NCBI RefSeq assembly: GCF_000948285.1
Contig: NZ_JYBP01000003.1
Coordinates: 2,356,001 to 2,420,000, forward strand
Source: Geobacillus kaustophilus
GTDB taxonomy: Bacteria > Bacillota > Bacilli > Bacillales > Anoxybacillaceae
Length of the DNA stretch: 64,000 nt
Direction of reading: 5' to 3'
In this document: positions 1 to 64,000 of the stretch, piece by piece
Layout of the letters: the number at the start of each line of letters is the position of its first letter
Numbering within the stretch: position 1 is the first letter of the stretch
Translations under genes and position numbers: made by a program
Notes under the pieces: generated by a model
The model's database searches: none
Told to the model about the DNA's origin: nothing
The model's input: only the letters and a program-made list of their open reading frames with translations

Positions 1-729
1 GCGGTCGATGTGCTGGTCGACTTCTTCGATGAACCGCTCCAATTCCTCAACGTGTTTCCACAAGAGGCGAAGGAGACGGAGCTCGTGTTCGGTCAAGGTG
101 CCCAGCAGCGAATCGTACACCGCTTGCTTTTTCTTTTTGAGCCTTCCGCGCAGGCATTGATCCAGCTCGTCCTTGTCCACGTATCCCTTCTCCAGCAGCC
201 GGGCAAGGATGTCTTTTCCGGAAACGCCGAAGAGATCGGAGAGGACCGAGCCGAGTTTGACATTGGAAGACTCGAGCACTTTTTGAATCCGGTTTTTCTC
301 CGAACTCAACTGTCCGACCCACTTTTTGCGGAGGCGGGTAAAATCCCGCAATTCGCGAATATCCGCGGGGGGGACGAAACTTTTTTCAACGAGTCCATGG
401 CGGAGCAGCTTGGCGATCCACTCGGCGTCAGAGACATCGGTTTTTCTTCCCGGGACATTTTTGATCCGTTGCGGATTGGCCAGTGTCAAGTCGACATAGC
501 CCTCGAGGAAGGCGAAGACCGGTTTCCAATACACGCCGGTGGATTCCATGGCGACATGGGTGACGCCATGTTCTTCGAGCCACTCCAGCAGGTCGCCAAG
601 TCCCTTCGAGAACGTGGAGAAGGTTTGAATGTCCTTTTGAATGTGTCCATCTTCTTCCCATAGCGCACAGGCGACGATGGTTTCGGCATGAACATCCAAT
701 CCTGCGCAGCGAGGATAGATGACATCCAT
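1..729 (-). CDS. IS110-family transposase (DEDD recombinase), C-terminus beyond the left edge
   Basis: Reading the minus strand from an ATG at 729 gives 243 open codons to the window edge, so the C-terminal half is not visible. The start GLDVHAETIV carries the first acidic residue, MESTGVYW the glutamate and KTDVSDAEW the paired aspartates of the RuvC-like DEDD site of IS110 recombinases. A strong ribosome site (AGGAGG, about 8 bases upstream) supports the start. The family cuts and rejoins without ordinary inverted repeats and is now known to be guided by a bridge RNA. A long noncoding stretch upstream of the gene (730-1041) is where that RNA is encoded in the IS110 subgroup. The element appears inserted into an IS256 copy whose 3' part starts at 1042. 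Family assignment is secure; element boundaries are not. Confidence 0.9.
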   Translation of the reverse strand, partial: MDVIYPRCAGLDVHAETIVACALWEEDGHIQKDIQTFSTFSKGLGDLLEWLEEHGVTHVAMESTGVYWKPVFAFLEGYVDLTLANPQRIKNVPGRKTDVSDAEWIAKLLRHGLVEKSFVPPADIRELRDFTRLRKKWVGQLSSEKNRIQKVLESSNVKLGSVLSDLFGVSGKDILARLLEKGYVDKDELDQCLRGRLKKKKQAVYDSLLGTLTEHELRLLRLLWKHVEELERFIEEVDQHIDR

Positions 730-1041
730 GATGAAAATCCTCCTGTTCGATGATCGAGTGCGCAAACAGCGAATCCACGGGAGAAATGCGGCAGTTTTCC
801 GTTCGTCGTCACCTTTCCTCCGCATCGGGAAAGGGCGGACAATGGGTGGTGCACCCAGTGGATTCGAACGCTTTTCCGTACAGGGTCCAAGCCACCATTA
901 AGTATAACGTCCTATTGAACTGTTTGCGCCTACTCTTCATTATGGGAAGAAAAGGGGGATTTTCATGCCCGGGTGGAGGGCAAAACGTTGCCCATGGAAC
1001 TTTTCCTTGCAAAACTCTGTATTTTTTCTTTGCAGAAAACA
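730..1041 (-). ncRNA. IS110 noncoding end, candidate bridge RNA region
   Basis: About 310 bases without a credible gene lie between the IS110 start codon and the point (1042) where IS256 sequence resumes. In IS110-group elements this 5' noncoding end holds the promoter created at the element ends and the bridge RNA. Transcription would run on the minus strand toward the transposase. I did not resolve target and donor loops or the exact core dinucleotide, so the RNA is inferred from family knowledge and position. Confidence 0.5.
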
Positions 1042-1542
1042 ACCGCCGTATTGGACGATCCGGACCGTTACCGGCGGCGCCTGCGTACGACCAACGGAGT
1101 GGAACGGCTGAACGAAGAAATTCGCCGCAGAGAACGGGTCATCCGCATCTTTCCGAACCGGGAATCGGTGTATCGCCTCGTTGGCGCCGTGTTGATCGAA
1201 ATCGATGAAAAATGGATGTCAGGGCGCAAATACTTGGATATGTCTGAATATTGGCAGTGGCGGAAAACGAAAGAGCAAGAAGCTCGACCGGTGAATCAGG
1301 AGGCTCCGGCGATCAAGAGAGTGGGATAACCTCTTCGCCGTGTCAAGGGAGAACGTGGAATACCGGAGCGAAGCGAGGATATGCCGCGAAAGCTCCTTGA
1401 CACGCCTGTTCCTTGACAACATGATCATTGGTCCGGGAAGGCGACCGGCAGGGAGACTTGCCGGACTTGCCTACTATACGTCAAGTCATCAGGTCCATGT
1501 TGTCTATCAAAGGGGAATTTACACAATAATTTGGACTTGACC
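1042..1542 (+). mobile_element. 3' remnant of an IS256-family element (copy A)
   Basis: This 501-base stretch matches 22470-22970 at a constant offset of 21,428, with only two differences that I could find by eye (T/C at 1134/22562 and T/C at 1494/22922 approximately). It contains the last 95 or so codons of the transposase, ending in a TAA at 1327-1329, then the noncoding right end with the terminal repeat (rc GGTCAAGTCCAAATTATTGT). The 5' part is missing because the IS110 element begins immediately to the left. It is in the same orientation as the copy at 21409-22970. Confidence 0.9.
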
Positions 1543-1650
1543 CATCACAACCCCTTTATAATGATAGAACAACACAATCGAATATATGTTCTTGTTTTTA
1601 ATTATCGTCAATTCACAATTCGTTGTCAATAGTAGAATTTTTTTACTCCC

Positions 1651-1682
1651 TTGACTATGTACTATAGTACAAGGTTTATAAT
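1651..1682 (+). promoter_or_regulatory. mer promoter/operator (MerR-type, 20-bp spacer)
   Basis: TTGACT (1651-1656) and TATAAT (1677-1682) are separated by 20 bp, longer than the usual 17, as is typical of promoters twisted open by MerR proteins. A perfect 12-bp dyad, GTACTATAGTAC (1659-1670), sits in the spacer. It lies directly upstream of merR and is the only promoter seen for the five mer genes. Confidence 0.85.
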
Positions 1683-1700
1683 TGAATTGGAGGTGATTCA

Positions 1701-2117
1701 ATGTATCGGATTAGCGAACTAGCAAAACGGTGTGGAGTGAATAAAGAAACGATCCGCTATTATGAAAAGCGGCAGCTACTCCCACTACCTACAAGAACAG
1801 AAGCGGGATATCGTTTATATTCCGATGCAGACGCAAAGCGCGTCCAATTCATTAAACGTCTGCAACAACTAGGGTTTTCGCTGACGGAAATTCATCAGCT
1901 GCTCGGCGTTGTCGATCAAGACACGGAAAGATGCAAAAACATGTATGAATTTGTGTCAAAAAAAGTGGACGAGGTGAAAAGGCAAATTGAAGACTTACAG
2001 CGAGTCGTATGTGTGCTGCAGGACTTACAAAAGCGGTGTCCAGATGAAAAAACATTGTATGAATGTCCGATTATTGAAACGTTGGTTCATGAGAAAGGAG
2101 ATTGTTATGAATCGTAA
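1701..2117 (+). CDS. merR: Hg(II)-responsive transcriptional regulator MerR
   Basis: A 138-residue MerR protein. Residues 3-70 form the winged helix-turn-helix (ISELAKRCGVNKETIRYYEK), followed by a long dimerisation helix. Three cysteines at 78, 113 and 122 have the same 35- and 9-residue spacing as the mercury-binding cysteines 82, 117 and 126 of Tn501 MerR, which separates it from lead, cadmium or copper relatives. It binds the dyad in the long-spacer promoter just upstream, repressing without Hg(II) and activating with it. Start: ATG preceded by TTGGAGGTG. It is first in the operon rather than divergent, as in other Gram-positive mer loci, and overlaps merF by 11 bases. Confidence 0.93.
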   Translation: MYRISELAKRCGVNKETIRYYEKRQLLPLPTRTEAGYRLYSDADAKRVQFIKRLQQLGFSLTEIHQLLGVVDQDTERCKNMYEFVSKKVDEVKRQIEDLQRVVCVLQDLQKRCPDEKTLYECPIIETLVHEKGDCYES

Positions 2118-2337
2118 AAAGACGTTTATCGTAGGAATTGTTGGAACAGTAGTTACTTTATTATGTTGTGCTACCCCTATCTTAGTCATTTTGCTGGGGG
2201 CAGTTGGATTAGGTGCCATCACTGGCTATTTAGATTATGTTTTGCTGCCGGCGTTAGTTGTTTTTCTTATGCTCGCTTTTTATTCTTACCATCAGTCAAA
2301 AAAATCTTCATCCAAGAACGACTCGTGTTGCTCGTAA
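2107..2337 (+). CDS. merF: MerF-like mercuric ion transport protein
   Basis: A 76-residue membrane protein with two predicted helices (about 8-28 and 38-60). The vicinal cysteine pair in the first helix (LLCCATPILV) is the MerF Hg(II)-binding site, and the following GAVGLGAITGYLDYVLLPAL is typical of the family. A further C-terminal Cys pair (DSCCS) may hand Hg(II) onward. It would import Hg(II) across the membrane to the cytoplasmic reductase. The ATG at 2107 overlaps the end of merR and follows GAAAGGAG. Length is close to characterised MerF proteins. Confidence 0.85.
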   Translation: MNRKKTFIVGIVGTVVTLLCCATPILVILLGAVGLGAITGYLDYVLLPALVVFLMLAFYSYHQSKKSSSKNDSCCS

Positions 2338-2349
2338 CAGGTGATAACT

Positions 2350-2652
2350 ATGAAAGAAAAAATTTCACAGCTGGCAACGTTATTTTCTGCCTTTGTGATG
2401 GCTGGTTGTTGTTTAGGCCCATTGATTTTCATTCCTCTCGGGTTAACAGGCTTAGCTGGTGGATTAGCCATTTACGCTTTAAAATATCAAACGATGTTAA
2501 TGATTGTTACGATCGTTTTACTTGCATACTCTTTTTATCTTGTTTATGGACGGGAATGCAAAAAGAAAAGTTCTGTTGCTAGCTTGTGGATGACAACAGT
2601 GGCTGTATTAGGAATGTTTCTGTATACGCTCATTGAAAAAGGGTATCTATAA
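2350..2652 (+). CDS. merT: MerT-like mercuric transport protein
   Basis: A 100-residue protein with three hydrophobic segments (about 8-30, 40-62 and 78-95). The first carries the vicinal cysteines in GCCLGPL that mark MerT. A further single cysteine (RECKKK) lies in the loop after helix 2. MerT passes Hg(II) from the extracytoplasmic MerP to the N-terminal domain of MerA. The ATG at 2350 is preferred over an in-frame GTG at 2341 because the AGGTG ribosome site lies 8 bases before it. It sits between merF and merP, so the operon encodes two different importers. Confidence 0.8.
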   Translation: MKEKISQLATLFSAFVMAGCCLGPLIFIPLGLTGLAGGLAIYALKYQTMLMIVTIVLLAYSFYLVYGRECKKKSSVASLWMTTVAVLGMFLYTLIEKGYL

Positions 2653-2668
2653 GAAAGGGGGATCTCGT

Positions 2669-2977
2669 ATGACATATAAAAAGACAATATTTAGTGTTTT
2701 TTTCGCGTTGCTACTTTTTCTTTCAGCGTGCAACAATACAAAAAATGCAGCTACTACCAGTAGCGACCAATCTGTTTCTTTTACAGTAACAAAGATGTAT
2801 TGCACCAGTTGCCCGTTTGTAGTGGAGAATGCTATCAAAAGTGTTGACGGTGTACATAATGTCACCGTGAAATCAATTGGAACCGAGGGGAGAGTTACCG
2901 TTTTTTTTGACGATACAAAGACCGATGTGAAAACGATAAAAAAATCTGTCTTAGAGTTAGGATATGGAATAAAATAA
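2669..2977 (+). CDS. merP: MerP-like mercury-binding lipoprotein
   Basis: A 102-residue secreted protein. A lipoprotein signal (about 1-20, LLLFLSAC with the lipobox cysteine) replaces the periplasmic signal of Gram-negative MerP, so the protein should be tethered to the outer membrane face. Residues about 35-102 are a heavy-metal-associated domain with the metal site MYCTSCP. It captures Hg(II) and gives it to MerT or MerF. The ATG at 2669 follows AAAGGGGG; the longer in-frame start at 2633 would spoil the signal peptide. Next gene begins 15 bases downstream. Confidence 0.85.
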   Translation: MTYKKTIFSVFFALLLFLSACNNTKNAATTSSDQSVSFTVTKMYCTSCPFVVENAIKSVDGVHNVTVKSIGTEGRVTVFFDDTKTDVKTIKKSVLELGYGIK

Positions 2978-2992
2978 AGGAGAGTGTTCAAC

Positions 2993-4609
2993 ATGAAAAC
3001 ATATAAAGTCCGTGTAGACGGAATGACGTGTACAGGTTGTGAAGCTCACGTTGCTGCAGCTCTTAAGCAACTTGGCGCAACATCTATTGATGTTAGTTTT
3101 CGCCGTGGTGAAGCGGTGTTTGAACTTCCTCATGCCAACGTTGAAACGGCAAAACAAGCCATAACGGCGGCTGGTTATGAGCCGACAGAAGCGGAGGAAA
3201 TCGAAGCAACAAGAGAAACATATGACTACATCATTATCGGCTCTGGTGCTGCCGCTTTTGCGTCGGCAATTGAGGCAAGAAAATACGGGGCAAAAGTTGC
3301 CATGATTGAACGGGGAACGATAGGAGGAACATGCGTTAATATCGGCTGTGTACCTTCGAAAACGTTGCTTCGGGCAGGAGAAATAAACTACCTTGCGAAA
3401 AATCATCCGTTTCTTGGGTTGCATACATCTGCCGGAACGGTCGATTTATCTGCACTAATCGAACAAAAAAATGAATTGGTACAAAACCTACGTCAAGCGA
3501 AATATATCAATCTCATCGACGAATATGGATTTACGCTTATTCAAGGAGAAGCGGTATTCTTAGACGAAACGACAGTAGAAGTCAACGGGAAAAAATTATC
3601 AGCTAACCGCTTCCTTATTGCCACAGGCGCTGCTCCGGCAATTCCTAATATTCCTGGGCTTGCGGATGTTGAGTACGTCACAAGTACGACGCTACTCGAA
3701 CGAAAGGAAGTACCTAAACGATTGGCGGTCATCGGTTCTGGTTATATTGGCATCGAACTCGGGCAACTGTTTCATCATCTCGGTTCTGACGTCACATTGA
3801 TGCAACGAAGCCCTCGGCTATTAAAAACATACGACCAAGAAATTTCAGAAGCGATAACAAAAGCGCTCACTACTCAAGGCGTCCGCCTCCTCACAGGAGT
3901 GGCCTTTGAACGCATTGAACAAGACGGAAACGTGAAAAAAATATATGTAGAAATCGACGGGAAAAAACAGGTGATTGAAGCGGATGAGTTGCTCGTTGCT
4001 ACTGGAAGAACACCGAATACGGCAACATTGCGTTTAGAAGCGGCTGGGGTGACAACAGGTTCGCGTGGCGAAATTATTGTTAATGACTATTTACAAACAA
4101 CGAATCCGCGCATTTATGCGGCAGGTGATGTCACACTTGGTCCGCAATTTGTCTATGTCGCCGCATACGAAGGAGCGATTGCCGCAGCGAACGCTGTTGG
4201 CGGACAACAGAAAAAAATTCAGCTTGAAACAATCCCAGCGGTTACGTTTAGTTCTCCCGTAGTCGCAATCGTCGGACTAACGGAACAGCAAGCAAAAGAA
4301 AAAGGATACGAAGTAAAAACATCTGTTTTGCCGTTAGAAGCTGTCCCGAGAGCCATTGTCAATCATGAAACAGTCGGTGTCTTTAAATTAGTCGCCGATG
4401 CAAAAACAGGGAAATTGCTTGGAGCTCACGTTGTCGCAGAACATGCAGGGGAAATCATTTATGCAGCGACACTCGCCATTAAATTCGGCTTAACGATAAA
4501 CGACCTCCGTGAAACGCTCGCTCCGTATTTAACGATGGCAGAAGGACTAAAGCTCGCGGCATTAACGTTTGACCAAGATGTCGGAAAGTTATCTTGTTGT
4601 GCGGGATAA
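2993..4609 (+). CDS. merA: Mercuric reductase MerA
   Basis: A 538-residue cytoplasmic flavoenzyme reducing Hg(II) to volatile Hg(0) with NADPH. Domain order: one N-terminal heavy-metal-associated domain (1-68, GMTCTGC), FAD-binding domain ([14 protein letters not shown]), redox-active disulfide ([12 protein letters not shown]), NAD(P)-binding [11 protein letters not shown], and a dimerisation domain ending LSCCAG, the C-terminal cysteine pair that delivers Hg(II) to the partner active site. All diagnostic residues are present. The ATG at 2993 lies 9 bases after AAAGGAGA; a GTG at 2984 is an alternative. A terminator follows and no merB is present, so resistance should cover inorganic mercury only. 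Confidence 0.95.
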
Positions 4610-4641
4610 AAACTGGCTCGCTTATCTTCTTGCGTAAATAA

Positions 4642-4680
4642 AAAGGGGTGCCAAAGAAAAAATGAGGCACCCTTTCTTTT
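4642..4680. terminator. Bidirectional terminator between merA and the DsrE-like gene
   Basis: GGGTGCC (4646-4652) pairs with GGCACCC (4666-4672), with a T run on the plus strand and an A run on the other side giving a T run on the minus strand. It can end both convergent transcripts. Confidence 0.8.
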
Positions 4681-4729
4681 GAACTATATTCGTTTTTCCA
4701 CGGAGAAGACTACCTGCTGCTTACACAAT

Positions 4730-5083
4730 TTATAAAATGATGAGTTGATATCCTTGATCGATGAATGAAGAGATGCTTGGATGACCATTTTTCTCGCCTA
4801 GTGAATTAAATCCAGATTTCTCTACGTCTTCCGCAACCCCAAACGCGCCAGCACAATATTCACATACTCCTTCAATAACATCTAACTGTTTTACTGTTTT
4901 GTATAACGGGTAGTATTTATTTTCTGGCTCCTCGAATTTTCTAATCCAAACAGTACCTGCCCCATCAAACACTACCTTCACTTCATGTCCCGCTTCCTTT
5001 AGCTCTTGGGCATAAAGTAAAGCGTGCAACGCCTTTGCTAATTCACTTTCATTAGCATGAACAAAAATAGCTACTTTCTTCAT
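4730..5083 (-). CDS. DsrE/DsrF-like family protein
   Basis: A 117-residue cytoplasmic protein with the DsrE/F fold pattern: an N-terminal strand and helix (KKVAIFVHANESELAKALHALLYAQEL), VKVVFDGAGTVW, and the cysteine-containing loop GVCEYCAGAFG at about residues 72-82. Cysteines at this position are where DsrE-type sulfurtransferases carry persulfide, so sulfur handling is plausible but unproven. The start follows GAGGAGG. It is transcribed divergently from the YnjB-like operon, and the shared spacer contains a palindrome (5143-5160) with a -10-like TATATT (rc of 5117-5122) at activator spacing. Confidence 0.75.
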   Translation of the reverse strand: MKKVAIFVHANESELAKALHALLYAQELKEAGHEVKVVFDGAGTVWIRKFEEPENKYYPLYKTVKQLDVIEGVCEYCAGAFGVAEDVEKSGFNSLGEKNGHPSISSFIDQGYQLIIL

Positions 5084-5142
5084 TTTGTGACCTCCTCGAT
5101 TTCATTTACATTATTAAATATACTGAAACAATCACAGGATAT

Positions 5143-5160
5143 CTGTAAGCTGTATTACAG
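5143..5160. promoter_or_regulatory. Crp-type operator 1, divergent promoters
   Basis: CTGTAAGCTGTATTACAG is a CTGTAA-N6-TTACAG dyad, nearly identical to the sites at 12568 and 15959. Its centre lies 29.5 bp from TATGCT (5181-5186) on the plus strand and 29.5 bp from TATATT on the minus strand. That places it near -41.5 for both the ABC operon and the DsrE-like gene, the geometry of class II activation by Crp/Fnr proteins. The cognate regulator is inferred to be the protein at 11827-12504. Confidence 0.75.
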
Positions 5161-5221
5161 AAATATTTACTTAAATCTCGTATGCTGATGAAGCAAACAA
5201 AAGAAATGAGGAGGACAAAAT

Positions 5222-6460
5222 GTGAAACAGTTATTTGCTCTTCTTTTATCTATTTTTATCTTTTTAAGTGCATGTAGTACAAAAGAATTATCATCTGCAT
5301 CCGAAGCGAAATTACTGGATAAGAAATGGGGACAAATTGAACAAGAAGCAAAAAACACAAAGGTACGAATATTTATGTGGGGAGGAGATGAAGGAATTAA
5401 TCATTATATGGATGAATGGGTAGCCCCAAAACTAAAAAAACAATATGGAATTACACTTGAACGAATTCCAATGGATACACACGAATTTTTACAAAAATTA
5501 CTAAACGAAAAGAAAGCAGAGAAAGAGAAAGGAACAATCGATATCATTTGGATTAATGGAGAAAACTTTAAAAATGCCAAAGAGAATGATTTACTATTTG
5601 GTCCTATCACGAACAAACTTCCTAATTTCCAAAAATATATAGACGCTCACAGTTTAAATATACAATATGATTTCGGTACAGCTGTAGACGGATTAGAAGC
5701 ACCATGGGGAAAGGTTCAATTTGTATTTTTGTATGACGCAAATAAAATATCTCAGCCGCCTAGAACATTTGCTGAGTTAAAGCATTGGATAAAAGAGCAC
5801 CCTGGAAAATTCACTTACCCTGAGCCAACGGACTTTACAGGAAATGCATTTTTACGTCACCTCCTTTACGAGTCAGTAGGCGGATCTGAAAAATTACTAG
5901 AACGAGGGTATGATCCACAATTTGTAAAAAATAAAGCAGAGAAAATGTGGACATATTTAAATGAAATCAAACCGTATTTGTGGCATAGGGGAGAAACGTA
6001 TCCGAATTCTTTAACAGAACTTGATCGTCTATATAGTCAAGGAGAAGTATGGATGACAATGGGGTACAATGAAGCTCGAGCAGAAAGTCTAATAAAAAAC
6101 GGAATATTTCCAAAATCTACTCGTTCTTTTGTGTTTGAATCTGGATCAATCGGTAATACACATTTTTTAGCTATTCCTTTTAACAGTCCAAATAAAGCCG
6201 GTGCGATGGTAACCATTAACTTTCTTCTATCCCCTAAAGCACAGTTAGAAAAGTTTCGTCCAACATATTGGGGAGAAGGCATGTCATTAGATCCGAGCAA
6301 GTTATCTGAACAAGACCAACAAGCATTAAACGAAATCAATCGTGGGAAATCAGTATTACCAACAGATATCTTAAAAAAGCACTTACTTCCAGAAGTAGAT
6401 CCGCGTTACGTGGGATGGCTGAAGGAGAATTGGCTCCATGAAATTGTTCGGAAAAAGTAA
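5222..6460 (+). CDS. YnjB-like ABC transporter substrate-binding lipoprotein
   Basis: A 412-residue lipoprotein with signal and lipobox (LFLSAC-type, IFLSACST) at residues 1-19. The mature part resembles E. coli YnjB: MWGGDEGINHYMDEW, then the family signature TIDIIWINGENF near residue 110 and LLFGPITNKLPN. The ligand is unknown; YnjB is related to iron, thiamine and polyamine binding proteins of the type II fold. The GTG start is supported by GAGGAGG 8 bases upstream, since the ATG just before it reads straight into a stop. It opens a seven-gene operon and overlaps the first permease by 23 bases. Confidence 0.85.
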   Translation: MKQLFALLLSIFIFLSACSTKELSSASEAKLLDKKWGQIEQEAKNTKVRIFMWGGDEGINHYMDEWVAPKLKKQYGITLERIPMDTHEFLQKLLNEKKAEKEKGTIDIIWINGENFKNAKENDLLFGPITNKLPNFQKYIDAHSLNIQYDFGTAVDGLEAPWGKVQFVFLYDANKISQPPRTFAELKHWIKEHPGKFTYPEPTDFTGNAFLRHLLYESVGGSEKLLERGYDPQFVKNKAEKMWTYLNEIKPYLWHRGETYPNSLTELDRLYSQGEVWMTMGYNEARAESLIKNGIFPKSTRSFVFESGSIGNTHFLAIPFNSPNKAGAMVTINFLLSPKAQLEKFRPTYWGEGMSLDPSKLSEQDQQALNEINRGKSVLPTDILKKHLLPEVDPRYVGWLKENWLHEIVRKK

Positions 6461-7304
6461 TTTGTTGTTTCTTCTTCCACCATTTATTTTAACAATTGCA
6501 CTCGTTGGATACGGAGTGATCATGGCTATCTCAGAAAGTATACACAAGAACGAACAATTGACTTTCCAATATTATGTCGACGTATTCGCAAACGATATCT
6601 TTATTGCATCGCTGAATTATAGCCTTTCGATTGCTTTTGTATCCACCTTTTTTTCTATATTCATTGGTTTATTGATTACAAGATGGCTTTATCGTTGTTG
6701 GAAAAACGATTTTCTGAAAATTGTATACTGGATTCCAATGTTATTTCCTCATTTTGTTTGGGGATATATGATGGTGTTATTGTTTTCACAAACTGGATGG
6801 TTTTCTTCACTTGTATACAATATAGGTATCATTCATAAACCGAATGAATTTCCAGTCATCATAAATGATTCTCATGGAATTGGAATAATAATTACGTACG
6901 TTTTAAAAGAAACGCCTTTCGTTATACTCATGCTTCTTCCAGCCTATCATCAACTGAATCACCAGTTATCCTCCGTCGTGAGGACACTTGGTGGAAAAGA
7001 ATGGGATGTATTTAAAACGGTGGAGTGGCCATGGATTATGCCGATTCTGTTCGAAACGAGCATCATCGTTTTTTCATTTATTTTATCTGCTTATGAAGTA
7101 CCATATTTACTTGGCACGACGTATCCAAAAATGATTTCTCTCCTTGTTTACGAATGGTTTTTTGAAGGGGATTGGAGTAATCGTCCGAAAGCGTTCGCTG
7201 CTATGTTGAGTGTAACGATGTTTATTTTCTCTATTATGATGGCATATACTTCCCTCTTAATAAAGAAGCGATATCACATGATGAAAGGGAATGGAAAAGT
7301 GTGA
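6438..7304 (+). CDS. ABC transporter permease, YnjC N-terminal-half type
   Basis: A 288-residue inner-membrane protein with about six hydrophobic helices. The cytoplasmic coupling loop (VRTLGGKEWDVFKTVEWPWIMP, near residues 180-200) is a diverged EAA motif that contacts the ATPase. E. coli YnjC is a single polypeptide of about 510 residues; here its two halves are separate genes. This protein pairs with the next gene to form the channel. The start overlaps the binding-protein gene and the stop overlaps the next start (GTGA), suggesting translational coupling. Confidence 0.83.
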   Translation: MKLFGKSNLLFLLPPFILTIALVGYGVIMAISESIHKNEQLTFQYYVDVFANDIFIASLNYSLSIAFVSTFFSIFIGLLITRWLYRCWKNDFLKIVYWIPMLFPHFVWGYMMVLLFSQTGWFSSLVYNIGIIHKPNEFPVIINDSHGIGIIITYVLKETPFVILMLLPAYHQLNHQLSSVVRTLGGKEWDVFKTVEWPWIMPILFETSIIVFSFILSAYEVPYLLGTTYPKMISLLVYEWFFEGDWSNRPKAFAAMLSVTMFIFSIMMAYTSLLIKKRYHMMKGNGKV

Positions 7305-8095
7305 TTAGAAAGAGGAACAATCTCATTTTCTTTTTTTCTACTTTATTTCTAGTCATACCCGTTATCTTATTAGCATTAAAGAGTTTCTCTTTTTCTTGGA
7401 GATACGGGGATCTATATCCAAAAATATGGAGTTTGAACGGGTGGAAAATTTTATTAAAAGAACCACGGATATGGCAAGCCATTCAATCTTCATGGTTAAT
7501 CGGTATTACCGTCGTTTTATTGAATTTATTAATTGCTATACCTGCCGGGAGAACCATTGCTTTTCATTCTTTCAGAGGAAAATGGTTTTTTGAGTTACTA
7601 TTCACACTTCCGATCTTGATTCCAAGCTTAGCTGTAGTTATGGGACTTCATCTAACAATGATTCGACTAGGGCTCACTGACCATTGGATGGGCGTTGTCA
7701 TCGTTCACTTACTTCCATCTGTTCCATATACAATTAAAATATTTCATTCTTCTTTTGAACGAATCGGACCGCATTTGGAAGACCAAGCTGTTTCACTCGG
7801 TAGTAGCAAATGGTACAGTTTTTATTCGATTTACCTACCGCTTCTTGTACCAAGTATAAGAAGCACTGTGTTTCTTGTTTTCGTTATTTCTCTTAGTCAA
7901 TACGTATTGACGGCAATAATTGGTGGTGGAAATGTTGTGACAATTGCAACTCTTTATTTTCCATTTTTATCAACAGTAAAGGAATCGGTTATCTCAAGCT
8001 TTTCGCTTATTTTTGCCATTTTGCCGCTGACTGTACTTCTCTTATTTGAGTTTCTGATTCAAATTTTTATTCCTTATCGAAAACAGAATGGTTGA
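7301..8095 (+). CDS. ABC transporter permease, YnjC C-terminal-half type
   Basis: A 264-residue membrane protein with six likely helices. Its EAA-like loop reads AVSLGSSKWYSFYSIYLPLL at about residues 160-180. The GTG start at 7301 overlaps the stop of the preceding permease. Sequence style matches the second membrane domain of two-component iron/thiamine/spermidine type permeases. It should form a heterodimer with the previous gene product and use the ATPase encoded nine bases downstream. Confidence 0.83.
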   Translation: MIRKRNNLIFFFSTLFLVIPVILLALKSFSFSWRYGDLYPKIWSLNGWKILLKEPRIWQAIQSSWLIGITVVLLNLLIAIPAGRTIAFHSFRGKWFFELLFTLPILIPSLAVVMGLHLTMIRLGLTDHWMGVVIVHLLPSVPYTIKIFHSSFERIGPHLEDQAVSLGSSKWYSFYSIYLPLLVPSIRSTVFLVFVISLSQYVLTAIIGGGNVVTIATLYFPFLSTVKESVISSFSLIFAILPLTVLLLFEFLIQIFIPYRKQNG

Positions 8096-8104
8096 GGTGT
8101 GTAT

Positions 8105-9091
8105 ATGAGAGATGCATTTATTTCCCTCAATTCTTTAAAAAAAGCATATGGAAATGAAACAGTTTTTCACTCAATTAATCTGGATATAAATGAAGGGGAA
8201 ATGATCAGTTTGATAGGACCATCAGGAGCAGGGAAATCAACACTTCTTCGATGCATAGCAGGTCTGGAAGAATTAGATGAAGGCCATATATGGATTGAAG
8301 GAAAAGACATGTCAGCAGAGCCTGCTCATCGTCGCACGATTGTCATGATGTTTCAACAACCGTTATTATTTCCCCATATGACAGTAACTGAAAACATAAT
8401 GTACGGGTTAAATTTCACAAAAATGACAAAGAGGGAGCGACTAGAACAAGTATCGTTATATTTAAAAAAAATTAACATGGAGAACTTTCGAGACTTTTAT
8501 CCATTCCAATTATCTGGTGGACAGCAACAACGTGTTTCACTAGCGAGAGCATTAATTACCAACCCAAAGTTGTTGCTGCTCGATGAACCTCTTAGCAGCC
8601 TTGACAATGAATTGAGAGCAGAAATTCGCTTATGGATGAAACAATGGTTAAAAGAAAAAAAAATATCGACAATTTTTATTACACATGACAAGGAAGAAGC
8701 AATGTTGATCGGGGATCGAGTAGTTGTGATGGGAAAGAAAATCATCCAACAATGTGGGAGTCCTATACAAGTATATGATTACCCGGCTAATTCATTCGTC
8801 GCAGAATTTTTTAGCGATGGTATCGTCATCAATAACGAATTGTTTATTCATACGAAACATTTAGAAATGTCTACTTCTCCAAATGAAAGATGGTATGTGA
8901 AATGGAAAGGGCTTGTAAAAGAAGCATTCATGAAATATGGGAAGTTTTTCTATCAGATAAATATCATCGATTTGCAAACAGATGTCATCATTCAAAGCGA
9001 TGTTCCTTTTTCTAACATGCAATATGTTTGGGTTGGTGTGCATTCAAAGGGACATATTCAAACATTTAAAAAGGATGAAGAAACATGTTAA
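8105..9091 (+). CDS. ABC transporter ATP-binding protein, YnjD-like
   Basis: A 328-residue ATPase. Walker A GPSGAGKST lies near residue 40, the Q-loop in MMFQQPLLFPHMT, the ABC signature LSGGQQQR near 138, Walker B LLLLDEPLSSLD, and the switch histidine in FITHDKEEA. Residues past about 230 form a small C-terminal extension of the kind that senses substrate or regulators in the CUT1/spermidine/iron group. The ATG at 8105 follows TTGAGGTG; a GTG at 8099 is in frame but too close to the ribosome site. It overlaps the next gene by 7 bases. Confidence 0.88.
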   Translation: MRDAFISLNSLKKAYGNETVFHSINLDINEGEMISLIGPSGAGKSTLLRCIAGLEELDEGHIWIEGKDMSAEPAHRRTIVMMFQQPLLFPHMTVTENIMYGLNFTKMTKRERLEQVSLYLKKINMENFRDFYPFQLSGGQQQRVSLARALITNPKLLLLDEPLSSLDNELRAEIRLWMKQWLKEKKISTIFITHDKEEAMLIGDRVVVMGKKIIQQCGSPIQVYDYPANSFVAEFFSDGIVINNELFIHTKHLEMSTSPNERWYVKWKGLVKEAFMKYGKFFYQINIIDLQTDVIIQSDVPFSNMQYVWVGVHSKGHIQTFKKDEETC

Positions 9092-9744
9092 AACGAACAA
9101 TATGGAAAGTAATCGTATCCATAGTCATTATTATCTTTATTATTTGGTTTAATCAACATTATATTAATATAAAACCACAAGCAATACGTGAGTGGATTTT
9201 ATCTTTTGGAACATTTGCACCTATAATCTTTATCGGCATATATACAGTTCGTCCATTTCTTTTCTTCCCTGCTTCTATTCTTTCATTAGCAGCGGGATTA
9301 GCGTTTGGTTCATGGTGGGGGACTATCTACACTGTCATTGGCGCAACGATGGGAGCCAGCTTGTCTTTTTTTGTCGCTAAAAAATTGGGAGAACGAATGA
9401 TTCGTAAAAGTTGGAAAGGGAAAACAACGAAACTGCGAACACAATTACAAAAAAATGGGTTTTCGTATGTGCTTTTATTACGACTAGTTCCGATTTTTCC
9501 GTTTGATTTCGTCAGCTATTTAGCCGGAATAGCAAATGTGAAGTTCGTCCATTTTCTAATGGCGACATGGATCGGTATTATCCCTGGAACGTTTGCTTAT
9601 AATTTTTTGGGCTCAAGTGTTGTTTCAGAAAATCAAATAATAATTGGTTTGGCCGTCTTTGTGTTTGTCATCGTTTCACTTATACCAATTATGACAAATA
9701 CAAAAATACGACAAAAATTAGGATTACAACAGAAAGGAGAATAA
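9085..9744 (+). CDS. TVP38/TMEM64-family membrane protein (YdjX/YdjZ-like)
   Basis: A 219-residue polytopic protein of the VTT/SNARE-associated Golgi family. Recognisable segments are FFPASILSLAAGLAFGSWWG, the GATMGASLSFFVAK core and RLVPIFPFDFVSYLAGI near residues 128-145, with the characteristic proline- and glycine-rich re-entrant loops. The transported species is not known for bacterial members. In E. coli, ydjX and ydjZ sit in the same operon as ynjBCDF. In many bacteria TVP38 domains are fused to or adjacent to MerA-like flavin reductases, the same partnership as here. Confidence 0.85.
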   Translation: MLKRTIWKVIVSIVIIIFIIWFNQHYINIKPQAIREWILSFGTFAPIIFIGIYTVRPFLFFPASILSLAAGLAFGSWWGTIYTVIGATMGASLSFFVAKKLGERMIRKSWKGKTTKLRTQLQKNGFSYVLLLRLVPIFPFDFVSYLAGIANVKFVHFLMATWIGIIPGTFAYNFLGSSVVSENQIIIGLAVFVFVIVSLIPIMTNTKIRQKLGLQQKGE

Positions 9745-9746
9745 CT

Positions 9747-10328
9747 GTGCTCGATACACATGCGAGAAAATATGTGCAACCCCTTATTGAAACGACCGCT
9801 TCCTCTTTTTTGAAAATAGGATTAACGGCGAACCAAGTCACTATGATATCTTTTTTGATTGGTCTTTCTTCAGGAATTCTTTTTTATTTTGATTATGCAG
9901 TTGCAGCCATCGTCGTATTATGGATTTCTGGATTTTTAGATGCGGTCGACGGAACGATGGCAAGAAAGACAAACGTGTCGCCATGGGGCACAGTTATGGA
10001 TGTAACATTTGATCGCGTTGTTGAAATTAGTGTCATTTTAGGAATTGCGTTTAAGTATCCTCATGTCCAATGGGCTCTTCTGTTATTGAGTGTTTCAATT
10101 ATTTTTTCCATTACGGTGTTTTTAACAGTGGGTGCTGTTTCTGAAAAAAAAGGAATGAAATCATTTTATTATCAAGCGGGGTTGGCTGAACGTACAGAAG
10201 GATTTCTTTTCTTTTCTTTTATGATGTTGCTGCCTAATTATGTTTTGATTATTACGTTGTTATTTTTTGTAGTAGAAATGTTTACAGGGTTACAACGTTT
10301 ACATGAAGCTCGACAACTTTTGCGCTGA
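9747..10328 (+). CDS. CDP-alcohol phosphatidyltransferase, YnjF-like
   Basis: A 193-residue integral membrane enzyme. The catalytic signature D-G-x2-A-R-x8-G-x3-D-x3-D is complete in DAVDGTMARK...GTVMDVTFD near residues 63-88. Such enzymes displace CMP from a CDP-lipid with an alcohol. This gene is not the housekeeping PgsA: it lies in the ABC operon, as ynjF does in E. coli, so a dedicated lipid or polyol product is possible. The GTG start is preceded by AAAGGAG. About six helices are predicted. Confidence 0.85.
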   Translation: MLDTHARKYVQPLIETTASSFLKIGLTANQVTMISFLIGLSSGILFYFDYAVAAIVVLWISGFLDAVDGTMARKTNVSPWGTVMDVTFDRVVEISVILGIAFKYPHVQWALLLLSVSIIFSITVFLTVGAVSEKKGMKSFYYQAGLAERTEGFLFFSFMMLLPNYVLIITLLFFVVEMFTGLQRLHEARQLLR

Positions 10329-10343
10329 AAGGGTGTGAGATAA

Positions 10344-11771
10344 TTGAAACAATATGATCTTATTGTCATCGGTGGAGGGGCAGGAGGATTGACTGTAGCT
10401 GCCGGGGCAGCTTCTCTTGGAGCGAGAGTAGCTCTTATCGAAAAAGAAACACACCTTGGTGGTGATTGCTTACATTTCGGCTGTGTTCCGTCAAAGGCGC
10501 TTATTAAAGTAGCTTCCGAAATATATGAAGCAAAAAAAGTAAGGGAATGGGGGATGAACATAGAAGGAAATATTAATTTAAATCAAGTTACACAGCGAAT
10601 CAAAGCAGCCATTATGCACATTCAACACCATGACGATATTGACCGATTTAAAAAATTAGGGGTCGATGTGTATATTGGTAAAGGAAAATTACGTTCTGCT
10701 CATCACGTATGGATCAACGATGAGGAAACGATATTTGGAAAGCGCATAGTCATTTCAACAGGATCAAGACCTTTTGTGCCTCAGATTGATGGTTTAGAAA
10801 AAGTTAATTATTTAACAAATGAAACAATATTCAACATTGATTTCGTGCCTAAAAAGCTTCTTGTCATTGGCGGTGGTCCAATCGGTATAGAACTCGCTCA
10901 AGCCATGGCAAGGCTAGGGAGTGAAGTGATTGTTATTGAACGTTCTAATGAGATATTACAACAAGAAGATGAAGAAATCGTTCAATTAGTAAAAAAACAA
11001 CTGATGCGTGAGCTAACGATATATACTAATGCATCTATTCAAAAAATCATAGCTACGGAAAATAATAAAAAAATTGCTGTAATCCACACTCAGGACAGGG
11101 AAATCGAGATGGAAGTCACCGATATCCTGATTGCTTCTGGAAGAGTTCCTAATACAGATACAATTGACCTAGATAGAGCGGGTGTTCAGTACGATAACAA
11201 AGGACATATTATCGTGAATGAATATTTGCAGACAAATGTTCCGACTATTTATGCGATCGGAGATGTAAATGGAAAATTCCCATTTACACATGTAGCTGGA
11301 ATGGAAGGGAAACTAGTTGTACAAAATGCTGTACTAGGACTAAAACGAAAAATAAACTATTCGAATGTGCCATGGGTCACATTCACTCATCCGGAAATTT
11401 TCCATATAGGATTAACAGAACAACAAGCCCGCCAACAACACGATCATATTCATATCTTTAAAACACCATTATCTACTGTTGATCGTTTCGTAGCAGACTT
11501 CCAAACAGAAGGAATGGTAAAAATAATTACTGATAAAAAAGGATACATCATTGGAGCACATGCTGTAGGCCAAAACGCAGGGGATTGGATGCAGGAAGTA
11601 GTATTTGCTAAGCAGTTTGGTAAAAAAATTGGTCAACTCTCTCATGTCATACACCCATATCCAACTCATGTAGCAGCCGTTCAACATACAGCTGACTTAT
11701 ATTGGCGCGAGAAATTATTTCGCGGCTGGATTCCAAAATTAGTGAAACAATACATTCGATTATTCCGATAA
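10344..11771 (+). CDS. MerA-like FAD-dependent pyridine nucleotide-disulfide oxidoreductase
   Basis: A 475-residue flavoprotein of the lipoamide dehydrogenase/mercuric reductase fold. It shows the FAD site LIVIGGGAGGLTVA, redox disulfide GGDCLHFGCVPSKA, NAD(P) site VIGGGPIGIELAQ, and second FAD motif TIYAIGDV. It lacks the metal-associated N-terminus and the C-terminal cysteine pair of MerA, so it is not expected to reduce Hg(II) efficiently. The histidine pair near the C-terminus (HPYPTH) matches the family acid-base dyad region. The TTG start follows AAGGGTGTGAG. Last gene of the operon, ending 30 bases before a terminator. Confidence 0.85.
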   Translation: MKQYDLIVIGGGAGGLTVAAGAASLGARVALIEKETHLGGDCLHFGCVPSKALIKVASEIYEAKKVREWGMNIEGNINLNQVTQRIKAAIMHIQHHDDIDRFKKLGVDVYIGKGKLRSAHHVWINDEETIFGKRIVISTGSRPFVPQIDGLEKVNYLTNETIFNIDFVPKKLLVIGGGPIGIELAQAMARLGSEVIVIERSNEILQQEDEEIVQLVKKQLMRELTIYTNASIQKIIATENNKKIAVIHTQDREIEMEVTDILIASGRVPNTDTIDLDRAGVQYDNKGHIIVNEYLQTNVPTIYAIGDVNGKFPFTHVAGMEGKLVVQNAVLGLKRKINYSNVPWVTFTHPEIFHIGLTEQQARQQHDHIHIFKTPLSTVDRFVADFQTEGMVKIITDKKGYIIGAHAVGQNAGDWMQEVVFAKQFGKKIGQLSHVIHPYPTHVAAVQHTADLYWREKLFRGWIPKLVKQYIRLFR

Positions 11772-11800
11772 TAAGCATAAAACATAGGACAATCTAAGAA

Positions 11801-11827
11801 AAGGGACTCATTCTCGGCGAGTCCCTT
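11801..11827. terminator. Bidirectional terminator
   Basis: AAGGGACTC (11801-11809) and GAGTCCCTT (11819-11827) form a perfect 9-bp stem between the convergent oxidoreductase and regulator genes. The stem touches the regulator stop codon. Confidence 0.75.
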
Positions 11828-12504
11828 CAATAATCTAATAGCTCTAATGCTTTTTCGACATGAATAGCTAAATGAATTCCTTTTTTAATAAAGCCGTCTC
11901 TTTTTAATTGACTCATAACTGCGCTTGTTGTTTCGCGCGATGCACCAACCATGCTAGCGATGTCTTGATGGGTGAGCTTCATTCCAATTGTTTGCCATTC
12001 CTTTTTTCGTTTTCCTGTTTTTTCGCTTAGTTTCAATAACAAATACAAAATCCGATATTTCACATCACTTAAGGCGATTTTTTCACTTAAGCTGTATAAT
12101 TCTTTTAACCTCGTTGACAATATATGAATAAGTTTCAAAGCGATTTTTGGGTTTTTTTCGATAAATGTTTCAAATTCTTTTTTACCTAACAAGCATAAGT
12201 ACGTATCAGTCATTGCTTCCGCATATATTTGATCATCCGTTAATGATAAAGTGGATGTTTCACCAAAAATATTTCCATCAACTAAAATATCAACTGTAAA
12301 CTGCTTTCCGCTTGCGTTCATACGATACAAACGTACTTGCCCCTTTTTTAGCAAGAACAACGCTTCAATTTTTTTGTCTGGAGATAGGATAAGCGTTCCT
12401 TTTTTTACAGGTTTCATTTCGCTTATTTGATCAATGATGTGCAACTCTTCCATCGGTAGCTCATCAAGTAGACTAATTTGTGACAATAAAAATAACTTAT
12501 CCAC
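11827..12504 (-). CDS. Crp/Fnr-family transcriptional regulator
   Basis: A 225-residue regulator: N-terminal cyclic-nucleotide-binding-type beta-barrel (about 10-125, with GQVRLYRMNASGKQFTVDIL and GNIFGETSTL), a long dimer helix, and a C-terminal winged helix whose recognition region reads HQDIASMVGASRETTSAVMS (about 175-195). No cysteine cluster for iron-sulfur is present, so it is not a classical Fnr oxygen sensor; the signal is unknown. GTG start after AAGGAGG. The divergent spacer to the glutaredoxin gene holds palindrome 2. Because that palindrome recurs upstream of the other transcription units, this protein is the likely local regulator and probably autoregulated. Confidence 0.85.
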   Translation of the reverse strand: MDKLFLLSQISLLDELPMEELHIIDQISEMKPVKKGTLILSPDKKIEALFLLKKGQVRLYRMNASGKQFTVDILVDGNIFGETSTLSLTDDQIYAEAMTDTYLCLLGKKEFETFIEKNPKIALKLIHILSTRLKELYSLSEKIALSDVKYRILYLLLKLSEKTGKRKKEWQTIGMKLTHQDIASMVGASRETTSAVMSQLKRDGFIKKGIHLAIHVEKALELLDY

Positions 12505-12567
12505 GTTACATATGCCTCCTTAGCAATAAACTCCCTCTTTACATTATAGCTGTTTTTTTATCGATTC

Positions 12568-12585
12568 CTGTAATCCATCTTACAG
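12568..12585. promoter_or_regulatory. Crp-type operator 2, regulator/glutaredoxin spacer
   Basis: CTGTAATCCATCTTACAG is the reverse orientation of the same dyad seen at 5143 and 15959. Its centre is 29.5 bp from TAAAAT (12606-12611) serving the glutaredoxin gene and 28.5 bp from TATAAT (rc of 12543-12548) serving the regulator. This fits activation and autoregulation. Confidence 0.75.
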
Positions 12586-12633
12586 TATGTGAGAAAATAA
12601 TGGTGTAAAATAGTTACGCTAGGAGGTTTTTTT

Positions 12634-12861
12634 ATGAATTATATTCTTTATACGATCGATGGTTGTAGTAAATGTCATATGGCACGAAAGCATTTACTTG
12701 AAGAAAATATCCCTTTTTTAGAAATAAATATATTAAAAAACCCTTCTGCTGCTATACAATTAAAGAAAAAGATGAAAGAGATCATTGCTCCCGTGCTCGT
12801 TTCAGATGACAGAATCATTGTCGGAAGTGACATTTTATTAATGAAAGGAGAAATAAGATGA
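12634..12861 (+). CDS. Glutaredoxin-like protein
   Basis: A 75-residue thioredoxin-fold protein with the dithiol site CSKC at residues 11-14 (TIDGCSKCHMARKHL) and the cis-proline segment IAPVLV typical of NrdH/glutaredoxin-like proteins. C-terminal VGSDILLMKGEI ends the short fold. It would reduce disulfides or bind a metal or cluster in the cytoplasm. AGGAGG precedes the ATG by 8 bases. Its last bases overlap the start of the following signalling gene (ATGA), so the two proteins are translationally coupled, and operator 2 sits upstream. Confidence 0.85.
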   Translation: MNYILYTIDGCSKCHMARKHLLEENIPFLEINILKNPSAAIQLKKKMKEIIAPVLVSDDRIIVGSDILLMKGEIR

Positions 12862-13619
12862 GAAACGAAAATATTCAAACAATTAAAAATGCAAAACAAG
12901 TAATGGGAAATCAAAAAGAACAGATGGGACAGTTTCTTCACCTTGCAGAAGACATTGTAAACTTGTCCATTGTTTTATCGGAAATGTCTAGCCAAATTAA
13001 CGAACAAGTAGATGAAGCAGCTACCTATGCAAAAGATGGAAAATTGTCTATGGATGAGATGACGAAGGTAATGGAAAGTATTGATGGTTTATCTTCTATG
13101 TTATTAAATAAATCAAATATATTATTGGATTTGTCTACTTTATTAACAGAAATTATCCAATCGCTACACAAAATATCTGCCCAAACCAATTTGTTAGCTT
13201 TAAATGCTTCGATTGAAGCAGCGAGGGCAGGAGTAGATGGAAGAGGATTTGGTGTTGTTGCTCAAGAAATCCGAAAACTTTCTGATGAAAGCACAAATGC
13301 AACAACACAAGCTAGGCAATCGGTCACTTCTATTATCAATGAAATAAAGAGTATTTATCAATTATCTAAGTCAGGAAGAGAAGAAATGGAAAAAGGAATG
13401 GATATCGTCCAAAAAACAGTAGAACGATTTAATTGTATCGATCAATCAATTTCTCGTGTAAATCAACAAAAAGCTGATCTAACTTCCATTTCTTCCATAT
13501 TAAAAGAAAAAAGCGCTCAATTGGGGACGTTAAGCAATTCCATTTCCCAAAATCGTCAAGTTATTGCAAAAGGATTAGATGCAGCGCTAGATGTATATAA
13601 TTTACCAACCACAGAATGA
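12858..13619 (+). CDS. Soluble methyl-accepting chemotaxis-type signalling protein
   Basis: A 253-residue cytoplasmic coiled-coil protein. The highly conserved hairpin tip of methyl-accepting proteins is present (NLLALNASIEAARAG then GFGVVAQEIRKLSDES, about residues 110-145). There is no transmembrane helix, HAMP or PAS domain; residues 1-60 are a helical region of unknown role. Such short soluble receptors usually sense through a partner or a small N-terminal domain. Coupling to the glutaredoxin gene by a 4-base overlap makes a redox partner plausible, but that is inference. The 3' end overlaps the convergent transporter gene by 59 bases. Confidence 0.85.
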   Translation: MRNENIQTIKNAKQVMGNQKEQMGQFLHLAEDIVNLSIVLSEMSSQINEQVDEAATYAKDGKLSMDEMTKVMESIDGLSSMLLNKSNILLDLSTLLTEIIQSLHKISAQTNLLALNASIEAARAGVDGRGFGVVAQEIRKLSDESTNATTQARQSVTSIINEIKSIYQLSKSGREEMEKGMDIVQKTVERFNCIDQSISRVNQQKADLTSISSILKEKSAQLGTLSNSISQNRQVIAKGLDAALDVYNLPTTE

Positions 13620-14676
13620 TGGGAGGGATGATGAGCAATATGTAGGGAACAGCACCGTGTTTATTAACTGCTGTTCTCATTCCATGCATACACACAATCG
13701 GCGCGCTAAGTATAAATGACCATCCAGCAACAGCGGATACTAACTTCTCTGAAAAAGATAAGTCAGAAAACAACCATGTAACAGTTCGAACAACAAATAC
13801 AGCAACAATAATTGTTTTTAATATAAGTATAAAAAAGAATGTATAAGACAATCGAGTCCAATCAAAAAAAGCTATTTTTTGTATTGAAGTCATAATAAAT
13901 AAATACAGTCCTACTGTCCCTAGTTGTTGCAACATGATCGTTTTTTCATCCGGTTTTAATTGTTTAGTTTTCGCTAATAAACCATAACAGAAACCACCAA
14001 ACATTGCATACACATAATCATAAAGAAAAAGCACCGTTATATGTTGAGTAAGTACGACAATTCCGAATGAAAACAGGATAACATAAGCTGTTTCCCTCGT
14101 GAAAGGAATTGTCATTTTTTCTTGATACAAATGGTTGATTAGATCCATGCTATTAGAAATGTTCTGTTTTTTCAACCATTTACTCACGATCAGTAAAAAA
14201 ACAGGTGTTAGAAAAAAAACAATAGCTAACTGTCCATAACCCCAGAATACGATCTCACTTTGAATATAAGACGGGACAGTCAATTTGATGAAATCTTCAT
14301 TATACGCAAAAAACCAGTCGCCCATAATAAAATTATACGGTTGTGGAACGAAATATGATATGAATGCGAAAGAAAATAATAATGCAACACATATTGCTAA
14401 CAAAATGACGAAACGTTTGAAAAAAAGTTTATTCACAAAAAGGGATATTTGAAAGCCGATCGAGAATAAAAAAATAGTGACAGCAACCCTTTGAAATAAA
14501 AAAGGTGACTCTAGAGAATAATGAAAAATCACTTTTGTCAAAATAGTGATAATTAACAAAATAACACTTCCGATAAAAGGGATAGACAAGTAATAACGGT
14601 GTAAATGGTATTTGCGTTCAAGGAGTTCACTAATTTTAAGTATTATCCCTAATAAAGCAGTAAATAAAATAACCAT
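13561..14676 (-). CDS. ESS/GltS-like membrane transporter
   Basis: A 371-residue protein with about ten hydrophobic helices. The C-terminal stretch, with small residues, a histidine and a proline-rich final helix (NKHGAVPYILLIIPPIILW), resembles the end of sodium/glutamate symporters of the ESS family, and FLFSIGFQISL resembles their early helix. Similarity is partial, so the substrate is not assigned; a CPA-type cation antiporter is the alternative. It is convergent with the signalling gene, overlapping its 3' end, and divergent from the dehalogenase. No copy of the operator dyad was found in its 5' spacer. Confidence 0.55.
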   Translation of the reverse strand: MVILFTALLGIILKISELLERKYHLHRYYLSIPFIGSVILLIITILTKVIFHYSLESPFLFQRVAVTIFLFSIGFQISLFVNKLFFKRFVILLAICVALLFSFAFISYFVPQPYNFIMGDWFFAYNEDFIKLTVPSYIQSEIVFWGYGQLAIVFFLTPVFLLIVSKWLKKQNISNSMDLINHLYQEKMTIPFTRETAYVILFSFGIVVLTQHITVLFLYDYVYAMFGGFCYGLLAKTKQLKPDEKTIMLQQLGTVGLYLFIMTSIQKIAFFDWTRLSYTFFFILILKTIIVAVFVVRTVTWLFSDLSFSEKLVSAVAGWSFILSAPIVCMHGMRTAVNKHGAVPYILLIIPPIILWLVNYIHLALHLILLQ

Positions 14677-14761
14677 GACTGTATATATCCCCCTATATTT
14701 ATAACTTACAAAACAACCTATAGAAGAAACAAAAAGCTTAAATCCACAAAGGAGTGTAACT

Positions 14762-15424
14762 ATGAAATACCGAGCTTATGTATTTGATGTGTATGGTACA
14801 TTATTTGATGTGTATTCTATTTCTGAAAAGTGCACATACTATTTTGGGGATAAAGGCATATCAATCAGCCAATCATGGCGCCAAAAGCAACTGGAGTATT
14901 GTTTTTTACGCCAAATCATCGGCACGTATATCCCGTTTCACGAAATTACAAAAAACGCACTCCAATACGTATGTACTGTTGAACAAGTATACATAACAGA
15001 AGAAATCATTACCGATTTGTTACAAGCTTATCACTATCTTTCATTATTTACAGAAGTGAAACAAGCACTGGAAATGTTACAAAGCGAAACACTTGTTGTT
15101 TTTTCCAATGGCTCTGTTGATATGCTACTTCCTTTGCTAAATAATTCAGGGTTAACGAGCTATTTCCACTATATCGTCAGCGTAGATGAAATTAAACAGT
15201 ATAAACCTTCTCCGCTAGCGTATCAGCACGTATGTAATCGGCTAAACATGCAGCCAAAAGAGATTTTATTTTTATCTTCGAATACATGGGATATTGTAGG
15301 CGCTAGCCAATTCGGATTTCAAACTGCTTGGATTAACCGTGAAAAAGCGACTATGGATTTACTTGACGTCACACCTAATTATATGGTAAACAATCTGCAA
15401 GAGCTAATCGTGCAACAGAAATAA
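14762..15424 (+). CDS. HAD-superfamily (S)-2-haloacid dehalogenase-type hydrolase
   Basis: A 220-residue cytosolic HAD enzyme. Motif I is FDVYGTLFDVY with the nucleophilic Asp9, motif II FSNGS, motif III lysine in YKPSP, motif IV LSSNTWDIVGA. The motif IV wording (SSN-x-WD-x-x-GA) is specific to haloacid dehalogenases of the L-DEX group rather than phosphatases, though real substrates of such genes are often unknown. ATG preceded by AAAGGAG. Stands alone between two minus-strand genes and ends in a bidirectional terminator. Confidence 0.85.
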   Translation: MKYRAYVFDVYGTLFDVYSISEKCTYYFGDKGISISQSWRQKQLEYCFLRQIIGTYIPFHEITKNALQYVCTVEQVYITEEIITDLLQAYHYLSLFTEVKQALEMLQSETLVVFSNGSVDMLLPLLNNSGLTSYFHYIVSVDEIKQYKPSPLAYQHVCNRLNMQPKEILFLSSNTWDIVGASQFGFQTAWINREKATMDLLDVTPNYMVNNLQELIVQQK

Positions 15425-15440
15425 AAAGAACATAGGGAGA

Positions 15441-15470
15441 GGGATCGAATTATTTTTCGATCCCTTTTTT
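15441..15470. terminator. Bidirectional terminator after the HAD gene
   Basis: GGGATCGAA (15441-15449) pairs with TTCGATCCC (15456-15464), followed by six T on the plus strand. It lies just before the stop of the convergent membrane-protein gene. Confidence 0.85.
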
Positions 15471-15474
15471 AAGA

Positions 15475-15900
15475 TTAATTCGTTACATTCACATCCGTCT
15501 CTGCCGTTTTTCTTTCTGCTATCTTAACTGTTGCTGCGAGAACAAACGAGAAAAATAAGTGCGTCATCAAACTCATTAATTGTTGTGGTTCAAAAGCATG
15601 GGCTATCATTGTTCCCATACCAAGCATAAGTGGCATAATCACTAGGGGACCTACAATCCAAATTATAATTCCATAAATGACTGATAAGATAAACATATGT
15701 TTAGTAAATGTGACAAGGTAACCAAATACTGCACCAAAAATGATACTAATTATCATATGAATACCCCAACCAACAACGGTACTTTTGCTTCCCACCATCA
15801 TTGCAATCATCGGAATCATCCCCATCATTTGCATCATAATCCCAAATATGATTCCGCCAACTACGCCACCGAGTACTCCTGTTTTTAATAAACGACTCAT
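15475..15900 (-). CDS. Methionine-rich small membrane protein
   Basis: A 141-residue integral membrane protein with four predicted helices. The first two helices are unusually rich in methionine and glycine (GIMMQMMGMIPMIAMMVG; PLMLGMGTMIAH), a composition seen in some metal- or oxidation-related membrane proteins and in YagU-like proteins; I do not recognise the family firmly. The ATG at 15900 is 9 bases from AAGGAG; a TTG two codons upstream is too close. The promoter region contains dyad 3 with TATGAT (rc of 15933-15938) at 29.5 bp, so it belongs to the Crp-type regulon. Confidence 0.75.
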   Translation of the reverse strand: MSRLLKTGVLGGVVGGIIFGIMMQMMGMIPMIAMMVGSKSTVVGWGIHMIISIIFGAVFGYLVTFTKHMFILSVIYGIIIWIVGPLVIMPLMLGMGTMIAHAFEPQQLMSLMTHLFFSFVLAATVKIAERKTAETDVNVTN

Positions 15901-15958
15901 ATTCAAGCACTCCTTTCTTGTTTTGTAAATCCATCATACAAAAAAACGATTAGAATTA

Positions 15959-15976
15959 CTGTAAGCTGGATTACAA
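15959..15976 (-). promoter_or_regulatory. Crp-type operator 3, upstream of the Met-rich membrane protein
   Basis: CTGTAAGCTGGATTACAA differs from the full dyad only in its last base. Its centre is 29.5 bp from TATGAT on the minus strand. No convincing -10 is found at the equivalent plus-strand distance. Confidence 0.7.
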
Positions 15977-16098
15977 CCTGTAAAGTCGGAAGGAGAGAAT
16001 GAATGACACCAACGGTTTTCGAAGTGAGTATTGTTGAACAACATTTTTATTTTTCCGATCGCTGGCACAAAAACCATGCCGAGGCTAAAAACGAAAGC

Positions 16099-16279
16099 GG
16101 TGTCAGAAACGACACCAGCTTCTTGTTTAATCTTTTTTCTTTAATACTTCCTTTAACAAATCACCTAAACTTGTGCCAAATGATTCGTTTTCGGCACTAT
16201 ATTTTTTCAATAACGCCCGTTCTTTTTGACCAAGTTTTGCTTTTTTCTGCTCATTGGCTTTTTCAATGACATTGCAAGG
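16099..16279 (-). pseudogene. C-terminal remnant of an unknown minus-strand gene, with terminator
   Basis: Minus-strand codons from the IS21 edge at 16279 to a stop at 16127 read a charged helical tail (KANEQKKAKLGQKER then LGDLLKEVLKKKD, about 50 residues). A stem GGTGTC/GACACC (16099-16116) followed by T-rich sequence on the minus strand follows, as expected after a real gene. The N-terminal part has been removed by the IS21 insertion. I do not recognise the family; the short start within the IS terminal repeat is fortuitous. Confidence 0.45.
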
Positions 16280-16371
16280 TGTTAAAGCCGATGATAAAAT
16301 CCCCAATATAGCCGGAATAAAATTCCCCACTTACAATAGAACCATAGTGTTAACGAGAGGAGCTATGGTTC

Positions 16372-18326
<1,955 letters not shown>

Positions 18327-18384
18327 GGTCCTTCTGGGGAATTTTAAACCGGCGATTTTGGGGAAAAAATAATCGGCCTTGACA

Positions 18385-19045
18385 CAACTCCCATGACATT
18401 ATTGGGATCCAAGGCTGCTTCTTTAGCTTCAAATTGATAGGTAAGGTTAATAAACCACTTATTTTTATGATTGATTATTTGAGATGCTGTATATGTATAA
18501 TCGCCATTTATAATTCGTTCTAATATGGTTTGCTGGGTTTTATCGTTTGCCTTTATAAGTACATCAAATACTCCGTTTTTCCGTCCCAATTCATTTTTAT
18601 ACTCTCTATTAATTAAACCGAGGCTTAATACATACCCATCATTACATTTTTGGATTTTCATTGATTGCTTAACGATATCAATTGGACAATCTTTTCTAAA
18701 GCTAGGGATGGAGCGGTCACCGCGTAAAATTTCTTTTAAGTCACTATTCCATTTATCTACCGCTCTTTTAATCGTTTGCGCAAGGTTTGCACTGGCGATC
18801 TTGCTAAATTCATTCTTTAGACGGTTATAAGCGTATCCGTGCATACTTGTGTATCCTAGAATATCTTTTGGTTTAGGATACTGACCGTGTATCTGCTTGT
18901 AATCTGCACTAAATCCTTGATATTCCCAACACAATTGAATTGTTTTGTTTAATGCAATACGAGTTTCTTTTTGGATTTCACGGAGAACCATTCCTAACTC
19001 ATTCCATTCTGCGTTTAAGGGTTTGATAATTTATTTGATACCTCA
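18385..19045 (-). pseudogene. tnpB (IS605 OrfB) N-terminal fragment, interrupted by IS21
   Basis: The minus strand encodes about 205 residues of the N-terminal half of a TnpB-type RNA-guided nuclease (VLREIQKETRIALNKTIQLC, ILGYTSMHGYAYNRLKNEFS, KAALDPNNVMGV-type ending). It stops exactly where the RuvC motif (MGVDxG) should start, at the IS21 boundary. The catalytic half is not found on the other side of IS21. At the 5' end the usual IKPLNAEWNELG lead-in is in frame but is cut off from an ATG by a frameshift near 19025. The gene is therefore broken at both ends. This TnpB is a different lineage from the one at 48827. Confidence 0.8.
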
Positions 19046-19225
19046 TTACTTTCGTATGCTTCATCGGTTAACAAACCTCTCTTTTTCTTACAACCAAGGT
19101 TATTTCTACATAATTTATTTTTACATCGAAGCGCTAATACCTTCTTTTATACACTCATTATTTGTAAGCTATCGCAAGATTTTCTAAAAGTTTTTATTCA
19201 TTTTGTAAAAAACACTGTGTATTAA

Positions 19226-19254
19226 AAAAGCCATCTCGGATGAGAAGGGCTTTT
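19226..19254 (-). terminator. Terminator for the small zinc-ribbon gene
   Basis: AAAAGCC (19226-19232) pairs with GGCTTTT (19248-19254), with an inner TCTC/GAGA stem; the minus-strand transcript ends in a T run. Confidence 0.65.
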
Positions 19255-19472
19255 CATATGGAATCATCTTCATCGTCCTCATGGAAAAACGGATATTTCA
19301 GGAGCATTTTCTGGAATGAACCTTCATCCTTGATTGGGAGTTTGCGCTGTGGAGATTTGTAGTAGCACTTCTGATGCATGACAGTGTTGATGGTGTCGAG
19401 GAATACTTTCTCGTCTGGCCGAACCGGTTCAGAACACACGGGACAACGCAATTTGCCAACGATTTCGAACAT
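19254..19472 (-). CDS. Small treble-clef/LIM-like zinc protein, uncharacterised
   Basis: A 72-residue protein. Residues 10-13 (CPVC) and 33-36 (HQKC) form a C-x2-C...H-x2-C zinc-binding pair like half of a LIM or treble-clef finger, followed by a basic stretch and an acidic tail (EDDEDDSI). GAGGAG 8 bases before the ATG and its own terminator indicate a real gene. It stands alone between a broken tnpB and a protease gene. I do not recognise a named family and assign no function. Confidence 0.65.
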   Translation of the reverse strand: MFEIVGKLRCPVCSEPVRPDEKVFLDTINTVMHQKCYYKSPQRKLPIKDEGSFQKMLLKYPFFHEDDEDDSI

Positions 19473-19564
19473 GGGATCGCTCTCCTCAACACTTCTCTAT
19501 ACTACATAAATAAAAAAGCCCTGCAAATCATTACCAAGATCTAAAATCTAGAAATCCTTAAAAA

Positions 19565-19604
19565 AACAAGAGGTAAGCATATATATGTTTGCTTACCTCT
19601 TGTT
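19565..19604. terminator. Strong bidirectional terminator
   Basis: AACAAGAGGTAAGCA (19565-19579) is perfectly complementary to TGCTTACCTCTTGTT (19590-19604), with A and T runs outside. It ends the protease transcript on the minus strand. Confidence 0.85.
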
Positions 19605-19625
19605 TTTCTTATTCCACTAGCACTC

Positions 19626-20666
19626 CTAGTTATTTTGAGCACCCCAAGTTAAAATGAAATTTTTAGAAACTGTTGAAAAGGCAATTCCCCAACTAGAAGT
19701 ACTATTTAAAGATACAGCATTCCAATTACTAGTTAACATAATTGGCCCACCACTCATTCCTGGTGTAACATAGGCAGTATGTGTAATGGTATTATTTTCA
19801 ATTTTACTTATATTACCAGAGCTTCCATACATGTAATAGTAATATGAACCATTGGACATAAATCCTTTATCGGCAGGATAACCTACTGAAAAGATGTTAT
19901 TATTAACTTGCGGATTGGTATTAATAGTTAAATAGTTTGGATGATTTATACTTGATGACAAATTAATTACAGCAAAATCGTATTGTACATCTTTATAGTA
20001 GATACTGTCTGCATCTGGCGGATTGGCTAGTTGCCATGAGCTAGTAACATATGCTGTCGTTGATGCCATCCCTCCATAAGGTAGTTGAGTCCCGTTTTCT
20101 GCAGGATACACATACCATGCTTGATAAAATTTATTATTGTAAGTATCATAAACACAATGTGCTGCAGTAACAACAGTATTTTTGTCAACAAACCAACCGG
20201 TACAACTATAGCCATATGTGCCATCTGTATAATCTATTTGAGCTATAGCATTATAAGGGTAAGTTGTAGTTGGATTTATCCGAACTCTATTATCAGCTGC
20301 TGCAGTTTGAATTGGTAATGAACTAATTGCTGAATAATTCTTTGATTCTAAATTTTTGGATTCTAAAGTAAAAGGAAGTTTTAGTATCTCTCCTTGAGAA
20401 CTAAAAGAGGTGATTGACGGGTCTTGTTGAAGTTTTTTGAGGTCTTCACTGCTTAAATTTTTTACAGGCTTTTTAGTGCTTTTAATATAATTTAATAATC
20501 TTTCAGTACGTTCCTTTCCTATTTTCGGACGCGTAATTTTTTCGTAAATATCATTTTTGGAAGTCGCTTCGTTGAACGTTGCTGCAAGAGTTTTGTTCGC
20601 TAAACTCATACCGGAAAGTAAAAGTGATAACACTAGTGAAAATAAAACAATTCTCGCCTTTTTCAA
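19626..20666 (-). CDS. Secreted glutamyl-endopeptidase-like serine protease (S1B)
   Basis: A 346-residue exported preproprotein. Signal peptide residues 1-29 (MKKARIVLFSLVLSLLLSGM..LAA), propeptide to about 125, then a chymotrypsin-fold domain. The triad is His170 (VVTAAHCV), Asp230 (YDFAVINL) and Ser305 (TPGMSGGPI). The overall pattern is that of V8/Blase-type glutamyl endopeptidases, which cut after Glu; the specificity pocket was not verified. It is divergent from the lipoprotein gene and has a strong terminator. Sequence is AT-rich compared with the chromosome to the right. Confidence 0.85.
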   Translation of the reverse strand: MKKARIVLFSLVLSLLLSGMSLANKTLAATFNEATSKNDIYEKITRPKIGKERTERLLNYIKSTKKPVKNLSSEDLKKLQQDPSITSFSSQGEILKLPFTLESKNLESKNYSAISSLPIQTAAADNRVRINPTTTYPYNAIAQIDYTDGTYGYSCTGWFVDKNTVVTAAHCVYDTYNNKFYQAWYVYPAENGTQLPYGGMASTTAYVTSSWQLANPPDADSIYYKDVQYDFAVINLSSSINHPNYLTINTNPQVNNNIFSVGYPADKGFMSNGSYYYYMYGSSGNISKIENNTITHTAYVTPGMSGGPIMLTSNWNAVSLNSTSSWGIAFSTVSKNFILTWGAQNN

Positions 20667-20769
20667 TTTGTCCCCCTCCTTAACATTGAATTTTCTTTAA
20701 ATTTAGTATACTATAACATTAGTTGCAAATAAAGTTTTTTTTGTATTTTTTTTGAAGGAGGTGTTTAAA

Positions 20770-21192
20770 ATAAAAAAAATATTTTTATTGGCTATTACCA
20801 TTATTGTATTGCTAGTCGCTTGTTCCAATAAAAAAGATGCGGTTAATCAACTCCCTAATAAAATACCTGTAACCATACAAATACTAGATAAGAGTGGCAA
20901 GTATTCTAAGTTCTTAGTGCATATTTCTGCAAAAGGATATCAAACCAAAGAAATTGCCTATGTTCCTAAAGATAAAACTATGATTGTGAACAAAAAATTT
21001 TTTACATTGAATTTATATGTCGGTATTAAATATACTTTTCAAGTCTCCCCGACTAAATACGATACTATTGATGAGTATTTAAAAGCGAAGAAAGCGTCAG
21101 GGGGTACTAACAAAGGTGAAAATTTACCGATAAGTAAAATACAATTCACCCCCAGTTTAAAAAATGATAAATTAACTATTTCTATAGAATGA
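20770..21192 (+). CDS. Small lipoprotein with possible non-standard ATA start
   Basis: The mature protein is about 125 residues after a lipobox (IIVLLVACSN), otherwise unrecognised, with a region rich in Lys and Tyr. Start choice is odd: the ribosome site GAAGGAGG at 20755-20762 is 8 bases before ATA (20770), which would begin I/M-KKIFLLAITIIVLLVAC, a typical lipoprotein signal. In-frame TTG (20752) and GTG (20761) lie on or within the ribosome site. Either ATA is used, GTG is used poorly, or an ATG has mutated. The stop codon abuts an 8-bp duplication flanking a MITE. Confidence 0.6.
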   Translation: MKKIFLLAITIIVLLVACSNKKDAVNQLPNKIPVTIQILDKSGKYSKFLVHISAKGYQTKEIAYVPKDKTMIVNKKFFTLNLYVGIKYTFQVSPTKYDTIDEYLKAKKASGGTNKGENLPISKIQFTPSLKNDKLTISIE

Positions 21193-21199
21193 CATTTCG

Positions 21200-21356
21200 G
21201 GCTCTTCACCACAAAGTGTACTTGACAAATAAAGACGATCATGATAGAGAAAATCAAAACAGCGTTTTTCCTTTTAATACCATACGTCTCTTTGAGCAAC
21301 AAACATTGCTATCATGTTTGTCTTTAAAAGTCAAGTACATCTTTTGGTGATGAACC
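21200..21356. mobile_element. ISL3-type miniature inverted-repeat element (MITE), 157 bp
   Basis: Left end GGCTCTTCACCACAAAGTGT and right end (reverse complement) GGTTCATCACCAAAAGATGT begin inverted repeats that extend about 37 bases with gaps. The element is flanked by a perfect 8-bp direct repeat ACATTTCG (21192-21199 and 21357-21364), the duplication size of ISL3-family transposition. There is no coding capacity, so it would depend on a transposase elsewhere. Confidence 0.8.
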
Positions 21357-21408
21357 ACATTTCGACAAAAAAGAGAGTAAAATATGGATCAGCATCAAAG
21401 TCCGTTCT

Positions 21409-22970
21409 AGTTAAGTCCATATAATTGTGTAAAAAAGGGAAATAGAAAAAGAGCCATGTTGCTTCCCCTTTGATAGAATAAACAGTGGACCAAAAACACC
21501 AAACATAAGGAGGAATGCAACCATGGCTCAATATCATATTACCCTAAATGATGGACTTTTGCACGGGTTATTCGCCAGAGATGAGGAATTAGCGAAGCTG
21601 CTGGAACAAGTCCTGAATCAAATCCTCGAGGCCCAAGTGGAAGAACAGCTGGGGGCTCGTCGTTATGAACGAACGGAAGAACGAAAAGGCTATCGAAATG
21701 GTTCATATCCATGCCAGCTGACAACCCGGGTGGGGCGATTGACCTTGCGCGTTCCACGAACAAGAGATGGAGAGTTCTCTACGAAACTGTTCCAACGGTA
21801 TCAACGGAGCGAACAAGCACTGGTGCTGCCACTCATGGAAATGGTGGCAAACGGGGTGTCTACCCGAAAATCACCCAAATCACAGAGGAGTTGTGCGGCA
21901 CCTCGTTTTCCAAATCCACAGTTTCCTCGCTGTGCAAGGGGCTGGATCCAATTATCCAAAACTGGAATCATCGTTCCTTGCATGAACACGTGTATCCGTT
22001 TGTACTGGTGGATGCGATTTATACGAAAGTCCGGGAAGATGGGCGGGTGCGCTCCAGAGCCGTGTTGATCGCCACGGGAGTGAATGAGGAAGGATATCGG
22101 GAAATTCTTGGTCTGCAAATCGGAAACAGTGAATCGGAGTCCAGCTGGAGCGAGTTTTTTGAGTGGCTGAAACATCGGGGGCTCCGGGGAGTGGACTTGA
22201 TCATCTCGGATCAGCACGGCGGGCTGGTGCAAACCATTGAAAAGCATTTCCAAGGAGCGACATGGCAGCGATGCCAAACACATGTTATTCGCAATATCCT
22301 CGATGCCGCACCAAAGTATAGGCAGGATGCCTTGCTCGAGGAGGTTCGGGGGATTCTTCATGCCCCAAACAAGCAAACGGCCCGGCTGTTATTGGAACAA
22401 GTGCTGGCCAAATGGGAAGAAAAAGCCCCAAAAGCCATGCAAATCCTCGAAGAGGGATTCGAAGACGCCACCGCCGTATTGGACGATCCGGACCGTTACC
22501 GGCGGCGCCTGCGTACGACCAACGGAGTGGAACGGCTGAACGAAGAAATCCGCCGCAGAGAACGGGTCATCCGCATCTTTCCGAACCGGGAATCGGTGTA
22601 TCGCCTCGTTGGCGCCGTGTTGATCGAAATCGATGAAAAATGGATGTCAGGGCGCAAATACTTGGATATGTCTGAATATTGGCAGTGGCGGAAAACGAAA
22701 GAGCAAGAAGCTCGACCGGTGAATCAGGAGGCTCCGGCGATCAAGAGAGTGGGATAACCTCTTCGCCGTGTCAAGGGAGAACGTGGAATACCGGAGCGAA
22801 GCGAGGATATGCCGCGAAAGCTCCTTGACACGCCTGTTCCTTGACAACATGATCATTGGTCCGGGAAGGCGACCGGCAGGGAGACTTGCCGGACTTGCCT
22901 ACTATACGTCAAGCCATCAGGTCCATGTTGTCTATCAAAGGGGAATTTACACAATAATTTGGACTTGACC
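21409..22970 (+). mobile_element. IS256-family insertion sequence (copy B, full length)
   Basis: About 1.56 kb. Left terminal repeat AGTTAAGTCCATATAATTGT and right repeat (reverse complement) GGTCAAGTCCAAATTATTGT match at most positions. The right 501 bases are duplicated at 1042-1542. Flanks (TCCGTTCT left, TGTACACG right) show no target duplication, so this copy has probably recombined. It truncates an IS1634-type gene on the right. Confidence 0.88.
21523..22757 (+). pseudogene. IS256-family transposase with a -1 frameshift
   Basis: Codons from the ATG at 21523 (after AAGGAGG) read a Mutator-type transposase up to ANGVSTRK near 21870. The rest (ITQITEELCGTSFSKSTVS onward, to a TAA at 22757) is in the -1 frame, as if one A were missing from the CGAAAATC stretch. 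The DDE core is present: DAIYTKVRE, ISDQHGGL and the glutamate in TNGVERLNEEIRRR. Without slippage the product would be inactive. Slippage at the A run is conceivable but the IS256 family does not normally rely on it. Confidence 0.85.
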
Positions 22971-24093
22971 TGTACACGACGGCAACCTGCCGGATAAAAC
23001 GTGGAATCCCGAGGTGTGGTCCCGTGTGCAGAAACAGCTGAAGCAGGCCAAAATCGAAGACGAATGGATTGACGTAGCCGATTCTGCGGCCATGACGAAA
23101 GACACGCTGGCGCAAATAAAGGCCGCCAACGCCTTTTTGATCACAAGAGGTCCTTCTTCGCTTCGGATCGTCAAAACCGCGCTCACCGAAGCCGATGCCC
23201 AAGACACGCCGTGGAGCGATCCGTTCTCCTTCGCAGAGAAAAACGGAGCCACGTATCGGGTGTGGGAAACGCCATCGACGTACGAAGGTCATTCGGTTCG
23301 GTTGATCGTCGTTGAATCCAGCGCGCTCGACCAACGAAAAGGAAAGACGCTCGAAAAAGAGCGAAACCAAGAAGCGGAGCTTCTTCGGCAGAAACAAACC
23401 CAGTGGGAAAGCCGTCTGTTTTCGTGTCGGGAAGACGCCGAACAAGCCCTAGCATCTCTAAAGGCGTCCCTTCGTCTCCGGTTCCATCGCGTCGAGGCGT
23501 CGGTCGAAGCGATCGTGCGCCCGAAAAAACGGCGCGGACGTCCGAAAAAAGGGGCGGAACTGGACATGGAGACGGTGTACGCCCTCCGCTTGAATGTGGA
23601 ATTCGACCAAGATGCGTGGGAACAGGCAAGACGGAAAGCGTCCCGGTTTGTCCTTGTCACGACCGTTCCGGAGGAATGGAAAGGTCAGCCGATGGATGCG
23701 AAAGAGATCTTGAAGTTGTATAAAGGGCAAATCTCGGTGGAAATGAACTTTTCTTTCTTGAAAGACCCGTTCTTTACGGATGAGATTTACGTGAAAAAAC
23801 CGAAACGAGTCGCGGTATTGGGCTATTTGTTTCTGTTGGCCTTGGCGATTTACCGTGTCTTCCAGCGCCGGGTGCGTCCGTTCATCACCCCGGAACGCCC
23901 ATGAAAGGGCGCGGGAGGTCGGAAACTGACCCGACCGACCGGACAAGCGATTTTTCAATTGTTTTGGTACGTTAGGGTCGTCCTGTTGGAACTGCCGGAT
24001 GGACGAATTCAACGCGCGTTAGGTCAGCCGCTCACGTACGAGCAGCGAAGGATTTTGCAAGGATTAGGGATGGACGAGAGCATTTACGTCTAA
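22971..24093 (+). pseudogene. IS1634-type (IS4 superfamily) transposase, 5'-truncated with an in-frame TGA
   Basis: From the IS256 edge the frame reads HDGNLPDKTWNPEVW and continues for about 310 codons of an IS1634-like transposase, including the basic segment RPKKRRGRPKKG and the C-terminal catalytic region YKGQISVEMNFSFLKDP. A TGA at 23902-23904 interrupts it. The same frame then continues KLTRPTGQAIFQLFWYVRVV to a TAA at 24091-24093, which is the normal family C-terminus. So it carries both a 5' truncation by IS256 and a nonsense codon. Confidence 0.8.
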
Positions 24094-24248
24094 CGGGATA
24101 AAGAATGACAAACGATGGTAAAAAAAGGATGCCATCGCTTTTGGTGTTGGTTTAAAAGTTATGCTAAAAAACTGAATAAAAAATCCTTTTGTTCCGCTCT
24201 ACCAAGGTGCGAAATATGAGTTTATCATCATGAACGGTTTCAAAAAAA

Positions 24249-24297
24249 GCTAGGTTGCCTCAGCCCGGTAGGTACCGAATCACCAAGGCAGCCTAGC
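24249..24297. other. Stem-loop in the spacer between IS remnant and maltose cluster
   Basis: The 24094-24481 spacer has no credible gene. GCTAGGTTGCCT (24249-24260) pairs with AGGCAGCCTAGC (24286-24297) over 12 bp with one G-U pair, and an inner CGGT/ACCG hairpin lies in the loop. A weaker hairpin CGATGG/CCATCG near 24114-24137 may terminate the IS transcript. The function of the long stem is unknown; it may be a transposon end or structured RNA. Confidence 0.5.
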
Positions 24298-24358
24298 AGA
24301 CGAACGGCTGACAAGATCTCCTTCTTCAGCTTGCCAACGATGAAGTGGAATGAAGGGG

Positions 24359-24397
24359 ACGTTGTCAAGTGCTTTCCTTGACAACGTTTCCTCTTTC
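24359..24397 (+). terminator. Perfect 11-bp hairpin followed by a pyrimidine run
   Basis: ACGTTGTCAAG (24359-24369) and CTTGACAACGT (24377-24387) form a perfect stem, followed by TTTCCTCTTT. It may insulate the IS region from the regulator gene on the opposite strand. Confidence 0.6.
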
Positions 24398-24481
24398 CAC
24401 TACCCTGCGAGCAGCTGAAGAAAGTGGGGATTTTTCACACTGTCTACTTGACAGGGATATGTTCACTGCTTCACCAAATGA

Positions 24482-25501
24482 CTACCTCCCCGCACACGAC
24501 CCCCGCTCAACGAGCCGGTGCGGGATGATGATGCGCTTGATCGGTTCACTTGGGTTATTGATTTTTTCGATTAGACTTTTCGCCGCTTCATAGCCGAGCT
24601 GGAAAATGCCGATGTCGACCGAGGTAAGCGGCGGGCGCGACATCTCCGCAAGCAGCGTGTTGTTGAAGCTGACAATCGACACGTCTTCCGGGACGCGAAG
24701 GCCGATTTCATCGAGCGTTTTAAGCATCCCGAGCGCCATGAGATCATCGGCGACAACGAGCCCAGTCGGCGGCTCAGGCAAAGAAAGAAGCTCCTTCATC
24801 GCCTCTTGGCCGCCTTCTTGCAGAAATTCTTCATAGACAACATATTCCGAGCGGTACGGCAGCCCGGCTTCATGCAACGAAGCAGCGTAACCGCTTTGGC
24901 GGTCGACGGTCACCAAATATTGCGGATTGCCGCCGACAAAAGCGATCCGTTCATGGCCATGGGCGATCAAGTAGTTCGTCGCGTCTTTTCCCGCCTGCAC
25001 GTTGTCGTTGTCGACATGGGTCACTTGTTCTGCCTTTTGGTGCGGCTTGCCGATGACGACAAACGGAAAGTCATGCTTTTGCAAGTATTTCATGAGCTTA
25101 TCGTTTTGCCGTGAATAAAGCAAAATGACCCCGTCGACGCGCCGTCCTTGCAGCATCTCCACCACTCGCTCGTAAATGTCGTTTTCTTTTTCCCCGGTCG
25201 ACATTTGCAAGGCGTACCGCTTTTCATGGGCCGCTTTGCTGATGCCGCGGATGACTTCGGGGAAAAACGGGTTTTGCAGCGCTTGGTCGGCCGAGCTCGG
25301 CATGACGATGCCGATGACTTGCGTCGTTTGGCTCGCGAGGCTGCGGGCGATAAAGTTCGGATGATAGCCAAGCTCTTTCATCGCCTCGCGCACCCGCTGC
25401 TTCGTCTTCTCACTGATGCGCGGGCTGTCGGCGATCACCCGCGAGACGGTCGACGGCGCGACATTGGCCCTTTTCGCCACATCTTTAATCGTAACGGTCA
25501 T
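24482..25501 (-). CDS. malR: LacI-family maltodextrin regulator, MalR-like
   Basis: A 339-residue repressor: N-terminal LacI helix-turn-helix (IKDVAKRANVAPSTVSRVIA) with hinge YHPNFIARSLASQ, then a periplasmic-binding-protein-like sensor domain (IGIVMPSSADQALQNPFFPE). It is last in the maltodextrin gene run and is expected to bind the GCAAACGwTTGC sites at 30648-30818 that separate malE and the neopullulanase gene. The ATG at 25501 follows AGGAGGGAG; the longer in-frame start would include that ribosome site. Assignment to maltose control is from context. Confidence 0.85.
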   Translation of the reverse strand: MTVTIKDVAKRANVAPSTVSRVIADSPRISEKTKQRVREAMKELGYHPNFIARSLASQTTQVIGIVMPSSADQALQNPFFPEVIRGISKAAHEKRYALQMSTGEKENDIYERVVEMLQGRRVDGVILLYSRQNDKLMKYLQKHDFPFVVIGKPHQKAEQVTHVDNDNVQAGKDATNYLIAHGHERIAFVGGNPQYLVTVDRQSGYAASLHEAGLPYRSEYVVYEEFLQEGGQEAMKELLSLPEPPTGLVVADDLMALGMLKTLDEIGLRVPEDVSIVSFNNTLLAEMSRPPLTSVDIGIFQLGYEAAKSLIEKINNPSEPIKRIIIPHRLVERGSCAGR

Positions 25502-25522
25502 AAGCTCCCTCCTTTCCTTCAT

Positions 25523-27058
25523 TTATTCATGAATCCGTTTCGCCCGTTTTTTCACTAAGTACAAAAATAGGAGAAAGAGCGCGTAGACGGCGACAATCGC
25601 CGCGATAAAGGGGATGTTGATCCCGGTTTTTTCCCGCAGCTTGTACACTTCCGCCGTTTCGCGGTCGAGCACAAGGTCGTAGCCGTCGTCATCGCCGCGC
25701 ACTAAATCGTCCAATAAAAAGCCGCGCAGCTCTTTGTTTTTCGGCAGCTGATCGTTCGTCAAATGAACGTGCTGCGTTTCACTCGTGTTGTTAATGGCGA
25801 TGACCGTTGTTCCATCTTCATATTGCCGTTTAAACACCGCCATGCCGTCTTTTTCATATAGCAACGTAAAATCGCCGCGCCGCAATGACGGCAGCTGTTG
25901 GCGAAGCGGGCCGATTTTCTTCAAATAATCGATGATGACTGGGTCGGCGCGGAAATCCATCAGACGGCGGTTGTCCGGATCTTGGCCGCCGTTCATAGCG
26001 ATTTCTGTCCCGTAATACATGATCGGGATGCCAGGGGCGGTGAACAAATACGTCATCGCCAGTTTAATGCGTGAAATCGGGTTGTTGCGGTTGTCAATCG
26101 CTAGCTTCGTAAAGCGGACGGTGTCATGGTTGTCCAAAAACGACCCGAGCAAATACGGTCGGTCGTAAAACGTTTTGTTGTATTCCCAGACGTCATACAG
26201 CGGGCGCAACGACGCATCGCGCCTAGCAAGCGACTGCTGCACCGCGCCATACAACGGGTAATCGACAAAGCCGTCGATGCCGTACTTTCCATATTCAGCG
26301 ATATAACGCGGATCATCGCTCCATACCTCACCGAGAAGGAAAAAGTCTTTTTTCACCGATTTGACTTCTCTCGCAAACTCCTGCCAAAACGATTTCGGCA
26401 CGTGGCGCACCGTATCGAGCCGGTAGCCGTCAATGTCGGCCTCTTTGATCCACCATTTGGCAGCATCAATTAAATACTTTTTGACCTCTGGATTTTCTTG
26501 CGCCAAATCCGGGAGTCCATACACCCAGCCGTTTTCAAGCTGCGTTGGGTCGTTCCAGTCGAAAATCTCTTTTTTCGGGTGGAACCAGTCTTTTTTCGCC
26601 GGGTCATGCAGCCACGGATGGTTGTAACCGACATGGTTGGCGACAAAGTCCAAAATGACTTTCATATCGCGCTTATGCGCTTCTTTGACGAGTGTTTTCA
26701 AATCACCCAGCGTGCCAAAGTGCGGATCGACGTGGTAAAAATCTTCAATCCAATAGCCATGATACCCGCCCGGCATGTTTTTAAAAATCGGCGTCAGCCA
26801 AATGGCGGTAAATCCCATCTCCTTGATGTAGTCGAGTTTCGCCGTCACCCCTTTCAAGTCGCCGCCGAAATACCCTTTCGGATCGTTGACATTGACGTCC
26901 TTGTCATTGGTCGGATCCATATTGTTAAACCGGTCGACCATAATGAAATAAATGGCTTCATCTTGCCACATCCGTTCTTCTTTCTCCGCTGCCGCAGCCG
27001 GCGAAGCATAAAAAAGAAGGAACGGAAGGATGAGCAGCGCGCAAAGCCGGTTCCCCAT
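25523..27058 (-). CDS. Surface-anchored GH13 alpha-amylase
   Basis: A 511-residue glycoside hydrolase: signal peptide 1-25 (LCALLILPFLLFYASPAAA), (beta/alpha)8 barrel with catalytic Asp in DGYRLDTVRH, acid/base Glu in LLGEVW, and third Asp in FLDNHDTVRF. It resembles Geobacillus GTA-type alpha-amylases. A hydrophobic helix near residues 485-505 (IPFIAAIVAVYALFLLFLYL) followed by KKRAKR is a C-terminal membrane anchor with a cytoplasmic basic tail, so the enzyme should act at the cell surface and feed the adjacent transporter. Start 27058 chosen because AAGGAGGGGAAGGAA precedes the ATG. Confidence 0.87.
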   Translation of the reverse strand: MGNRLCALLILPFLLFYASPAAAAEKEERMWQDEAIYFIMVDRFNNMDPTNDKDVNVNDPKGYFGGDLKGVTAKLDYIKEMGFTAIWLTPIFKNMPGGYHGYWIEDFYHVDPHFGTLGDLKTLVKEAHKRDMKVILDFVANHVGYNHPWLHDPAKKDWFHPKKEIFDWNDPTQLENGWVYGLPDLAQENPEVKKYLIDAAKWWIKEADIDGYRLDTVRHVPKSFWQEFAREVKSVKKDFFLLGEVWSDDPRYIAEYGKYGIDGFVDYPLYGAVQQSLARRDASLRPLYDVWEYNKTFYDRPYLLGSFLDNHDTVRFTKLAIDNRNNPISRIKLAMTYLFTAPGIPIMYYGTEIAMNGGQDPDNRRLMDFRADPVIIDYLKKIGPLRQQLPSLRRGDFTLLYEKDGMAVFKRQYEDGTTVIAINNTSETQHVHLTNDQLPKNKELRGFLLDDLVRGDDDGYDLVLDRETAEVYKLREKTGINIPFIAAIVAVYALFLLFLYLVKKRAKRIHE

Positions 27059-27131
27059 TTCCTTCCCCTCCTTTGCCGTCTGTTTGTCCATATGGAAACG
27101 GGTCAGCCCACTATTATTATGATAGCGGTTC

Positions 27132-27974
27132 TTACCCTTTTGTGCCACCAGCTGTTAAGCCGGAAATTAAATACCGCTGCAGGAACAAAAAGACAATGGC
27201 AATCGGGGCGGCGATCAAAATCGAGCCGGCGGCAAAGCGGGTGAAGTTGTTCGCGAACCGGTCGCTGATAAAGTTGAACAGCCCGACCGCCAGCGTAAAT
27301 TTATCCGGATCGCGCAAGACGATCGACGGCAGCAAAAAGTCGGTAAACGGCGCCATAAAGTTGAACAAGGCGACAACAGCCAAAATCGGCTTGGCTAAGG
27401 GCAGCATAATCCGGAAAAAGACGCCGAAGTGGCCGGCCCCATCGATGCGCGCCGCCTCGTCCAGCTCGCGCGGAATCGTGTCAAAGTAGCCTTTGACAAG
27501 CCACGCGTTAAACGGAATTTGTCCGCCGACATAAATGAGGATGAGCCCCCAAAGCGAATCAAGCAAATGAAGCATGTTTAACAAAATATAGATCGCCACC
27601 ATCGCCATGAGCGACGGAAACATTTGCAGGACTAAAAATAAATACAACCCTGTTTTTCTCCCGACAAACTTGTAGCGCGAAAACGCATAGGCGATGAGCG
27701 CCGTGAGCAAGACTGACAGCACCGCGTTGGCTGCAGCGACAAACAAGCTGTTTTTATACCAAAGCAAATAATCGCTCTGCGGGCTGGTAAATAACCATTT
27801 ATAATGCTCGAACGTCCACTTCTCTGGGATGAGCGATGCCGAATACAGGCTTGTTCCTGGATTGAGCGACATGCTGATCGTCCAAAGGAGCGGATAGGCG
27901 ATGACGACAAACATGAAGGCGATAAACAAATAAATAAGCGCGACTTCCATGTGCGATTTCCATTTTCGGTTCAT
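27132..27974 (-). CDS. malG: Maltodextrin ABC transporter permease MalG
   Basis: A 280-residue membrane protein with six helices. The EAA loop is ELDEAARIDGAGHFGVFFRI, near 188-207, the contact to the shared CUT1 ATPase (MsmX-type, not encoded in this window). The C-terminus (ISGLTAGGTKG) is typical of MalG proteins. The start overlaps the malF stop by one base (TGATG). With MalF and MalE it imports maltodextrins released by the surface amylase. Confidence 0.9.
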   Translation of the reverse strand: MNRKWKSHMEVALIYLFIAFMFVVIAYPLLWTISMSLNPGTSLYSASLIPEKWTFEHYKWLFTSPQSDYLLWYKNSLFVAAANAVLSVLLTALIAYAFSRYKFVGRKTGLYLFLVLQMFPSLMAMVAIYILLNMLHLLDSLWGLILIYVGGQIPFNAWLVKGYFDTIPRELDEAARIDGAGHFGVFFRIMLPLAKPILAVVALFNFMAPFTDFLLPSIVLRDPDKFTLAVGLFNFISDRFANNFTRFAAGSILIAAPIAIVFLFLQRYLISGLTAGGTKG

Positions 27975-29254
27975 CAAATGTTCCCCTCCTCTTTAAAGGA
28001 ACGGGTGCGCCGGAACTGGTAAATGGCAAACCCGCTGACGATCAAGCCGATGATGAGCGAGATCGCCGCCGCCATATTGTAATTGTTTGTCGTAAACGTC
28101 AAATCGTACACCCAAGAAATCAAAATGTCGGTGCCGCCGGCGTTTTGTCCGCGCACCGCCGGGCCGCCGTCATTGAACAAATAGATGATGTTAAAGTTGT
28201 TGAAATTGCCGGCATATTGCATAATCAACAGCGGCGCCGTCGCATACAGCACGTGCGGCAAGGTGATCGAGCGAAACTTTTGCCAGCGCGTCGCTCCGTC
28301 GATGTCGGCCGCTTCGTACCAATCGCGGGAAATGCTTTGCAAAACGCCAGTAAACAAGGCAAATACAAACGGGAAGCCAAGCCACGTCTGAATCAAAATG
28401 AGCGCCACTTTCGTCCAAAACGGGTCGGTCATCCACGGGATCGACAATCCAAACAAGCTTAACACTTCGCGGTTGATGGCACCGAATTTGTCGTTGAACA
28501 TCGCCGCAAACACCAAAATTGTGACAAACGCGGGCACAGCCCACGGCAAAATCAACACCGTGCGGATGAACCGCTTAAACTTAATGCGCGGATCGTTGAC
28601 AAGCAAAGCCAAAAACAGCCCAAGAGCGATTTGCATTGTCGTTGCAACAACTGTCCAAACGATCGTCCACGCGAGAACGCTGAAAAACGTGCTTTTCCAA
28701 ATCGGAATCGACACTAAGTTCTTGAAATTTTCAAACCCGACCCAATTCAACAAATGCCGCGGCGGCGAGTGGTACAAGTTGTAGTCGGTAAACGCGAGCG
28801 ACACCATAAACAACAGCGGCAGCACAACGATAAACAACAGCATCACGAGCCCGGGCGTCACAAAGATGTACGGAAATCCCCGATCCCACGCATGACGGCA
28901 CGATTCGATCAGCGATGGAAACGGCTCGCCGCGCTGCCGGCGGCGGGCATCGTTGCGCGCATCGATGATGTTGGCGATATGCAAAGCGGCGGCAAAAGCG
29001 ATGATGATGACAGAAACCAATCCTTGAATCAAGAGAAAAATCGAATGGTCGAGCATCGGGATTTCTCCCAGCGTCACAAGCCCCCAGAGCCCGATGTTTA
29101 AAAAATTGTAAAAGGTGATCAAAAAAGACGCTTCAATGACGATAAACAAAAGCCCTTTGATGTACCGGCGGTTGTACAATTGTCCAAGGCCGGCAAACAA
29201 CAGCGACAGCGCCATCGCCACCGCCGGCCGATGGCGGACGTTTGCTTCCGGCAT
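27974..29254 (-). CDS. malF: Maltodextrin ABC transporter permease MalF with extra N-terminal membrane domain
   Basis: A 426-residue permease. Residues about 140-426 are a standard MalF-type domain (PYIFVTPGLVMLLFIVVLPL start; EAA loop EAADIDGATRWQKFRSITLP). The first 130 residues add a TM2-like segment (LLFAGLGQLYNRRYIKGLLF) and further helices not found in short sugar permeases. GRG-type spacing in front of the ATG at 29254 (GAGAGGGGGAGTTAGC) sets the start. Gene order malE-malF-malG-amylase-malR suggests one transcript from upstream of malE. Confidence 0.9.
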   Translation of the reverse strand: MPEANVRHRPAVAMALSLLFAGLGQLYNRRYIKGLLFIVIEASFLITFYNFLNIGLWGLVTLGEIPMLDHSIFLLIQGLVSVIIIAFAAALHIANIIDARNDARRRQRGEPFPSLIESCRHAWDRGFPYIFVTPGLVMLLFIVVLPLLFMVSLAFTDYNLYHSPPRHLLNWVGFENFKNLVSIPIWKSTFFSVLAWTIVWTVVATTMQIALGLFLALLVNDPRIKFKRFIRTVLILPWAVPAFVTILVFAAMFNDKFGAINREVLSLFGLSIPWMTDPFWTKVALILIQTWLGFPFVFALFTGVLQSISRDWYEAADIDGATRWQKFRSITLPHVLYATAPLLIMQYAGNFNNFNIIYLFNDGGPAVRGQNAGGTDILISWVYDLTFTTNNYNMAAAISLIIGLIVSGFAIYQFRRTRSFKEEGNI

Positions 29255-29324
29255 GCTAACTCCCCCTCTCGATATAGATGACAATGGTGGATAGGGCGAT
29301 CCCTATCCACCGCGATCTCAATCG

Positions 29325-30599
29325 TTATTTCCCGGCGCCGCTGGCGGCAATTTTATCCTGAATCGTTTTGACCGCCTCGCTCAGCACCGCTTTCGGATTG
29401 TCGCCTTTGGCGATAAATTGCAAGGCATTGCCCATCGGCTCCCACACTTGCGACATTTCCGGCACGTTCGGCATCGGCTCGCCGTATTGGATTTGCTCCG
29501 CAAAGCCGGCGATCAACGGATCATTCGTAATTTTCCCATTCGTCAACGCTTTTTCATTCGCCGGCATTTCCCCCGCCACTTCATAGTAATGGAGCGAGTT
29601 TTCTTCGTTCGTGACAAACTTCATGAAATCAACCGCCCATTCTTTGTTTTGCGAATAGGCTGAGAGCATCCATGTTTTCACGCCGACAAATGATTTCGGA
29701 TGCTCGCCGTTGTCTAACACCGGCAGCGGCGCGGTCGCCAATTTGTCGCCCAACGCTTCTTTATACGACGCAATGTTCCACGGACCGGTGATGACGACGG
29801 CCACGTTTCCTTTTGTAAACAGCCCGTTCATAATATCGCCCGTGATCTCTTTCGGAATATAGCCGTTTTTAAACCACGACTGGACGAGCTCCGCACCTTT
29901 GACCGCCCCGTCGTTCGCAAGCCCGATGTCGCTCGTATCGTATTTGCCGTTTTCATTTTTAAACACATAGCCGCCGTAGCCGGCAAAGAACGGATAAACG
30001 AAATAGAAGTTCGCCGCTTCCATTAGAAAGCCGTATTGATCTTTCGCCGCATTCGTTTTTTCCTTGGCGATGTTCATCAAATCATCCATCGTTTTCGGCG
30101 CTTCCGGTACTAAATTTTTATTGTAGAACACGCCGTACGTTTCGACGACCATCGGGACGCCGTACGTTTTCCCGTCATACGTCACCGCATTGACGGCGGT
30201 CTCGCTGTATTCGCCTTTCACATCGCCAAGGTCGACCGGGTCGGCCAATCCTTGCAGCACGATGTCGCCGATGCGGTCATGCGGCTGATAGAACACGTCC
30301 GGCCCTTTGCCCGCCGGGCCGTCAAGCGCCAGTTTCTTCGTCTGGTCGAGCATGCTGACGGCCACCATTTCGATTTTGATTCCGGTTTTTTCGGTGTACT
30401 TTTGAAAAATATCCTTCAGCGCTTGTTTTTGTTTTTCATCATCGTTCACCCACACGACGAGTTTCTCTGGTTTTTTGGCCTGTTCCGCCGTCTTTTGGTC
30501 GTTTCCTTTCGGCTGCTGGACATCGCGCTTCGGACCGCAGGCAGCCAGCACGCCAATCAACAACACGGCCATGAGAAATAAAGATAACGCTTTTCTCAT
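29325..30599 (-). CDS. malE: Maltodextrin-binding lipoprotein MalE
   Basis: A 424-residue extracellular solute-binding protein: lipoprotein signal (MRKALSLFLMAVLLIGVLAAC), then the family 1 fold starting KLVVWVNDDEKQKQALKDIF, DVFYQPHDRIGDIVLQGL, and the hinge segment TGPWNIASYKEAL, typical of cyclo/maltodextrin-binding proteins. ATG at 30599 follows GGAGGGGG; a longer reading frame upstream is not supported. Its promoter region holds the LacI-type operators at 30648 and 30685. Confidence 0.92.
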   Translation of the reverse strand: MRKALSLFLMAVLLIGVLAACGPKRDVQQPKGNDQKTAEQAKKPEKLVVWVNDDEKQKQALKDIFQKYTEKTGIKIEMVAVSMLDQTKKLALDGPAGKGPDVFYQPHDRIGDIVLQGLADPVDLGDVKGEYSETAVNAVTYDGKTYGVPMVVETYGVFYNKNLVPEAPKTMDDLMNIAKEKTNAAKDQYGFLMEAANFYFVYPFFAGYGGYVFKNENGKYDTSDIGLANDGAVKGAELVQSWFKNGYIPKEITGDIMNGLFTKGNVAVVITGPWNIASYKEALGDKLATAPLPVLDNGEHPKSFVGVKTWMLSAYSQNKEWAVDFMKFVTNEENSLHYYEVAGEMPANEKALTNGKITNDPLIAGFAEQIQYGEPMPNVPEMSQVWEPMGNALQFIAKGDNPKAVLSEAVKTIQDKIAASGAGK

Positions 30600-30647
30600 A
30601 ATCCCCCTCCTGTCACCATGACGGAATCTTAGCGGTACAATCATAAG

Positions 30648-32620
<1,973 letters not shown>

Positions 32621-32650
32621 GCGGGCGGTTACGGACCTACATATCGGCTG

Positions 32651-32687
32651 CCGGTGCAGCGGACAAGCTGCACCGGTTTGATTTTTT
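32651..32687 (+). terminator. nplT terminator
   Basis: CCGGTGCAG (32651-32659) pairs with CTGCACCGG (32668-32676), followed by TTTGATTTTTT. Confidence 0.85.
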
Positions 32688-32728
32688 GCCGACCGTCCCC
32701 ATCCTAATACCAACGTCATAGAAGGAGG

Positions 32729-33589
32729 TCAATTACGCCGCGCCATGCGCCGATATTCAGTCGGCGTGATTCCTTCCATCTTTTTAAACAGGCGCGAAAA
32801 GTAGGCGCCATCGTCAATGCCGACCCGCTTGGCGACCGCCTCGATCGTCTCGTTTGTCTCCGCCAACCATTGCTTTGCCTTTGACAGCCGATAATGCGCC
32901 AAGTAGCGGCTAAATCCCATGCCGATCGTTTTTTGCATGCAGCGGGTGATGTAGTCCGGGTGAAACCGGAGCTCCCGTGCAAGCATGTCCAGTGTAATGG
33001 GCTCGCTAAAATGTTTTTCAATATACACAACGGCGGCGGCGCTGACCTGTTCCGATGCGCTTGGGACGGAAAGTTCCTGTTTTTGCAAGTGCCAAAGGAA
33101 GTCGATGAACAACAGCAGCTGCCGGAGCGGCTGATCGATATCCCGCCGAATGTTTTGTTCCACGATTTGACTTAGCATTTGTTCTACCCGCTCGCGCTGC
33201 TTTACTTCGCCATATTGACGGATGGAGAGCCGGTATTGGATCGGCTCGGTGTATGTCGCCTCCTTTTCTATCACTGTCTGCCGGCTGACACCGCAATCGG
33301 AAACGACCGCAAAGTCTGGCAGCAAAAAATGAAGCCAAACCAGCTCCGTATGTTCTTCGCATGGGCGGTGCCCGTAATGTTCCCTCCCCGGGATCAACAA
33401 CAAATAGTGTCCACTGCCAACCGCAAACTCGCGCCCGTTTTCTGTTATATATAAGCATCCTTGTTTCACATAAAGCAAATCGAAGACCGAAAACGTTCGG
33501 CGAACATGTCGCTTTCCGGCCGAAAACACACTTTCCGCCCCTTTGATGAATACCGGCAGCGGCGGCATAGAAAATGTGACAGAGTCCAT
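32729..33589 (-). CDS. AraC-family transcriptional regulator
   Basis: A 286-residue regulator with an N-terminal cupin-like sensor (residues 20-100, GSGHYLLLIPGREHYG) and a C-terminal pair of helix-turn-helices (ITLDMLARELRFHPDYITRC, then AVAKRVGIDDGAYFSRLFKK and GITPTEYRR). The sensor plus HTH layout is that of sugar-responsive AraC regulators of Bacillales. It lies next to nplT and the MATE gene but the target is not evident; no inducer can be assigned. Confidence 0.87.
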   Translation of the reverse strand: MDSVTFSMPPLPVFIKGAESVFSAGKRHVRRTFSVFDLLYVKQGCLYITENGREFAVGSGHYLLLIPGREHYGHRPCEEHTELVWLHFLLPDFAVVSDCGVSRQTVIEKEATYTEPIQYRLSIRQYGEVKQRERVEQMLSQIVEQNIRRDIDQPLRQLLLFIDFLWHLQKQELSVPSASEQVSAAAVVYIEKHFSEPITLDMLARELRFHPDYITRCMQKTIGMGFSRYLAHYRLSKAKQWLAETNETIEAVAKRVGIDDGAYFSRLFKKMEGITPTEYRRMARRN

Positions 33590-33717
33590 CAGCCTCTCCT
33601 CTCTTCTTGTCGGAAATGTGCAAGCAAAATCGCTTCTTTCTCTTTCTATTATGCAATAAACTAGCTAAACTGGATATATCGTTCAAGTCGGAATAAGAAA
33701 AAGGAGTTGTCTCAATT

Positions 33718-35070
33718 ATGCGTCAGGAGGCCAACGCGCGGTCGCTGTTTTCGTTGACCTGGCCGATTTTCATTGAAACGCTGCTCTATATGGTGATGGG
33801 CAGCGCCGATACATTCATGCTCAGCCAATACTCCGATCATGCCGTCGCCGCTGTCGGGGTGGCGAACCAAATCATCGCTTTAACGATCGTGCTGTTTAAC
33901 TTCGTTGCTTTAGCGACGGCGGTGCTTGTTGCTCAATATTTAGGGGCCCGCCGGGAGCAGGAAGCTGTTGATGTATCGCTTGTATCCCTTGTAGCCAATT
34001 TGTTGTTCGGATTGTTTTTAAGCGCCATTCTCTCCGCATTCAGCGAGCCGATTTTGCGGATGATGGATTTGCCTGCCGAGCTGCTCGATGAAGGAACCCA
34101 TTATTTGGCGATTGTCGGTGGATTTTTGTTCATCCAAGCGCTGATGATGACTGTCAGCGCCATTTTGAAAAGCTATGGCTTCACCCGTGACACGATGTAT
34201 GTGGCGGTTGGCATGAACGTTTTGCACGTCATCAGCAATGCGGTCCTCATTTTTGGCTTGTTTGACCTGCCCGCGCTCGGCATCCAAGGGGCTGCTATAT
34301 CAACCGCTGCCAGCCGTGGCATGGCCTTTCTCGCGCTTCTTGCTTTGTTGTGTAAACGAACAAATATTCCGCTCGCACCAAGGGCGTTTCGCCGCCTTCC
34401 GTTGCGCTATTTGCGCTCACTGCTAAAAATCGGTGTTCCGGCAGCCGGGGAACATCTTTCGTACAATACGGCGCAAATGGTCATTACATATTTCATTACA
34501 TGGCTTGGCTCTGAGGCATTAACCGTCCGTGTATACACGCAAAACATTATGATGTTTGTGTTTTTATTCGGCATCGCCGTCAGCCAAGGAACGCAAATTC
34601 TCGTTGGCTACTTCGTCGGGGCCGGGCGATACGAGGAAGCCTACGCCCGCTGCTTGAAAAGTTTGTACAGCGCCATCGCCATCTCAGTGCTGCTGGCCGC
34701 AACCGCCTATTGGTTTGCCGAGCCGTTGCTGTCGCTCTTTACCGATGACCGCTCCATGATTGTTCTTGGCCGCAAACTGTTGCTGTTAACGATCATCCTT
34801 GAACCGGGACGCTCATTTAATTTAGTGATTATCAGCTCGCTTCGTGCCGCTGGCGATGTGCAATTCCCTGTCTATATGGGCATTTTGTCGATGTGGGGCG
34901 TCGGTGTGACCATTGCTTACGTATTCGGCATCGCCCTCGGATTTGGCCTCGTCGGCATTTGGCTGTCGTTCATCGCCGACGAATGGCTGCGCGGGCTGTT
35001 GATGCTTTGGCGCTGGCGGTCGCGCGTCTGGATGAAAAAAACGATGGTGCCACAAGCAAAAATGGCGTAG
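33718..35070 (+). CDS. MATE-family efflux transporter
   Basis: A 450-residue membrane protein with twelve helices in two repeats. The MATE start SLTWPIFIETLLYMVMGSADTF and the second half repeat (LLKIGVPAAGEHLSYNTAQM, near residue 240) are clear. It exports organic cations or drugs with Na+ or H+ coupling; substrate unknown. ATG preceded by AAAAAGGAG. It ends in a bidirectional terminator shared with asnO. Confidence 0.9.
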   Translation: MRQEANARSLFSLTWPIFIETLLYMVMGSADTFMLSQYSDHAVAAVGVANQIIALTIVLFNFVALATAVLVAQYLGARREQEAVDVSLVSLVANLLFGLFLSAILSAFSEPILRMMDLPAELLDEGTHYLAIVGGFLFIQALMMTVSAILKSYGFTRDTMYVAVGMNVLHVISNAVLIFGLFDLPALGIQGAAISTAASRGMAFLALLALLCKRTNIPLAPRAFRRLPLRYLRSLLKIGVPAAGEHLSYNTAQMVITYFITWLGSEALTVRVYTQNIMMFVFLFGIAVSQGTQILVGYFVGAGRYEEAYARCLKSLYSAIAISVLLAATAYWFAEPLLSLFTDDRSMIVLGRKLLLLTIILEPGRSFNLVIISSLRAAGDVQFPVYMGILSMWGVGVTIAYVFGIALGFGLVGIWLSFIADEWLRGLLMLWRWRSRVWMKKTMVPQAKMA

Positions 35071-35083
35071 CGCCGCCAAATCG

Positions 35084-35115
35084 AATAAGAGCTGCGCACA
35101 GGCGCAGCTCTTATT
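35084..35115. terminator. Bidirectional terminator between MATE gene and asnO
   Basis: AATAAGAGCTGCGC (35084-35097) and GCGCAGCTCTTATT (35102-35115) form a perfect 14-bp stem. The asnO stop codon lies inside it. Confidence 0.85.
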
Positions 35116-36958
35116 CTTTAATGCGAATGCCGTAATGATCGAACCAAACGTGCACTTGGCCAAGGTAAGCGAGCAGCTGCGGACCGGTCATGAGCTGACC
35201 AAACCACGGCACTTGGAACAATTTCCCTTCTGTTTCAATGAGCGCCGTCAATTTTTCCCGGTCGAAAAACTCATGCAAAATCGAATTGCGGTCATGGAGC
35301 AGCTGCTCAAGCCATTGCTTGACAAGTTTCGTATATAGAGGATGGTGCGTTTTCGGATAGGGGCTTTTTTTCCGGTAGAGCACCTCTTCGGGAAGCAATC
35401 CCTCGAGCGCTTTTCGCAAAAGGCCTTTTTCTCGGCCGCCGTACATTTTCATATCCCACGGAATGTTCCAAACGTATTCGACAATGCGATGGTCAGCGAA
35501 CGGCACGCGCACTTCCAAACTTGCTCCCATGCTCATCCGGTCTTTCCGGTCAAGCAGTGTCGTCATAAACCAAATCATATTTAAATAAAACAGCTCACGC
35601 CGCTTCGCCTCCTCAGCGCTTTCCCCTTCGAGGCGCGGCACTTCGGCGAGAGTTTGTTCATAACGCATTTGCACATAGTCGTCAAGGCGAAGCTTTTGCC
35701 GCCACTCATCCTTTAATAGGCCCATGCGCGCGTCGACCGAACGCATCCACGGAAATCCTTTCCGCGACAAATCGTCCGGCCGATGGAACCATGGATAGCC
35801 GCCGAAAATTTCATCGGCGCACTCCCCTGATAAGCTGACGACAAACTGTTCGCGAATTTGTTTGCAAAACCAAAGAAGCGAAGAATCGACATCGGCCATG
35901 CCCGGAACGTCGCGGACGATGACGGCTTCATGCAAATGGCGGAACAGTTCTTCTTGCGTGATCACGCAGCGATGATGAACCGTTTGAAACTTGTTTGACA
36001 CCTGTTCGATAAATGGCGCATCCGTGTTTGGTTGAAAATCGTTGGCTTTGAAATACTGGTCGTTCCCTTCATAATCGATCGAGTAGGTGTGCAACGGCCC
36101 TTTTCCAGCTGCCGCGAAGGCATTGGCGGCAATCGCCGTAATAGCGCTCGAATCGACTCCGCCGGATAGAAATGTGCAAACCGGCACATCGGAAACGAGT
36201 TGGCGTGTGACCGCATTCGTCAATAGAAAGCGCAGCTTTTCGACCGTTTCCTCGAACGAATCGCGATGGACGTCGCTTTCGACATTCCAATACCGCCAAA
36301 TGCGAAGCCCGCTGCGAGAGAACGTGAGCGCATGTGCCGGGCGCAGCTCTCGAATGCCGTCAAACACACCGTGCCCCGGCGTGCGCGACGGTCCGAGGCC
36401 GAACACTTCGGCGAGTCCTTCATAATTGACTTCTGCCTTTACATCGGGATGGGCCAAAATGGCTTTCACTTCCGAGCCGAACAGCAGCCCCCCGCCATCT
36501 TCTCGATAAAACAAAGGTTTTACTCCGAGCCGGTCGCGTGCCATAAATAACTGCTCGCGCTCCTCATCCCAAACAGCAAAAGCAAAAATGCCGTTCAGCC
36601 AATCTAGGCATTGTTCCTTCCACTCCATGTACGCGGCAAGCAGCACTTCTGTATCCGAGTGACCCTCAAATCGGTATCCTTTACGCAGCAACTCCTTGCG
36701 AATATCTTCTGTATTATACAGTTCGCCGTTGTAAACGATCGTATAACGGCACCCATTTTTTTGCCGAACCATCGGTTGTTTGCCGCCAGCCGGATCCACG
36801 ACGACAAGCCGTTTATGGCCGAAGGCGACATGAGTGTCCAGCCACGTATTTGTATCATCCGGTCCACGTTTAGCGAGCGTCTCTGTCATGCTGTCAATGA
36901 CCGTCCGCTCCCGGCGCAAATTGCGGCCGAAATGAACCCAGCCAGTAATGCCACACAT
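35111..36958 (-). CDS. asnO: Asparagine synthase (glutamine-hydrolysing), AsnO type
   Basis: A 615-residue enzyme making asparagine from aspartate, ATP and glutamine. The N-terminal glutamine amidotransferase starts MCGITGW, so Cys2 becomes the catalytic N-terminal residue after Met removal; this decides the start at 36958 rather than upstream codons. The synthase half has the PP-loop TFLSGGVDSSAI near residue 260 and SGECADEIFGGY. In B. subtilis the asnO paralogue is expressed at sporulation and lies in the same neighbourhood (yisN, yisL, yisK), which supports the name. Confidence 0.9.
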   Translation of the reverse strand: MCGITGWVHFGRNLRRERTVIDSMTETLAKRGPDDTNTWLDTHVAFGHKRLVVVDPAGGKQPMVRQKNGCRYTIVYNGELYNTEDIRKELLRKGYRFEGHSDTEVLLAAYMEWKEQCLDWLNGIFAFAVWDEEREQLFMARDRLGVKPLFYREDGGGLLFGSEVKAILAHPDVKAEVNYEGLAEVFGLGPSRTPGHGVFDGIRELRPAHALTFSRSGLRIWRYWNVESDVHRDSFEETVEKLRFLLTNAVTRQLVSDVPVCTFLSGGVDSSAITAIAANAFAAAGKGPLHTYSIDYEGNDQYFKANDFQPNTDAPFIEQVSNKFQTVHHRCVITQEELFRHLHEAVIVRDVPGMADVDSSLLWFCKQIREQFVVSLSGECADEIFGGYPWFHRPDDLSRKGFPWMRSVDARMGLLKDEWRQKLRLDDYVQMRYEQTLAEVPRLEGESAEEAKRRELFYLNMIWFMTTLLDRKDRMSMGASLEVRVPFADHRIVEYVWNIPWDMKMYGGREKGLLRKALEGLLPEEVLYRKKSPYPKTHHPLYTKLVKQWLEQLLHDRNSILHEFFDREKLTALIETEGKLFQVPWFGQLMTGPQLLAYLGQVHVWFDHYGIRIKE

Positions 36959-37201
36959 ACAAACCAATCCTTTCTTTTTATCAAAGATGGCAAGTTCTCA
37001 CCCGTTTCCATCATCTCGTCCGTTCTTTTTTCACGATCGTTTCCAGCGATCGCTCCTTTGATTCACGATGGTTCTCCACGTCGGCATGATTCCATTTTAT
37101 GCACCCCCCGTCATTTCGATGAATTGTCCGATGTCGGTCTCCACACGAATAAATGAGCAAAAAAATGGAGAAACAGAGGAGTACAAGGAGGATGAGAGAC
37201 T

Positions 37202-37750
37202 TTGAACATCGAAGAACGATTGCAATGCATTGTGGAACAACCGCGGGCGTATGTGTATGGGACAGTGGAGTTCGTCAACGATGAATGGATCTTTTTCGAC
37301 GACGAAGAAGAGGAAGCCTCTTTAGTAGAAGAAATAGCGGAACAAGGCATTGAATGGTTTCACGGTGGGCATTGGTTGTCCGGCCAATGGCAAGAACAAG
37401 GCGCCATCGCCACCGATCTTGGCATCTTTCCTCTTCAGAACGGCGATCGCATTCGCTTTCGCAAGCGGCTGACGTATGCTTATCAGCAATGGCTCTCCGC
37501 GCTTTCTGATTCAACCTTTTTCCAATTTGTTCAATGGCTGAACAGCCTCGGGTTCTCGCTGTATGACTGCTTGTATTGCTACAACGGCTTATTGTTTGCC
37601 AAATCATCCGGCGTGAATTTCATGATTTATGACAACACGAAACAAATCGCCAGCGTCCATCACTATTACGAACGCGGACAGACGCCGAGCGATCGTTTTG
37701 AAATTACGCTAAACAGCGGGGAACGGGCGATTTGCGCCCAAATTGGCTGA
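37202..37750 (+). CDS. YisN-position protein, DUF2777-like, uncharacterised
   Basis: A 182-residue acidic cytosolic protein without signal or helix. Residues 1-50 are Glu-rich (FFDDEEEEASLVEEIAEQG). The middle section FVQWLNSLGFSLYDCLYCYN and the NSGERA end look conserved in type. It is divergent from asnO, as yisN is in B. subtilis, and may be its counterpart (DUF2777), which I infer from location more than sequence. TTG start set by AAGGAGG 9 bases upstream. Confidence 0.7.
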   Translation: MNIEERLQCIVEQPRAYVYGTVEFVNDEWIFFDDEEEEASLVEEIAEQGIEWFHGGHWLSGQWQEQGAIATDLGIFPLQNGDRIRFRKRLTYAYQQWLSALSDSTFFQFVQWLNSLGFSLYDCLYCYNGLLFAKSSGVNFMIYDNTKQIASVHHYYERGQTPSDRFEITLNSGERAICAQIG

Positions 37751-37876
37751 ACTGAACCACTGATGAAATCAACGGCGAGACGCCAACGTTTTCCCTTGCC
37801 GGCCATTCCATCTAAAGCCATTTTGTTCCCAACAGAACACCGGCTCCCCCGCCGCCAATCGGCGCCGGGCGGGGGA

Positions 37877-40717
37877 TCATGTTTGCTTTTCCGTCACATA
37901 CGACGTTACTTCTTCAGCCAAAAGCGGGGGACAAATCACATACCCTTGGGCATACGTGCATTGCAAATCGCGAAGCCGGTCGAGCTGTTCTGGTGTTTCT
38001 ACTCCTTCGGCGATCGTCTCAAGCCCCAATCCACGCCCCATCGTGATCATCGCCCTGACAATCGCCTCATCGGAAGCGTTCGCATGCAATTGCTCAATAA
38101 ACGCCCGGTCAATTTTCAAGATCGTCGCCGGCAGCCGCTTTAAATAATGAAACGAAGAATATCCGCTGCCAAAATCGTCAACAGCGATGCCGACGCCAAG
38201 CTTCCTGAGTTCATCCATGGTCCGCAGCGTGTTGGACAGATGACGGAGCATCGAATGTTCGGTCAGTTCGAGATGCAGACACGACGGCGATAGACGCGTC
38301 TGCCGAAGCGCTTGTTTGACATCATCCACAAACCGCTCATGCTGAAACTGAACAGCGGATACATTGACAAAAATCGCAAGTTGGTCGTTTCCTGTCATCT
38401 CCTGCCATCGCTTCACCTGCTTGCAGGCCGTTTTCAGCACCCATCGCCCAATCTCATGAATCAAGCCGGTCTCTTCCGCCAAAGGAATGAATTCATCCGG
38501 CCGCACAAGCCCAAGCGTCGGGTGGCGCCAACGGATTAACGCTTCCATTGCTTTTACTGCACGAGTATGTACATCCACAATCGGCTGATAGCAAAGAAAC
38601 AATTCGTTCTCCTCAATTGCTCTGCGCAGATGGCCACCCATTTCCATCCGATGCATCGCTTCTTCGTTCATTTGCGCACAGTAGCGCTCCACCCGGTTTC
38701 CGCCGCCTTTTTTCGCCATATTGACCGCCATATCGGCGTGCCGAAGCAGCGCATGTTCGTCCTCTCCATCGTCGGGGAACACGGCTAGGCCGATGCTTGC
38801 TGTAATAAAAAATTCCTTTTCCCCGTACACGAGCGGCTTCGCCACCTCACGCACGATGGAAAGCGACGTTTCCGCCGCCTCGTCCTCTGCTTTTAATGGG
38901 AAGAGCAGGCAAAACTTGTCCCCGTGGAACCGGCCGAGCTCCGCACCAACCGGCAAGACGCGGCGAATGCGCTCGACAAGCTGGCGCAAAATGTCATCGC
39001 CCGCATAATGGCCGACGCTGTCGTTAATCCATTTAAACCGATCCAAATCGATCAAGGCAACCGCCGCTTTCCGCCTCTTCCGCTTCGCTTTTTCCAGCTG
39101 GCCGGAAAGCAGCTCCATCCATTTTGTCCGGTTCGGCAAATTCGTATCGGGATCGTAGTAAGCTAAATACGCAATTTTTTCTTCAGCTTTCTTCTGCTCG
39201 GTAATGTTATGGCCAATGCCGTAAATGCCAACCTTTTTCCCATCGACAATGATCGGAATGTTTTTCATTTGGAAAAGAAGTCGTTCACCCGATTTCGTCG
39301 GCAGTTCCAAATGATAGGTCTGCACATTTCCGCGCAACGCTCGGTAAAAGTAGCGGGTGGCGCGGGAAACGTCGTTTGGATGAATGTATTTGAGCGAATT
39401 CGTATACAAAATCTCCTCCTTTTTGTAACCGAGCACTTGTTCAAAGGCAGGATTGACGCTTGTCAAACGACCATGCAAATCTGTGGAATAGACAATGTCC
39501 GTGTTATGCTCAAACAACGATTTGTAGCGTTGCTCCGACATTTGCAGGCGAACATGCAGGCGCTCCATATCGCGTGAGGACGTGGACATGAGCTGGGCCA
39601 GCGTCATGATTCCTTCCGGCGGCGCCGGCAATGGCAACGACAAACGGTTCTCCGCTGATGCCGCTGTCTCCGTCAGCGAAACAGCGGCAAACGCAGCCGG
39701 CCGCATCGCTGTATGTGCGTCTTTCACCAATACTTCGACAGCCGGAAAGAATGCAGCCTGTCCAAAAGCAGACACAACACTGTCAAACAGCGGGCGCGTA
39801 TACCCACTGAGCGCCGCGCTGTAGTAAAAGAACATCCCCTCAGCCGGCTGCTTGGCCGCATGCATGGCGGCGTCGCGCGCGCTCCAGTAAAGGGACGGGG
39901 CATGAACATAGGAAAAGCGAACCTTTTCCCCGTTATGGACGTGACCTCTTACGGCAACGGAACCGTCTGAATGGAGGGCGACGATCGGCAGGCAGACATC
40001 ACGCCCATTTCGTTCGACAAGAAACGGGAACTCCACTCCAGAAAGCGGCAGACGGTCCATAAATTCTTTGCCTAAATACCGTTCCAAATAAAGCGACGCC
40101 TTTTGTTCATTAAGCTCGTCAATTTGCTGATCGCGGCTTTTCGTGATCGAAAATGCCAAGCCGACCGGTTCCCATAAAAACGGTGCGACACAGTGGCCGC
40201 GAAGCGCTGTTCCGCTGAAAGAGACAGCGATTCCCCCGCGCTCAAGCCGACCGTCGGACGAAAATAACACGCTGCCCTCAGGAAGAGCGCAGCCTATGAT
40301 GGCCATTCGTTCGTTGGAAATCGGCAAGCGGCGAAGCAAGGACGGCAAAACGAAACGGCGGTCAGAAAACACAAGAAGCAACGCCGTATCCCGGTGAATG
40401 GCTTCCCCTGCAATGAGCTCCGCCAATCCGTCCGGACGATCAAACTCCTCAGCCGGCAGCGCCAGCGATGAAAGGGTCGATGACATCATCGATGCGATGC
40501 CAACGGTAATATTCCCCCCTCCGGCCATTGGCAGCGGCCCCGCCATTCCGATCACATGGGCGCGCGGCCAACGGCGGACCAGATCTGCAACTATTTTATC
40601 TACTTCGCCCGCATCGTGGCCGGCGATTTGGATAAACTGCGGCTCGTCCAAGGAAGAACGATGCTCACTGAACAGACGATCCAACTCCTCGGCACGGCGG
40701 CAACAGAACCAACGCAT
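37877..40717 (-). CDS. FIST-PAS-GGDEF-EAL cyclic-di-GMP phosphodiesterase candidate
   Basis: A 946-residue cytoplasmic protein. Residues 1-350 resemble FIST sensory domains (GCALPEGSVLF, RNGRDVCLPIVAL); residues about 395-510 a PAS domain (YKSLFEHNTDIVYSTDLHGR); then GGDEF (about 520-675) and EAL (690-940). The GGDEF site reads HGDKF instead of GGDEF, so the cyclase is probably inactive and may bind GTP as a regulator. The EAL site is complete (EALIRWRHP, ELTEH, DDFGSGYSS, KIDRAFI, AEGVET), so c-di-GMP hydrolysis is expected. Transcribed alone. Confidence 0.88.
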   Translation of the reverse strand: MRWFCCRRAEELDRLFSEHRSSLDEPQFIQIAGHDAGEVDKIVADLVRRWPRAHVIGMAGPLPMAGGGNITVGIASMMSSTLSSLALPAEEFDRPDGLAELIAGEAIHRDTALLLVFSDRRFVLPSLLRRLPISNERMAIIGCALPEGSVLFSSDGRLERGGIAVSFSGTALRGHCVAPFLWEPVGLAFSITKSRDQQIDELNEQKASLYLERYLGKEFMDRLPLSGVEFPFLVERNGRDVCLPIVALHSDGSVAVRGHVHNGEKVRFSYVHAPSLYWSARDAAMHAAKQPAEGMFFYYSAALSGYTRPLFDSVVSAFGQAAFFPAVEVLVKDAHTAMRPAAFAAVSLTETAASAENRLSLPLPAPPEGIMTLAQLMSTSSRDMERLHVRLQMSEQRYKSLFEHNTDIVYSTDLHGRLTSVNPAFEQVLGYKKEEILYTNSLKYIHPNDVSRATRYFYRALRGNVQTYHLELPTKSGERLLFQMKNIPIIVDGKKVGIYGIGHNITEQKKAEEKIAYLAYYDPDTNLPNRTKWMELLSGQLEKAKRKRRKAAVALIDLDRFKWINDSVGHYAGDDILRQLVERIRRVLPVGAELGRFHGDKFCLLFPLKAEDEAAETSLSIVREVAKPLVYGEKEFFITASIGLAVFPDDGEDEHALLRHADMAVNMAKKGGGNRVERYCAQMNEEAMHRMEMGGHLRRAIEENELFLCYQPIVDVHTRAVKAMEALIRWRHPTLGLVRPDEFIPLAEETGLIHEIGRWVLKTACKQVKRWQEMTGNDQLAIFVNVSAVQFQHERFVDDVKQALRQTRLSPSCLHLELTEHSMLRHLSNTLRTMDELRKLGVGIAVDDFGSGYSSFHYLKRLPATILKIDRAFIEQLHANASDEAIVRAMITMGRGLGLETIAEGVETPEQLDRLRDLQCTYAQGYVICPPLLAEEVTSYVTEKQT

Positions 40718-40807
40718 AAACGACCAGGCCCCCTTCGCTGACCAATAACACCAGAAAATTCAAAAAATACATTTATTTTACCATTACCATATTTTCGTCT
40801 TCAACAA

Positions 40808-40836
40808 AAGCGGCAACCAATAGAAGGCTGCCGCTT
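40808..40836 (-). terminator. yisL terminator
   Basis: AAGCGGCA/TGCCGCTT stem just past the yisL stop; the minus-strand RNA ends TTTTGTTG. Confidence 0.6.
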
Positions 40837-40840
40837 CGCT

Positions 40841-41194
40841 TTAGAATAAGTCAAAACCAAGCGGCAGCAGCAAACCAAGAAACAGCGTCACCGCAAGCGC
40901 AATGATCCACTGCGTCCAACCCACCGCCGCACTTTTCCTCTTTTTTTCAGCTGCTAAAACCATTTCCATCGCTCCGATCACCCACAGCCCAGCAAGCGCC
41001 TTTACCCAATATAGCGCGGATATCGAGGCAATGCTATGCAGCAAAAGCAGACCTGTCACGATCGTGAGAATGTAAAACAGCCGCAACACCATTTGCACGA
41101 TCTTGGCTTTGCCCGCCCCTTGCCGCTCCATCGACACCGCAAGGAAAAACAAAACAATCGTGATAAGCCAGCTCGTAATATGGGCATGCGTCAA
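40841..41194 (-). CDS. yisL: YisL/DUF1516-family membrane protein
   Basis: A 117-residue protein with four helices, matching B. subtilis YisL (118 residues) at the start (MTHAHITSWLITIVLFFLAV), centre (KIVQMVLRLFYILTIVTGLLL) and end (LPLGFDLF). Function unknown. The TTG at 41194 is selected because GTTGGAGGGA lies about 8 bases ahead and it gives the conserved N-terminus; the longer frame upstream is unsupported. Confidence 0.85.
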   Translation of the reverse strand: MTHAHITSWLITIVLFFLAVSMERQGAGKAKIVQMVLRLFYILTIVTGLLLLHSIASISALYWVKALAGLWVIGAMEMVLAAEKKRKSAAVGWTQWIIALAVTLFLGLLLPLGFDLF

Positions 41195-41337
41195 CGTCCA
41201 TCCCTCCAACCATTCTTGTTCCTCCCCATCATAGCACGGCGGGCAGACGGTTGACAAACTTCACGAAAACGAAAGACGCCCTTTCTTTCAAGAGGACGCC
41301 TTTCAAACATCAATGGGAGCTTGCTCGCTTTCACCGT

Positions 41338-42240
41338 TTACTCTCCCACTTTGTTGCGCAGCGTGCCGATGCCTTCCACCGTCACCTCAATGACATCACC
41401 CGTCTGCAAAAAGCGCGGCGGATTCATCCCTTTGCCGACGCCAGCCGGTGTTCCTGTAGCGATGATGTCGCCCGGCTCAAGCGTAATGCCTTTGGAGATC
41501 GTCTCGATGATCGATTCGATGGAAAAAATCAACTGTTTCGTGCTCGCTTGTTGGCGCACTTCTCCATTGACCCGGGTCTCGATGCGCAAGTCATTGGGGT
41601 TTGGGACAAAACGGCGCGGCACAATCCATGGCCCCATTGGGCAAAACGTATCGAAGCTTTTGCCGAGAAAGTATTGTTGGTGCCGCTCCTGCCAATCCCG
41701 CGCCGTCACGTCATTGACAATGGTGTATCCAAATACGTAATCCAACGCATTTTCACAGCGAATCCCCCGTCCTTGTTTGCCGATGACCACCGCCATCTCC
41801 CCTTCATAGTCCATCTCATCGGTGACATCAGCATGGCGCAAAATCGTCTCCTCATGGCCGATGACCGTTGTCGGCGCTTTCGTGAAGACGATCAAATGCT
41901 CCGGCACATCGGCGCCCCCGAGCTCCAGCGCGTGATCGACATAGTTTTTGCCGACGCAAAAAATGTTTTTCGCCGGCCGTGGGATCGGGGCCAAAAGACG
42001 GACATCACTGAGGCGATAAACGTACTCCGGTGTCGGATGGCCTAGCGCCCAGTCAACCACTTTTTGCGCCCGGACGAGAAACTCCTCCCCTTGGGCAATC
42101 GCTTCCAGCATCGTCGCCGGCATCGTCTCCGTCCCATCCATCGTCCGTTCGGCGCGGCGCAAATGAACCACCCGGTCGTCTCCTTGCGGCACGGCTCCGA
42201 CAAACGTTTCTCCATCGAAAAGTGCGGTGATCAGTTTCAT
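41338..42240 (-). CDS. yisK: Fumarylacetoacetate hydrolase-family protein YisK
   Basis: A 300-residue enzyme of the FAH fold. The catalytic metal-binding region has GKNYVDHALELG, the acidic triad in MDYEGEMAVVIG and the TGTPAGVG loop of FAH hydrolases/decarboxylases. In B. subtilis YisK was reported to act as an oxaloacetate decarboxylase that associates with the cell-shape protein Mbl; I assume the same role by homology and neighbourhood. The ATG at 42240 follows AAAGGGAGAG. Confidence 0.85.
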   Translation of the reverse strand: MKLITALFDGETFVGAVPQGDDRVVHLRRAERTMDGTETMPATMLEAIAQGEEFLVRAQKVVDWALGHPTPEYVYRLSDVRLLAPIPRPAKNIFCVGKNYVDHALELGGADVPEHLIVFTKAPTTVIGHEETILRHADVTDEMDYEGEMAVVIGKQGRGIRCENALDYVFGYTIVNDVTARDWQERHQQYFLGKSFDTFCPMGPWIVPRRFVPNPNDLRIETRVNGEVRQQASTKQLIFSIESIIETISKGITLEPGDIIATGTPAGVGKGMNPPRFLQTGDVIEVTVEGIGTLRNKVGE

Positions 42241-42540
42241 CGTGTCTCTCCCTTTCGTTGTTATGCAGCGGACGCTTCGTGGACTCTTCTCCTCCGCCCG
42301 CTTCGCCATTTTGGTGCGTTGAGGATGATATTCGCCATCGAGGCGAAAAAGTCCTGTTTTTTGTAGAATTTTGTCTAAATTAGAAAATTTATCACTTATT
42401 TTCCCGAATCGCTTCCTTCTTTTCGTCGTAATATGTATAATAATGTTTAGTTTCCACTAGGGCGTCGATTGCGACTTTCGTCATGCAACACACGTCTTGC
42501 ATCGACGCGGCATGCCTCAACCAACATTTCAAACGAATTG

Positions 42541-42723
42541 ATGGTGAAGGAAATGGTTCTGTTGCAAATTGAAGAAAAACGGCAACAAATGATCGAATTG
42601 GCCCTCACTTATGGGTTCACGGCGAAAGAGACGATCGAATGCAGCCAAGAGCTGGACCAATTGATCAATCAATATTTGCAGCAAACGAGGATTTTTGAAT
42701 CGCCTTCCCCGTCCGTCCAGTAA
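42541..42723 (+). CDS. yisI: Spo0E-like sporulation phosphatase (YisI type)
   Basis: A protein of about 60 residues made of two helices. The family signature for Spo0A~P phosphatases is present: IEEKRQQMIELALTYGFTA then ECSQELDQLINQYL (S-Q-E-L-D). It removes phosphate from Spo0A to delay sporulation. Start is uncertain: ATG 42541, GTG 42544 and ATG 42556 are in frame but none has a convincing ribosome site; a TTG at 42469 has AGGG nearby. B. subtilis yisI lies in the same position. Confidence 0.8.
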   Translation: MVKEMVLLQIEEKRQQMIELALTYGFTAKETIECSQELDQLINQYLQQTRIFESPSPSVQ

Positions 42724-42733
42724 GCGGGGGTTT

Positions 42734-43900
42734 TTATTGCCCCGGCCGGCGGCGAAACGGCGGCCGCGCTCCGTATGTCCCCCACCTCCACAGCCACTCA
42801 ACCGGCCCATAATGAAAACGCGCGAACCAAAAGCGACTCATCCATACTTCAGCTGCATACAAGGCAAACGCGAGTAGCGTCTCCTGCCATGCACTTGTGC
42901 GTCCGTACCACCCAAGCCCATAACCGTAAAACAGCGACGTGCAAACGAGCGATTGGGCGAGGTAATGGGTGAGCGACATTTTCCCGACGTCTTGCCACCA
43001 CCGCCAAGCGCGCTGCCAGCTTTGTTTCCCGCAGACGAACACGGCAGCCGCCGCGTAGAACACCGCCAATGCGGCGCCTCCGAAGCTGTCTTGGATGTAC
43101 ACGGTCAAGTCGTTGGCCTCAATCCAATACGGGATGGTTTTGAGCGCTAAACCAAAACAGAGCGCCCACCCCATCAGGCGGCGCAGCTTCGCAGGCGAGT
43201 GACGGTCGGCTTCAAGCCAACGTTGGTCGGCGGCATAGCCGCCGAGTAAACAAAAGGGCAATACGGTCAACACCGTAAACATCAGCCCGCCATCGCTGTT
43301 GACATATGCCCAGTCATGCCAACGTTGCCAAAACACATCGCCAAACGTTCCACTTTGATAATGACGAACCGCTGCGGCCGCCTCAGCCTCGTGGCCGCCA
43401 ACTGTTTCCGTTCCTCCTGCCCACATGCTGAGGGCCATTAGCAACGCCATGAGGCCGCGAAAAAGAAAAAAGACAGCAACAGCCGCCGCCCCCCACCAAC
43501 GGGGCGGGGCGGCGAAAAAGAAAAGCATGATGAATCCCGCAATCGCATAAGGAATCAAAATATCGCCAAACCAAAGGCCAAACGCGTGAACAACGCCGAT
43601 CCCCAACAAAAGAAGGAAACGGCGCAAAAGAATCGGAATCGGCCGCTCCCCGCGGCTGCTGAGCCGGCGGAACATCATCACGGCGCCAAAGCCGAATAAA
43701 AAGGCAAACAGCGGATACGCGCTCGCTTCAAACAACACGTCAACGACCGCGGCCACAGTCCGATCGAAGCCGCTGTCCTTGATGGTGTCACCATATAACG
43801 CCGGCGAGGAAAAATAACGCATGTTGACAAGCAAAATGCCGAGCAAGGCGAATCCACGCAGCACATCCGCCGCCGCGATTCGCTCGGGCGATCTGATCAT
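42734..43900 (-). CDS. DUF418-family membrane protein
   Basis: A 388-residue polytopic protein. The start (IAAADVLRGFALLGILLVNM) and the C-terminal DUF418 block (KMSLTHYLAQSLVC, then ALYAAEVWMSRFW and FHYGPVEWLWR) mark the family (YeiB-like). About ten helices. Members are thought to be acyltransferase-like or transport proteins, with no established role. Convergent with yisI; not part of an obvious operon. Confidence 0.87.
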   Translation of the reverse strand: MIRSPERIAAADVLRGFALLGILLVNMRYFSSPALYGDTIKDSGFDRTVAAVVDVLFEASAYPLFAFLFGFGAVMMFRRLSSRGERPIPILLRRFLLLLGIGVVHAFGLWFGDILIPYAIAGFIMLFFFAAPPRWWGAAAVAVFFLFRGLMALLMALSMWAGGTETVGGHEAEAAAAVRHYQSGTFGDVFWQRWHDWAYVNSDGGLMFTVLTVLPFCLLGGYAADQRWLEADRHSPAKLRRLMGWALCFGLALKTIPYWIEANDLTVYIQDSFGGAALAVFYAAAAVFVCGKQSWQRAWRWWQDVGKMSLTHYLAQSLVCTSLFYGYGLGWYGRTSAWQETLLAFALYAAEVWMSRFWFARFHYGPVEWLWRWGTYGARPPFRRRPGQ

Positions 43901-44037
43901 CGCTTTCTCCCTTCTTTCTACCGCCTAGCCGTCTGCGCAATCGGCGACGCCTTACAGCCTTGCCAGCACGCCCGCCGCTTGATCCATTTCATTCGACGCG
44001 CTCTCTTCTGCTCGTCCGAAGGCGCATACATGTATCA

Positions 44038-45633
44038 TCAGTTGACATAGCGGCCCGATTTCCCCATTGCCTCCCAATATTGGCGGCGCAAATGCACTTT
44101 CTGAATTTTTCCGGAGGCTGTTTTCGGCAGCTCATCGACAAACGTGACACCCGTAATGGCTTTGAAATGAGCCAGTTTTTCCCGTGAAAAGGCGATCAGC
44201 TCTTCCTCTGTCACGTTGTGCCCTGGGCGGACAACAACGAACGCATGCGGCGTTTCTCCCCATTTTTCGTGCGGCGCGGCAATGACGGCTGCCTCAAGCA
44301 CAGCAGGGTGTTCATAAAGCGCACCTTCGACTTCAATCGAGGAAATATTTTCTCCCCCGCTAATAATAATATCCTTTTTCCGGTCAACGATATCAATATG
44401 CCCGTATTCATCGACGGTCGCCATATCGCCGGTGTACAGCCAGCCGTCGCGGATCGTTGCGGCGGTCGCTTCTTCGTTTTTCCAATATCCTTTCATGACG
44501 CCATGGCTGCGGACGATCACCTCGCCGATCGCCCGGCCATTATGAGGCACTTCGTCGCCGTTTTCATCGACCACTTTCACTTCACAGCCGATCATCGGAT
44601 AACCGGCTTTGGCTTTGATCCGCTGCTTTTGTTCCAGCGTCAGCCCGTCAAGCTGCGGACGAATGAGCGAAATCGTGCTGAGCGGAGACGATTCGGTCAT
44701 GCCGTACACCTGGATAAACTCCCAGCCGAGCTTCTCCTCGACGCGCGCGACAAACGCCGGCGGCGGCGCAGAACCGGCGATGACGACCCGCACGCCTTCC
44801 GGGACGTCCGGTTGATATTGCTCATAATATTGCAGCAACATATTGAGCACAGTCGGAGCCATATGCATGACCGTCACCCGATGTTCTTTGACAAGATCAA
44901 AAATGACCTTTGGATCGACTTTCCGCAAACCGATTTGCGTTGCTCCATTGGCCGTATAGTAAAAAGGAGCCCCCCAGCCGTTGACGTGGAACATCGGCAG
45001 CACATGCAAATACGTATCGCGGTCGGACACACGCAAATGGTGCATCGTCACAAGCGCATGCAAGTAGTTGTTCCGATGCGTCAGCATGACTCCTTTTGGG
45101 TTGCCTGTCGTCCCGCTCGTATATAGCAAGCTGCATACATCATTCTCATCGATCATCGGGCGCAGAACGGGCGTCAAAGACTGGCCGTCCAGCCATTCGT
45201 CGTAAGCGATTTCATCAATCGCCGCGTCTGTTTTATGGTGGACAATGATCTCCTCGACCGTTTCAAGCTTGTTTTTGACCGGTGCAATCAGCCCGTACAA
45301 CTCCTGATCCACAAACAATACTTTCGTTTCGCTGTGATTCAAAATGAAAACGTAATCATCCGGTTTCAGCCGCGTATTCAGCGGCACCATCACCCCTCCC
45401 ACTTCAAATACACCGTAAAATCCTTCGAGCATCTCGAGCGTGTTGGGCGCCAAGTACGCCACGCGGTCGCCTTTATGGACGCCAAACCCTCGCAGTCCGT
45501 TGGCAAGCCTCGACACCCGTTCGCCAAGCTCACGATACGTCACCGTCCGCCCCGAACAAATCATGGCTGTCTTGTCCCCATAGAGGGCTACGGCGCGATC
45601 TAAAAAGTGATTGAGCACGAGCGGCGCATTCAT
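44038..45633 (-). CDS. Fatty acid-CoA ligase (AMP-forming)
   Basis: A 531-residue ANL-superfamily enzyme. AMP-binding P-loop YTSGTTGNPKGVMLTH near residue 180, A5 motif YGMTESSP, A7 motif YTGDMATVDEYGHI and C-terminal lysine in PKTASGKIQK are all present, so it should adenylate a carboxylic acid and load CoA. Sequence most like long-chain/medium-chain FadD3/LcfB-type enzymes, but chain length is not predictable. ATG at 45633 after a weak ribosome site (AGGGGATGAA). Single gene. Confidence 0.87.
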   Translation of the reverse strand: MNAPLVLNHFLDRAVALYGDKTAMICSGRTVTYRELGERVSRLANGLRGFGVHKGDRVAYLAPNTLEMLEGFYGVFEVGGVMVPLNTRLKPDDYVFILNHSETKVLFVDQELYGLIAPVKNKLETVEEIIVHHKTDAAIDEIAYDEWLDGQSLTPVLRPMIDENDVCSLLYTSGTTGNPKGVMLTHRNNYLHALVTMHHLRVSDRDTYLHVLPMFHVNGWGAPFYYTANGATQIGLRKVDPKVIFDLVKEHRVTVMHMAPTVLNMLLQYYEQYQPDVPEGVRVVIAGSAPPPAFVARVEEKLGWEFIQVYGMTESSPLSTISLIRPQLDGLTLEQKQRIKAKAGYPMIGCEVKVVDENGDEVPHNGRAIGEVIVRSHGVMKGYWKNEEATAATIRDGWLYTGDMATVDEYGHIDIVDRKKDIIISGGENISSIEVEGALYEHPAVLEAAVIAAPHEKWGETPHAFVVVRPGHNVTEEELIAFSREKLAHFKAITGVTFVDELPKTASGKIQKVHLRRQYWEAMGKSGRYVN

Positions 45634-45703
45634 TCTTTCATCCCCTTGTTTTATATTTTTGAAAATTTATAATTGTATTATATAACAAAGATGGCATAAA
45701 GAA

Positions 45704-45769
45704 AAAGAGGGCCCGTCCCAAAAGGTCGTAAAACAGGTCGTAAAACGACTTTTGAAGCCGGCCCTCTTT
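45704..45769. terminator. Long hairpin terminator upstream of the ligase
   Basis: AAAGAGGGC (45704-45712) pairs with GCCCTCTTT (45761-45769) across a 48-base loop containing an internal direct repeat GGTCGTAAAAC. Likely ends the minus-strand GerPF-like transcript. Confidence 0.55.
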
Positions 45770-45861
45770 CTTGGCTAATCCGCTCCATTGCGCCAAAAAA
45801 GAACTCGGTTTCTTCTTTATTTCCAAAAAAACGAATGCTAGGCGAGTTGTCTCAACATCCG

Positions 45862-46086
45862 CTAATTATTTCCTTTCACCCCGGCATCAGAGACGTCCGG
45901 ATCGACCGTATTCGTGACGCTGCAAAACGTATTCGTTTGCAAGAAATCGCCAGTATTGCCACCGCCGGCGCCTGAATTGGACTTCGTGGTGCTTTTCGGA
46001 GCGATTTGCAGCACATCTCCCATGTTGACGGTGCCATTGCCGCTTACGTTCGTCACTTTGATCCCACCAATGACGATTGCTGGCAT
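45862..46086 (-). CDS. GerPF-like spore germination protein, divergent copy
   Basis: A 74-residue protein of the GerPA/GerPF family: VIGGIKVTNVSGNGTVNMGD, then QIAPKSTTKSNSGAGGGNTG and the terminal DPDVSD..NN. It is about 70% alike by eye to the copy at 46237 and to gerPF at 48250. GerP proteins are coat-associated and help germinants reach their receptors. ATG set by GGAAAGGGG. It faces away from the gerP operon across a 150-base spacer with sporulation-type promoter sequences. Confidence 0.88.
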   Translation of the reverse strand: MPAIVIGGIKVTNVSGNGTVNMGDVLQIAPKSTTKSNSGAGGGNTGDFLQTNTFCSVTNTVDPDVSDAGVKGNN

Positions 46087-46170
46087 CCCCTTTCCCCTTC
46101 CTTTCTGCCCGTTCCCTTTCTTTATTATACGCGGGAGCTGCTTCCCCCAATTGGACTCTCGCCCCGGATT

Positions 46171-46200
46171 GAACCGTTTTTTCTCCGTTTTCATACAATA
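46171..46200 (+). promoter_or_regulatory. Putative sigma-K promoter 1
   Basis: GAAC (46171-46174), 17 bp, then CATACAATA (46192-46200), matching the sigma-K pattern HMAC-N16/17-CATANNNTA used by mother-cell coat genes. It lies about 36 bases before the first gerPF-like gene. Confidence 0.55.
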
Positions 46201-46236
46201 ACGATAACGACATGACGAAAAAGGAGGGGGCTCTTC

Positions 46237-46461
46237 ATGCCTTCATTTATTAGCGGTCCGATTAAGATCACCCATGTCAGCGGCGACGGCACGGTGAATT
46301 TCGGCGACGTCTTGCAAATCACACCAAAGAGCACGTTGAAATCCAACACCGGCTCAGGCGGAGGCAACAACGGGGACTTCCTGCAGACGAATACGTTCGT
46401 CAGCTTTACGAATGCAAGCGATCCGGACTTGGTAGACTCCAATAATACCGCCAACAATTAA
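46237..46461 (+). CDS. GerPF-like spore germination protein, operon-proximal copy
   Basis: A 74-residue protein of the same family as GerPF, with SGPIKITHVSGDGTVNFGD and QITPKSTLKSNTGSGGGN and ending DPDLVDSNNTANN. The ATG is 7 bases from AAGGAGGGGG. It precedes gerPA on the same strand; a second sigma-K-like promoter occurs in the 70-base gap to gerPA, so it may be a separate unit or the first gene of a longer transcript. B. subtilis has no gene at this position. Confidence 0.88.
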   Translation: MPSFISGPIKITHVSGDGTVNFGDVLQITPKSTLKSNTGSGGGNNGDFLQTNTFVSFTNASDPDLVDSNNTANN

Positions 46462-46485
46462 AGCGAACGTTTCGCAGCTTGCGCC

Positions 46486-46494
46486 CATACACTA
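46486..46494 (+). promoter_or_regulatory. Putative sigma-K -10 element for gerPA
   Basis: CATACACTA fits CATANNNTA, with GAAC about 18 bp upstream (46464-46467). It is 38 bases before the gerPA start. Confidence 0.5.
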
Positions 46495-46531
46495 GTATCG
46501 ACGAAAAAAACATGGAAGGGAGCATGCCCAC

Positions 46532-46753
46532 ATGCCGGCTTTTGTCGGAGTCGTCAAACTGAACAGCATCGGAAGCAGCGGCGTGTTCCATATTGGCGAT
46601 GTGTTTGCCATTTCCCCGCAAAGCGTAACGAAAACGTTCGCCGGGGCCGGTTCGTTTAACACCGGCGACGGGCTTCATATTTACAACTACTACAGCAATA
46701 CGAATACGAATGACGCCGATGTCGCCGATGAAAATGTCGTCGGAAACGTTTGA
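46532..46753 (+). CDS. gerPA: Spore germination protein GerPA
   Basis: A 73-residue protein, the length of B. subtilis GerPA, with PAFVGVVKLNSIGSSGVFHI and GDVFAISPQSVTKTFAGAGS, and ending DADVADENVVGNV. Member of the GerPA/GerPF pair that forms part of the inner spore coat gateway for nutrient germinants. First of six tightly packed genes; GGAAGGGAGC precedes the ATG. Confidence 0.93.
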   Translation: MPAFVGVVKLNSIGSSGVFHIGDVFAISPQSVTKTFAGAGSFNTGDGLHIYNYYSNTNTNDADVADENVVGNV

Positions 46754-46768
46754 AGGAGGAGAAGAAGG

Positions 46769-46981
46769 GTGCGCGTTTACATCAGCCAAAGCATTTACAT
46801 CCATCAGTTGCGGATCGGCTCGGTCACCAATTCGTCCGTTTTGCAAATTGGAAGCGCCGGCAGCATTCAAGCGCTCTCGACGCTTGCCAACACCGGCGGA
46901 TTCACCGGCCCAGCCCCGCAAGCAACCGTGCCGCCCGGTGCATCCGCTCCCCTCGTTCCTCTCCATTCAGCAACCCGTTAA
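46769..46981 (+). CDS. gerPB: Spore germination protein GerPB
   Basis: A 70-residue protein with the GerPB start VYISQSIYIHQLRIGSVTNS and QIGSAGSIQALSTLANTGGF; the C-terminal third is Pro/Ala-rich (PAPQATVPPGASAPLVP). Begins with GTG 8 bases after GAAGGAGGAGAAGG. Coat-located germination factor acting with the other GerP proteins. Confidence 0.92.
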   Translation: MRVYISQSIYIHQLRIGSVTNSSVLQIGSAGSIQALSTLANTGGFTGPAPQATVPPGASAPLVPLHSATR

Positions 46982-47064
46982 ATTCAGCGGAAAAAAGTGA
47001 TGAGAGCGACAGGCCGTCCATATATTGAAGTAAGAGGGCTCTTTGGAGAGGATGATGGTGCACA

Positions 47065-47667
47065 ATGAGCATTTACGAGTATTTCGTCAAGCTGCACCGC
47101 TATTTATTATGGCAAACAAAAAAAATACGGGCGCTGGAACGCCGTCTCCACGCACTCGAAGCCCGTCTTCGGGAAATGGAGGCTCAGCCGCGCACATCGA
47201 TCGAACGAATTGAGTATAAATTTGACCAGCTCAAAGTGGAAACACTCGAAGGAACGCTAAACATCGGGATCGCTCCGCCCGGAGCCGGCGGTACAATTGA
47301 AGACTTTGCCGTCGAACCGGTCAAAACCGTGATTCCAAAGCCGGAACCGGTGCTGATGCGCCCGATTCAAGAAAAAGTAGCCGCCTATCTCAATGGGGAA
47401 GCGTCGGAAACGCTAAAACGCCTTGAGCAGCAATACGACCGCCGCCTTGACGATACGTACCGCCAGTTCATTTTGCAAGACATCGCCCGGCAAACAGATG
47501 AACGCATCCGCTTCTATTTGCAAGAGAAAGCCAACCATGGCTACGTCCCGTCCGGTGACCGCGATGAGGCGGTCGAAAATGAAATTTTTCAAAAAGTGAA
47601 AGCCGATATCGAACAATCGCTCGATGCGTTTTTGAAACATTTGCCTTCAGGGGAGGGATCGACGTGA
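47065..47667 (+). CDS. gerPC: Spore germination protein GerPC
   Basis: A 200-residue coiled-coil protein (B. subtilis GerPC is 205). Residues 15-55 are a leucine-heptad coil (ALERRLHALEARLREMEAQ); ERIEYKFDQLKVETLEGTLN is the conserved core, and GTLNIGIAPPG follows. It overlaps gerPD by 4 bases (GTGA). The largest of the operon proteins and the likely scaffold. Confidence 0.93.
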   Translation: MSIYEYFVKLHRYLLWQTKKIRALERRLHALEARLREMEAQPRTSIERIEYKFDQLKVETLEGTLNIGIAPPGAGGTIEDFAVEPVKTVIPKPEPVLMRPIQEKVAAYLNGEASETLKRLEQQYDRRLDDTYRQFILQDIARQTDERIRFYLQEKANHGYVPSGDRDEAVENEIFQKVKADIEQSLDAFLKHLPSGEGST

Positions 47668-47855
47668 ATTATACAGTGATCAATCGCCATTTGCATGTTG
47701 GCGACATCCGCCTCGTGGCCGTCGTCAGTGCCTCGTTGTTTTTAATCGGCGACGCCGATGCGATTCACTTGTCATCAGCGTTTGACACACCGCCTGAATC
47801 GCTTATCATCGGCCCGTTCGTCCCGCTTGTGCCGGCCCGAGGGGATACGCCGTGA
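47664..47855 (+). CDS. gerPD: Spore germination protein GerPD
   Basis: A 63-residue protein with the GerPD pattern NRHLHVGDIRLVAVVSASLF and GDADAIHLSSAFDTPPESL. GTG start overlapping the gerPC stop; its own stop overlaps the gerPE start (GTGA). B. subtilis GerPD is 58 residues. Confidence 0.9.
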   Translation: MNYTVINRHLHVGDIRLVAVVSASLFLIGDADAIHLSSAFDTPPESLIIGPFVPLVPARGDTP

Positions 47856-48250
47856 AACGAACGTCAGTTGTGCAAACGTTCCATGCGGAAACACTCATCA
47901 TTAGCTCTGTGCTGCAAATCGGCGACTCAGAGCGAATTTCCGCCCGCACGCGCGCCTTTGCCGTTCAGCGGCAATATGAACTATTTTTTGGTCCAGAAGG
48001 AGAACAAATATTCCCTGTTTTTGCGAAGCCGATCCCGCGCTGGACTTCTCCACCGCCGGCAGCCGCACGCCAAACGCTCCATGAGTCCCCGGTCATTTCC
48101 GTTCAGTCTGTGCGTGTGCTCGCCATTTCTTCGTCCGCCATCGTCCATATCGGCTCGACCTCAACAGCAGAGGCAGAGGCAAGAATTAAACATATCCGCC
48201 AGCTGGCCGGATCTGAGTCGAGCGCGCCAACAAGAGGGAGGGATTCATAA
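47852..48250 (+). CDS. gerPE: Spore germination protein GerPE
   Basis: A 132-residue protein (B. subtilis 122). The start RTSVVQTFHAETLIISSVLQ and IGDSERISARTRAFAVQRQY match the family, and SVRVLAISSSAIVHIGSTS is its C-terminal repeat of the same short motif. GTG start within the gerPD stop; its TAA overlaps the gerPF ATG (TAATG). Confidence 0.9.
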   Translation: MKRTSVVQTFHAETLIISSVLQIGDSERISARTRAFAVQRQYELFFGPEGEQIFPVFAKPIPRWTSPPPAAARQTLHESPVISVQSVRVLAISSSAIVHIGSTSTAEAEARIKHIRQLAGSESSAPTRGRDS

Positions 48251-48471
48251 TGCCTTCGTTTGTCGGCCCGATTAAAATCAACAACGTCAGCAGCGGAGCT
48301 GTCGTTCAAATGGGCGACTGTCTGTACATCGCGCCGAAAGTCGCCACGAAAACGCAAGCCGGATCCGGCGGGTTCAACACCGGCGACTTTGTGATGACGA
48401 ACAACGCCATCAGCTTTACAAACGCGTTTGATCCGGATGTATCCGACCAAAACGTGGCCGCCAACAACTGA
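48250..48471 (+). CDS. gerPF: Spore germination protein GerPF
   Basis: A 73-residue protein with PSFVGPIKINNVSSGAVVQM and KVATKTQAGSGGFNTGDFVM, ending DPDVSDQNVAANN. Last gene of gerPABCDEF, translationally coupled to gerPE, with GAGGGAGGG upstream. Two further paralogues sit upstream of gerPA. Confidence 0.93.
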   Translation: MPSFVGPIKINNVSSGAVVQMGDCLYIAPKVATKTQAGSGGFNTGDFVMTNNAISFTNAFDPDVSDQNVAANN

Positions 48472-48554
48472 ACGTTGCAGAAAACGAATCCCCTCACCTT
48501 TCATTTGCCAACATCAACCTTATCAGCCGAACGCTGCGGAAACCAAAAAGAGAA

Positions 48555-48587
48555 GGTGTCCCAAAAGGATCCGGACACCTTTTTATT
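48555..48587 (+). terminator. gerP operon terminator
   Basis: GGTGTCC (48555-48561) and GGACACC (48573-48579), followed by TTTTTATTT. Confidence 0.85.
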
Positions 48588-48826
48588 TACCTCTATATCT
48601 AAAAAAACATACATTGTGCTTGATCGAAAGGAAACCAACCTTTTGCGACCGCCTCCCTCCATTATTTCCCAAGAGCCCGTTCAGCTCAACGGGCTATCCA
48701 TTTACAGATCAGCGAGCGAGAAAGCCCGCTCCTTGAGGGGTGGGATGAAAGCGAGCCGTTTTCTTCATATTATTGAATGATGATGAAAAAAGCGGTATCA
48801 TGTAATCGTCGCAAGGAGGTGAATCC

Positions 48827-49882
48827 ATGCCGACCATCACACTAAGGCTGGAGCTGCACAACCCAACGAAAGTGAAACAGGGCATGTATGAACGGATGAC
48901 AGAAGTGAATACCGCGTTTGCCAATTGGCTGTTGAATCATCCCGAGCTGAATCAAGCGACGAGCAAACTATTTAAAGAGTTTTCGTCGCAGCGGTTTCCT
49001 TCCGCTGTCGTGAATCAGACGATTCGAGAAGTGAAGTCCCAAAAGAAAAACCAGAAAACAAAGAAGTTTCGAACATTATGGTGTTGCTTTAACAATCAAA
49101 ACGTGAAGGTGGAAAAGAAAGGAGAGTTCTACACGGTTTCCTTCCCCACACTGGAGAAGCGAATTGGCGTGCCGGTCGTCACGCGCCCCTATCAAGAAGC
49201 ATGGCTGAATCGGCTGCTCGATGGAACCGCTAAACAAGGGGCAGCCAAGCTCTACAAAAAGAGAAAGAAATGGTACTTGGCGATCGCGATCACCTTTGAC
49301 GTGAAGCCGCGGCACGAAACAAAGGTGATGGGCGTTGACGTTGGGCTTCGCTATATCGCTGTGGCCAGCGTGGGAACGAAATCGTGGTTTTTCAAAGGGA
49401 ACCAATGCGCCTTTGTACGCCGACGATATGCGGCTTTGCGAAGGAGATTAGGAAAAGCCAAGAAGCTCCATATGATTCGCAAAATCGGCCGTAAAGAGTC
49501 CCGCTGGATGAAGGATCAAAATCACAAAATCAGCCGTCAAATCGTGAATTTTGCGCTCGCCAACGGTGTTGGCGTGATTCGAATGGAAGAGTTGACGGGG
49601 ATTCGCAAGCGGGCAACATCGGCCAAAGAAGCGGGGCGAAGCCTTCATGCTTGGGCGTTTCATCAACTGCAAACGATGATTGCCTATAAGGCGGAAATGG
49701 CGGGCATTCGCGTTGAGTGGGTGAATCCAACCTACACGAGCCAAACGTGTAAATGTGGTTATCGAGAGAAAGCGAACCGAAACGGCATCCGCTTTCGATG
49801 CCAAAGGTGTGGATACACTCTCCACGCCGACTTGAATGGCGCCATCAACATCGCCAAAGCGATTTCGGGCTTCGCCGTCTAA
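48827..49882 (+). CDS. tnpB: TnpB-family RNA-guided nuclease (IS605 OrfB), solo copy
   Basis: A 351-residue TnpB with the complete RuvC triad: Asp in VMGVDVGLRYIAV near residue 166, Glu in IRMEELTG near 250, Asp in HADLNGAINIA near 335. A four-cysteine zinc finger (CKC-GYR...CQRCGY) lies between the last two. TnpB cuts DNA next to a short motif using an RNA made from the element's right end. No tnpA is present, so the element is of the IS1341 type and needs help to move. ATG after AAGGAGGTG. All active residues intact, so the nuclease may work. Confidence 0.93.
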   Translation: MPTITLRLELHNPTKVKQGMYERMTEVNTAFANWLLNHPELNQATSKLFKEFSSQRFPSAVVNQTIREVKSQKKNQKTKKFRTLWCCFNNQNVKVEKKGEFYTVSFPTLEKRIGVPVVTRPYQEAWLNRLLDGTAKQGAAKLYKKRKKWYLAIAITFDVKPRHETKVMGVDVGLRYIAVASVGTKSWFFKGNQCAFVRRRYAALRRRLGKAKKLHMIRKIGRKESRWMKDQNHKISRQIVNFALANGVGVIRMEELTGIRKRATSAKEAGRSLHAWAFHQLQTMIAYKAEMAGIRVEWVNPTYTSQTCKCGYREKANRNGIRFRCQRCGYTLHADLNGAINIAKAISGFAV

Positions 49883-50042
49883 CCTAGCGCACTGGTCACA
49901 GGTGCGCCGCCCATGGGGGTACATCCTAACCCGATGGGATGGGGTGATGACACACCCCTGAACTTGGGCGTTGTCCGAACCAGAAATGGATGAGGACGTG
50001 AGCGACCCAAGAATCCCACGCCTTTAGGCGTGCGGAGTGTCA
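49883..50042 (+). ncRNA. Candidate omega/reRNA and right end of the TnpB element
   Basis: The 158 bases after tnpB are noncoding and GC-rich, with a terminal hairpin CACGCC-TTTA-GGCGTG (50017-50032) followed by GGAGTGTCAA. This is the normal place and form of the right-end guide RNA scaffold, which usually also overlaps the end of the tnpB gene. The element appears to stop at the sbcC stop codon (TCA at 50040-50042), so the native guide would start with sequence of the sbcC 3' end. Confidence 0.6.
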
Positions 50043-53000
50043 AATCATTTCCAGCCAGACGCGCGTGCCACGTCCGGACGGTTCAGCCGGTTCGACGATG
50101 AGCCGTCGCGGCAGACGGTTGCGAATTTCTTGAACATGACTGATGACGCCGACCGCTAGTTGCTCGGTATGTAGCTTTTCCAAGGCGGAAATGACCGTCT
50201 CAAGCAGCTCAGCGTCGAGGGTGCCAAACCCTTCGTCCAAGAAGAAAAAGCGGAGCGGATACTCGCCGCGCAGCTGAATTTGCGCCGATAACGCCAACGC
50301 CAACGACAGTGACGTCAAAAATGTCTCCCCACCCGAGAGCGTCGATACCGGCCGTCTGACGCCGCCATTGGCATCATCGCGGATCAGAAACCCGCCTTGC
50401 GAATCCAATTCGAGCGAATACCGGTGCCGTGTCAGCCGCTGCAGCCGTTCCGAAGCCATGGCGGTTACTTGCTCGAGCTGCTCTTCAGCCATAAATTCGA
50501 CAAAGCTGTTGCCGCGAAGCAGCGCCTGCAGCTGTTTATACCGCTCGATGCGCCGGCTGAGCTCCGCCTGCTTCTCCTCCAGTTCAACAAAGCGGCTATG
50601 TTTTTTTCTCAACTCTTCTACCTTCGCTTGAGCCGCCCCGAGCTGCTGCGTCATCGCCTCCACTTGCTCCTTCAACTCGGCGTATACACACTGCATCGTC
50701 TCCCATTGTTCAGCGCTCACCGCCGCCCCTCCGATGGCGGCGGCCAGCTGGGCGAGGCGATGTTCGGCTTGCTCGATTTGGCGCCAATAGCGGCGGATTG
50801 CCTCATTCCATTCATCCCGCTCCGCTTTTTCCGCCTTCGCTTGCTTGACTTGTTCGGCATCGGCAAACATGGTGTCCGAAAGCGCGCCGCGCCAGCGAGC
50901 GAGCGCCTCTTCTTCGCGGCGGACGCTTTCTTCCCACGCCTGCTTGGCTGCTTTTGTTTCGCTTTCAAGCATTCGATATTCCCGCTGGGCTCGCTGCCAG
51001 GCCTCATACGCCTGTTGCTCGCCGTTTTGCAACTGGCGCCATTCGGCCTCCGCCTTCTGAAGCTGCACGGCCGCTGGGCCTGAGCCCGCCTTCTCGCCCC
51101 GTTGCCGCTCATATTCGTTCCATTGCTGCTGCTTGGCGCTAATCAGCGAGTCAAGACGCACCCGCTCCGTCTCAAGCCGGCGCCGCTCTTCAGCCGCTTC
51201 CTCTTTGGCCCGCTGTTTTTCCTCTAAAAACAGCACGCTGTCCTCCAGCCGTTTTTGCACGTCGCGCCGCACTTTTTCCCGTTCACGTAGCTGTTCATAC
51301 ACAGCATCGATCGTCTCAAGCGAAAGGAAAGGATACATCTGTCGCCATTGCTGTTCAAGCTGACTTCGCCCTTCCTCCAGCCGCTGCTTTTCAGCTTGCA
51401 GCGCTTCGATGTCAACCGCTATCCATTGGTACGCTTTCTCCGCTTCGCGCCGCGCTGACTCGGCTTCGTTCCATTCGGCAAGCGCCCGGTACACAGCTTC
51501 TTTCAATTCGATGACATCTTGCGCCAGCGCCCGCACTTCCACCGTAAGGTCGACGGTCTCCTCCACCGAGCCGCTTTCGGCAAACACAGGCGGCGCTTCA
51601 TGGCCTACCGCCAGCTCAGCGAGCTGCTCGAGCTGTGCCTTGAACGAAACGACCGTTTGCCAGTCTTGTTGATATCGCTGCCGCTCCGCTTCAAGCTCCG
51701 ACAGCCGGCTTGGCTGGACATCGTGCATTGCAACGGCCGGGTGCGGATGCTCGCGCGATCCGCACACTGGACACGGCTCGCCGGGGCGGAGCCGCTCAGC
51801 CAAGGCAGAGGCGAGTTGCGCCGTCCGCGCTTCCTCCGCTCGCTGCCGCTCCGCCTCCATGGCTTTCTGGAAAGTATACAATTGTTTTTCAGCGTCCTGC
51901 TGCCGCCTGCAGACGAAACGATACGTCTGTTCCACACGCCGGAACAGCTCGTGAAGCCGGGAACTGACAGCAGCTGCTCGGCGTTCCCTCTCCAACTTTT
52001 CCTCTTTCGACCGGCGCCAAACAGCCTCCTTTTGCCGAAGCTGGGCATCGACGCGAGCGATGGCCGACGCCGCCTGCTCAATATTCTGCTTCTGCCTGTA
52101 CGCCCGCTCTGACTCATCTTTTCCAGCCAGCGCCTCTTCATGCCGTTTCAGCTCTTCTTTTAGCTCCTGCTGCCGCTTCGCGCCGCGCTCATACCAGGCC
52201 GACGCCTCTTCAAACCGGCGCGCGGCTGCCTTCTCCTTGGCGATGAGGCGCTCCCGTTCTTCATTGAGGGCCGCGAGCTCCTGCCTGAGCGCTTCCATTT
52301 GCCGCTCGAGCTGCTCCGCCTGCCGCAGCCGTTCCATCTGGGCAAGCAATTCCGGTTCGCGCTGCGCCTTTTCTTGGCGAGCCCGTTCATAACGGCGCAC
52401 CGCTTCTTCATAACTCGATTGGGCTTCCTCTAACCGACGCGCCAGTTCTTCATGCCGACGAAACGCCTCTGCCCGCAAGCGGCATGCCTGCTCGCACTGC
52501 TCCCAATACGGCCAGATGCGCTCCGCTTGCTCAGCGCGCTCCTTTTTCTCCTCAAGCTCGCGGATGCCGGATTCATGTCGGCGCAGCGCGGCGAGCTCTT
52601 GTTCGACCGCTTCTTTTTCTTGTTGCCACTCCCATAGTTGTTTTGTTCGTTCCACATCCGCTTCGACTTCCTCAAGCTCTTTTTTTCGCTTGGCAAACAG
52701 CCCCGCGAGCTCCCGCACATCCGCCTCTGCCTGCTCAAGCGCCGCTTTTGAAGCGTCTCCGAGCCCTGCTTTTTCCGCTTCGATTTTTTCCCATTCTTGC
52801 TCCGCCGCCGCGAGCCGGTCTTTCAGCTTTTTGTTCAACTGATCGCCATACCGCTCAAGATGGAAGAGGCGCTGCAACATTTGCCGCCGCTCCGACCCTT
52901 TGAGCGATAAAAATTCGGCAAATTTTCCTTGCGGCAAGACGACCGCCCGAGTGAAATCTTCCATCGTCAAGCCAAGCAATTGCCCGATCGCCTTGTCCAC

Positions 53001-53384
53001 ATCTGACAGTTTATCAGCGAGCACGATCGGCTCGGACCGGTGCTCAATCAAACGGCAAACGGCGCTGCGCGTCCGCCACTCGTCCACCTTTTTCAAGCTG
53101 CGTTCGACTGTATATCGTTTCACTCCTGCCGCGTTTTCCAACTCAAACGTAAACGAGACGAACAGCTCTTGCTCCGCGTGGTTGATGATCGCCTGCGTGC
53201 GGTTGGCCGCCCGCTCGACACTGCCGAACAAGGCGAGCGTCATGGCGTCTAAAATCGTTGATTTGCCGCTTCCGGTCGGTCCGAAAATGCCGAACACGCC
53301 GCCGTCGCACAGCGCGGTGAAATCGATCGTCTGCTTTTCACGAAAGCTATGAAGCCCGGCGATCGTCAGCGAGATCGGTTTCAT
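50040..53384 (-). CDS. sbcC: Nuclease SbcCD subunit C
   Basis: A 1114-residue SMC-like ATPase: Walker A FGPTGSGKSTILDAMTLALF at the N-terminus, long antiparallel coiled coil (about 180-900), zinc-hook CPVCGSREHPHP near residue 535, then signature TLSGGETFLTSLSLALALS and Walker B FFFLDEGFGTLD. With SbcD it opens hairpins and trims blocked DNA ends. Start overlaps the sbcD stop (ATGA). The stop codon lies at the very edge of the TnpB element's right end. Confidence 0.96.
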   Translation of the reverse strand: MKPISLTIAGLHSFREKQTIDFTALCDGGVFGIFGPTGSGKSTILDAMTLALFGSVERAANRTQAIINHAEQELFVSFTFELENAAGVKRYTVERSLKKVDEWRTRSAVCRLIEHRSEPIVLADKLSDVDKAIGQLLGLTMEDFTRAVVLPQGKFAEFLSLKGSERRQMLQRLFHLERYGDQLNKKLKDRLAAAEQEWEKIEAEKAGLGDASKAALEQAEADVRELAGLFAKRKKELEEVEADVERTKQLWEWQQEKEAVEQELAALRRHESGIRELEEKKERAEQAERIWPYWEQCEQACRLRAEAFRRHEELARRLEEAQSSYEEAVRRYERARQEKAQREPELLAQMERLRQAEQLERQMEALRQELAALNEERERLIAKEKAAARRFEEASAWYERGAKRQQELKEELKRHEEALAGKDESERAYRQKQNIEQAASAIARVDAQLRQKEAVWRRSKEEKLERERRAAAVSSRLHELFRRVEQTYRFVCRRQQDAEKQLYTFQKAMEAERQRAEEARTAQLASALAERLRPGEPCPVCGSREHPHPAVAMHDVQPSRLSELEAERQRYQQDWQTVVSFKAQLEQLAELAVGHEAPPVFAESGSVEETVDLTVEVRALAQDVIELKEAVYRALAEWNEAESARREAEKAYQWIAVDIEALQAEKQRLEEGRSQLEQQWRQMYPFLSLETIDAVYEQLREREKVRRDVQKRLEDSVLFLEEKQRAKEEAAEERRRLETERVRLDSLISAKQQQWNEYERQRGEKAGSGPAAVQLQKAEAEWRQLQNGEQQAYEAWQRAQREYRMLESETKAAKQAWEESVRREEEALARWRGALSDTMFADAEQVKQAKAEKAERDEWNEAIRRYWRQIEQAEHRLAQLAAAIGGAAVSAEQWETMQCVYAELKEQVEAMTQQLGAAQAKVEELRKKHSRFVELEEKQAELSRRIERYKQLQALLRGNSFVEFMAEEQLEQVTAMASERLQRLTRHRYSLELDSQGGFLIRDDANGGVRRPVSTLSGGETFLTSLSLALALSAQIQLRGEYPLRFFFLDEGFGTLDAELLETVISALEKLHTEQLAVGVISHVQEIRNRLPRRLIVEPAEPSGRGTRVWLEMI

Positions 53385-54559
53385 TCTCCCTCTCCTTCCT
53401 TCTCTTCTTCCGCCGCCAGCTCCAAAAAGAGGCGGACGAGCTCTTCATCTGGCGTTTGTCCCCCAGTCTGCCGTTCGTAAAAGCGATGAAACATTTCTTC
53501 AAGTGAAAGCGGCTCGCGGCTCATTTCCATCATCTCTTCCGGCCGATTGGGAAGCACCGGGCGAATGTGGACAAATCCGGGATGGAGCTTGCGCAGCCGA
53601 TCAATTTCTTCCATTGTCAACGACTCGGTCACATGGATCTCCAAATCGATCCAGCTTGATCGGTCTCTTCCTTCCTCACACCAACGGTATACTTGAGCGA
53701 GCCCCTCTGTCGCCTTCCAACGGATGAGCGGTTTGCCGGCAGCGAGCGGTATCTCCGCCACCTTGGCCGCGCCGCCTGGATGCACGTCAACGACCGTGAC
53801 CGATTTGGCTTGACCGGCTTCGGAAAAGCTGTACGCCAAAGGCGAGCCAGAATAGCGCGCCGCCGTCTTGGCCCGCTTGACATCCTGCGGCCGGTGCAGA
53901 TGGCCAAGCGCCACATATTGCGCGGCTTTCGGCAAGCTCTCAGCCGCCACCGTATAAGCGCCGCCGACTTCAATCGGCCGCTCGGAATCGGACGTACGTC
54001 CGCCGGCGACGTAAAGATGGCTCATCGCGACATTGACCGTCTCCGCTGTGAACGAGGCTGCCATCGCCGCTAACAAAGCGCGGATGCGGTCATCGTACCG
54101 ATCGCGCATCGTCGTCTCCTTACAGTCGGATGACAACAGCTCAGCAAGGCGCGATTCGGACGGATAGGCCAATGGAGCAAGCATCATCGTTTCCCCGCAT
54201 GACGGGACGTCAATCCGGCAAACAGCCGCTTGCGGGCGGCCGAAAAGAAAAATGTTGTGCGCACACATCAACGTCCGGGCGGCGCTGATCCGGTCGGGGT
54301 GGTCGTGGTTGCCGCTGATGACCGCCACCGGGCGGCGTCCTTTGTCGGACAGGCGGGCGAGGCTTTCATAAAACAGTTGTTCCGCAGCGGCCGGCGGATT
54401 GACGGAGTCGAATACATCGCCGGCCACAAGGATGATGTCGATTTGTTCTTTCTTGACAATCTCCACAAGCTCATCAACAAACGCCTCTTGCTCAGCCATC
54501 CGACTCCGCCCCTCGAGCGTTCGCCCGAAATGCCAATCCGCGGTATGCAAAATGCGCAT
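53381..54559 (-). CDS. sbcD: Nuclease SbcCD subunit D
   Basis: A 392-residue Mre11-type metallophosphoesterase. Metal-binding motifs: RILHTADWHFG, ILVAGDVFDSV, ISGNHDHPDR and ALGHLHRPQ. The ATG at 54559 is 6-7 bases after GGGGGAGAG and gives the conserved MRILHTADWH start, so the longer frame is dropped. Sits between addA and sbcC, 17 bases from the addA stop. Confidence 0.95.
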   Translation of the reverse strand: MRILHTADWHFGRTLEGRSRMAEQEAFVDELVEIVKKEQIDIILVAGDVFDSVNPPAAAEQLFYESLARLSDKGRRPVAVISGNHDHPDRISAARTLMCAHNIFLFGRPQAAVCRIDVPSCGETMMLAPLAYPSESRLAELLSSDCKETTMRDRYDDRIRALLAAMAASFTAETVNVAMSHLYVAGGRTSDSERPIEVGGAYTVAAESLPKAAQYVALGHLHRPQDVKRAKTAARYSGSPLAYSFSEAGQAKSVTVVDVHPGGAAKVAEIPLAAGKPLIRWKATEGLAQVYRWCEEGRDRSSWIDLEIHVTESLTMEEIDRLRKLHPGFVHIRPVLPNRPEEMMEMSREPLSLEEMFHRFYERQTGGQTPDEELVRLFLELAAEEEKEGEGE

Positions 54560-54576
54560 TCTCTCTCCCCCTTGCA

Positions 54577-57500
54577 TCACTCAACAGCTACAACAAATCC
54601 GCCGTCAAACGAATACAAATAGCATTCCGCCACCGTCGCGCGCCAAATTTGCTCGATGGCCCGCCGATACAAGCGCATTTGCGTTCCGTAGCGGCTGAGC
54701 AGAAAACGGGCCGCTTCTTCCTTTTGTCCGGCAAAACGGCGGGTTACTTCATCGGTTTTATAGTCGATCATCACATAGCCGCGCTCGTCGGCAAACACGC
54801 AATCGATCACCCCTTGCACAAGGACGCGCCGGCCCTTCTCCATTCCTTCGCCGCCGTACAGTTCATCTGCCGGAAGCCCCAAGCTGAACGGCACTTCACG
54901 GTGCACTTCGCGGGCGGCGCAAAGGCGGCGGCCAAGATCTGCAGTGAAAAAGGCAGCGATCGCCGCTATGTCGACCGCTTCGGCTTGTTCTGCCGACAGC
55001 AGCTCTTTTTCAACAAGGCGGGCGATTTGACTGCGGATCGACGATTCATCAAGCGGCGCTTGCAAATCGAGATGGCGCATGACGATATGGAGCGCCATCC
55101 CTTTTTCAGCCGGCGTCAACGTTTTCTCCTGCATGAAGCGCGGCCGGGAAAACACCGGGGCCGGCCCTTGGTGCGGCCGCCATTCGTCCGCTTGCTCACC
55201 AAAGAGCGCACGATGTTCTTTGAGTTCTGACACCGATTGCTTGGCGCGCACGGCCGTTTCTTTCTCATGCGAATACCGCCACAACAAGCGGCGTTTGACC
55301 TCCTTCTGCCACCCTCCTTCTACGGGAACGGATCGCCCTTGTTCGAGGGCAAGAAGCACGCCGCCATCCATCTCCTCCCTCGCAGCCTCTTCGCCGCGCA
55401 AATCGGCGGCCGGCACGATGGCGATGCGCCATACAGACGGGTGGGAGGCGACCTCTTCAGGCGCCTTCGTTCCCGCAAGCGTCCCCCCATCACGATGACG
55501 GATGAGCGCCCGGCCGATCCAATCCAAGTAGGAGCGGGCCGAAGCCCGCACATCGTCGGGGAGAAGCCAGCCGCGTTCCGAAGCAGCGCTTTTCCATTTT
55601 TCAATCTCCTTGGCCGCATCGTTGACCGACGCCAACAAATACAGCTTCTCTTTTGCCCTTGTGAGCGCGACATACAAAATGCGCATCTCCTCAGCGAGCA
55701 GTTCAAGCCGCTTTTTCGTTTGGATGGCCAACAGCGGCAGCGTCGGATAACTGATGCGCAGCCGCGGGTGGACAAAGCGGGCGGCAAAGCCCAGCTCTTT
55801 ATCAAGCAAATATGGGTGATGCAAATCGCGCGTATGAAACGAACGCGCAAGCCCGGCGAGAAATACGATCGGAAATTCCAATCCTTTGCTGCTGTGAATC
55901 GTCATGATGCGCACGACGTCTTCCTGCTCGCTGAGCGGCCGGGCCGCCCCTAAATCGTCCCCGCGCTCTTGCAGCCGCTCGATGAAGCGAAGAAAGCGAA
56001 ACAAGCCGCGAAACGACGTCGACTCGTACTGCCGCGCGCGGTCATACAAAGCGCGCAAATTCGCCTGCCGCTGCCTGCCGCCCGGCAGTGCGCCGACAAA
56101 ATCGTAAAATTGCGTATCGCGGTACAGCTTCCAAATGAGATCAGCTAATGAGCGGCGGCGCGCCATCGTACGCCAGCCCTCGAGCCGCTCTAAGAAAGCC
56201 GCCGCTTTCCTTTGGGTGTTGGCCTCTTCTTCCGTTTCCGCCGGCTTTTGCCGAAATGAACAGAGCGCTTCATAAAACGTGCCTTTTGGATCGGCAAGGC
56301 GAATCATGGCGAGTTCGTTCTCGTCAAAGCGAAAGAGCGGCGACCGGAGCACCGCGGCGAGCGGAATGTCTTGGTGCGGGTTGTCGATTACTTTTAACAG
56401 CGAGAGCATGACGGAAATTTCCGTCGCCTGAAAGTAGCCGGACGATAAATCCGCGGCCGCCGGGATGCCTTGCGCCTGCAGCTGCTCGATCATCTGCGGC
56501 GCATGCGTCATCGAGCGGACAAGGATGACGATGTCACGGTACATGGCGCGCCGCGGCTGCCCGCTCGAACGATCGTATACATAAAACGGAGTGGAAACAA
56601 TCTCTTTGATTTTTTTCGCCATCAGCCGCGCCTCGAGTTCCGCCGCTTCCCATTCCGATGCTTCCTCTTCGTCCTCTTCCGCCGCACGCTGCCGATTGAT
56701 GATCATGACTTCCGGCGCCGCATCCTCCCTTTCCGGGTAATCGGCGCCGTATTTCAACTGCGCCGCTTCGTCGTAAACCATTTCGCCGACGGTTTCCCCC
56801 ATGAGTTGCGCAAACAGAAAATTCGTCCCGTCAAGCACTTCGCGGCGGCTGCGGAAGTTGCTCGCGAGATCGATTTTCATCCCCCCTTCTTCCCCGTCGG
56901 CGGTGAATCGTTTGTATTTGTCCAAAAACAGCATCGGCTCGGCAAGGCGGAATCGGTAAATCGACTGTTTCACGTCGCCGACCATAAACAAATTGCCTGT
57001 TCGTTCGCTCCCTTTTTTCACCAGTTGCAAAATCGCTTCTTGAACGAGGTTCGTATCTTGATACTCGTCAACAAGCACTTCATCAAACTGCGCCTGGTAT
57101 TCCAAGGCGGCGGAGGAAGGCTGCCATTCGCCCGTTTCTGGATCGCGCCGCCGCAAAATATGCAAACAATAATGTTCCAAGTCGGAAAAATCAACGATGC
57201 CTTTTTCCCGTTTCGCCGCTTGGAACATGACGGCAAAACGGCGGACGAGGGCAGCGATCGTTTCAACGATCGGCTTCATTTCCCGCATATGGCGGAGCCA
57301 AACGGATGGATCGAGCGAAAACACATTGTCGCGCAGCGCTTCCATTTTCTTTTTCGCCTGATCGCGCAGCGACTTTGTTTCATCGATCAGCCGCCCGTCA
57401 TAATCCTTGCCGCGGCAAGCCGGCAGCCGCCCAAACGACAGCGCCTTTAGCGCTCGATGCAGCTCAGCCCACGGCCCGGAAAGTTGCGCCTCTAACTTGG

Positions 57501-58305
57501 CGATCATCTCCAGATCTTCGCGCAGCCGCTCGGCATACGGCCGCGGCCCGCTCGGTTCTTCGGCGAGCTCAAGCGCCCTTCGGATCAGCCGTTTGGCCGC
57601 CGCTAGCTCCATCGCGGCATGTTGCGCGATATAGCGGGCTGCTGGCAGCGTCTTTATATCTGTTCGTTCGTCGACATCATACATCGAGGTCAAACCGGCC
57701 AACCATTCATCTGGTTCCGGATGGGAGCGGGAAAATTCATAAAGGGAGACAATCATCTCCTGCAGCTCCGCATCGCTCCGGTCGCCCGTATAGGCATCCA
57801 CGACAGCGAAAAACCGCTCGTTGTCCGGCTTTCCGTATTCCTCCTCGAGCAGCTCTTCAAGGACATCCTCTTTCAACAGCTCGATTTCCGTTTCATCCGC
57901 GATGCGAAACGATGGTTCCAAATCAAGCAAATAGTAATATTTGCGAATGACATCCAAGCAAAAGGAATGGAGCGTCGAGATCGCGGCACGGGGAAGCAGG
58001 CTGAGTTGACGCCGCAAATGGAGCGAATGCGGACGCTTGGCCAATTCCCGCTCGAGCGCCTCGCTGATTCTTGCTTTCATCTCTGCGGCTGCCACATTGG
58101 TAAAGGTAACGACAAGCAGCCGGTCGATATCGACCGCTCCTTCTTCCGCCGTCACTTTTTGGATGATCCGTTCGACGAGAACGGCCGTTTTCCCGGATCC
58201 GGCCGCCGCGGCGACGAGAATGTCCCGGCCGCCGGCGGCGATCGCCTTCCATTGTTCATCCGTCCATCGGCTCCCAGCCGGCTTCGGACGAATCGTGGCG
58301 TTCAT
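54577..58305 (-). CDS. addA: ATP-dependent helicase/nuclease subunit A
   Basis: A 1242-residue UvrD-like 3'-5' helicase fused to a RecB-type nuclease. Walker A AAAGSGKTAVLVERI near residue 35, helicase motif II VDEYQDTN, motif IV GDVKQSIYRFR, motif V IHSSKGLEFP; nuclease motif VMIDYKTDEV near 1180. AddAB processes double-strand breaks for RecA and recognises Chi. The start overlaps the addB stop (TAATG). Confidence 0.96.
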   Translation of the reverse strand: MNATIRPKPAGSRWTDEQWKAIAAGGRDILVAAAAGSGKTAVLVERIIQKVTAEEGAVDIDRLLVVTFTNVAAAEMKARISEALERELAKRPHSLHLRRQLSLLPRAAISTLHSFCLDVIRKYYYLLDLEPSFRIADETEIELLKEDVLEELLEEEYGKPDNERFFAVVDAYTGDRSDAELQEMIVSLYEFSRSHPEPDEWLAGLTSMYDVDERTDIKTLPAARYIAQHAAMELAAAKRLIRRALELAEEPSGPRPYAERLREDLEMIAKLEAQLSGPWAELHRALKALSFGRLPACRGKDYDGRLIDETKSLRDQAKKKMEALRDNVFSLDPSVWLRHMREMKPIVETIAALVRRFAVMFQAAKREKGIVDFSDLEHYCLHILRRRDPETGEWQPSSAALEYQAQFDEVLVDEYQDTNLVQEAILQLVKKGSERTGNLFMVGDVKQSIYRFRLAEPMLFLDKYKRFTADGEEGGMKIDLASNFRSRREVLDGTNFLFAQLMGETVGEMVYDEAAQLKYGADYPEREDAAPEVMIINRQRAAEEDEEEASEWEAAELEARLMAKKIKEIVSTPFYVYDRSSGQPRRAMYRDIVILVRSMTHAPQMIEQLQAQGIPAAADLSSGYFQATEISVMLSLLKVIDNPHQDIPLAAVLRSPLFRFDENELAMIRLADPKGTFYEALCSFRQKPAETEEEANTQRKAAAFLERLEGWRTMARRRSLADLIWKLYRDTQFYDFVGALPGGRQRQANLRALYDRARQYESTSFRGLFRFLRFIERLQERGDDLGAARPLSEQEDVVRIMTIHSSKGLEFPIVFLAGLARSFHTRDLHHPYLLDKELGFAARFVHPRLRISYPTLPLLAIQTKKRLELLAEEMRILYVALTRAKEKLYLLASVNDAAKEIEKWKSAASERGWLLPDDVRASARSYLDWIGRALIRHRDGGTLAGTKAPEEVASHPSVWRIAIVPAADLRGEEAAREEMDGGVLLALEQGRSVPVEGGWQKEVKRRLLWRYSHEKETAVRAKQSVSELKEHRALFGEQADEWRPHQGPAPVFSRPRFMQEKTLTPAEKGMALHIVMRHLDLQAPLDESSIRSQIARLVEKELLSAEQAEAVDIAAIAAFFTADLGRRLCAAREVHREVPFSLGLPADELYGGEGMEKGRRVLVQGVIDCVFADERGYVMIDYKTDEVTRRFAGQKEEAARFLLSRYGTQMRLYRRAIEQIWRATVAECYLYSFDGGFVVAVE

Positions 58306-61300
58306 TATTCTTCCTTCCCTTCCGCTAGTTTTTCGATGACCGCTTCCTTCGTCTGCGGGGCAAGCTTCCGGTATTCGTTGCCGGAGAGTGCCTCATCAAA
58401 TTGGCAGACCGGTTTGAAGACGCAAAACTCACACGCTGTTTTATCTTTCAACTTGTACGGGGCGATCGACACAACGCCGTCGGCGATTTGCCCGCCGATG
58501 TCGATGAACAAACGGCGGACATGCTCGCGAAGCGCGGCAAAGTCGGATGGACTCGCCACCGATGAACGAGAATGGATCGACCCGCTTTTCGTAAGCTGAG
58601 CAGGCACAATCAGCGACCATTGTCCGTCTTCCGTTCGGCTGTCCATCAGCCGGATCGCCTCGACATCAGCGAGCAACAGTCCGCGCATCCGAAACGGTTC
58701 CAGCAGCTTTTTCGCCATTTCGACCTCATCATCCACCCATTGCTTCGCTTGAACGATCGGATTGTGGATGTGAAAATAAAGCACCCCGGCTGGCAAAGCT
58801 GGCTGCCCGACAAGCTGTTCGGCATACGTCAGCACGATGTCCAGATAGGTGAGCATTTGCAGCGCCAGGCCGTAATATACTTCCGTCAAATCGAGCGTTT
58901 TCGCGCTCGATTTGTAATCGATGATGCGAAGAAGCACTCCTTGGCTGCTTTCCGCTTTATCGACGCGGTCGATCCGCCCAACAAGCTCCATCACTGTTCC
59001 GTCGGGCAGTCGAAACCGAAGCGGCGGCAGGTCGCCATTGGGGCCGAATGACAGCTCAAGTCCGATCGGAACGAAACCGCTCGCCCGCGCATGCTCACTT
59101 AACACATGGGTTGTACGGGCAACGACATGTTTCAATTTTCGTTTCATATATTCATAGCGATGAGAGCTTGAGAGCACTTGCTGCTGGATGAGCGGGGCGA
59201 TTCGCTCGACCGCTTCGGCCGACAGCCGTTCACAGTCTGGTCTTGACAGTTCGCGCCAATCAAGATGCTGTTCGCGCAGCCGGTCGGCGATTTGCTTGAT
59301 GGCGGCATGGAACAATTGCCCAACATCCGGCGCCTCAAGTCGGAAAACGTTGCGTTCTTTCAACCGCAGCCCGTGCGATGCGAAATGGGCGTACGGGCAT
59401 TTTTGAAACTGCTCCATGCGCGAGACGCTCGCCTGAATTTTTTTGCCATACAGCCGCTGGCTCCACTGTTTTTTGAGCGGCGTCGCTCCGTTTGTATAAA
59501 AGAGCGCGGAGACGGCATGCCGCACCTGCTCCTTCCAGTCCCGATGGCCGATGAACGTGTTATACACATCCCACCAAAGCGGATCGATGCCGTAGTTGCG
59601 CTTCCATGCTCGGAGCTGGCTGATCAAATACGTTTGCGTCGCCCGCGGCGCAGTCACGAACGCCTCTGCTTTTTCTGCCGGGGCGTCGAACGGGTCGTTG
59701 CCGCACAGATGCACCGGCGCATGCGGAAACAGTTCCGTAAGCTGCTTGATGAGCAGCGACGGCATCAACGCTTTCCCTTCCCCATCAGCAAGCGGATATG
59801 TAACATACAGCCGCTGGCTCGGACAAACAAGTGCCAAGTAGACAAAAAACGGGTCATAAAACAGCTGCTCCCGCCCCCCTGGGGCGAGCGCCACCCCCAA
59901 CTCACGCAGCTGCTCGCGCTCCACTTCCGCCATCAGCCCGTCTTCCTTCACTTTCGCTGGAATAACGCCATCGTTGGCGCCGATGACGAACGCATACTTG
60001 ATGTCAATCAAACGAGAGCGATCAAGCTGAGCGACGATCACCTGGTCCATTGCCGGCGGCACAAGGGAGAACTCCAACCGATCGAGCCCAGCTTCGATAA
60101 TCTTGACAAACTCAGCGAGCGGCAGTGATTCTGTCCCGAGCATTTCTACATATTGGTCAAGCAAATCGACGACGGCGTTCCACGCCTGTTCATGCTGGCG
60201 CGCTTCAACGAGGCGGCCGTCCGCTTCCGCTTGCGCGCTCATTTTCTCTAGTTTTTTTGGAATCTGCAATTCTTCCAAAAACAGATATAATGCCATACAA
60301 AACCCGCGTCCGTCCTCCGCCCGGCGCAGACGGCGCTCCAATCGGCGAAGCGGAGCGGCCAACGCCTCACGCCATTGATTGAGCTTGTCCTCAAACTGCC
60401 GCTCTTCGTCCGTCTGTGGTACGTTCAAACCGTCAAGCGCCTGATAGCGCCGATACGTCCAGCGCTCATTGTTTGTCCACTTATCTCCTTTGATTCCGTA
60501 AGCAAGCACATAGTTTTCGAGCTTGTCGGCCGCCTCGCGCCACATGACCAAGTCTCCGTCGGCCGGAAAAAGCAAATCCGTTTTCACCGCCCGAAACACC
60601 GCTTCATATCGCCAGCGCGTCACGACCGTCTCTAAGGCAGCGCGCACGAGTTCAATGAGCGGGTGGTGGTGCATCGGTTCTTTTTCATCCATAAAATACG
60701 GGATCCCAAAATCAAAAAACACCGTTTTCACCAGTTCGCGGTACGCCTCCGTCTGGCGGATGATCAGCGCAATGTCGCGATAGCGCGCCCCTTCATCGCG
60801 GACAAGGCGGATGATTTCGCGTGCGACCGCCTCGATTTCCGCTCGGCGATTGGACGCCTCATAAAGATGGACGGCATCGGTCTTTGCACCATATGGAAGC
60901 AACGGGCGGCGGTGAAATTGCGCCTCAAGATGAACGAGCGCCCTGTCTTCATGGCGGAGGTTGGCCGAAAGCACGATCGGCTCTTCGATCGCAATCTCAT
61001 TGCTTAGCGCCAACTCCCTCAGCTGGCGGTACGTTTGCGCCGGCAAATAAAAGAGATGAAGTTCGTCCGGCATTCCGTCGTCATACGGACGGTCGATCGT
61101 CAAACAAACGGTGACGCGCCGGCAATGGCGAAGAAGCTGTTCGATGATCATATATTCTTGCGGCGCAAAATGATGAAAGCCGTCGATGTAAATATCGGCA
61201 TCCCTCAAATAACTTGAGCGCGGAATATGCTCAGCGAGCAAGCGCAAATAATCTTCCGAATCAAGATAGTGGCCGATAAGACTCCGCTCAAGTTCCTCAT

Positions 61301-61823
61301 ACACGAGCGCGACATCGCTCAACTTGTCAGCGAGCAAGCGGCGGCCCGACTGGTTTGGCCCATCCTCGAACGCCTCGGCATGTCGGCGGAGTTCGCCCGG
61401 CGTCAGGCAATACCGTTTGCATTCGGCGATCATTTCGTTGAGCTGCTCGATAAAACCATGTTTGTCCGCCGCGCGGCCAAACAGTTTCAGCTCTTGTTTG
61501 CGCTGCTCAATAATTTTGCGGATCATCATCTGCACGCCAACATCATGAATGTGGTACCGGGTCATGCCGCCTGTTTCCTGCAGTACGCGCCAAGCGAGGC
61601 GGGTGAAGCTGAACACTTGGGCGCGAATCATCCCGCCCACTCCCTCGGTATGTATCAACGCGTATTCGCATTGAAATGTCATTTGCTCCGGAACGAGATA
61701 GACGATCGCCCTTCCTTTTGGATCCTCTTGCAGCTGGCGGCGAATTTCTGCAAGGCAGACAGCCGTTTTCCCGCTTCCCGACCGCCCGAGCAAAAACCGC
61801 AGCGACATTGTATCCACCACCAT
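58305..61823 (-). CDS. addB: ATP-dependent helicase/deoxyribonuclease subunit B
   Basis: A 1172-residue protein: N-terminal Walker A FLLGRSGSGKTAVCLAEI, an inactive helicase-like core that recognises Chi, and a C-terminal nuclease (RIIDYKSSAKTL). Four cysteines for the iron-sulfur staple are present: FQKCPYAHF near 810 and CEFCVFKPVCQFD near 1130. Start either GTG-near ATG at 61823 (after AAAGGAAACG) or the fifth codon-away ATG at 61808 giving MSLRFLLGRSG; both are possible. First gene of addB-addA-sbcD-sbcC. Confidence 0.95.
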   Translation of the reverse strand: MVVDTMSLRFLLGRSGSGKTAVCLAEIRRQLQEDPKGRAIVYLVPEQMTFQCEYALIHTEGVGGMIRAQVFSFTRLAWRVLQETGGMTRYHIHDVGVQMMIRKIIEQRKQELKLFGRAADKHGFIEQLNEMIAECKRYCLTPGELRRHAEAFEDGPNQSGRRLLADKLSDVALVYEELERSLIGHYLDSEDYLRLLAEHIPRSSYLRDADIYIDGFHHFAPQEYMIIEQLLRHCRRVTVCLTIDRPYDDGMPDELHLFYLPAQTYRQLRELALSNEIAIEEPIVLSANLRHEDRALVHLEAQFHRRPLLPYGAKTDAVHLYEASNRRAEIEAVAREIIRLVRDEGARYRDIALIIRQTEAYRELVKTVFFDFGIPYFMDEKEPMHHHPLIELVRAALETVVTRWRYEAVFRAVKTDLLFPADGDLVMWREAADKLENYVLAYGIKGDKWTNNERWTYRRYQALDGLNVPQTDEERQFEDKLNQWREALAAPLRRLERRLRRAEDGRGFCMALYLFLEELQIPKKLEKMSAQAEADGRLVEARQHEQAWNAVVDLLDQYVEMLGTESLPLAEFVKIIEAGLDRLEFSLVPPAMDQVIVAQLDRSRLIDIKYAFVIGANDGVIPAKVKEDGLMAEVEREQLRELGVALAPGGREQLFYDPFFVYLALVCPSQRLYVTYPLADGEGKALMPSLLIKQLTELFPHAPVHLCGNDPFDAPAEKAEAFVTAPRATQTYLISQLRAWKRNYGIDPLWWDVYNTFIGHRDWKEQVRHAVSALFYTNGATPLKKQWSQRLYGKKIQASVSRMEQFQKCPYAHFASHGLRLKERNVFRLEAPDVGQLFHAAIKQIADRLREQHLDWRELSRPDCERLSAEAVERIAPLIQQQVLSSSHRYEYMKRKLKHVVARTTHVLSEHARASGFVPIGLELSFGPNGDLPPLRFRLPDGTVMELVGRIDRVDKAESSQGVLLRIIDYKSSAKTLDLTEVYYGLALQMLTYLDIVLTYAEQLVGQPALPAGVLYFHIHNPIVQAKQWVDDEVEMAKKLLEPFRMRGLLLADVEAIRLMDSRTEDGQWSLIVPAQLTKSGSIHSRSSVASPSDFAALREHVRRLFIDIGGQIADGVVSIAPYKLKDKTACEFCVFKPVCQFDEALSGNEYRKLAPQTKEAVIEKLAEGKEE

Positions 61824-62064
61824 TCGTTTCCTTTATTTGTTTTATTTTAGCACATACGTTCGCTTTTAGGAAGAAAAAAACGCCCTTCCGGCTGCGGGTT
61901 ATATGGAGGCAATCTGAAACGTTAACGTTTGTTTCTTTTTGTGAAGCCAGCCGACATGTCAGCGACTGTCGGACGACTGAACAACCTCGCTTCGAAGGAT
62001 CCATTTATTGGTCTCCGAAGCTTCACTTCGTTATAGAAGCGGAAGACTTCTTTCGAGATGAAGG

Positions 62065-62613
62065 TTAAAACTGAAAGGCGAACTGTTTAAACGGCCAGTA
62101 GCGAAAGTCCACCTTGCCGACAATTTTGTTGATTTTGACAAACCCAAAATGGCGGCTGTCCCAGCTGCTAAGCCGGTTGTCGCCAAGAACGAAAATGCAG
62201 CCGGGAGGCACCCGTGTTTTCCCGGTCACCTCCTCAAGCGTAAAATCCCCGGTCAGCCTGCCGTCAAGCAGCTTTTGCTTATACGGGCGCAAATACGGTT
62301 CGTCAACTTTTTTTCCGTTGATATACAAGATGTCATTTTTGTACGCGATCCGATCGCCAGGCAGGCCGATAACCCGCTTGACGTAATCTTCGTTTTTGTT
62401 GGCGTGAAAAACGATAATATCGAACCGGCGAATAGGCCCGATGTCATAGGAAAGCTTATTGACGATCAACAAATTGCCGCTCTCTAGCGTCGGCATCATC
62501 GATTTTCCTTCCACCACGTAATTGCTGAACACGAACAACCGAAGCGTAGCAACAACGCAAACGGCAACAAACCATGGCCATCGGCGGCCTCGTTTTTCTT
62601 TTTGCTTGGTCAC
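62065..62613 (-). CDS. Type I signal peptidase (SipV-like)
   Basis: A 182-residue membrane protease: N-terminal helix (WFVAVCVVATLRLFVFSNYV), catalytic Ser in GKSMMPTLESGN and Lys in YVKRVIGLPGDRI, and the GDNRLSSWDSRHFG region. It removes signal peptides of secreted proteins. The GTG at 62613 is within the stop of the preceding gene (GTGA) and follows GGAGGGCGGGGA, so the longer frame is rejected. B. subtilis has yhjE-sipV-yhjG-addB in the same order. Confidence 0.9.
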   Translation of the reverse strand: MTKQKEKRGRRWPWFVAVCVVATLRLFVFSNYVVEGKSMMPTLESGNLLIVNKLSYDIGPIRRFDIIVFHANKNEDYVKRVIGLPGDRIAYKNDILYINGKKVDEPYLRPYKQKLLDGRLTGDFTLEEVTGKTRVPPGCIFVLGDNRLSSWDSRHFGFVKINKIVGKVDFRYWPFKQFAFQF

Positions 62614-63233
62614 TCCCCGCCCTCCTCGCCGCCTTGTTCTTCCGTCAACGAAAATCGCGCTTCCACCCGTTTTCCGGCGTACCAAAGCAACAGAACGACT
62701 GCGGCGATCATCGCTGTGCGCAGCGGCTGACGGATGAGCGCCTTCAAGTCATAGCCGATAAAACTGATTGTAAACACCATGATCATCTTTCCTAGCAGCA
62801 CCGCCAATATAAACTGCTGGCGGCTGATGCGCGACAGTCCGGCAACAATATTGACGAGCGCCGACGGGGTGAACGGAAAGCAATACAATAAAAACAGCGG
62901 ACCAAATCCATGTCGCTCAATCCAATGCATAAACTGCCGCACTTTGGGATGGCGGCGGACAAAATGAAAAAATCGCTTTTGTCCCACCTTCCGCGTCAGC
63001 CAAAACACGATGAGCGAGCCAAGTGAAGCACCTAGCCAAGAGATAAGAAACCCTTTCCATAGTCCAAACGCCGCTGCGTTCGCCATCACGAAGACGAACA
63101 TGGGCAAAATTGGAAAAAACGACTCAAGCAACGTCGCTGCGATGCCGGGAAGCACGCCGAAAGAGCGGTATTGTTCGAGCAGGGAAAGGATGCTGTCGAG
63201 CGTGAACCATTGTTTGATTGTTTCCATATCCAT
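62610..63233 (-). CDS. TVP38/TMEM64-family membrane protein (YhjE-like)
   Basis: A 207-residue VTT-domain protein with PGIAATLLESFFPILPMFVF, GASLGSLIVFWLTRKVGQ, and FLLYCFPFTPSALVNIVAGL, the core re-entrant segments. Function unknown; it is coupled to the signal peptidase gene by a 4-base overlap. Distinct from the TVP38 gene at 9085, which belongs to the accessory operon. Confidence 0.87.
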   Translation of the reverse strand: MDMETIKQWFTLDSILSLLEQYRSFGVLPGIAATLLESFFPILPMFVFVMANAAAFGLWKGFLISWLGASLGSLIVFWLTRKVGQKRFFHFVRRHPKVRQFMHWIERHGFGPLFLLYCFPFTPSALVNIVAGLSRISRQQFILAVLLGKMIMVFTISFIGYDLKALIRQPLRTAMIAAVVLLLWYAGKRVEARFSLTEEQGGEEGGE

Positions 63234-63336
63234 GTCTATTCCCCATTCAAATGCCGTTTATATTTTTTATTTTACACGTCCAGACGCTTAATTTGAACTC
63301 ATCTTTCGGAAAAACCATTTTTATCAATTTGTCCAG

Positions 63337-63870
63337 CTAACTCTGTTTTTCTTGCTGCATGCGAAATATGTATTGGAGTTTGCGCTCTCTCGCTTCCATC
63401 CGTTCGGACAGTTTCGTCCGGAGTTGCGCCGTTTTGTACAATTGATTGATAAACGATTTGTAGGAAACGTCGAGGAGTACGCTTTTTCCGTTGCGGAAAT
63501 AAACAACGGTCCGCTCATATTTGGCAGGCTCATACTGGCAGACATGGATGTGCGAAAGCCAAACGCAGCGGGAATCGCGTGGAGAGGCGGTTGGAAATAC
63601 GTAAATTTCATTGGCTGGTTCGATGGCAATCGGCGCTTTATGGGTGATGCCGATGACGGCTTTTGTCCCTTCTTTTCTCCCTTGAAAGCTGCTTCCGTAG
63701 TAATCGCAACTATGTTTAATAATGTCAATCGGCGTTTGTTTGATGATATATTCGCCGTCCTCTTCAATGACTTTCGCGTATACATCGCTGTTGACAAAGT
63801 ACGGGAGAACCGCCATCGTATAACGGCTTACGACGAAATGTTCCAGCACAATGAATTCATTGACTTTCAT
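63337..63870 (-). CDS. comK: Competence transcription factor ComK
   Basis: A 177-residue protein with the ComK core: SCDYYGSSFQGRKEGTKAVI, ITHKAPIAIEPANEIYVFPT, CVWLSHIHV and YKSFINQLYKTAQLRTKLSE. B. subtilis ComK is 192 residues; the C-terminal tail that controls MecA-ClpCP degradation seems shorter here. The ATG at 63870 is 9 bases after GGGAGGAG, so the longer frame is not used. In B. subtilis comK lies near addBA as well. Confidence 0.9.
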   Translation of the reverse strand: MKVNEFIVLEHFVVSRYTMAVLPYFVNSDVYAKVIEEDGEYIIKQTPIDIIKHSCDYYGSSFQGRKEGTKAVIGITHKAPIAIEPANEIYVFPTASPRDSRCVWLSHIHVCQYEPAKYERTVVYFRNGKSVLLDVSYKSFINQLYKTAQLRTKLSERMEARERKLQYIFRMQQEKQS

Positions 63871-63959
63871 CCGTTCATCTCCTCCCATGATCAACTGAAT
63901 CACTACTCCTATCATACCATCAAGAGTCATATTTTTCTATATTTTGAAAAAAGTTAACG

Positions 63960-63985
63960 AAAAAACCCATGACGAATGTCATGGG
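63960..63985 (-). terminator. Terminator of a gene right of the window
   Basis: CCCATGAC (63966-63973) and GTCATGGG (63978-63985) form a perfect 8-bp stem; the minus-strand RNA continues into six U. It separates comK from the upstream neighbour. Confidence 0.75.
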
Positions 63986-64000
63986 GGATGTCAGGAGTTT

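Follow-up and report, generated by a model that had tools for sequence, protein, structure and literature searches.

Do three matching palindromes in a stretch of Geobacillus kaustophilus DNA define the regulon of the Crp/Fnr-family regulator encoded among them, and to which signal would such a regulon respond? The window, that is, the whole stretch of 64,000 nucleotides analysed here, contains the regulator gene (REG) together with the genes, boxes and promoter elements collected in Table 1.

Table 1 Features of the REG block (window coordinates)
Feature	Position	Strand	Assignment or remark
DsrE/DsrF-like protein	4730..5083	-	PF02635, E 4.7e-10
-10-like TATATT, DsrE gene	5117..5122	-	29.5 bp from dyad centre of Box 1
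Box 1 CTGTAAGCTGTATTACAG	5143..5160	.	0 mismatches to CTGTAA-N6-TTACAG; between DsrE gene and ABC operon, predicted to serve both
-10-like TATGCT, ABC operon	5181..5186	+	29.5 bp from dyad centre of Box 1
Solute-binding lipoprotein (SBP), PRK11622 subfamily	5222..6460	+	NF008633, 492 bits (cut-off 203)
ABC permease 1	6438..7304	+	PF00528
ABC permease 2	7301..8095	+	PF00528
ABC ATPase	8099..9091	+	PF00005
VTT-domain (DedA-type) membrane protein	9085..9744	+	PF09335
CDP-alcohol phosphatidyltransferase	9747..10328	+	PF01066
FAD disulfide oxidoreductase	10344..11771	+	MerA-like, under MerA cut-off
REG, Crp/Fnr-family regulator, 225 aa	11827..12504	-	PF00027 and PF13545
-10-like TATAAT, REG	12543..12548	-	28.5 bp from dyad centre of Box 2
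Box 2 CTGTAATCCATCTTACAG	12568..12585	.	0 mismatches; between REG and glutaredoxin genes, predicted to serve both
-10-like TAAAAT, glutaredoxin	12606..12611	+	29.5 bp from dyad centre of Box 2
Glutaredoxin-like protein (CxxC; Uxx-star/YruB-like)	12634..12861	+	PF00462
MCP signalling-domain protein	12858..13619	+	PF00015; 4-bp overlap with glutaredoxin gene
Met-rich membrane protein	15475..15906	-	18 Met of 143 residues
-10-like TATGAT, Met-rich membrane protein	15933..15938	-	29.5 bp from dyad centre of Box 3
Box 3 CTGTAAGCTGGATTACAA	15959..15976	.	1 mismatch; upstream of Met-rich membrane protein gene

The three boxes are unique in the source genome

The first-pass annotation had described three copies of CTGTAA-N6-TTACAG, the third with one mismatch, and we confirmed this: at up to one mismatch, the three boxes are the only sites in the 3,684,318-base genome, in which the reversed control pattern has 13 sites at the same stringency. 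An origin by chance could point to the window alone, where three sites at up to two mismatches are unremarkable (18 of 100 shuffles yield at least three). Nevertheless, chance is statistically refuted by the genome-wide uniqueness together with the locus enrichment, the -10 peak and the association with REG described below, and its probability is negligible. A second set of sites, TGTGA-N6-TCACA, occurs ten times in the source genome. A plasmid location of the block was also considered and rejected, as its DNA found no megablast match among 72,556 plasmid records.

Promoter geometry fits class II activation

The five distances between dyad centre and -10-like hexamer given in the first-pass annotation all agreed with our own measurements (Table 1). 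In the fetched homologue loci, 49 of 143 box sides have such a hexamer starting 29.5 bp away from the dyad centre. The offsets form a sharp peak there, which supports the earlier proposal that the box lies near -41.5, the class II position. The -35 elements are poor, with best matches of 1-3 of six positions in the five window promoters, suggesting that these promoters need help. Together, boxes, -10 elements and poor -35 elements fit the geometry of class II activator-dependent promoters, with the start site estimated from the -10 peak.

We also considered that REG may bind the box mainly to repress. The box covers the -35 region, and bound REG could keep RNA polymerase out until released by a signal; moreover, repressors, too, often regulate their own genes from a shared operator. 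However, the offset peaks sharply at 29.5 bp across many loci, as an activator contact requires, whereas a blocking operator need not keep it, and the -35 elements match poorly in the first place. Repression as the main mode of action is, in our view, improbable.

The box follows REG in related genomes

To assess the box around REG homologues in other genomes, 54 loci were fetched, of which 48 remained after removal of near-duplicates. TGTAA-N6-TTACA occurs perfectly 80 times in the 54 loci compared to a mean of 1.9 and a maximum of 5 for 29 permuted half-sites, and 66 times in the 48 less redundant loci (control mean 1.7, maximum 4). The enrichment is restricted to a spacer of 6, all other spacers giving 0-5 occurrences each in the 54 loci, and 74 of the 80 perfect boxes lie outside ORFs of more than 100 aa, which span 0.79 of the locus DNA. 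At most 400 bp upstream of REG, a perfect box is present in 17 of 53 loci (control mean 0.00) and a box with at most one mismatch in 30 of 53 (control mean 1.55). A perfect box is absent altogether from 13 of the 53 REG loci, a point against the circuit.

The suggested tie between palindrome and regulator homologues held at both the family and the order level. Among 41 genomes of the family, the perfect 18-mer is found in all six whose orthologue shows 82% identity or more but in only 4 of the 35 others (p 4.7e-5). One of these 35 genomes carries a 38% homologue and lacks the site. Each of the ten perfect sites detected in the orthologue-bearing genomes adjoins REG or its predicted target genes, one of them on a separate contig beside SBP/DsrE. 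Because the perfect palindrome alone is too common to serve as a marker for the order (163 of 397 genomes), we replaced it there by the box plus -10 element. REG homologues at E 1e-35 are present in 61 of the 397 order genomes. Box plus -10 was found in 39 of the 61, compared to 24 of the 336 without REG (p 4.7e-22, kinship ignored) or, counted by genus, in 26 of 36 with and 13 of 99 without REG (p 1.3e-10). As a point against the circuit, the exact combination is missing from 22 of the 61 REG genomes; leaving out the six most diverged homologues brings this to 16 of 55. From these genome comparisons, the pairing of REG and box appears to recur in many related bacteria that live in soil or prefer salt or heat.

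Could the boxes be used by another Crp/Fnr protein of the source genome? Two genes in that genome (G000) pass E 1e-20, REG and one more, and the 24 genomes with box plus -10 but no REG match (23 with one match and one with two) also speak for such a protein. In genus g28, identical site sequences turn up again in genomes lacking a REG match at E 1e-35 (G163 and G324), which would allow for an additional factor or an overlooked regulator there. On the other hand, the second homologue of the source genome sits in an 18-kb stretch that holds six of the ten TGTGA-N6-TCACA sites, and the TGTAA box follows REG at both taxonomic levels sampled; use of the boxes by a protein other than REG is very unlikely.

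REG is a Crp/Fnr protein below the Fnr, CRP and NtcA cut-offs

The domain matches of REG (PF00027, E 6.7e-15; PF13545, E 3.5e-15) place it in the Crp/Fnr superfamily with a barrel and a Crp-type HTH, and a Foldseek search with its structural model matched GlxR, CRP and CprK. REG misses the cut-offs of all 12 NCBIfam models that were listed, and it scores 50 bits against the Fnr model (cut-off 228), 69.8 bits against the CRP equivalog (cut-off 266) and 71.6 bits against the NtcA equivalog (cut-off 244.95). The first-pass annotation had noted that the regulator lacks an Fnr-type cysteine cluster, and this was borne out: the window REG has a single Cys, C104, which is also the only invariant Cys in the aligned homologues (48/48).

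CRP contacts the cAMP phosphate through an Arg, and Arg88 of NtcA binds 2-oxoglutarate; at REG positions 92 and 93, none of the 48 aligned homologues has an Arg. In the recognition helix, the pair R190 and E191 is kept in 48/48 homologues, while the position aligned by eye to CRP R185, which in CRP touches the base differing between TGTGA and TGTAA, is never Arg (48/48).

The box, its spacing, its conservation, its co-occurrence with REG and the autoregulatory layout are observed directly in the DNA. Based on these features, we consider it highly probable that REG, boxes and targets form a circuit around a Crp/Fnr activator that regulates its own gene, acts in class II mode and uses a box of NtcA-like geometry. 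In our working model, a REG dimer would bind TGTAA-(G/T)-N4-(C/A)-TTACA centred near -41.5 and draw RNA polymerase to the promoter by class II activation. Five transcripts would start from the boxes of this block, of which two act in both directions and one in a single direction: DsrE; a seven-gene operon encoding SBP, two permeases, ATPase, VTT protein, CDP-alcohol phosphatidyltransferase and FAD oxidoreductase; REG itself; glutaredoxin with the MCP-type protein; and the Met-rich membrane protein.

Target genes and the possible signal

The earlier labels DsrE-like and Met-rich both hold (Table 1); the gene for the Met-rich protein has an upstream box in 16 loci, a biased count that includes the window and its near twins. 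SBP, of the PRK11622 subfamily, is presumably YnjB-type, as we take YnjB and PRK11622 to be one family. It has no relative among PDB sequences at E 0.001, and a fold search with its AlphaFold2 model returned binders of the polyamine, thiamine, iron and sugar-phosphate types as well as maltose-binding proteins, with identities of 12-20%. The nearest solved relatives of the CDP-alcohol phosphatidyltransferase are inositol-type CDP-alcohol transferases, and the best NCBIfam match of the glutaredoxin-like protein, NF041212, stays under its cut-off (48.4 bits, cut-off 66). MerA was rejected as an identity for the FAD oxidoreductase, which scores 386.5 bits against TIGR02053 (cut-off 454.45); MerA carries a C-terminal Cys pair, and the protein here ends in ...YIRLFR.

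Because boxes precede genes for OsmC, thioredoxin and AhpC in relatives, as well as Grx genes, the targets suggest a thiol-redox theme. Against the circuit, 19 box-to-gene assignments in 16 loci involve unrelated genes, and for 15 of these assignments there is no -10 element. Judged by gene content only, we tentatively suggest that the signal may be thiol-redox in nature (oxidant, electrophile or reactive sulfur), at somewhat less than even probability. C104 is the leading candidate for the sensor residue, albeit a doubtful one. More speculatively, and with a similarly low likelihood, REG might be the founder of a Crp/Fnr subfamily of its own. It would detect a thiol-reactive signal via the single invariant barrel cysteine, C104, independently of Fe-S, haem or cyclic nucleotide, and command a transferable thiol-repair module including a YnjBCD-like importer; persulfide, hypohalous or electrophile stress would be example signals.

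Alternatively, the circuit could serve nitrogen or selenium supply instead of thiol stress. For selenium, an AhpD-like gene near REG in seven loci probably encodes a selenoprotein: in 7/7 it has a TGA in frame, and the stretch downstream is constant. Moreover, the glutaredoxin resembles a selenoprotein family. SelB, however, which is over its cut-off in 178 of 397 order genomes, is not tied to REG (33 of 61 REG genomes compared to 145 of 336 others by a hand tally of E-values, p 0.12) and is not above the cut-off in the source genome, and selenium as the general signal was rejected. For nitrogen, NtcA, the cyanobacterial nitrogen regulator, is the best solved relative of REG by sequence, and its box, GTA-N8-TAC centred near -41.5 (PMC3898017), is contained in the REG boxes at the same position, as estimated from the -10 peak. 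Yet REG stays far under the NtcA cut-off, lacks the 2-oxoglutarate Arg at its known position, targets no recognisable nitrogen genes and is found in Bacillales. A nitrogen or selenium circuit therefore merits little credence.

Comparison with known systems

The REG circuit resembles Fnr/Crp regulons, whose box is TGTGA-N6-TCACA, in the spacer of 6, the class II position known from many such promoters and the R-E pair of the recognition helix. It differs in the fourth half-site base, which is A and not G, and in the presence of a separate TGTGA set in the same genome; moreover, REG lacks the Arg at the R185 position of CRP and the cysteine cluster of Fnr. CprK is a redox-modulated, halophenol-sensing Crp/Fnr protein with the dehalobox TTAAT-N4-ATTAA. 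Its structures 3e6c and 3e5u are among the best matches to the REG model, while both the dehalobox and the CprK cysteines differ from those of REG.

The target genes find a parallel in the E. coli ydjXYZ-ynjABCD operon, which according to PMC3688515 is directly under FNR with a site at -60.5. Both systems combine a predicted transporter (ynjCD in E. coli), YnjB and DedA-family proteins (YdjX and YdjZ, PMC7818093) with Crp/Fnr control, which for REG is predicted; unlike the REG box, the E. coli site lies at -60.5, and FNR is an oxygen sensor. In genetic interactions, ynjABCDEFI group with Suf Fe-S assembly (PMC3930520). Limited open-access literature searches of titles and abstract openings turned up no recognisable description of the regulator, and such searches cannot show absence.

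The E. coli counterpart of this gene set has no settled function in the accessible portions of the literature cited here. The present analysis provides the YnjB-type ABC/VTT/CDP-alcohol/FAD-oxidoreductase genes with a candidate regulator, its predicted DNA box and a list of putative targets. With redox genes sharing the box, what was an orphan transporter becomes the subject of a testable hypothesis, and further members can be sought in other Bacillales by means of this sequence.

Distribution of the palindrome in the genome

The first-pass annotation had described three matching palindromes of the form CTGTAA-N6-TTACAG (core TGTAA-N6-TTACA; hereafter the box) in an ~11-kb block, and all three lie where it placed them, two perfect and the third with one mismatch. 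Window statistics alone are weak, as 18 of 100 shuffles of the window reached at least three sites at up to two mismatches. In the whole genome (3.68 Mb), these are the only sites with at most one mismatch, and a reversed control pattern has 13; the block that holds them all also holds, as had been claimed, one Crp/Fnr gene (REG). The table includes a fourth, half-destroyed box, at whose position the relatives' loci L047 and L048 keep the 18-mer with one mismatch.

Features of the window and of the genome region preceding it
Feature	Position	Remark
TGTGA stretch	G000:C3:2292942-2311125	18 kb, about 45 kb before window start
mer operon	1701-4609	directly before block
Cross-genus match	2967-16279	98.7% identity over 13.3 kb with L046, a locus of another genus (G005)
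Box 1, CTGTAA-N6-TTACAG	5143-5160	0 mismatches
REG	11827-12504 (-)	225 aa
Box 2, CTGTAA-N6-TTACAG	12568-12585	0 mismatches
Fourth box remnant	14694-14711	single half-site TTACA; between genes for 371-aa membrane protein and HAD protein
Box 3, CTGTAA-N6-TTACAG	15959-15976	1 mismatch
Two adjacent ORFs	16372-18326	
Similarity to relatives' locus L050	22971-24193	83% identity over 1.2 kb to L050 4528-5750, near REG orthologue

The box accompanies REG across genomes

The proposed check, whether the box occurs with REG homologues in related genomes, gave a clear association. Among 41 genomes of the family, the perfect 18-mer is present in all six that carry an orthologue at ≥82% identity and in 4 of the 35 without one (p 4.7e-5); G034, with a 38% homologue, has no perfect 18-mer. 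All ten perfect 18-mers in the six orthologue genomes adjoin the regulator or its target genes, including one of those in G016, located on a separate contig together with genes for a solute-binding lipoprotein (SBP) and DsrE, and those upstream of the OsmC gene adjoining the regulator in G026 and G032. The association also holds order-wide (397 genomes, 61 with a REG homologue at E 1e-35) for a stricter pattern, the box plus a -10 at 29.5 bp, which occurs in 39 of the 61 genomes (86 matches) and in 24 of the 336 without a homologue (25 matches; p 4.7e-22, ignoring relatedness). By genus, in a hand tally from the homologue and pattern scans, the numbers are 26/36 with the regulator vs 13/99 without (p 1.3e-10). 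Against this, the exact pattern is absent from 22 of the 61 genomes, or 16 of 55 once the six most diverged homologues are dropped, and in genus g28 two genomes (G163 and G324) lack a homologue at E 1e-35, yet their site sequences match those of homologue-bearing relatives. Near-identical box-plus-(-10) sequences are found in the g28 genomes G135, G102 and G163 and G304, G324 and G343.

We also scanned the loci around REG homologues; one scan covered 50 loci in Anoxybacillus, Bacillus, Fictibacillus, Halobacillus, Pontibacillus, Planococcus, Salipaludibacillus, Alkalihalobacillus and others, two of them from metagenome-assembled genomes outside Bacillales. In a kept set of 54 loci (1.02 Mb, window included), TGTAA-N6-TTACA occurs 80 times vs a mean of 1.9 (maximum 5) for 29 permuted half-sites, and spacers other than 6 give 0–5 occurrences each. 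With near-duplicates removed (48 loci, 0.93 Mb), 66 boxes remain vs 1.7 (maximum 4), with at least one box in 35 of the 48 loci. Although ORFs >100 aa make up 0.79 of the DNA, 74 of the 80 boxes lie outside them. Within 400 bp upstream of REG, 17 of 53 loci have a perfect box (control mean 0.00) and 30 have one with at most one mismatch (control mean 1.55); 13 of the 53 are without any perfect box. The inner flanking base of the half-sites is mostly G/T on the left and C/A on the right, and the outer base mostly C/A and G/T/A, respectively. Together, these data support the interpretation that the box would belong to REG. In loci L052 and L129, distant REG homologues (38–39%) lie near asymmetric TGTGA-N6-TTACA boxes, as if the halves had changed separately.

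Promoter layout

The constant spacing noted for the window was reproduced: the distance from the dyad centre to the start of a -10-like hexamer is 29.5 bp at four promoters (ABC operon, DsrE, glutaredoxin and Met-rich protein genes) and 28.5 bp at that of the regulator. Using perfect boxes only and with near-identical sides removed (143 non-redundant sides), we find such a hexamer beginning at 29.5 bp on 49 sides, with shoulders of 11, 12 and 14 at 27.5, 28.5 and 30.5 bp; outside the box, the remaining positions to 99.5 bp have 0–8 each, except 11 at 34.5, and a second peak (48 at 4.5 bp) is a product of the box's own letters. Assuming that the -10 starts at -12, this peak would place the dyad near -41.5, fitting the class II activator position suggested earlier, with start sites being predicted. 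At all five window promoters the best -35 matches TTGACA at ≤3/6 positions (16–18 bp spacer). Box, spacing and poor -35 make up what is, as predicted from sequence, an activator-dependent class II layout.

Predicted target genes

The ABC operon comprises seven genes with overlaps or gaps ≤15 bp: an SBP assigned to the PRK11622 subfamily (492 bits against NF008633, whose cut-off is 203), which we take to be YnjB-type, two permeases, an ATPase, a DedA-type membrane protein (VTT), a CDP-alcohol phosphatidyltransferase and an FAD disulfide oxidoreductase scoring below the MerA cut-off. In addition to this operon, the candidate targets in the window are the regulator gene, DsrE, glutaredoxin-MCP and the gene for the Met-rich protein. 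Taking the nearest ORF start 30–330 bp downstream of each box, and counting near-identical loci separately, the genes are glutaredoxin (18 loci), REG (17), OsmC (16), Met-rich protein (16), SBP (15), VTT (7), thioredoxin (6), DsrE (5), CDP-alcohol transferase (5) and AhpC (1); one-mismatch boxes entered this tally only if they had a -10 at 29.5 bp, which biases its spacing counts. A further 19 assignments, in 16 loci, hit genes of other kinds, and 15 of these lack a -10.

Near REG in seven loci (L082, L086, L089, L094, L102, L109 and L112), an AhpD-like gene has an in-frame TGA at CxY-TGA-xxHHG in 7/7, followed 3' by the constant stretch GGGGCGGCGCTCC; its product is probably a selenoprotein.

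The regulator and a second box type

REG scores below the cut-off of all 12 NCBIfam models listed for this Crp/Fnr protein; its best solved relatives by profile are NtcA and CooA, and the best fold matches of its model (pLDDT 82) are GlxR, MtbCRP and CprK. In 48 aligned homologues, the single cysteine (C104) and, in the recognition helix, R190 and E191 are invariant, while position 195, matched by eye to R185 of CRP, carries A, L, S or T but in no case Arg. In CRP, R185 contacts the fourth base of TGTGA, and it is at this base that the REG box is different. The genome also has ten TGTGA-N6-TCACA sites, six of them inside the TGTGA stretch, which holds another Crp/Fnr gene. Two boxes and two putative regulators therefore exist side by side.

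Mobility of the block

The cross-genus match stops near the two adjacent ORFs, which presumably represent an IS21-type transposase pair, and is probably a recent horizontal transfer. In the mer operon, MerR, MerA and MerT (RC607 type) score above and a MerP-like protein below cut-off. Next to the block, the operon is present in the window, L046 and L049; L047 has part of MerA there, and the operon is missing from L050 and L051. A megablast search of 72,556 plasmid records did not find the block. Because of the cross-genus match, the ORF pair at its end and the mer neighbourhood, we suggest that the circuit was probably acquired as one unit.

Possible signal and significance

The targets share a theme of thiol/peroxide redox proteins, beside an importer and two membrane-lipid-type proteins. 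For the E. coli counterpart ydjXYZ-ynjABCD, published work lists direct FNR regulation (PMC3688515), mild and perhaps indirect induction under BaeR overproduction (PMC2731931) and clustering with Suf Fe-S assembly in genetic interactions (PMC3930520). Because of this theme and these facts, we tentatively favor a thiol-redox signal as a reasonable possibility for the circuit, with C104 as a candidate sensor of low probability. Overall, the data support a predicted regulon that would be new, of an already known type, the Crp/Fnr class II activator, and conserved in Bacillales.
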